A stretch of DNA of 21,090 bases from NCBI GenBank assembly GCA_031283505.1, contig JAITBO010000396.1, positions 1 to 21,090 on the forward strand, given 5' to 3'. The stretch comes from Treponema sp. Lineage in GTDB: Bacteria; Spirochaetota; Spirochaetia; Treponematales; Breznakiellaceae. The first letter of the stretch is position 1. Every line of letters begins with the position of its first letter. The notes beneath the pieces are model-generated. The model did not search any database. It saw only the letters and a program-made list of their open reading frames with translations, and was not told the DNA's origin. Position numbers and translations under genes: made by a program. Positions 1 through 21,090 of the stretch are shown one piece after another.

Positions 1-1
1 G

Positions 2-2296
2 GCTGAAGGTAGTTATAAAAACATCACTGTTACAAATGGAGGTACGGCCTCTGTGTCGGTCCCGCTTGTCTTCAAAGCGGGGGCCGGAGACGGAACGCTT
101 AAGTTTACGGTAACAAGACCCGAAGGTATTGACTTAACCGACGCCCAGTTTACCCTTGCTCCTCTGCATAGCGGCGGGACCTCCTACGGCACGGATTGGC
201 TTAAAATTATGTATACCGGAGAAAAGAAGGTAACCCACTCAAGTAATGAAACTATCGCCTCCGGTTATTATCAGGCGACCGTTACCCTTTCCACCGCCGA
301 ACGTAAAGCGGTCAAGAGCGACATAGTACATATCGGCGCGGGGCAGACGACAACGCTGAACTGGACCTTTGCCGAAGCCGACTTTTCGACGATTGTTACG
401 GATATTTGGCTGTTGGGCGTGAACAATGAATGGCAGACCTATGGCGTGGCCAATAAATTGACCCAGACCGCCAACGGGACATTTGTCTGGGAAGGCGAGA
501 TGAGCCATGCGTACTTCCGTTTCAGCCTGGAACCCACTACCGGATGGCCTAATGATAAAGACAGGCCAAACCGGTTCCAGCCAGCCGGCAATGATGTGAC
601 CATCTCCTTTGATACGCCCGTTGATATGACCTACGTTCCAAAGAATACCGATCCAGTTACGGCGTGGAATTTGGGCGGGGCCGGTTATTATAAGTTTGTT
701 GTCGATCCCTACGAAAAGACCGTGGTAGTTACCAAGCCGGCGGCCGTTACGGGGGTCGTAATTAACGGCAGGAATGTTACCCTGAATAAAGGGACGTCTA
801 ATGCTTTTACCGCAGTGGTGAATGGACACAACACTCCCAGCCAGGCGGTTACCTGGAGTATTACCAGTGGCCATGTGGCCGGTATGGCGTTCAGCGGGAA
901 TACCTTAACCATTGATTCCGCAGAAACAGCGTCCACCTTAACTGTCCGCGCTACATCGACGGCGGATTTGACCAAATACGGTGAAATCACCGTTACGGTT
1001 CAGGAAGCCGCAGCCCCGGTAGTAACCAGTATTGTGGTAACCTCGGCGGGAAATGCCGCCGAAGTTTCCCGGTCTGGTACATTGCAATTTAGCAAAACCG
1101 TTACCGCCAGCAATGGCGCAACGGAAGATGTTACCTGGTCGGTAAGTGGAAAAGATAAAAACGGCGCCTCATACTCTTTTACCAGTTCGATTGATACAAA
1201 CGGTCTTTTAACCGTTGATGAGAATGAAGCCGCCGTTGATTTGGTAGTCCGGGCAACATCACGGGAATCGGGTTATACAAACATTTACGGCGAAGCGACT
1301 GTATTCGTGCGGAAATATAATGATATTTACGCGATAGGAGATGATTTTTCCAACGGATGGAATACCGCGACAAGTGGTTCCAAGATGACATATGACGGCC
1401 GTGGTGTTTACAAGTTGACGGACATTTTGTTGACCAAAGCTCACACTTTTAAATTCCGTGATAGTACTCCTACAGATTGGAATAATGGTAATTGGTTCCA
1501 TGCGGGAACAGCGACGGATGACGACAAAACAATCGGAGACAAATGGGTAGGAGTTCGTAATAGTTCCGGAGATAACAGTTGGAAGGTAACCCATGGCGGA
1601 AAGTACACCATTACTCTTAATACTGGCAGTATGGTTGTTGCTTTTGAGTCAACCAAGCAGGTTATTACCATTACCGGAGGGCCGTCCGCATTGGCTCCGG
1701 GAGAAAACGGAACATTTACCTACACAACAACGATAACCGGCGCCTCTGCCCCTGTTACATGGAATGTCTATGGTGATGGAGTTGATCGCCATGTCCCCCA
1801 GAACAACACAGATGTCTCTAATGGATTTTTGACTCTTGGCAGTGGTGAATGGATAGGGCACAAGTTATTTGTTACGGTGACAAGTTTGGGTGAAACTGTC
1901 GAAAGTAAGCAATATCCGGTATTGGCCGTACCGATTATTGACCCGGAGGTCTACATCGCAGGCGATATGAGTAACTGGAACGATGGTACAAAAATGGAGA
2001 GAGGTACTACTCCCGCAACCCTGCATCTGTTTACATGGGCAGGCTCTCTCTCAACTGATTGTTATTTCAGAATGTACCGCGGTCCCGGTATTTCGGGTAA
2101 TGATAAACCCTGGTTTACTCCTCCCACAGATGATGCCTATGGGATCAATTCGGGACATTGTATAAATCTATCTGTTGTTCGTTGGGACAATTCGGGAACT
2201 ACCAATAGAAACTGGAAAATAACACCCTGGGGAGATGGTCAGTATACCATCACTTTCAATGCGGCGGACAGGACGCTTGATGTAACCAAAAACTAA
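2..2296 (+). CDS. SusE/SusF-like carbohydrate-binding surface protein, 5' partial
   Basis: The frame is open from base 2 to the TAA at 2294-2296 (764 visible codons). The GTG at 53 is only an internal codon, because coding-like sequence continues upstream of it, so the true start, and probably a lipoprotein signal, lies outside the window. Approximate visible-residue layout: an N-terminal beta module (1-133); SusF-like module 1 (134-246); two Big_2-like Ig domains (247-440); SusF-like module 2 starting DIYAIGDDFSNGW (440-544); another Ig-like domain (545-645); SusF-like module 3 starting VYIAGDMSNWNDG (646-764). The repeated pattern of I/VxGDxSNW start, aromatic-rich middle and YTITxN...xxVTK end is what SusE/SusF and related starch-binding modules look like. 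The next gene is an alpha-amylase, so binding of starch or maltodextrin at the cell surface is the likely role. The modules are called by eye; the exact ligand is inferred. Confidence 0.75.
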   Translation, partial: AEGSYKNITVTNGGTASVSVPLVFKAGAGDGTLKFTVTRPEGIDLTDAQFTLAPLHSGGTSYGTDWLKIMYTGEKKVTHSSNETIASGYYQATVTLSTAERKAVKSDIVHIGAGQTTTLNWTFAEADFSTIVTDIWLLGVNNEWQTYGVANKLTQTANGTFVWEGEMSHAYFRFSLEPTTGWPNDKDRPNRFQPAGNDVTISFDTPVDMTYVPKNTDPVTAWNLGGAGYYKFVVDPYEKTVVVTKPAAVTGVVINGRNVTLNKGTSNAFTAVVNGHNTPSQAVTWSITSGHVAGMAFSGNTLTIDSAETASTLTVRATSTADLTKYGEITVTVQEAAAPVVTSIVVTSAGNAAEVSRSGTLQFSKTVTASNGATEDVTWSVSGKDKNGASYSFTSSIDTNGLLTVDENEAAVDLVVRATSRESGYTNIYGEATVFVRKYNDIYAIGDDFSNGWNTATSGSKMTYDGRGVYKLTDILLTKAHTFKFRDSTPTDWNNGNWFHAGTATDDDKTIGDKWVGVRNSSGDNSWKVTHGGKYTITLNTGSMVVAFESTKQVITITGGPSALAPGENGTFTYTTTITGASAPVTWNVYGDGVDRHVPQNNTDVSNGFLTLGSGEWIGHKLFVTVTSLGETVESKQYPVLAVPIIDPEVYIAGDMSNWNDGTKMERGTTPATLHLFTWAGSLSTDCYFRMYRGPGISGNDKPWFTPPTDDAYGINSGHCINLSVVRWDNSGTTNRNWKITPWGDGQYTITFNAADRTLDVTKN

Positions 2297-2308
2297 ACGA
2301 AACACAGC

Positions 2309-2340
2309 GAATCCCTCTTCTCTTCGGAGAAGAGGGTTCG
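2309..2340 (+). promoter_or_regulatory. Intercistronic hairpin with TTCG tetraloop
   Basis: A perfect 10-bp stem (2313-2322 with 2327-2336) closes on a C(TTCG)G tetraloop, an exceptionally stable RNA loop. There is no T-tract after it, so it is not a standard intrinsic terminator. It lies between the binding protein stop and the amylase ribosome site. It could stabilise a 3' end after processing or set different amounts of the two proteins. The role is inferred; the structure is direct. Confidence 0.75.
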
Positions 2341-2382
2341 TAATAGCGCCATGTAGGATTTTTAAAAAAAGGGAGAACATTA

Positions 2383-4170
2383 TTGAAAAAACGAGTTTTG
2401 TTGACAATCTTGGCCGCCGCCGTCTTGACGGCGGCCTGTACAATTCAGCCGGAACCACCGGCCACGGTCCCCGCCCTGGGCGGCAGGAGCGAGGGAACCT
2501 GGTACGAGATATTCACCGGGTCTTTCGCCGACAGTAACGGCGACGGTATCGGGGACCTCAAGGGGATAGAACTCAAGCTGGACTACCTTAACGACAGTAA
2601 TACTGCCAAGCACCGGTACAACATGGAACATGACGGGGTATGCAACGAGAGCCTCCACGTAGACGGCATCTGGCTTACCCCGGTCATGCCGAGCCCCAGC
2701 TATCACAAATACGACACCAAGGACTACAAGGACATAGATCCCCAGTTCGGGACTTTGGAGGATTTTAACCATCTCTTAAAGGCGTGTCATGACCGGGGGA
2801 TCAAAGTCATCCTGGACCTGGTGATGAACCATTCGTCCCAGGACCACCTCTGGTTTCAGGAAGCGTTAAAGGAAGTCCGCTCCGGAAAACCCGGACGGTA
2901 CGCTTCGTACTATAATTTTTACTACGGGAAGCTGCCGCCCCAGAACGAAACCGTTGAATACGCCTATGAACGGGATGAAAACCTTAATATAAAAGGAAAA
3001 AAATATATCAGCGCCCGGTACTATAAGCACTGGGGCAGGGCGGCGGAAAACGCCTGGTGGGAAGGCTCCTTTTGGACTGGTATGCCCGACTTTAATTGGG
3101 ACAGCCAGGCTTTGCGGGAAGAATTCAAGGAAATCATAGAATTCTGGCTTACCGCCGGGCTTGACGGTTTTCGGCTGGACGCTACCAGTTGGCCCTACGA
3201 TCTCTACGGCCTGGGCCAAATGCAGAACGCCTATAACGGCGTTAATGTGGACGAAAAAAATATAGAACTCTGGGCATGGTTTAACGATTACTGCCACAGC
3301 GTAAACGATGATGTGTACCTGGTAGGGGAGTGCTGGAAAGGAGAGGACACCATCGCCAATTACTACCGTTCGGGTATGAACTACTTCGCCTTTGGGTTCT
3401 CCGACTTGGGGACTGTTCCCTGGGGAGTAAACGGTCACGGTACGGACTGGACCAACGCCCTTGTCTCCTGGGAGCGGAAAATAAAAATCCGCAACCCTCG
3501 GGCAGTGTCCGCAGTGTTCCTGTCTAACCACGACAAGAGCCGCAGCGCATGGATCTGGGACAGCGATTCCTGGTGGGCCCACCGCAAGCGGAAATTCGGC
3601 GCTTCCCTGTACCTCATGTCTCCGGGGACGCCCTTCATCTATTACGGTGAGGAAATCGGCCTTGCGGATCACGATGCCAACGGCGTTTACGAAGACTACA
3701 ATTACCGGGGGCCCATGTGGTGGTCCAACACCGATCACTCCCTTACGCCCAACCCGCCGGAAAAAATGCAGTGGACCTATCAGGCGTCCCTGTACAACAA
3801 TGGCGTTGAAGAACAGCTCAAGGACCAAGATTCCCTCCTGCGGCATTACATCCGGGTCATCAACCTTAAAAAACGCTGGCCCTGGCTTGCCTATGGATAT
3901 AAGATAGAAGCCCTTAACGTAAGCGATTCCCGGCTTTCCGCCTACCGGGTGGTAAATCCGGAGAACACCGCTCAGAGCGTAGTAATAGTGCATAGCACTT
4001 CTCCGTATGACGACATCAACATTAATTTTGCCGCCCTGGGCTTTAGAAAAACTGTCGAAGTTACGTATAGCGGACTTTCCGCCTTTACTTCCGATATTTA
4101 TCAGGGAGAAGCCGGCGCTGGTTACGATAAGCTGCCGGGTTATTCAACCTTTGTTTTTCAGGAATATTGA
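2383..4170 (+). CDS. GH13 alpha-amylase family lipoprotein
   Basis: A secreted glycoside hydrolase family 13 enzyme expected to cleave alpha-1,4-glucosidic bonds of starch or maltodextrin. The TTG start at 2383 follows GGGAG at 2371-2375 with a 7-base spacer. A lipobox LTAAC puts the lipidated Cys at residue 19. GH13 signatures are all present: a calcium-site-like DSNGDGIGDL; region I DLVMNH (145-150); region II GFRLDATSW with nucleophile Asp266; region III LVGECW with acid/base Glu316; region IV SNHDKS with Asp384. A short C-terminal beta domain follows the barrel. At 595 residues with all three catalytic acids, it should be active. The gap to the next gene is only 10 bp. The GH13 subfamily, and alpha-amylase versus alpha-glucosidase or neopullulanase specificity, cannot be decided from this reading. 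Confidence 0.93.
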   Translation: MKKRVLLTILAAAVLTAACTIQPEPPATVPALGGRSEGTWYEIFTGSFADSNGDGIGDLKGIELKLDYLNDSNTAKHRYNMEHDGVCNESLHVDGIWLTPVMPSPSYHKYDTKDYKDIDPQFGTLEDFNHLLKACHDRGIKVILDLVMNHSSQDHLWFQEALKEVRSGKPGRYASYYNFYYGKLPPQNETVEYAYERDENLNIKGKKYISARYYKHWGRAAENAWWEGSFWTGMPDFNWDSQALREEFKEIIEFWLTAGLDGFRLDATSWPYDLYGLGQMQNAYNGVNVDEKNIELWAWFNDYCHSVNDDVYLVGECWKGEDTIANYYRSGMNYFAFGFSDLGTVPWGVNGHGTDWTNALVSWERKIKIRNPRAVSAVFLSNHDKSRSAWIWDSDSWWAHRKRKFGASLYLMSPGTPFIYYGEEIGLADHDANGVYEDYNYRGPMWWSNTDHSLTPNPPEKMQWTYQASLYNNGVEEQLKDQDSLLRHYIRVINLKKRWPWLAYGYKIEALNVSDSRLSAYRVVNPENTAQSVVIVHSTSPYDDININFAALGFRKTVEVTYSGLSAFTSDIYQGEAGAGYDKLPGYSTFVFQEY

Positions 4171-4180
4171 GGGGGAAGCC

Positions 4181-5359
4181 GTGAAAAAAAAGTATGACTG
4201 TACGCTGGTTTTCGCCGCGTTGTTTCTGTCCCTTCTTTCCTGCAAACAGCCGGAGGGCGCGGTCCGGGAAACCGAAGTCTATAATCCGGATATATTCGGC
4301 TGGAGAACCGCTTCCTGGGGCCCCTTTACGGTAACCGATTCGGTAAAAGCCTTTGCCTATGGCGGCGGTGTGTACGTGGCGGTGGGGATCCACGGGGTTG
4401 TCGCCTATTCTTATGACGGCGATATTTGGGAACGGGCAAAGAAAGCGCCGGACCCGGCCTCCGGGGATCCTGTTACGGAACCTTTTAAGCTGGCAAACGG
4501 CGGCAATGCTGATTTTAACGCTGTCGCCTTTGGTGACGGGGTCTTTATCGCCGTGGCGGACGGCGGCCATTTTGCCTATTCCCGGGACGGCATATACTGG
4601 ACCGGAAAACACGGGGTAACCGGATTTGGCAGTGAAAACATCAACGGCATAGCCTACGGTAGAACCCCTGCCGGACTGGGATGTTTTGTGGCGGTGGGAA
4701 ACGGCACCAATGGCGGCGGGAATATCTTCGCCGCCTTTTCATCCGGTCCCGAATCCTGGAGCGGCGGCAAGCCCGCTGGTTTTTCCGCCGTAAAAGATGT
4801 TACCTTTGGTAACGGTAAATTCTACGCTGCCGGTGATGACGGCTGGATGGGGTGGGCCGTCCCCACTATTTCTTCCGTAACTCTTACCCCGGCAAACGAC
4901 TGGGATTGGCATCCCCGCCAATGGACTTTCAGAGCCCAGACGGGGACCTTTACCCCCTACGTAAAAAAAATAGCCTTTGGCGAATATGGCCGGGGGATTC
5001 CGGGGCTTGGCGTCGTGTTTAACGAATGGGGCGGTAAGCGTATTGCTGTTTGCGCGGCAAACCAGTTTGAACCGGGTAATTCCAATGCCTGGGATTCCGA
5101 TATTGACGCCGGATTTTTCGGCAGTAATACTATCAGTAGTATTGTCTGGTCTTCCTGGAATGGCGGCGTATGGATGGCCGCCGGGACAAGCGCCATGATC
5201 GGGTACTGGCCCGGTTCCGATCCGGCGGACACCGCCGAACGGTACTGGCGGGCGCTGTCTTTTGCCGAATTCCGCTGGTGGGAAATCTCGGTCCTTGCCG
5301 CCCTTAACGGCAGATACTTTGCCGGCAGCGTGGGCGGAAAAATAGGATACAGCAAATGA
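4181..5359 (+). CDS. Lipoprotein with seven-bladed Asp-box-like beta-propeller
   Basis: The chosen start is GTG 4181, preceded by AGGGGG and a 5-base spacer. It gives a signal with lipobox LLSC directly at the N-terminus; the longer in-frame reading from 4007 would overlap the amylase and bury the signal. The protein is 392 residues. From about residue 50, I count seven repeats of 40-60 residues resembling aYGxGxFVAVGxxGxxxYSxDGxxW, for example AFGDGVFIAVADGGHFAYSRDG. The SxDGxxW ends resemble BNR/Asp-box turns, as in sialidase-like and YCF48/HCF136-like propellers, but no sialidase catalytic residues were recognised. Blades 4-6 carry longer Trp-rich insertions. It lies between an amylase and more propeller genes, overlapping the next gene by 4 bp (ATGA). 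A role in glycan binding or surface-complex scaffolding is inferred; the function is unknown. Confidence 0.85.
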   Translation: MKKKYDCTLVFAALFLSLLSCKQPEGAVRETEVYNPDIFGWRTASWGPFTVTDSVKAFAYGGGVYVAVGIHGVVAYSYDGDIWERAKKAPDPASGDPVTEPFKLANGGNADFNAVAFGDGVFIAVADGGHFAYSRDGIYWTGKHGVTGFGSENINGIAYGRTPAGLGCFVAVGNGTNGGGNIFAAFSSGPESWSGGKPAGFSAVKDVTFGNGKFYAAGDDGWMGWAVPTISSVTLTPANDWDWHPRQWTFRAQTGTFTPYVKKIAFGEYGRGIPGLGVVFNEWGGKRIAVCAANQFEPGNSNAWDSDIDAGFFGSNTISSIVWSSWNGGVWMAAGTSAMIGYWPGSDPADTAERYWRALSFAEFRWWEISVLAALNGRYFAGSVGGKIGYSK

Positions 5360-6381
5360 AAAAAATAATTTTTCTGTTCAGTGTTTCTGTTTTGACGTTT
5401 TTTTCCTGTTACGACATGAATACCGCCCCGTATCCGAATTTGGCCGGTTTCCATAACGCTTCCAATTCTCCCTTTTCAAACGAGGAGATACGGGGAATTG
5501 CCGGCAGCGGAGAACAGGCTGTGGCGGTAAGTGGGGACAAGATCGCCTATTCTGATGACAACGGCTTGACTTGGAAAGACCCGATCATCCTTGACAGTCC
5601 CACGGGCCTTAGCCTGAACTGCGTTATCTGGGGCGAAGGGTATTACCTTACAGGCGGGACGGGTGGAAGCGCCGCATGGTCGGAAGACGGCAAAACCTGG
5701 TACGCCGGGATCATAGGCCCCATGAATCCCAAAAACATCAACGCTGTCGCCGCAGGCAGCCTCCAGGACCGGAAGGTGTTTGTGGCCGCCGGTGACGACG
5801 GCAGGATCGCCTTTGCGGTGGATCATCCCCGAGGGCCCTGGCGTATGGTGAGCCTTAGTCCCTTTGGAGAAGTAGATAATTATGGGGAAGATATTTTTGC
5901 CCTTGCCTGGGGATACGTGGGGGGCAACGAGAAATCCGGCGTCTTTGTAGCCGCCGGGGAAAACGGTAAAATCGCCTTTATGCGGGATCTGTCGGGAAAG
6001 TGGTATGCCTCCTCTCAGGCCGGTACAACCAATACATTCAGGAGCGTTGCCTTTGGTAACGACCGTTTTGTCGCGGTGGGCGATGTGGGTACCATCATGA
6101 TCTCTTTTGATCCCGCCTCTTTTGTTTGGGAACGTGTAGAAGATACGTACATAGAAGCTCGTCCCCTCTATAGTGTTTCTTTCGATCCTGCCATTAAGCA
6201 GTTTGTAGCCATAGGCGTTAACTCCCTTATTGCCTACTCAAGTACCGGCGGTAGTTGGAGCGTCGGGTCATTCCAAAATCAGGGACGTATTAATGCCGGC
6301 GGGGATCTCTCGGCGGTTGCCTGTACGAACAGCCGGATAATTCTTGGCTGTAAAGACGGTTTACTCTTCTACAGTAATTAG
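5356..6381 (+). CDS. Lipoprotein with seven-bladed Asp-box-like beta-propeller (second of three)
   Basis: The ATG at 5356 overlaps the preceding stop (ATGA), a sign of translational coupling; an AGGA lies at about 5351. The 341-residue product begins MKKIIFLFSV and has a lipobox-like FFSC with Cys at residue 18. The mature part consists almost entirely of seven propeller repeats of about 40-47 residues (roughly 33-341). They include KIAYSDDNGLTW, a full S-x-D-x-G-x-x-W Asp box, and AFGNDRFVAVGDVG. The last repeat ends at the C-terminus with GLLFYSN, like its neighbours, so the repeat register is shared among all three genes. No catalytic signature is recognised. It is probably a paralogue of the genes on both sides, made by tandem duplication and divergence. 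Membrane anchoring is predicted from the lipobox; the ligand is unknown. Confidence 0.85.
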   Translation: MKKIIFLFSVSVLTFFSCYDMNTAPYPNLAGFHNASNSPFSNEEIRGIAGSGEQAVAVSGDKIAYSDDNGLTWKDPIILDSPTGLSLNCVIWGEGYYLTGGTGGSAAWSEDGKTWYAGIIGPMNPKNINAVAAGSLQDRKVFVAAGDDGRIAFAVDHPRGPWRMVSLSPFGEVDNYGEDIFALAWGYVGGNEKSGVFVAAGENGKIAFMRDLSGKWYASSQAGTTNTFRSVAFGNDRFVAVGDVGTIMISFDPASFVWERVEDTYIEARPLYSVSFDPAIKQFVAIGVNSLIAYSSTGGSWSVGSFQNQGRINAGGDLSAVACTNSRIILGCKDGLLFYSN

Positions 6382-6394
6382 GAGCATGGATATA

Positions 6395-9067
6395 ATGATA
6401 AAAAAAAATACGGGCTGTAAACTCTGTCTGATATTGCCTTTTGCCGCGCTTTTGGCGGCCTGCCTACAGCCGGCAAACAATGTCCCAACCCTGGAATATA
6501 TTCCCCAGGGCTTGAAAGATACATCTGCGAATTTTACCGTGTCTGAGGGCGGCAATATGATTATCGTCGCCTTTGAAGGCGGCGCTTTTCAAAGCGGCGT
6601 CAGCGTCGCGGATTTCTCCCTCAGGGTGGTAAACGGAGCCGCCATCCCTGTAAACGTGCCGGTGGTGGACAGTGAAACCCAGGCGGTCCTGCCTTTTGAT
6701 ACCGCCCTGTCCGCCGGTAATTACAACCTGACCATAAAGGCAAACGCCTTCAACAGGAATCCCAGCAGGATAACGGTAAAGGCCGTAAAGGGGGACGGGA
6801 CATGGTCCGCGGCTGTGGAAAACACCGGGTTCAACCGTAACCCAATCTATGCCATTGCATACGGCGCGGGAAAGTACCTTGCGGGCGGCGGCGGCGGTAA
6901 TTTGTCCTATTCCCGGGACGGCGACAGTTGGACTAACATTCCCCCTGGTCCCGCCGTTACGCAAAATAAATTTTCCCAGGACGGGGAAGTCAGGAGCATA
7001 GCCTACGGCAACGGTACGTTTTATGCTGTGGGGGAAAAAGGGCAGGTGAGTTATTCAAGCGATGGACAGAGTTGGACAGGCTATACCGAAAGTATTTTTG
7101 ACAGTTCCCTTTCTATTAATGCGGTAATTTACGGTGGAGGGAAATTTCTTGCCGCAGGAGAGGGCGGCAGAATGATGTATATGCCCGATGACAGCGGCTG
7201 GACCAGGGTATCCGAAAATCATTTTGGCGGCGATACAATACGGGCCCTTGCCTGGGGACGCACCGCTTCGGGAGAAAACAGGTATGTTGCCGGCGGTGAG
7301 GACAACAGCCAGGGAGCGACCGGCAAAGGAAAACTGTGCTGGTCCGGGGACGGCATTACCTGGACCTATTCCATGAATATTGCTAAAAGGGTGAACGGTC
7401 TTGGATACGGGAACGGCGTTTTTGTCGCGGTATCGGACGATGGAAAAATATACCGTTCCGGCAACGGAGGAACGGTTTGGGAGGAAAAATACACGGTTCC
7501 CGGCGAGACGGGCCTTTTAAGCGTTGTTTACGGGAGCGGGACCTTTATCGCCGCAGGTCATAACGGCGTTGCCCTGGTATCCAGAGACGATGGCAATACC
7601 TGGATGTCTATGACTGTTTCCTTCTCCACCAGCGAGCAGATTTCCTGCGTCGCCTATTCCGGCGGACGCTTTATTCTGGCCGGGCACCCCTATCCAGCCG
7701 AGGAAGGCCAAGCCGCCGGGAACAGCAGGATGACGGCGGCCTGGTTCAAACCCGGCGTAATACCCGCCCCCGAACTTCCGGTTGACCTTGTTTCCGGTTT
7801 GTTTACCCTAACAGCGGAAGACAACCAGGTCACGGTTACCCTTACAGGTGGCGCTTTCAGCGAACTCCCGGCGGCGGGAGATTTTGATCTGACAAATGCC
7901 GGTTTTACAGGCGGGACTATTGAGCGGGACCGGCAGGATCCACTGAAAGTTGTCTTTAAGGGAATCGCCGTAACCGCGCCGGGAAGCGGTAAAACCATCA
8001 CTGTCAAGGCAAGCGCCTTGTCCGCTAAGGCCGGTTCCGTAGCGGTAACGGTACAGAAGAATCTGGCCTGGACGGTAGTACAGGATACGAAATTCGACGC
8101 TTCCAACATACGCAGCATTGCCTACGGCAACGGCAAATATGTCGCGGTCGGAGCGGGAAAGATAGCAGTGTCTTCCGACGGCGTTGCCTGGACGGAAGTC
8201 CCTTCTCCCGCAGACGGCAACAAGTGGGCGGAATCCGGTAATTACGTGGATTTCCAGGGCATTGTTTATGGCGGCGGAAAGTTTATCGCCGTAGGCTACT
8301 GGCTCAACGGCGACAACGGAAACGGCTGGGGTGTCGCGGCCATTTCAACGGATGGGACCACCTGGACGATAAAAGACAAAATCCTTACAACCGGCGCCGA
8401 CAGCGCCCATATTTACGCAATCGCCTGGACCGGCGTTAATTTTGTCGCTGCCGGCAGGTGGGGTAGATCGGCAACTTCAACGGATGGGACCACCTGGACG
8501 ATGCGGCAAATTACCGGTTTTAACTGGCTGGACAATCAGAATTGGTGGGAGAACGCCTACGCCATAGCTGCGGACGGAACGGGAAAGGTTGTCACCGGGG
8601 GTTCCAATGGCAAACTTGCGTATTCAAACGATCACGGCGTTACGTGGACCTGGCTTGCGGACAAATTCTTTAATGATAAACCGGTCAGGACCATTGTTCA
8701 CTTCAACGGCGCTTTTATTGCCGCCGGTGACGGAGGAAACATGAAAAAGGCGGCTTCTGCCGGTACGGATTGGCAAAATAGCGGCAACTGGCAGGGTGTA
8801 GACAGCAAATTCGGGGAAGCCGGCATCCTTGCCCTTGCTTCAGGAGGCGGTAAAATCATTGCCGTTGGTCACAACGGCTCCATGTCCGAATCCGCCGATG
8901 GTTCGGCATGGACCGCCCTGAGTACGGGCATAGGTTGGGGACAAAGCGGCTTTACCGGAGAAGAACAGATCGCCTGCATCGTGTACGGCGGCGGAAAATT
9001 TGTTATCGGTGGCAATGCCTATAGTGAAAAAGGAAACGCAAGTAAATTTGCGTACAGTAATCAATAA
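6395..9067 (+). CDS. Large lipoprotein: two Ig-like plus seven-bladed propeller units in tandem
   Basis: The preferred start is ATG 6395: AGGAG at 6380-6384 is 10 bases upstream, while ATG 6386 would be only 1 base away and the TTG at 6344 lies inside the previous gene. The result is 890 residues. Lipobox LLAAC follows a hydrophobic stretch. The order is: Ig-like module 1 (about 30-130), propeller A (about 132-455), Ig-like module 2 (about 457-553, SGLFTLTAEDNQVTVTLTGG), propeller B (about 555-890). Each propeller shows seven repeats of the form IAYGNGKYVAVG...SxDGxxWT. The protein is thus an internal duplication of an Ig-plus-propeller unit. Blades 2 and 3 of propeller B share a 27-base identical stretch (8344-8370 and 8476-8502), which points to recent blade duplication. 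No enzyme motif was recognised. The barrel gene starts 11 bp downstream. Confidence 0.85.
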   Translation: MIKKNTGCKLCLILPFAALLAACLQPANNVPTLEYIPQGLKDTSANFTVSEGGNMIIVAFEGGAFQSGVSVADFSLRVVNGAAIPVNVPVVDSETQAVLPFDTALSAGNYNLTIKANAFNRNPSRITVKAVKGDGTWSAAVENTGFNRNPIYAIAYGAGKYLAGGGGGNLSYSRDGDSWTNIPPGPAVTQNKFSQDGEVRSIAYGNGTFYAVGEKGQVSYSSDGQSWTGYTESIFDSSLSINAVIYGGGKFLAAGEGGRMMYMPDDSGWTRVSENHFGGDTIRALAWGRTASGENRYVAGGEDNSQGATGKGKLCWSGDGITWTYSMNIAKRVNGLGYGNGVFVAVSDDGKIYRSGNGGTVWEEKYTVPGETGLLSVVYGSGTFIAAGHNGVALVSRDDGNTWMSMTVSFSTSEQISCVAYSGGRFILAGHPYPAEEGQAAGNSRMTAAWFKPGVIPAPELPVDLVSGLFTLTAEDNQVTVTLTGGAFSELPAAGDFDLTNAGFTGGTIERDRQDPLKVVFKGIAVTAPGSGKTITVKASALSAKAGSVAVTVQKNLAWTVVQDTKFDASNIRSIAYGNGKYVAVGAGKIAVSSDGVAWTEVPSPADGNKWAESGNYVDFQGIVYGGGKFIAVGYWLNGDNGNGWGVAAISTDGTTWTIKDKILTTGADSAHIYAIAWTGVNFVAAGRWGRSATSTDGTTWTMRQITGFNWLDNQNWWENAYAIAADGTGKVVTGGSNGKLAYSNDHGVTWTWLADKFFNDKPVRTIVHFNGAFIAAGDGGNMKKAASAGTDWQNSGNWQGVDSKFGEAGILALASGGGKIIAVGHNGSMSESADGSAWTALSTGIGWGQSGFTGEEQIACIVYGGGKFVIGGNAYSEKGNASKFAYSNQ
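8344..8502 (+). repeat. Recent one-blade duplication inside propeller B
   Basis: Bases 8344-8370 and 8476-8502 are identical over 27 nt, both coding for a STDGTTWT turn. The offset is 132 bp, which is 44 codons and matches one blade. The rest of the two blades has diverged. Confidence 0.8.
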
Positions 9068-9078
9068 GGAGAATCATT

Positions 9079-10365
9079 ATGAAAAAACAAATCGTATTCC
9101 TGTTTATAACGACGGCGTTACTGTTTATGCCGGTTCTGTTCCTTTCGGCCCTGGACTTGGGCAGTGGTTTCAGTTTGGGCGGCGGGGTAAAAACCGGGCT
9201 TGAAATAAAAAATTCCGACTATTCCGGCGAGCTGGAAGGCATAGGCCACGCCAAAGAATATCCCATGACCCTCTACTTTGCCTCCAGGGACAACGAAGCC
9301 TACAATGGCGAAGGCTGGTTCAACCTGAACTACAGTGGAAACGCCATGGGGATAAATTGGGGCGCCGGTCTCGGTGGCTGGGCCCACGGAGACCTTAAAA
9401 ATTACAGTGACATCTTTCACCTTGGAGATCATTACCTGTGGGCTTATTTCTTTGACGACCAGTTCCGCATCATCGGAGGTCAAGGCGGAGGGACCCCCAT
9501 AAATACCGGCGGCTGGCTCAACGCCGACTGGCTCAGTTACAACGGGCTCCGGGTTTTTTATGTTGCGCCCTTTGGACTTTCTTTAGGCATAAATTTTGTA
9601 GACCCCGGCCCGGACGGCATTAAACCGGTAGAATATCTTACTACTATAATGGCAGGTGTCAAATACGAATACCAGGGCATTTGGGGGAGCCTTATGTTTG
9701 ACAATAACCCCATCTACGATGACAGCGACGCAAATTACGACGGCGGTCTCCACGGCTATCGGCCGCTTATCGGTCAGGCCGGTAACCTTGGGATAGGCGT
9801 TGGCATGAACGATATCTACGCCGGAGCGGGCATGATCGCCCTGGATATGATCGTCGCAAATATGGGAGAGGATCATATCACCAGCTCCGTGAACCCTGAC
9901 TACAAGTATTCTCCGGTAGAAATTACCGCCGCGATTAAAACCGGGTATCCCTGGCTTGACGGCAAGCTCTACACCGAATTTAAGGCCAAATATTTGGTCA
10001 AACGGGGGGATAACGCCGATTTTACCGGACCAGCGGTATGGGGCCTTCTTGTCTTTGAACCCTATATCAGCTACGAGATACTTCCGGGTCTCAAGGCCGA
10101 ACTCTCTATAGCCCCGAATTTCTACATTAACAGCTATTATCTGGCCCTTGACGTTACCCCCAATGCCTCGGGCGTCCGATATACCGCCGGGCAGACTGCG
10201 CCTATCGCAGCCGTGGGCGAATTTGCCTCCACATACGCCTGTTCCGTCAATCCCAAGTTAAGCGTCAACTTTGGCGGCGCGACAATAGTCCTGGGCTATG
10301 AAGGGGTCTATTCCCGTGACCATGCGGAGAATACGGTATATGTAGATATGCGCTGGGCCTTCTAG
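9079..10365 (+). CDS. Outer-membrane beta-barrel protein, porin-like
   Basis: ATG 9079 follows AAGGAGA with good spacing. The N-terminus MKKQIVFLFITTALLF continues into a hydrophobic core and a likely signal peptidase I site after LSA (residue 24). There is no lipobox Cys, unlike the upstream genes. The 404-residue mature part has alternating polar and aromatic strands rich in Gly, Tyr and Trp with acidic loops, and ends ...VYVDMRWAF. A terminal aromatic residue with alternating hydrophobics is the usual signal for barrel insertion by BamA. No enzyme, TonB-box or plug domain was seen, so it is not a SusC-type transporter. As last gene of the starch-related run, a diffusion channel for maltodextrins is a reasonable guess. 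It could instead be a structural outer-membrane protein. The substrate is inferred from context only. Confidence 0.8.
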   Translation: MKKQIVFLFITTALLFMPVLFLSALDLGSGFSLGGGVKTGLEIKNSDYSGELEGIGHAKEYPMTLYFASRDNEAYNGEGWFNLNYSGNAMGINWGAGLGGWAHGDLKNYSDIFHLGDHYLWAYFFDDQFRIIGGQGGGTPINTGGWLNADWLSYNGLRVFYVAPFGLSLGINFVDPGPDGIKPVEYLTTIMAGVKYEYQGIWGSLMFDNNPIYDDSDANYDGGLHGYRPLIGQAGNLGIGVGMNDIYAGAGMIALDMIVANMGEDHITSSVNPDYKYSPVEITAAIKTGYPWLDGKLYTEFKAKYLVKRGDNADFTGPAVWGLLVFEPYISYEILPGLKAELSIAPNFYINSYYLALDVTPNASGVRYTAGQTAPIAAVGEFASTYACSVNPKLSVNFGGATIVLGYEGVYSRDHAENTVYVDMRWAF

Positions 10366-10640
10366 TTTTGGGCGCATCACCGGACCTTGGTCCGCCCTTT
10401 CGGGTCTGTGCTGCAAGGAAACGATTATACGTCATCTCTATATGGAGATGGGCGCATCAGCCCCTTCGGGTCTGACCGGGCTATCCGTTCCAATCTTTTT
10501 TGCCTGCCCTGGCAGGCAAAAAAGGATTTCCACTCTATCCCTTGCGCGGTTTCGTGTCGGGGACAGACCCTTCTTTGAGGAAAACATATATTGGCCGGAT
10601 GCCGGGAGCCCGGAACAGCGGATCAGGCAGCCATTTTTGG
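10366..10640. other. Structured non-coding stretch with two related GGGCGCATCA modules
   Basis: No credible gene is present. GGGCGCATCA occurs at 10370 and again at 10450, each followed within about 30 bases by TTCGGGTCTG. The first copy has a small hairpin (CGGACC 10381-10386 with GGTCCG 10389-10394), and its outer GGGCG can pair with CGCCC at 10393-10397. A 13-bp stem (10496-10508 with 10511-10523) has T6 in the left arm and A6 in the right. A further CCGGG/CCCGG hairpin is at 10602-10613. It could act as a terminator or processing region for the operon upstream, or be a dispersed repeat. Short in-frame readings through it look like chance. Confidence 0.55.
10496..10523. repeat. 13-bp perfect palindrome TTTTTTGCCTGCC
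   Basis: The arms 10496-10508 and 10511-10523 are exact reverse complements with CT between them; in RNA the innermost pair would open to a CCTG loop. Because the T-run is paired inside the arm, it does not have the shape of a normal one-direction terminator. Confidence 0.8.
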
Positions 10641-10696
10641 TATTATTTTGCCGGAAAAAGTTTTTTTCTCAAAAATTCAAACAAATATGTAAACAT

Positions 10697-10725
10697 TTGA
10701 TAAATGGACTTGATGAGGTTATAAA
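10697..10725 (+). promoter_or_regulatory. Possible sigma70-type promoter for the RlpA-like gene
   Basis: TTGATA at 10697-10702 and TATAAA at 10720-10725 are separated by exactly 17 bases in an AT-rich stretch. The start codon is about 155 bases further on, so the leader would be long. The local AT-richness makes chance matches likely. Confidence 0.4.
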
Positions 10726-10884
10726 ATGAGTATAAAATATTTCATATAATCCATATTGTTGTTAACATTGGAAAAATTTGGGATATGACCAAACAATGAA
10801 ATGATTATGACCGCGATGAATTGAAAATTAAAAAACCTTGGTGTTGGGCTAAAATACTTTGACAACAGGGGAGAGGGGATAATA

Positions 10885-12219
10885 TTGAAACGGGTAATTG
10901 TATCATTACTCATCGGATTGACGTTGACCGGTTTGGCGGCAGCTCAGAGCGCCGGCATGAGGAGTTTCCGTCAGATTGGCGCCGCGACTGCTGAACTGAA
11001 TACGGATCAGCTTGTGGCTTCTCATCCCAGTTTGTCTATGGGGACCCAGTTAAAGGTAACCAACACCGCAAATGGGAAGGAAGCTATCGTTACAGTAACG
11101 GGCCGTATACCCGCTTCGGGGACACGGGTTATCGATCTCTCCAGAGGCGCTTCGGCGCGGCTGGAAATGAACGCATCGGGTACTACGCCGGTGACTATTG
11201 AGGTCGTGCGTAATACGGAACTGGCGGCAGCGCCACCGCCACCGCCACCGCCACCGCCGGAGCCTGAACCGGTAAAGGAAGAACCTGTTGTCGTTGCTCG
11301 TGAAGAACCTGTCCGTGAAGCGCCCAAAGAAACCATGGAAGAAAAGCCCAGACAGGAATCCGCCTCCGCCCCTGCGCCTATCACCATATATAATACTATT
11401 ACGGTAGCCCCAAAAACTCCTGCGGAGCCCGTGCCTGTGGCCGTTCCCGTTTCTGCTGTTCCGGCTCCTGCCCAGACCATCCCGGTAATCGTTGCGCCCG
11501 TGTTTAAGGCTGTTCCGGCCCCGGTTATTGTAACTGCCCCGGTTTACAGTCAGGCGGCGGTTCCTGCCTGTCCTCCCGCCGTCCCGGTTAAGGTTCTGGT
11601 AACTCCGGTTCAACCTCAGGTTCAGGCTCCGTGTCCTCCTGCACAGGCTTCGGTAGTTTATTCCGCTTCTTCCCAGGTAGTGTATAGCCAGGCTCCGGCA
11701 TACCGTCAGGTACAGCCCCAACAAGTATATGTCCAGCCGCAGATTCAGGCGCCCGCCGGGTATACTCAGCCACAGGCTTCTTACCAGCAGCCTCCGGCTC
11801 AACCATCCCAGATGCCGGTGACCGTTTATACAACCTCGTCTTCGACAGCTCAGGCTCCGGTAACAGTCTACACGGCCACCGTTCCTGCGGCCCAGGCTTC
11901 GGCAACCATTTATACGGCTCCTTCACAGACCCCCGGCGGGGCCGTGCCTTCTGGCGTCGGCGCGGCAATTAAGCCCCGCATGCCGGATCCGGCAAGTTCC
12001 GGGGTCTACCGGGTGCAAGTGGGTTCCTACGCGGATCCCCAAAACGCCCAGGTAGTTGCCGAATCCCTGGTTCGGGCAGGCCTGAGCCCCGCCTATGAAC
12101 AGTATGGCCAGGTTTGGCGGGTGGTCATTCCCGGGATCAGCGCCCGGCAATTATCCGCCGTGTCCCAACAGCTTGGCGCGTTGGGTATAGGCGAAGTCTG
12201 GATACGCCAGGAAGGATAA
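10885..12219 (+). CDS. RlpA-like DPBB/SPOR protein, probable non-catalytic peptidoglycan binder
   Basis: A TTG start at 10885 follows the purine-rich GAGAGGGG (10871-10878). A signal peptide ends at about AAA/Q21. Residues 35-107 match the double-psi beta-barrel of RlpA: ASHPSLSMGTQLKVTN and RVIDLSRGASARLEM align with the family's AAH-LPFG-VRVTN and IDLS-AA-LGM. A Pro/Ala/Gln-rich linker with nine consecutive prolines (from 117) runs to about 370. A C-terminal SPOR domain (374-444, starting YRVQVGSYADPQNAQ) should bind denuded septal glycan. RlpA is a septal lytic transglycosylase in Pseudomonas. Here His47 is kept, but the Asp of the usual VxDRGP motif is replaced (VTGRIP, Gly73), and the usual N-terminal GxASWYG segment is missing. 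It is therefore probably a binding or structural protein of the periplasm. It appears to be a single-gene unit ending in a terminator. Confidence 0.85.
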   Translation: MKRVIVSLLIGLTLTGLAAAQSAGMRSFRQIGAATAELNTDQLVASHPSLSMGTQLKVTNTANGKEAIVTVTGRIPASGTRVIDLSRGASARLEMNASGTTPVTIEVVRNTELAAAPPPPPPPPPEPEPVKEEPVVVAREEPVREAPKETMEEKPRQESASAPAPITIYNTITVAPKTPAEPVPVAVPVSAVPAPAQTIPVIVAPVFKAVPAPVIVTAPVYSQAAVPACPPAVPVKVLVTPVQPQVQAPCPPAQASVVYSASSQVVYSQAPAYRQVQPQQVYVQPQIQAPAGYTQPQASYQQPPAQPSQMPVTVYTTSSSTAQAPVTVYTATVPAAQASATIYTAPSQTPGGAVPSGVGAAIKPRMPDPASSGVYRVQVGSYADPQNAQVVAESLVRAGLSPAYEQYGQVWRVVIPGISARQLSAVSQQLGALGIGEVWIRQEG

Positions 12220-12223
12220 TAGA

Positions 12224-12253
12224 GTTGTTCAGAAACTTCAGTTTCTGAACAAC
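12224..12253. repeat. 13-bp perfect palindrome downstream of the RlpA-like gene
   Basis: GTTGTTCAGAAAC (12224-12236) pairs perfectly with 12241-12253 around a TTCA loop. No T-tract follows directly. Its layout (TGTTC, A-rich, TTCA loop) is closely matched by the hairpin at 16082-16124. Confidence 0.8.
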
Positions 12254-12287
12254 AACTGCTTAAAACAATCTTTTTATGTTAAGTGCG

Positions 12288-12317
12288 GCGGAGCCGGTAG
12301 TTGGCTCCGCTTTTTTT
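12288..12317 (+). terminator. Intrinsic terminator of the RlpA-like gene
   Basis: GCGGAGCC (12288-12295) pairs perfectly with GGCTCCGC (12303-12310) around a 7-base loop and is followed at once by seven T residues. This is a textbook Rho-independent terminator on the plus strand. Confidence 0.92.
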
Positions 12318-12389
12318 ATCCCCGAAAGAAGCAATACGCATAAGTATACAAAAAATTGCATAAAGATACGATTTCCGCCTGTTTTTTTA

Positions 12390-12418
12390 TTGACGAGAAA
12401 AAATGAACACGGTATACT
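12390..12418 (+). promoter_or_regulatory. Sigma70-type promoter of the amino-acid ABC operon
   Basis: TTGACG (12390-12395) and TATACT (12413-12418) have a 17-base spacer. Transcription would begin near 12425, giving a leader of about 107 bases. The leader contains a 7-bp hairpin (12478-12484 with 12488-12494). No known riboswitch or operator was recognised in it. Confidence 0.7.
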
Positions 12419-12531
12419 ACTGCATATTAAAAGACGGCGGGTTGCGGCCATCCGTACTTTAACATGAATTTGGCGAACCCTGGCCGTGCCGGGGTAACTT
12501 TAGCGAAGCTTACAAGGAGATGGAGGTTAAA

Positions 12532-13347
12532 ATGGAAGGAAAGAAAATTGCCGCGGTGGTATTGGCGGCGCTGGTTTCGGTTTCGGTCGTGTTTGCCGGC
12601 GGCGGTAAACAGCAGGCCGGCGGCGGGCTGACCGGCAAAGCCGGGACGTTTTCGGTGGGCATGGAAATCGGGTATCCCCCCATGGAATATTACGGTCCCG
12701 ACGGCAAGACCCCTGTGGGCTTTGACGTGGAACTGGCTAAAGCCCTTGGGACGAAGCTGGGGCTCAAGGTTGAATTTATCGACACCGCCTGGGATGGGAT
12801 ATTCGCCGGGGTGGATAAGGGCGATTATGACTGTATCATCTCGTCCGTCACCTATACCGAAGAAAGGGCGGCCAACTACAACTTCACCAAGCCTTATGTG
12901 GCAAATTCCCAGCTTCTTGTGGTACGCAAAAATTCCGCCGTCAAACCAAGGAGCCTGGATGAAGTACCGGGACTCAGGCTCACCTATCAGGCCGAGACGA
13001 CTTCCGACACCCTGGCCACCGAGTGGATTGCGAAGACCGGAGCCAAGGTTGAGACTTTTGAATATGACAAGGTGATGAACTGTTTTGACGAACTCAACCT
13101 GAACCGCGTCGATGTTATCCTGGTAGACAGCGTGGTTGCCGCCGAATACCTTTCCCGCCCGAACAATCCCTACGAGATGAGCGCCGAGGTAAGTAACGAC
13201 GAAGTTCTGGCTATCTGCGTCAGGAAGGGGAATCAGGCTCTGACCGATACTTTGAATCAGGCTCTGGACGCCCTCTGGGAGGATGGTACTTTAAAGCGGA
13301 TTTCCCAAAGTATTTTCGGCGCCGATGTAGTTTCCAGCGTTAGATAA
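12532..13347 (+). CDS. Amino-acid ABC transporter substrate-binding protein
   Basis: A periplasmic solute-binding protein of the polar amino-acid family (SBP_bac_3; HisJ/GlnH/FliY-like). ATG 12532 is chosen because GGAGG (12522-12526) lies 5 bases upstream; the in-frame ATG at 12520 would have no spacer. The signal segment ends VFA/GGGKQQAGGG, with no lipobox Cys, so it looks like a signal peptidase I substrate rather than a typical lipoprotein. Family landmarks include FSVGMEIGYPPMEYY, VGFDVELAKALGTKLGL, AWDGIFAGVDKGDYDCI, TYTEERAANYNFTKPY and a C-terminal LWEDGTLKRISQSIFG. The length (271 residues) is normal. The permease and ATPase follow, after an internal terminator that should keep binding protein in excess. 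The substrate cannot be read reliably; cystine is possible given the facing cysK. Confidence 0.92.
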   Translation: MEGKKIAAVVLAALVSVSVVFAGGGKQQAGGGLTGKAGTFSVGMEIGYPPMEYYGPDGKTPVGFDVELAKALGTKLGLKVEFIDTAWDGIFAGVDKGDYDCIISSVTYTEERAANYNFTKPYVANSQLLVVRKNSAVKPRSLDEVPGLRLTYQAETTSDTLATEWIAKTGAKVETFEYDKVMNCFDELNLNRVDVILVDSVVAAEYLSRPNNPYEMSAEVSNDEVLAICVRKGNQALTDTLNQALDALWEDGTLKRISQSIFGADVVSSVR

Positions 13348-13354
13348 GGGGGAT

Positions 13355-13382
13355 ACGGGCCGCCGGACGCGGTCCGTTTTTT
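13355..13382 (+). terminator. Internal terminator/attenuator between binding protein and permease
   Basis: The arms 13355-13363 and 13369-13377 form a 9-bp GC-rich stem (one G-U pair) with a 5-base loop, followed by TTTTT at 13378-13382. It sits 8 bases after the binding-protein stop and just ahead of the permease ribosome site. Partial read-through would make much more binding protein than membrane components, a common pattern in ABC operons. Confidence 0.85.
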
Positions 13383-13398
13383 CTCACAGGAGGGGAGC

Positions 13399-14058
13399 AT
13401 GACTTCCATACAAAAAATCATCGCCTGGATTCCCCAGCTTTTGGACGGCGCACGGATAACCGTATCTCTAACCATCCTGGCGGTTTCTGCGGGCCTGTTT
13501 TTAAGTCTTTTTCTTGCCCTGGGCAAGATGTCCAAAAACGCCGTCGTCAATAAAATTTGCAGCGCCTACGTGTTTTTTTTCCGGGGGACCCCCCTCCTGA
13601 TGCAGCTTTACTTTATTTATTACGGCCTGCCGGAGATAAGCCGGGTGTTGACCATCAACAGCCGTTTTAGCGCGGCCTTTATCGCCTTTGGCCTTAATTC
13701 GGCGGCCTACTGCGCGGAGATCATCAGGGCGGCGATTCAGAGCATAGACAAGGGCCAGTTCGAGGCGTCCCGCGCCCTGGGTCTTTCTTACGCTCAGGCC
13801 ATGCGCCTGGTGATCGTTCCCCAGTCCATCAGGCGGCTCATCCCGCCGGTCGGCAACGAGTTCATCATGGTCCTTAAAGATGCCTCTTTGGTGTCCATCA
13901 TCGCCCTTTCGGACATTACCAAGGTTACCCGGTCCATTTCCTCATCCACCGCTTCGGCCCTGGTCTATATCCCGGCGATGATCCTGTATCTCATCATAAC
14001 CGCCATATTTTCTCTTATCTTCCACAGGCTGGAAAAAAAGTATTCGGTTTACCAATAG
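13399..14058 (+). CDS. Amino-acid ABC transporter permease
   Basis: An inner-membrane permease of the His/Glu/Gln/Arg/opine three-gene family. ATG 13399 follows AGGAGGGG with short spacing. It has 219 residues, typical of the family, with about five hydrophobic segments, beginning with [40 protein letters not shown] is the conserved region seen in this family. The EAA loop that docks to the ATPase runs from residue 122 ([20 protein letters not shown]). It may act as a homodimer, because only one permease gene is present. The ATPase gene starts 11 bp after its stop, so the two are certainly co-transcribed. Confidence 0.93.
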
Positions 14059-14069
14059 GGAGCGCATCG

Positions 14070-14828
14070 ATGTCCATGATCAAGACGGTTGACGTATGTA
14101 AATCCTTCGGTTCCCTGGAAGTGCTAAAAGATGTTTCCATTACGGTGGAACAGCGGGAAGTGATCTGCATCATCGGCCCTTCGGGGGCGGGAAAATCAAC
14201 ATTTCTGCGTTCCCTGAACCGGCTGGAGCGCATAGACAGCGGTAAAATTTATATCGAAGACAAGCTGCTTTTCGACTGCGTTAACGGGGTGAATACCGTA
14301 AAGATGCACGCCCATGAGAGGAACACCGCTCTCCTTGAGGTGGGTATGGTATTCCAGAGCTTTAATCTGTTTCCCCACAAGACGGTGATTGAAAATGTAA
14401 GTCTGGCCCCGGTTCATGTCCGCAAATTTTCCCCGGAAGAAGCCCGGGAAAAGGCAAAGGTTCTTCTGGACCGGGTCGGCCTGGCCGACAAGGTCAACGC
14501 CTATCCGTCCCAGCTTTCCGGGGGGCAACAACAGCGGGTGGCCATAGCCCGCGCCCTGGCCATGGAGCCCAAGATCATGCTCTTTGACGAGCCGACTTCG
14601 GCACTGGATCCGGAACTTGTGGGGGAGGTCCTGAGCGTCATGAAAAGCCTTGCCCAGGTGGGGATGACTATGCTGGTGGTAACCCACGAGATGGGCTTTG
14701 CCAGAGAAGCGGCGGACAAGGTGGTGTTCATGTTCGCCGGTTCGATCCTTGAGACCGCCTCTCCGGACCGTATGTTCAGTAACCCGGAAAACAGCCGCAC
14801 CCGTCAGTTCCTGCAAAGCGTGTTGTAG
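14070..14828 (+). CDS. Amino-acid ABC transporter ATP-binding protein
   Basis: The energy-coupling subunit of the upstream transporter (GlnQ/HisP-like). ATG 14070 follows AGGGAG with a 7-base spacer. Walker [10 protein letters not shown] is at 36-44, signature LSGGQQQR at 149-156, and Walker B MLFDEP has Asp173 and catalytic Glu174. A D-loop SALDP and switch His in VVTHEMGFA follow. The Q-loop is [13 protein letters not shown]. Between Walker A and the Q-loop is a segment around [16 protein letters not shown] that is somewhat longer than in GlnQ; similar insertions occur in HisP-type proteins. All catalytic residues are intact. The gene ends 47 bp from the convergent cysK stop, and no terminator is visible in that gap. 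Confidence 0.95.
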
Positions 14829-14875
14829 CCGGGCCTTTCAGGTGTGGTTTGTTGCTACTGTTACGGCGCGGAGGT

Positions 14876-15796
14876 TTATTCCTCCCACAGCCAGGTAGAA
14901 AGGTAGCGTTCGCCCGTGTCCGGAAGGACAGCCACAATGGTCTTGCCTTTGTTTTCAGGCCGCCGGGATACGGTAAGGGCCGCTTCCAGAACGGAGCCCG
15001 AGGATATTCCTACCAGGATGCCTTCTTCTTTGGCGAGACGCCGCGCCACTGCGCCGGCTTTTACCTCATCGGTAAGGTAGATCTCGTCTATCAAGTCTTT
15101 GTCGTATACCTGGGGAACAAAGCCCGCCCCTATGCCCTGGATTTTGTGTGGGCCGGGCTGTCCGCCCGAAAGGACCGGTGAGGCCGAGGGTTCCACGGCG
15201 ATGAGCTTGATCTCCGGTTTTTTGGCTTTAAGAAACTTGCCCGCGCCGCTGATGGTGCCGCCCGTCCCGACCCCGCCTACAAGGATGTCGATTTCGCCTT
15301 TGGTGTCTTCCCAGATTTCGGGCCCCGTGGTCTTCTCGTGAATGGCGGGATTGGCAGGGTTGTTAAACTGCTGGGGGATGAAAGAATTGGGGATGGAAGC
15401 CGCGAGTTCTTCCGCCTTGGCGATGGCGCCTTTCATGCCCTTGGCCCCTTCGGTCAGTTCCAGCTCCGCGCCCAGGGCCTTGAGCAGCTTGCGGCGCTCA
15501 ATGCTCATGGTTTCCGGCATGGTCAGGATAATGCGGTAACCCTTGACTGCCGCCACAAAAGCAAGGCCTATGCCGGTATTGCCGCTGGTGGGTTCGATGA
15601 TGACCGTCCCCTTCTTAATCTTGCCGTCTTTTTCCGCCGTTTCTATCAGGGCGAGGGCTATACGGTCCTTGACGCTGGAAAAGGGGTTGAAGCTTTCCAG
15701 CTTGGCGTACACGACGGCCACCCCGTCATTCAGCTTGTTGATTTTTACCAGCGGGGTATTCCCGATGAGATCCGTAATCCTGTCTACTTTTGCCAT
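14876..15796 (-). CDS. cysK: Cysteine synthase (O-acetylserine sulfhydrylase)
   Basis: A PLP enzyme that makes cysteine from O-acetylserine and sulfide in the cytosol. The 306-residue length fits CysK. Near-identical family motifs are present: [19 protein letters not shown] with PLP lysine Lys43, TSGNTG (70-75) binding the substrate carboxylate, and GGVGTGGT (174-181) holding the PLP phosphate. GIGAGFVP (221-228) and GISSG (262-266) with the Ser that contacts the PLP ring nitrogen are also present. ATG at 15796-15794 has a GGAGG 7 bases upstream. It has its own consensus promoter and a leader of about 30 bases, so it is a separate unit facing the ABC operon. CysK versus CysM cannot be fully separated by eye, but the motifs favour CysK. 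Confidence 0.95.
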
Positions 15797-15837
15797 TTTC
15801 TAACCTCCAAATGTTATATCTTAGTATTTATATAGAT

Positions 15838-15866
15838 ATTATATAAAAAATAAAAAAAAATGTCAA
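15838..15866 (-). promoter_or_regulatory. Consensus sigma70 promoter of cysK
   Basis: Read on the minus strand, TTGACA (15866-15861) and TATAAT (15843-15838) both match consensus perfectly and are 17 bases apart, with a T-rich spacer. The expected start is near 15830, about 30 bases before the cysK ATG. No operator was recognised, so strong constitutive expression is likely. Confidence 0.9.
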
Positions 15867-16045
15867 GAGGAAAAACGGGCAAAAGCATAGGAATTGGTAT
15901 CCTGTTTTGGGCGTATCTGTCCGGGATTCCATTCCTTCTGTTCCTTATATAGCGGCAGCCGAAACGCGGCGTTTCTCCCAAAAGAGGAGGTCTGCCCCAA
16001 AATACATTTACGTTAGGAGCAAACAGGCAGTTTAAGAAGAAAAAT

Positions 16046-16069
16046 CACGGAGCACGGAGTAACACGGAG
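16046..16069. repeat. Three copies of CACGGAG
   Basis: CACGGAG occurs at 16046-16052, 16053-16059 and 16063-16069, the last after a TAA spacer. This is too short and irregular for a CRISPR. It may be an iteron-like or remnant repeat. Confidence 0.75.
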
Positions 16070-16081
16070 TTTTGGGTTACA

Positions 16082-16124
16082 AATGAGGCTGTTCCAAAAC
16101 TTCAGTTTTTGGAACAGCTTCATT
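16082..16124. repeat. Long imperfect palindrome with TTCA loop
   Basis: 16082-16100 pairs with 16105-16124 over about 19 bp, with one G-U pair and one bulged T, around TTCA. The core GTTCC...AAAAC, loop TTCA, mirrors the palindrome at 12224-12253. No T-tract follows. Confidence 0.75.
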
Positions 16125-16295
16125 GGATTTACTGGAAAAACCGGGCCGGACTTTAGTTCGATTTGATCGGGTTGTCCAAGAACCTACGGCTCAAATCTTA
16201 TTTTTTTCTTTCGTAACAGGCTCCTAGCCCACATACTGCTTAAATCCCGCCGGGCGTTGAAATTATCAGACCTTTGATGGTTTTTGAGGACCTAT

Positions 16296-16560
16296 TCATC
16301 GTTTCTTTTTGGTTTTTGGGAACAATATCTGCTCTAAAAAGTTCAAAAGCGCCTCTACATCAAGACTTTCAGTGATTCTGGAGAGGGTCTCAACTTGGGG
16401 AAACATCTTGCTTCGCTCGATATTTGAGAGAAAAGTGACCGAAATATCGGCTTTTTCGATCAAGACAACCTGCGAAAGTTGCCGGTAAAACCGAAAATAC
16501 TTATCTTGCTCTCCAATGCTTTAACGAAGAGGGCAAAGAAGCCGCTCGTGCGCTTTGTGC
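16296..16560 (-). pseudogene. XRE-family helix-turn-helix regulator remnant, probably frameshifted
   Basis: On the minus strand, an open frame ending at the TGA 16298-16296 reads KYFRFYRQLSQVVLIEKADI, then SVTFLSNIERSKMFPQVETL and SRITESLDVEALLNFLEQIL. This is the standard XRE/Cro-CI DNA-binding fold: LSQ helix, IS-xTFLSNIER recognition helix, P--ETLxRI---L end. Upstream in this frame the reading stops at TAA 16523-16521, and no ATG, GTG or TTG precedes the domain. The neighbouring frame, however, reads ALFVKALESKI up to about 16503. Joining the two with one lost A gives ALESKI-KYFRFYRQLSQ, a natural helix 1. This is best explained as a one-base frameshift that inactivated the gene. Alternatives are a non-standard ATT start at 16517 or a sequencing error. 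Confidence 0.7.
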
Positions 16561-16602
16561 GCGGCCCCTCCGGAAAACCCGACAGGCGGGCTCACTTGTT
16601 GC

Positions 16603-16631
16603 TTGACAGGCGGAACAAGCTATAGTATTAT
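16603..16631 (+). promoter_or_regulatory. Near-consensus sigma70 promoter firing into a gene-free region
   Basis: TTGACA (16603-16608), 17-base spacer, TATTAT (16626-16631). The predicted start is near 16638, just before the inverted-repeat element. No gene begins within 600 bases downstream, so the product may be a small RNA. Confidence 0.65.
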
Positions 16632-16652
16632 ATTTGCAAGTTATTATTATAT

Positions 16653-16781
16653 TGTAACTATTCAGCCGACTACGGGGGAATAGTGTCGGCAGCGTGTTAA
16701 AATAATTGAGAGCAAGAAAAGTTCTAAAGGACCCGCACAGATATAGGGGGTTCTAAATTGTGTTGCGGCTGAATAGTTACA
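16653..16781. repeat. 129-bp element bounded by 16-bp inverted repeats
   Basis: TGTAACTATTCAGCCG (16653-16668) and its exact reverse complement (16766-16781) flank 97 bases. Outside the arms are short AT-rich sequences (TATTATAT and TTATATTT). It fits a MITE-like insertion, or, if transcribed from the promoter at 16603, a small RNA closed by a 16-bp stem with a T-rich 3' side. Confidence 0.7.
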
Positions 16782-16902
16782 TTATATTTTTGGGTTACGT
16801 TTTGATCTGTTAAACGCGAAAATGGTGGCCGGGCCTGTACCGGCAAGGAGACGTTTCATCGTGGTAAAAACTCGTAATTCATTGTACTGTAAAGACTTGT
16901 CA

Positions 16903-16919
16903 CCCCCCCCCCCCCCCCC
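16903..16919. repeat. C17 homopolymer
   Basis: Seventeen consecutive C residues. Homopolymer G/C runs of this length slip during replication and can switch genes on and off in host-associated bacteria. Here the run lies in non-coding sequence about 355 bases upstream of the next gene. Confidence 0.85.
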
Positions 16920-17168
16920 TGTTTTTTATTATCCTCTACTAAAATCACGCGCCGCCGCGCATCCGCGGCCTATGCAGCGTATATCCTCGTATCTCCCTCG
17001 CTTTTTTCTGTTCAAAACGCCTCTTTGCCGCAAGACAACAGGCAGGCGCTCCAAAGGCAGAAATAAGCGTTATGTCATAAGTCTATTCCCTAAGAGAGAG
17101 TTAAAAGAATGGAGAGTAAAGGGAAGAGGGAAGAAGGCCCCCTGGTCAAAGACAGATGTAAGAGTCTG

Positions 17169-17183
17169 CCGGGTGTTACCCGG
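17169..17183. repeat. Short hairpin CCGGGT-GTT-ACCCGG
   Basis: A perfect 6-bp stem with a GTT loop, followed 18 bases later by a run of T (17203-17208). It could serve as a weak terminator or leader structure ahead of the lipoprotein gene at 17274. Confidence 0.5.
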
Positions 17184-17212
17184 TGCGCTTTGAACAGGAG
17201 GGTTTTTTATAT

Positions 17213-17245
17213 GGATATGTCTCAAAATTCTTTTGAGACATATCC
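17213..17245. repeat. 15-bp perfect palindrome in the leader of the Big_2 lipoprotein gene
   Basis: GGATATGTCTCAAAA (17213-17227) pairs exactly with 17231-17245 around TTC. It ends 15 bases before AAGGAGG of the next gene, so in mRNA it would sit directly upstream of the ribosome site without covering it. Confidence 0.8.
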
Positions 17246-17273
17246 AGTGTAGTCCACTACAAGGAGGAGTACA

Positions 17274-18263
17274 ATGAGTAAATTTTTCATCAGAATAGCC
17301 GCCGTTATCGTGGCGGCAGGGGTGGCGATGACAGCCTGTATGAACCCCGCTGGCAGCTACGAGGACGATGGAGCTATCGACGGCGCCCTTGTGGCAACGT
17401 GGCACTCGACGCAGGCGGCGGCTAATAAGGGGGAGTCCGCTGTGTTCGAGATTACGGCTGGCGGCAGACTTACCGGCGATGTATTCAATGCGCCCGCCAC
17501 GGTCACCACGTCGAAGGGGCGCATCAGCGCGGCTTTCATTGCGAACGGACAAACCATGGACGGCGGATCGGCAGATTATGAGGTCAGGGGGACCGAATTG
17601 AAGTTTTCCAATCCGAGTCCCGGCGGAACGAATTATTTTTACATACTGAACAATGCCCTTATGCTTGGCCCTGCCGTTGGTGGTAGTAATTGCTATTATA
17701 AGAGTGCCGGCGGCGGTGATCCCGGTGACACCCTGGTAACCGGGGTAAGTCTTGACAATACAACCATCTCAGTCTTGCCGGGTCAAACGGTAACATTAAC
17801 CGCGATAGTTGAACCCTCGAACGCGACGAACCAGGCTGTAACCTGGAAGAGCAATAATGAAAGTGTCGCGACGGTAACGAACGGCGTAGTTACCGGTGTA
17901 GCTAAGGGAACCACGATAATCACCGTAACAACAGTCGACGGTAATAAAACCGCTGTCTGCACGGTAACCGTTACGACAATAGGCAAACCGCAGGTAGCAG
18001 TCAATTTCACCGGACCCAGGGATGAAACTATTGACGTGTACGAAAACCGTGATTCCGGCAGTTTGCTTGTATCCGTAAGCGATTCATTTAGCCACTACCG
18101 GTGGTTCCTGGACGGCGTTCTGTTGAAAAATGAAACCAGCAATTCCTATACCCTGGACACAGAGAAATTTTTACCTGGACGGCACGAATTAACGGTATTC
18201 GTAACCGGCGAGGACGGCGTGGAGTATGCTAAGGCCCTGCGCTTTACTGTTTTTTGGAAATAA
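17274..18263 (+). CDS. Lipoprotein with a Big_2 Ig-like domain
   Basis: ATG 17274 follows AAGGAGG (17261-17267) with a 6-base spacer. The N-terminus has a long hydrophobic stretch and lipobox MTAC with Cys22. Residues about 40-150 form a beta-rich region (ATWHSTQAAANKGESAVFEI) somewhat like lipocalin-type repeats of unknown function. Residues about 155-235 are a classic bacterial Ig-like Big_2 domain: GVSLDNTTISVLPGQTVTL, then NQAVTWKSNNESVATVTNG and VVTGVAKGTTIITV. A final Ig/PKD-like domain (about 240-329) contains YRWFLDGVLL and ends FTVFWK. Such proteins are usually surface-exposed adhesion or binding proteins. It is co-transcribed with the next gene, 12 bp downstream. No catalytic motif was seen and no specific function can be given. 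Confidence 0.85.
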   Translation: MSKFFIRIAAVIVAAGVAMTACMNPAGSYEDDGAIDGALVATWHSTQAAANKGESAVFEITAGGRLTGDVFNAPATVTTSKGRISAAFIANGQTMDGGSADYEVRGTELKFSNPSPGGTNYFYILNNALMLGPAVGGSNCYYKSAGGGDPGDTLVTGVSLDNTTISVLPGQTVTLTAIVEPSNATNQAVTWKSNNESVATVTNGVVTGVAKGTTIITVTTVDGNKTAVCTVTVTTIGKPQVAVNFTGPRDETIDVYENRDSGSLLVSVSDSFSHYRWFLDGVLLKNETSNSYTLDTEKFLPGRHELTVFVTGEDGVEYAKALRFTVFWK

Positions 18264-18275
18264 GGAGGATTTATA

Positions 18276-21090
18276 ATGAAACACATTAAACAGAATCTTA
18301 TTTTTGCCGCCCTTGCGGCCTTCGCGGTCTTGACCGCATCCTGTTTTACGCCCCTTGACCCGCCCCCCTCCGCTGTTGCGGAAGGCGCGGGCCAAGTGAT
18401 CCTTACGGTTTCTCCGGGGCAAGCCGGTTCTGCCCGGACCATTCTGCCCAGGAAAAACCAGGTCTTTAACCGTTATGAGTTAGTCTTTAGCAAGGCAGGC
18501 GAGGATAATGTTACGCCCGATGATACTTCAGACATTACCGGAATCGGGGTAAGTCAGGAACTGGCTGCGGGAACCTGGACCGCCACAGTCAACGCCTACA
18601 ACAGCTTTACGCCCACAGACGGGAAGGAAGAAGAATACCTGGCCGCCCGGGGCAGCGAGGAAGTATCCGTAACTGCGGGACAGTCTGTCCAGGTGACGGT
18701 AAACCTTGAACCGGTGATGGAGACCGGGGTGAAAGGTATCTTTACCTATACTGTGACTTTTCCCACTGTAGACAAAGCCACCATGTCCTTGGGGAGTGAT
18801 TATTCAACGAGTTTGACATCGGGAACGAAGGTTTCCGTGGGGGTAGAACCCGGCTATTACGACCTTACCATCACTCTGAGTAAAGCCGACGGGACTGTCG
18901 CCGGGGCTGCGGAAAAGGTACATATCTATTCCGGCCTGGAGTCGGAAGCGGAATACGTTTTTGACGACAATTTTTCCCTTTTAAAGGGCCCTGGTGACAA
19001 GGTAACGGCAACGCAGCTATCGACAACCAGCATCTTCGTTTCATGGGACAGCGTTTCAGGCGCATCAAGCTACAAGGTATATCGTAACGACAGCGCGGAC
19101 GGCGAGTATACGGCGGTAACGTCGTTAACAGGAACATCGTATACCGATACAGGATTATCCGCAAATACAATCTATTACTACAAGGTAACGGCGGTGACCG
19201 GCGGAGCGGAAGGACCTAAATCAGACTACGCTGTTGCGGCGACATGGGCGCCGGCGCCATCCACCATAACCGCAACGCAGCGCTCGTCAAGCAGCATCCT
19301 TGTTTTATGGGACAGCGTTTTAGGCGCTACAAGCTACAAGGTATACCGCTCCGAGGGCCTCTATCCTTACAACAGTATGTATACGCTGGTGGGTTCGCCA
19401 ACGGAAACATCGTATACCGATACGGGATTATCTCCAAGTACGATCTATTACTACAAGGTAAGCGCGGTGGGTAGCGCGGGGGAAGGCTCTCAAACAGCAA
19501 ACTACGCTTCCGCAACAACAATGACCGATGCCGAGGATACAACGATAGAAGGGGTGTACATCGGGATTATTTCTTTTGCGGGAGAGGTAAGCGACATGGG
19601 CCTCGTTCGTCTTGATAAATCGGGATCGGGAAGATACAGCCTTGTCAATTGGGTTAATTCACAATACACCATTTCGAATCAAGGCGGTACCGCGCTCTTC
19701 TATGCGGTTCATAAGACGCTGGCCAATCTCACAAGCAAGGAAGACCGGTATCCCGCCAATCTTGATTCGGTGAACGTGATTACCTTTACGGATGGGCTTG
19801 ACAATGGATCAACAGGAATGTCCGCAATCGAGCCGATTGAAGGACATATCTTCGATAGAGAGAATGACTATACTGCGTATGTGAACGAACAAATTACGAA
19901 TCGCACCATAGCGGACAAGTCCATTACCGCGTATTCCATAGGCGTCAAGGGAAACGATGTTACCAATGCCGCAAAGTTTGAGAGCGATTTGGAGAAAATA
20001 GCCAGTACGGGGAACAGCCGGATCTTAACGGATTTTGGAAACCTGCAAACGACTTTTCAGGATATTGCCGACAGCTTGCAGATAACGCAGACGGCCAACA
20101 CCGGGTTTATGATGAAGACCACTTTGCTTCCAAGCGGCACCAAGGTGCGCATGACCTTTGACGTAACCGGGATGGAGGCTGCGGACGCGGAGTTGTCGTC
20201 AAAATATATTGAAGGCAACATAACCAGAACGGGAATGGGAACAAACATAAAGTATACCTTCAATGATATAACCTACGCTGGCGGGCTTGGATCGGAGCAG
20301 GGGATGGGCCCCATAACCGGCGTTAGAAACGGTTCGGAGGTTAATTTTGCATTTACCGGCGTTGAAGGCTATGATCCGTCTACCGATGATGAATCCAACA
20401 CGAAACAATGGCTTATGTCTTCCGGCGAAACGGAGTGGCAAAGAAACAGTGAATATTCAGCAGCCGGCGCGACGACTACCGATATTGAATCGCTCTCCTC
20501 AATTATTTATCTGGTGCTGGATTCCAGCACATCCTTGGAGTCGGGGGATATCGAACGGATTAGGAGCGCTGCGGTCACTTTTATCAATTCCCTTTATAGT
20601 CAGCTCTATATACCTGTTCCTTTGGGCGTAAACGCAGCCGCGGCGGGCTCAAGCAGCATTACGGTATCGTGGAAACCGGTTTCCGGTGCAACTTACTATA
20701 ATGTATACCGCTCGACAAGCAGTGAGGGCGAGTATTCTCAGGTGGGGAACTCTACCTCCTCCACTTCCTTAACCGATACGGGACTGTCGGCAAACACGAC
20801 CTACTATTACAAGGTGTCCGCCTTTAACGACAACGGAGAAGGCGCACAGTCATCGTCTTTTTCCACGAGGACGAAGCTATTCACACCATCAAATGTAATT
20901 GCAACGGCGGTGTCTTCAAGCAGTATTACGGTATCGTGGGATCCGGTTTCCGGAGCAACTTACTATAAGGTATACCGCTCGACAAGCAGTGAGGGCGAGT
21001 ATTCTCAAGTTGGTTCAACAAGCAGTCCCTACACTTCCTATACCGATACGGGACTGTCGCCAAACACGACCTACTATTACAAGGTGTCCG
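18276..21090 (+). CDS. Large lipoprotein with FnIII repeats and vWA-like region, 3' partial
   Basis: ATG 18276 follows AAGGAGG (18262-18268) that overlaps the previous stop. The frame stays open to the window end (938 codons), so the C-terminus is missing. Lipobox LTASC has Cys23. Layout: an N-terminal beta module (about 35-235); FnIII-1 (239-324); FnIII-2 (325-417); a vWA-like region (426 to about 600) with GIISFAGEV, GGTALFYAV (Thr472), VITFTDGLDN (Asp506) and AYSIGVKG; a beta-rich segment; IIYLVLDSSTSL, a DxSxS motif at 749-753; FnIII-3 (about 779-866); FnIII-4 (867 onward). vWA domains bind ligands through a metal held by DxSxS, Thr and Asp; all three motifs occur, but DxSxS comes last. 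FnIII repeats show TSYTDTGLSxNTxYYYKV. An adhesion or surface-assembly role is inferred. Confidence 0.88.
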   Translation, partial: MKHIKQNLIFAALAAFAVLTASCFTPLDPPPSAVAEGAGQVILTVSPGQAGSARTILPRKNQVFNRYELVFSKAGEDNVTPDDTSDITGIGVSQELAAGTWTATVNAYNSFTPTDGKEEEYLAARGSEEVSVTAGQSVQVTVNLEPVMETGVKGIFTYTVTFPTVDKATMSLGSDYSTSLTSGTKVSVGVEPGYYDLTITLSKADGTVAGAAEKVHIYSGLESEAEYVFDDNFSLLKGPGDKVTATQLSTTSIFVSWDSVSGASSYKVYRNDSADGEYTAVTSLTGTSYTDTGLSANTIYYYKVTAVTGGAEGPKSDYAVAATWAPAPSTITATQRSSSSILVLWDSVLGATSYKVYRSEGLYPYNSMYTLVGSPTETSYTDTGLSPSTIYYYKVSAVGSAGEGSQTANYASATTMTDAEDTTIEGVYIGIISFAGEVSDMGLVRLDKSGSGRYSLVNWVNSQYTISNQGGTALFYAVHKTLANLTSKEDRYPANLDSVNVITFTDGLDNGSTGMSAIEPIEGHIFDRENDYTAYVNEQITNRTIADKSITAYSIGVKGNDVTNAAKFESDLEKIASTGNSRILTDFGNLQTTFQDIADSLQITQTANTGFMMKTTLLPSGTKVRMTFDVTGMEAADAELSSKYIEGNITRTGMGTNIKYTFNDITYAGGLGSEQGMGPITGVRNGSEVNFAFTGVEGYDPSTDDESNTKQWLMSSGETEWQRNSEYSAAGATTTDIESLSSIIYLVLDSSTSLESGDIERIRSAAVTFINSLYSQLYIPVPLGVNAAAAGSSSITVSWKPVSGATYYNVYRSTSSEGEYSQVGNSTSSTSLTDTGLSANTTYYYKVSAFNDNGEGAQSSSFSTRTKLFTPSNVIATAVSSSSITVSWDPVSGATYYKVYRSTSSEGEYSQVGSTSSPYTSYTDTGLSPNTTYYYKVS
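20640..21090 (+). repeat. Near-identical 267-bp FnIII units, second one cut by the window end
   Basis: Blocks starting at 20703 and 20970 (GTATACCGCTCGACAAGCAG) match at an offset of 267 bp, or 89 codons. Further matched blocks occur before them (AGCATTACGGTATCGTGG versus AGTATTACGGTATCGTGG) and after them (ACCTACTATTACAAGGTGTC). The two differ mainly in the middle, where Thr/Ser codons vary. FnIII-1 and FnIII-2 of the same gene are clearly more diverged, so this pair is the recent duplication. Confidence 0.85.

What the first reader, a model, noticed from the sequence alone, without database searches (positions are those of the whole stretch)
2..10365. A candidate Sus-like starch system in a spirochete, built from propeller lipoproteins
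Six same-strand genes combine three SusE/SusF-like binding modules, a GH13 lipoprotein with intact catalytic acids, three propeller lipoproteins and an outer-membrane barrel. SusC/SusD are absent from the window. In Bacteroidetes, Sus loci pair binding lipoproteins with a TonB-dependent SusC; here propellers and a porin-like barrel occupy the corresponding positions. The gene order and motifs are seen directly; shared function in alpha-glucan capture, cleavage and uptake is inferred.
Basis: partly seen in the sequence, partly recalled or inferred. Interest (0 to 1): 0.85.

Follow-up and report, generated by a model that had tools for sequence, protein, structure and literature searches.

The report
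Spirochete alpha-glucan locus with propeller lipoproteins
Gut spirochetes carry a conserved gene set that probably grabs and cuts starch-like sugars at the cell surface and feeds them through a simple pore, using propeller-shaped proteins where the well-known Bacteroides starch system uses different parts.

Summary
In 195 related genomes, orthologs of PR1, PR2 and the GH13 occur in exactly the same 8 genomes, all among the 13 with the barrel. The whole order lies on one contig in five loci besides the window, one with PR3 cut short. SusD gives no match in 195.
Best reading: an alpha-glucan capture, cleavage and uptake locus of Treponema-type spirochetes, Sus-like in logic but with a porin and propellers instead of SusC/SusD. 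Against a fixed machine: the barrel stands alone in three genomes, module genes are adjacent in only two of the eight, and related propellers are widespread. Substrate, surface exposure and complex formation are inferred.

The parts
2..2296 (+). Gene 1 (BIG): glucan-binding protein candidate, 5' end outside the window; Big_2/Ig-like parts and three SusE/SusF-like modules. The five best listed relatives that are longer are 853-902 aa; P0218 starts with a lipobox.
401..739 (+). Module 1 (residues 134-246)
   Evidence: iterated HMM; profile A6 hits BT3088 and SusF
1322..1651 (+). Module 2 (residues 441-550)
1946..2290 (+). Module 3 (residues 649-763)
2383..4170 (+). GH13 alpha-amylase-family lipoprotein (TTG start, Cys19; D266, E316, D384)
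   Evidence: PF00128 5.7e-74; PDB relatives: alpha-amylases about 4e-83, SusG 1e-45; invariant catalytic columns
4181..5359 (+). PR1, propeller-like lipoprotein (GTG start)
   Evidence: orthologs similar to PR3; ortholog in 8 of 195 genomes, the GH13 ones; fold not modelled
5356..6381 (+). PR2, seven-bladed propeller lipoprotein
6395..9067 (+). PR3, lipoprotein with two propeller-like halves (nine Asp-box-like motifs)
   Evidence: DUF6242 1.5e-10, KIB1-4 and sortilin hits (the last two under their cut-offs); motifs; Ycf48 profile hit 4.6e-5; fold not modelled
9079..10365 (+). BAR, outer-membrane porin of about 18 strands, no plug domain found

Best explanation
This is an alpha-glucan utilisation locus of Treponema-type gut spirochetes. 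The module protein holds starch, glycogen or a dextran-like glucan at the cell surface. The GH13 lipoprotein cuts it into oligosaccharides. The three propeller lipoproteins sit with them, most likely on top of or next to the porin, as binding or guiding partners. The porin of about 18 strands lets the oligosaccharides diffuse into the periplasm without TonB, where a sugar ABC transporter and inner GH13/pullulanase enzymes finish the job. Shown: gene content, order, co-occurrence, module homology, and predicted folds of one propeller and the barrel. Inferred: surface exposure, a physical complex, the substrate, passive transport and the exact role of the propellers.
For: Orthologs in 195 genomes of one family: barrel 13, PR1 8, PR2 8, GH13 8 (one a contig-edge fragment); the three sets of 8 are identical and lie within the 13 (tests). 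GH13-PR1-PR2-PR3-BAR on one contig in L005, L008 (GH13 cut by the contig edge), L009, L011 and L013 (PR3 reduced to a 138-aa ORF that matches the PR3 N-terminus at 1.9e-22), besides the window. Module genes lie directly upstream of the GH13 genes in L103 and L105; one 1207-aa protein in L105 matches both gene 1 and PR3. The module profile matches SGBPdex and SusF; a module is fused to a GH13 in L091. In G002 (L002) PR3-BAR is followed by a solute-binding protein, two ABC permeases, a GH13 and a pullulanase. The barrel fold is that of substrate porins. SusD 0 of 195 with a positive Bacteroides control. Six propeller genes elsewhere lie upstream of TonB receptors, so the superfamily is found beside outer-membrane transporters.
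Against: The barrel stands without GH13/PR1/PR2 in L006, L007 and L010; L007 is a deletion that kept the barrel, and the tree places these beside full loci. In G004 the barrel lies on another contig and no PR3 was found in the stretches fetched. MalF/MalG/solute-binding relatives of G002's genes are beside the locus in 2 of 13 genomes (G002, G004) and not in the window (E up to 1e-8, only the stretches held). The modules are found in 5 of the 8 GH13 genomes and lie next to the locus in only two (G004, G011); in G005, G009 and G012 they are on other contigs. Foldseek's own first rows for the barrel are DcaP, PorB and AlgE with TM about 0.4-0.6, so the fold does not single out sugar porins. No experiment on any member. 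The co-occurrence tests ignore relatedness.
Confidence: 0.6

Rival explanations
1. The locus is for alpha-glucan binding and cleavage, but the propellers are scaffold or assembly factors (like the propeller BamI of the Bacteroidota BAM complex, or Ycf48 in photosystem II) and take no part in transport.
For: PR3 has a weak hit to NCBIfam BamI (29 bits against a cut-off of 370); profiles of PR2 and PR3 hit Ycf48 weakly (0.015 and 4.6e-5); BamI is a six-bladed propeller lipoprotein in an outer-membrane assembly complex (PMC12578637, passages).
Against: Such propellers share a generic motif, so these hits are not specific. Orthologs of PR1 and PR2 follow the GH13 and are not found in the three barrel-only genomes, so that barrel seems not to need them for assembly.
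Confidence: 0.25
2. The substrate is another alpha-glucan such as dextran, glycogen or a microbial exopolysaccharide, not starch (a variant of the best explanation; the two are not exclusive).
For: The best PDB match of the modules is BT3088, labelled SGBPdex (1.6e-16), better than SusF (5.6e-6).
Against: The GH13 is closest by sequence to alpha-amylases, with SusG at row nine, and a pullulanase with CBM48 lies at the locus of G002.
Confidence: 0.3
3. Barrel and upstream genes are unrelated neighbours: a general porin that happens to follow a GH13-propeller operon.
For: Barrel without the rest in L006, L007, L010; strong branches of the tree force at least two changes of this label.
Against: 11-nt spacing in the window; the same order in L005, L008, L009, L011 and L013, whose barrels are only 43-53% identical to the window's; all 8 GH13/PR genomes have the barrel (p 2.9e-11).
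Confidence: 0.12

Closest known systems
Bacteroides Sus (SusC-SusG) and related PULs
   Same: SusE/SusF-type modules and a GH13 lipoprotein in one locus with an outer-membrane channel gene
   Different: No SusD match (0 of 195 genomes); the channel models as a porin without a plug; three propeller lipoproteins added
Propeller-lid uptake systems BtuBG and XusAB of Bacteroides (PMC10404256, PMC13142918; passages seen)
   Same: Seven-bladed propeller lipoprotein that goes with an outer-membrane transport protein
   Different: There the partner is a TonB-dependent transporter for vitamin B12 or siderophores and a lid complex is solved; here a plugless porin, carbohydrate genes, and no complex shown
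18-stranded substrate porins (maltoporin, sucrose porin, chitoporin, OprD/Occ)
   Different: No sequence relation found (0 PDB hits with the 52-sequence profile at E up to 1; no Pfam)
CAZyme clusters of termite-gut Spirochaetae (PMC7264248; passages and section 11 seen)
   Same: Reports alpha-glucan CAZyme clusters in Spirochaetae genomes, with carbohydrate transporter genes adjacent to several clusters, likened to Gram-positive PULs
   Different: The text I saw names no module protein, propeller or outer-membrane barrel; its supplements were not seen

Membership tests
Bacteroidota SusCD-type PUL | SusD homolog | tested here: not met
   PF07980 in 0 of 195 genomes at E up to 0.001, Bacteroides control positive; none among nine window proteins. 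The genomes' completeness is not told.
Bacteroidota SusCD-type PUL | SusC-type TonB-dependent barrel with plug at the locus | tested here: not met
   Barrel has no Plug hit and models as a porin; Plug proteins exist in 177 of 195 genomes but none is in this operon
Bacteroidota SusCD-type PUL | SusE/SusF-type modules | tested here: met
   Profile hits SusF 4fe9 and BT3088; Pfam's SusF_SusE is not hit by the window; binding not tested
Bacteroidota SusCD-type PUL | SusG-type surface GH13 lipoprotein | tested here: inconclusive
   GH13 domain, lipobox-like start and catalytic residues present; surface location not testable
18-stranded substrate porin | Porin barrel of about 18 strands without plug | tested here: met
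18-stranded substrate porin | Sequence membership in a named porin family | tested here: not met
   No Pfam or NCBIfam hit up to E 0.1, no PDB hit with the profile
Propeller-lid lipoprotein (BtuG/XusB type) | Seven-bladed propeller lipoprotein | tested here: met
   PR2 model and lipobox-like start; PR1 and PR3 not modelled
Propeller-lid lipoprotein (BtuG/XusB type) | Encoded with a TonB-dependent transporter | tested here: not met
   Here the partner gene is a porin; pairing with TonB receptors is seen for other propellers in six genomes
Propeller-lid lipoprotein (BtuG/XusB type) | Forms a lid complex with the barrel | not testable with these tools
   needs pull-down or structure

The most novel reading that the evidence does not exclude
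Spirochetes evolved a third kind of outer-membrane glycan machine: propeller lipoproteins that cap or feed a TonB-free porin, together with SusF-type binders and a surface amylase, a utilisome driven by local cleavage and diffusion rather than by TonB. The same propeller superfamily sits beside TonB receptors elsewhere in these genomes, so propellers would be the spirochete counterpart of SusD in general.
Probability: 0.25. Interest if true: 0.8.

Novelty: new variant of a known kind. Interest (0 to 1): 0.57.

Why it matters
How spirochetes bring polysaccharide fragments across their outer membrane is little described in what I could search. Here is a defined, conserved candidate locus with named parts and simple tests. 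If right, it would show SusE/SusF-type binders working outside Bacteroidota without SusCD, and propeller lipoproteins as recurring partners of outer-membrane channels.

Tried and rejected
A single-protein scan of genome contigs with the GH13 found no relative; the barrel alignment worked. Gene 1 alone gave only weak PDB hits that look unrelated (phage tail tube, ThreeFoil, capsid, a glucanase), and its RicinB Pfam hit is under the cut-off; both were set aside for the module-profile result. Equal contig lengths first suggested more syntenic pairs in metagenome contigs; for 3138 bases it proved a coincidence (G012's GH13 piece lies on a 3138-base contig, but its only barrel is on another contig), so equal lengths are not used as proof. 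A TonB receptor on the GH13 contig of G003 (L102) lies about 6 kb away with an opposite-strand gene between and was not counted. Promoter and terminator scans gave more hits than shuffles (19 against 10.8, 31 against 15.9) but nothing that defines the operon. The barrel tree has 3 of 11 inner branches starred and an unsettled bootstrap; only the starred nodes are used. Weak barrel paralogs (L027-L036) were only listed by ORF, not scanned for families. Acid and aromatic porins tie with sugar porins in the VIA list, so the fold does not settle the substrate.

Literature: in the rows listed by searches I saw no paper on a Sus-like starch system with propellers in Treponema. Most listings were capped (15 of 1,666 papers; 12 of 50; 10 of 32; 12 of 24; 12 of 17; 8 of 10); the library holds open-licence papers only, and one search was diluted by words that start with susc. 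So this is weak evidence of absence.

I lowered the main confidence from 0.62 to 0.60 because the module genes turned out to be adjacent in only two of the eight genomes.
Full report
What is there. The window is a 21090-base contig (the barrel's own row carries that contig length); no genome is held for it. Between 2 and 10365 six + strand genes follow each other closely (starts): gene 1 (open at the edge), a GH13, PR1, PR2, PR3 and a barrel. The GH13 and the three propellers start with lipoprotein-like signal peptides, the barrel with a plain one (read by eye). Gene 1 lacks its start; its relative P0218 (898 aa) begins with a lipobox.

Gene 1. An iterated HMM finds three related modules. A profile of eight such modules, three from the window and five from L103 and L105, hits two PDB sequences of BT3088 (SGBPdex; 1.6e-16 and 1.5e-15) and SusF (5.6e-6); the only other row at E up to 1 is an unrelated enzyme at 0.17. 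Pfam does not name the modules of the window SusF_SusE; a 637-aa relative in L105 hits that family at 3e-4, under the cut-off. So SusE/SusF-like is right as homology; binding is untested.

GH13. PF00128 at 5.7e-74. The closest PDB sequences are two alpha-amylases (about 4e-83); SusG is row nine (1e-45). The three catalytic acids are present and invariant in the 20-sequence alignment. NCBIfam gives 34 families, none of the 25 shown over its cut-off.

Relatives. A scan of genome contigs with the barrel alignment gave 76 candidate stretches, of which 13 encode a relative, in MAGs titled Treponema sp. or Spirochaetaceae bacterium. One title carries the code Th196, which occurs in a paper on termite-gut MAGs (PMC7024585, search listing only); that the others come from termites too is my recall of such codes. 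Of the 13: five have GH13-PR1-PR2-PR3-BAR on one contig (L005, L009, L011; L008 with the GH13 cut by the edge; L013 with PR3 reduced to 138 aa, a match to the PR3 N-terminus at 1.9e-22). L003 and L012 have PR1-PR2-PR3-BAR from the contig start (PR3 of L003 is 450 aa), with a GH13 at a contig end elsewhere in the genome. L002 has PR3-BAR and L001 has BAR at a contig edge. G004 has GH13-PR1-PR2 on one contig and the barrel near the edge of another, with no PR3 in the stretches fetched. L006 and L010 have the barrel alone. L007 keeps the upstream flank, about 100 bases of the GH13 end, a PR3 tail and the whole barrel: a deletion of the middle.

Co-occurrence. In 195 genomes of the family of G011: barrel ortholog 13 (E up to 6e-177; nine further matches, 4e-10 to 6e-6, in nine genomes of which one is a barrel genome); PR2 ortholog 8 (up to 4e-136; next 5e-27); PR1 ortholog 8 (up to 6.5e-64; next 1.7e-28); GH13 ortholog 7 (up to 2.6e-202; next 2.8e-152) plus an edge fragment in G008. 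The three sets of 8 are the same genomes and all are barrel genomes; Fisher p 2.2e-14 and 2.9e-11, or 4.2e-12 without the fragment. These tests treat genomes as independent, which they are not, and the thresholds were set after seeing the gaps. The modules occur in 9 of 195 genomes, 5 of them among the 8 (p 3e-6), but next to the locus only in G004 and G011.

Alpha-glucan context. G002: solute-binding protein, two permeases, GH13 and pullulanase (CBM48, PUD) after the barrel. G004: two module genes upstream of the GH13 and, divergent, a solute-binding protein and a permease 70% and 62% identical to those of G002. G011: two module genes and a second GH13 upstream; one module protein also matches PR3 over 358 residues. 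G012: a module fused to a GH13 (L091; SusG_C weak at 0.005). G150: three modules in a row in one 417-aa lipoprotein between a pullulanase and a GH13 lipoprotein, with MalF/MalG-like permeases, and no propeller or barrel hit in the 19 kb read. Relatives of G002's ABC genes lie beside the locus in 2 of 13 genomes and not in the window.

No Sus pair. SusD: 0 of 195, Bacteroides control positive. TonB plug: 177 of 195 genomes, but not in this operon.

Propellers in general. 61 of 195 genomes have a PR2-like match at E up to 1e-8, so the superfamily is broad. Outside the barrel genomes, of 80 propeller places and 136 plug places taken from the cut lists, six propellers lie upstream on the same strand within 5 kb of a plug; about 0.06 would be expected by chance with a flat genome size (noticed first, counted after). 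Between propeller and TonB receptor sits a protein with fn3 and 5'-nucleotidase C-terminal domains in the three loci scanned with Pfam (L096, L099, L101); L097, L098 and L100 have an ORF of like length there, not scanned. This parallels BtuG and XusB, propeller lids on TonB receptors in Bacteroides (passages of PMC10404256 and PMC13142918).

Mechanism. Capture by modules, cleavage by the GH13, passage of oligosaccharides through the porin with help of propellers, then ABC import. The first two steps rest on homology, the porin step on a predicted fold, the propeller role on position, co-occurrence and parallels only. The barrel-only genomes sit beside full loci in the tree (L006 with L003; L007 and L010 with L005 and L009). 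That suggests loss of the rest with the barrel kept, as a porin of wider use would allow, and weakens the idea of an obligate complex.

Known or new. Alpha-glucan CAZyme clusters in termite-gut Spirochaetae are in print (PMC7264248, section 11 seen). The outer-membrane part with propellers and porin was not seen in the capped listings named under Tried and rejected. I rate it a new variant of a known kind.

Noticed in passing
L096, L097, L098, L099, L100, L101: Propeller lipoprotein upstream of a TonB-dependent receptor on the same strand in six other genomes (about 0.06 expected), with an fn3 plus 5'-nucleotidase C-terminal protein between them in the three loci scanned.
   Followed up: partly
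L007:8611-11298: Deletion relic: upstream flank, GH13 end, PR3 tail and intact barrel, aligned with L005 and L009.
   Followed up: yes
L107 (G150): Another alpha-glucan locus without propeller hits: MalF/MalG-like permeases, three GH13 lipoproteins, a pullulanase and a three-module 417-aa lipoprotein.
   Followed up: partly
L105:6587-10210: 1207-aa protein that matches gene 1 of the window and also PR3, a possible module-propeller fusion.
   Followed up: partly
window 10885-12219: RlpA/DPBB plus SPOR domain protein downstream of the locus.
   Followed up: no
window 12520-15796: Three + strand ORFs that look like an amino-acid ABC transporter (binding protein, permease, ATPase) and a - strand ORF that looks like cysteine synthase, read from the translations only.
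   Followed up: no
window 17274-21089: Big_2 protein with a lipobox-like start, followed by a large fn3 plus VWA protein running off the window.
   Followed up: no
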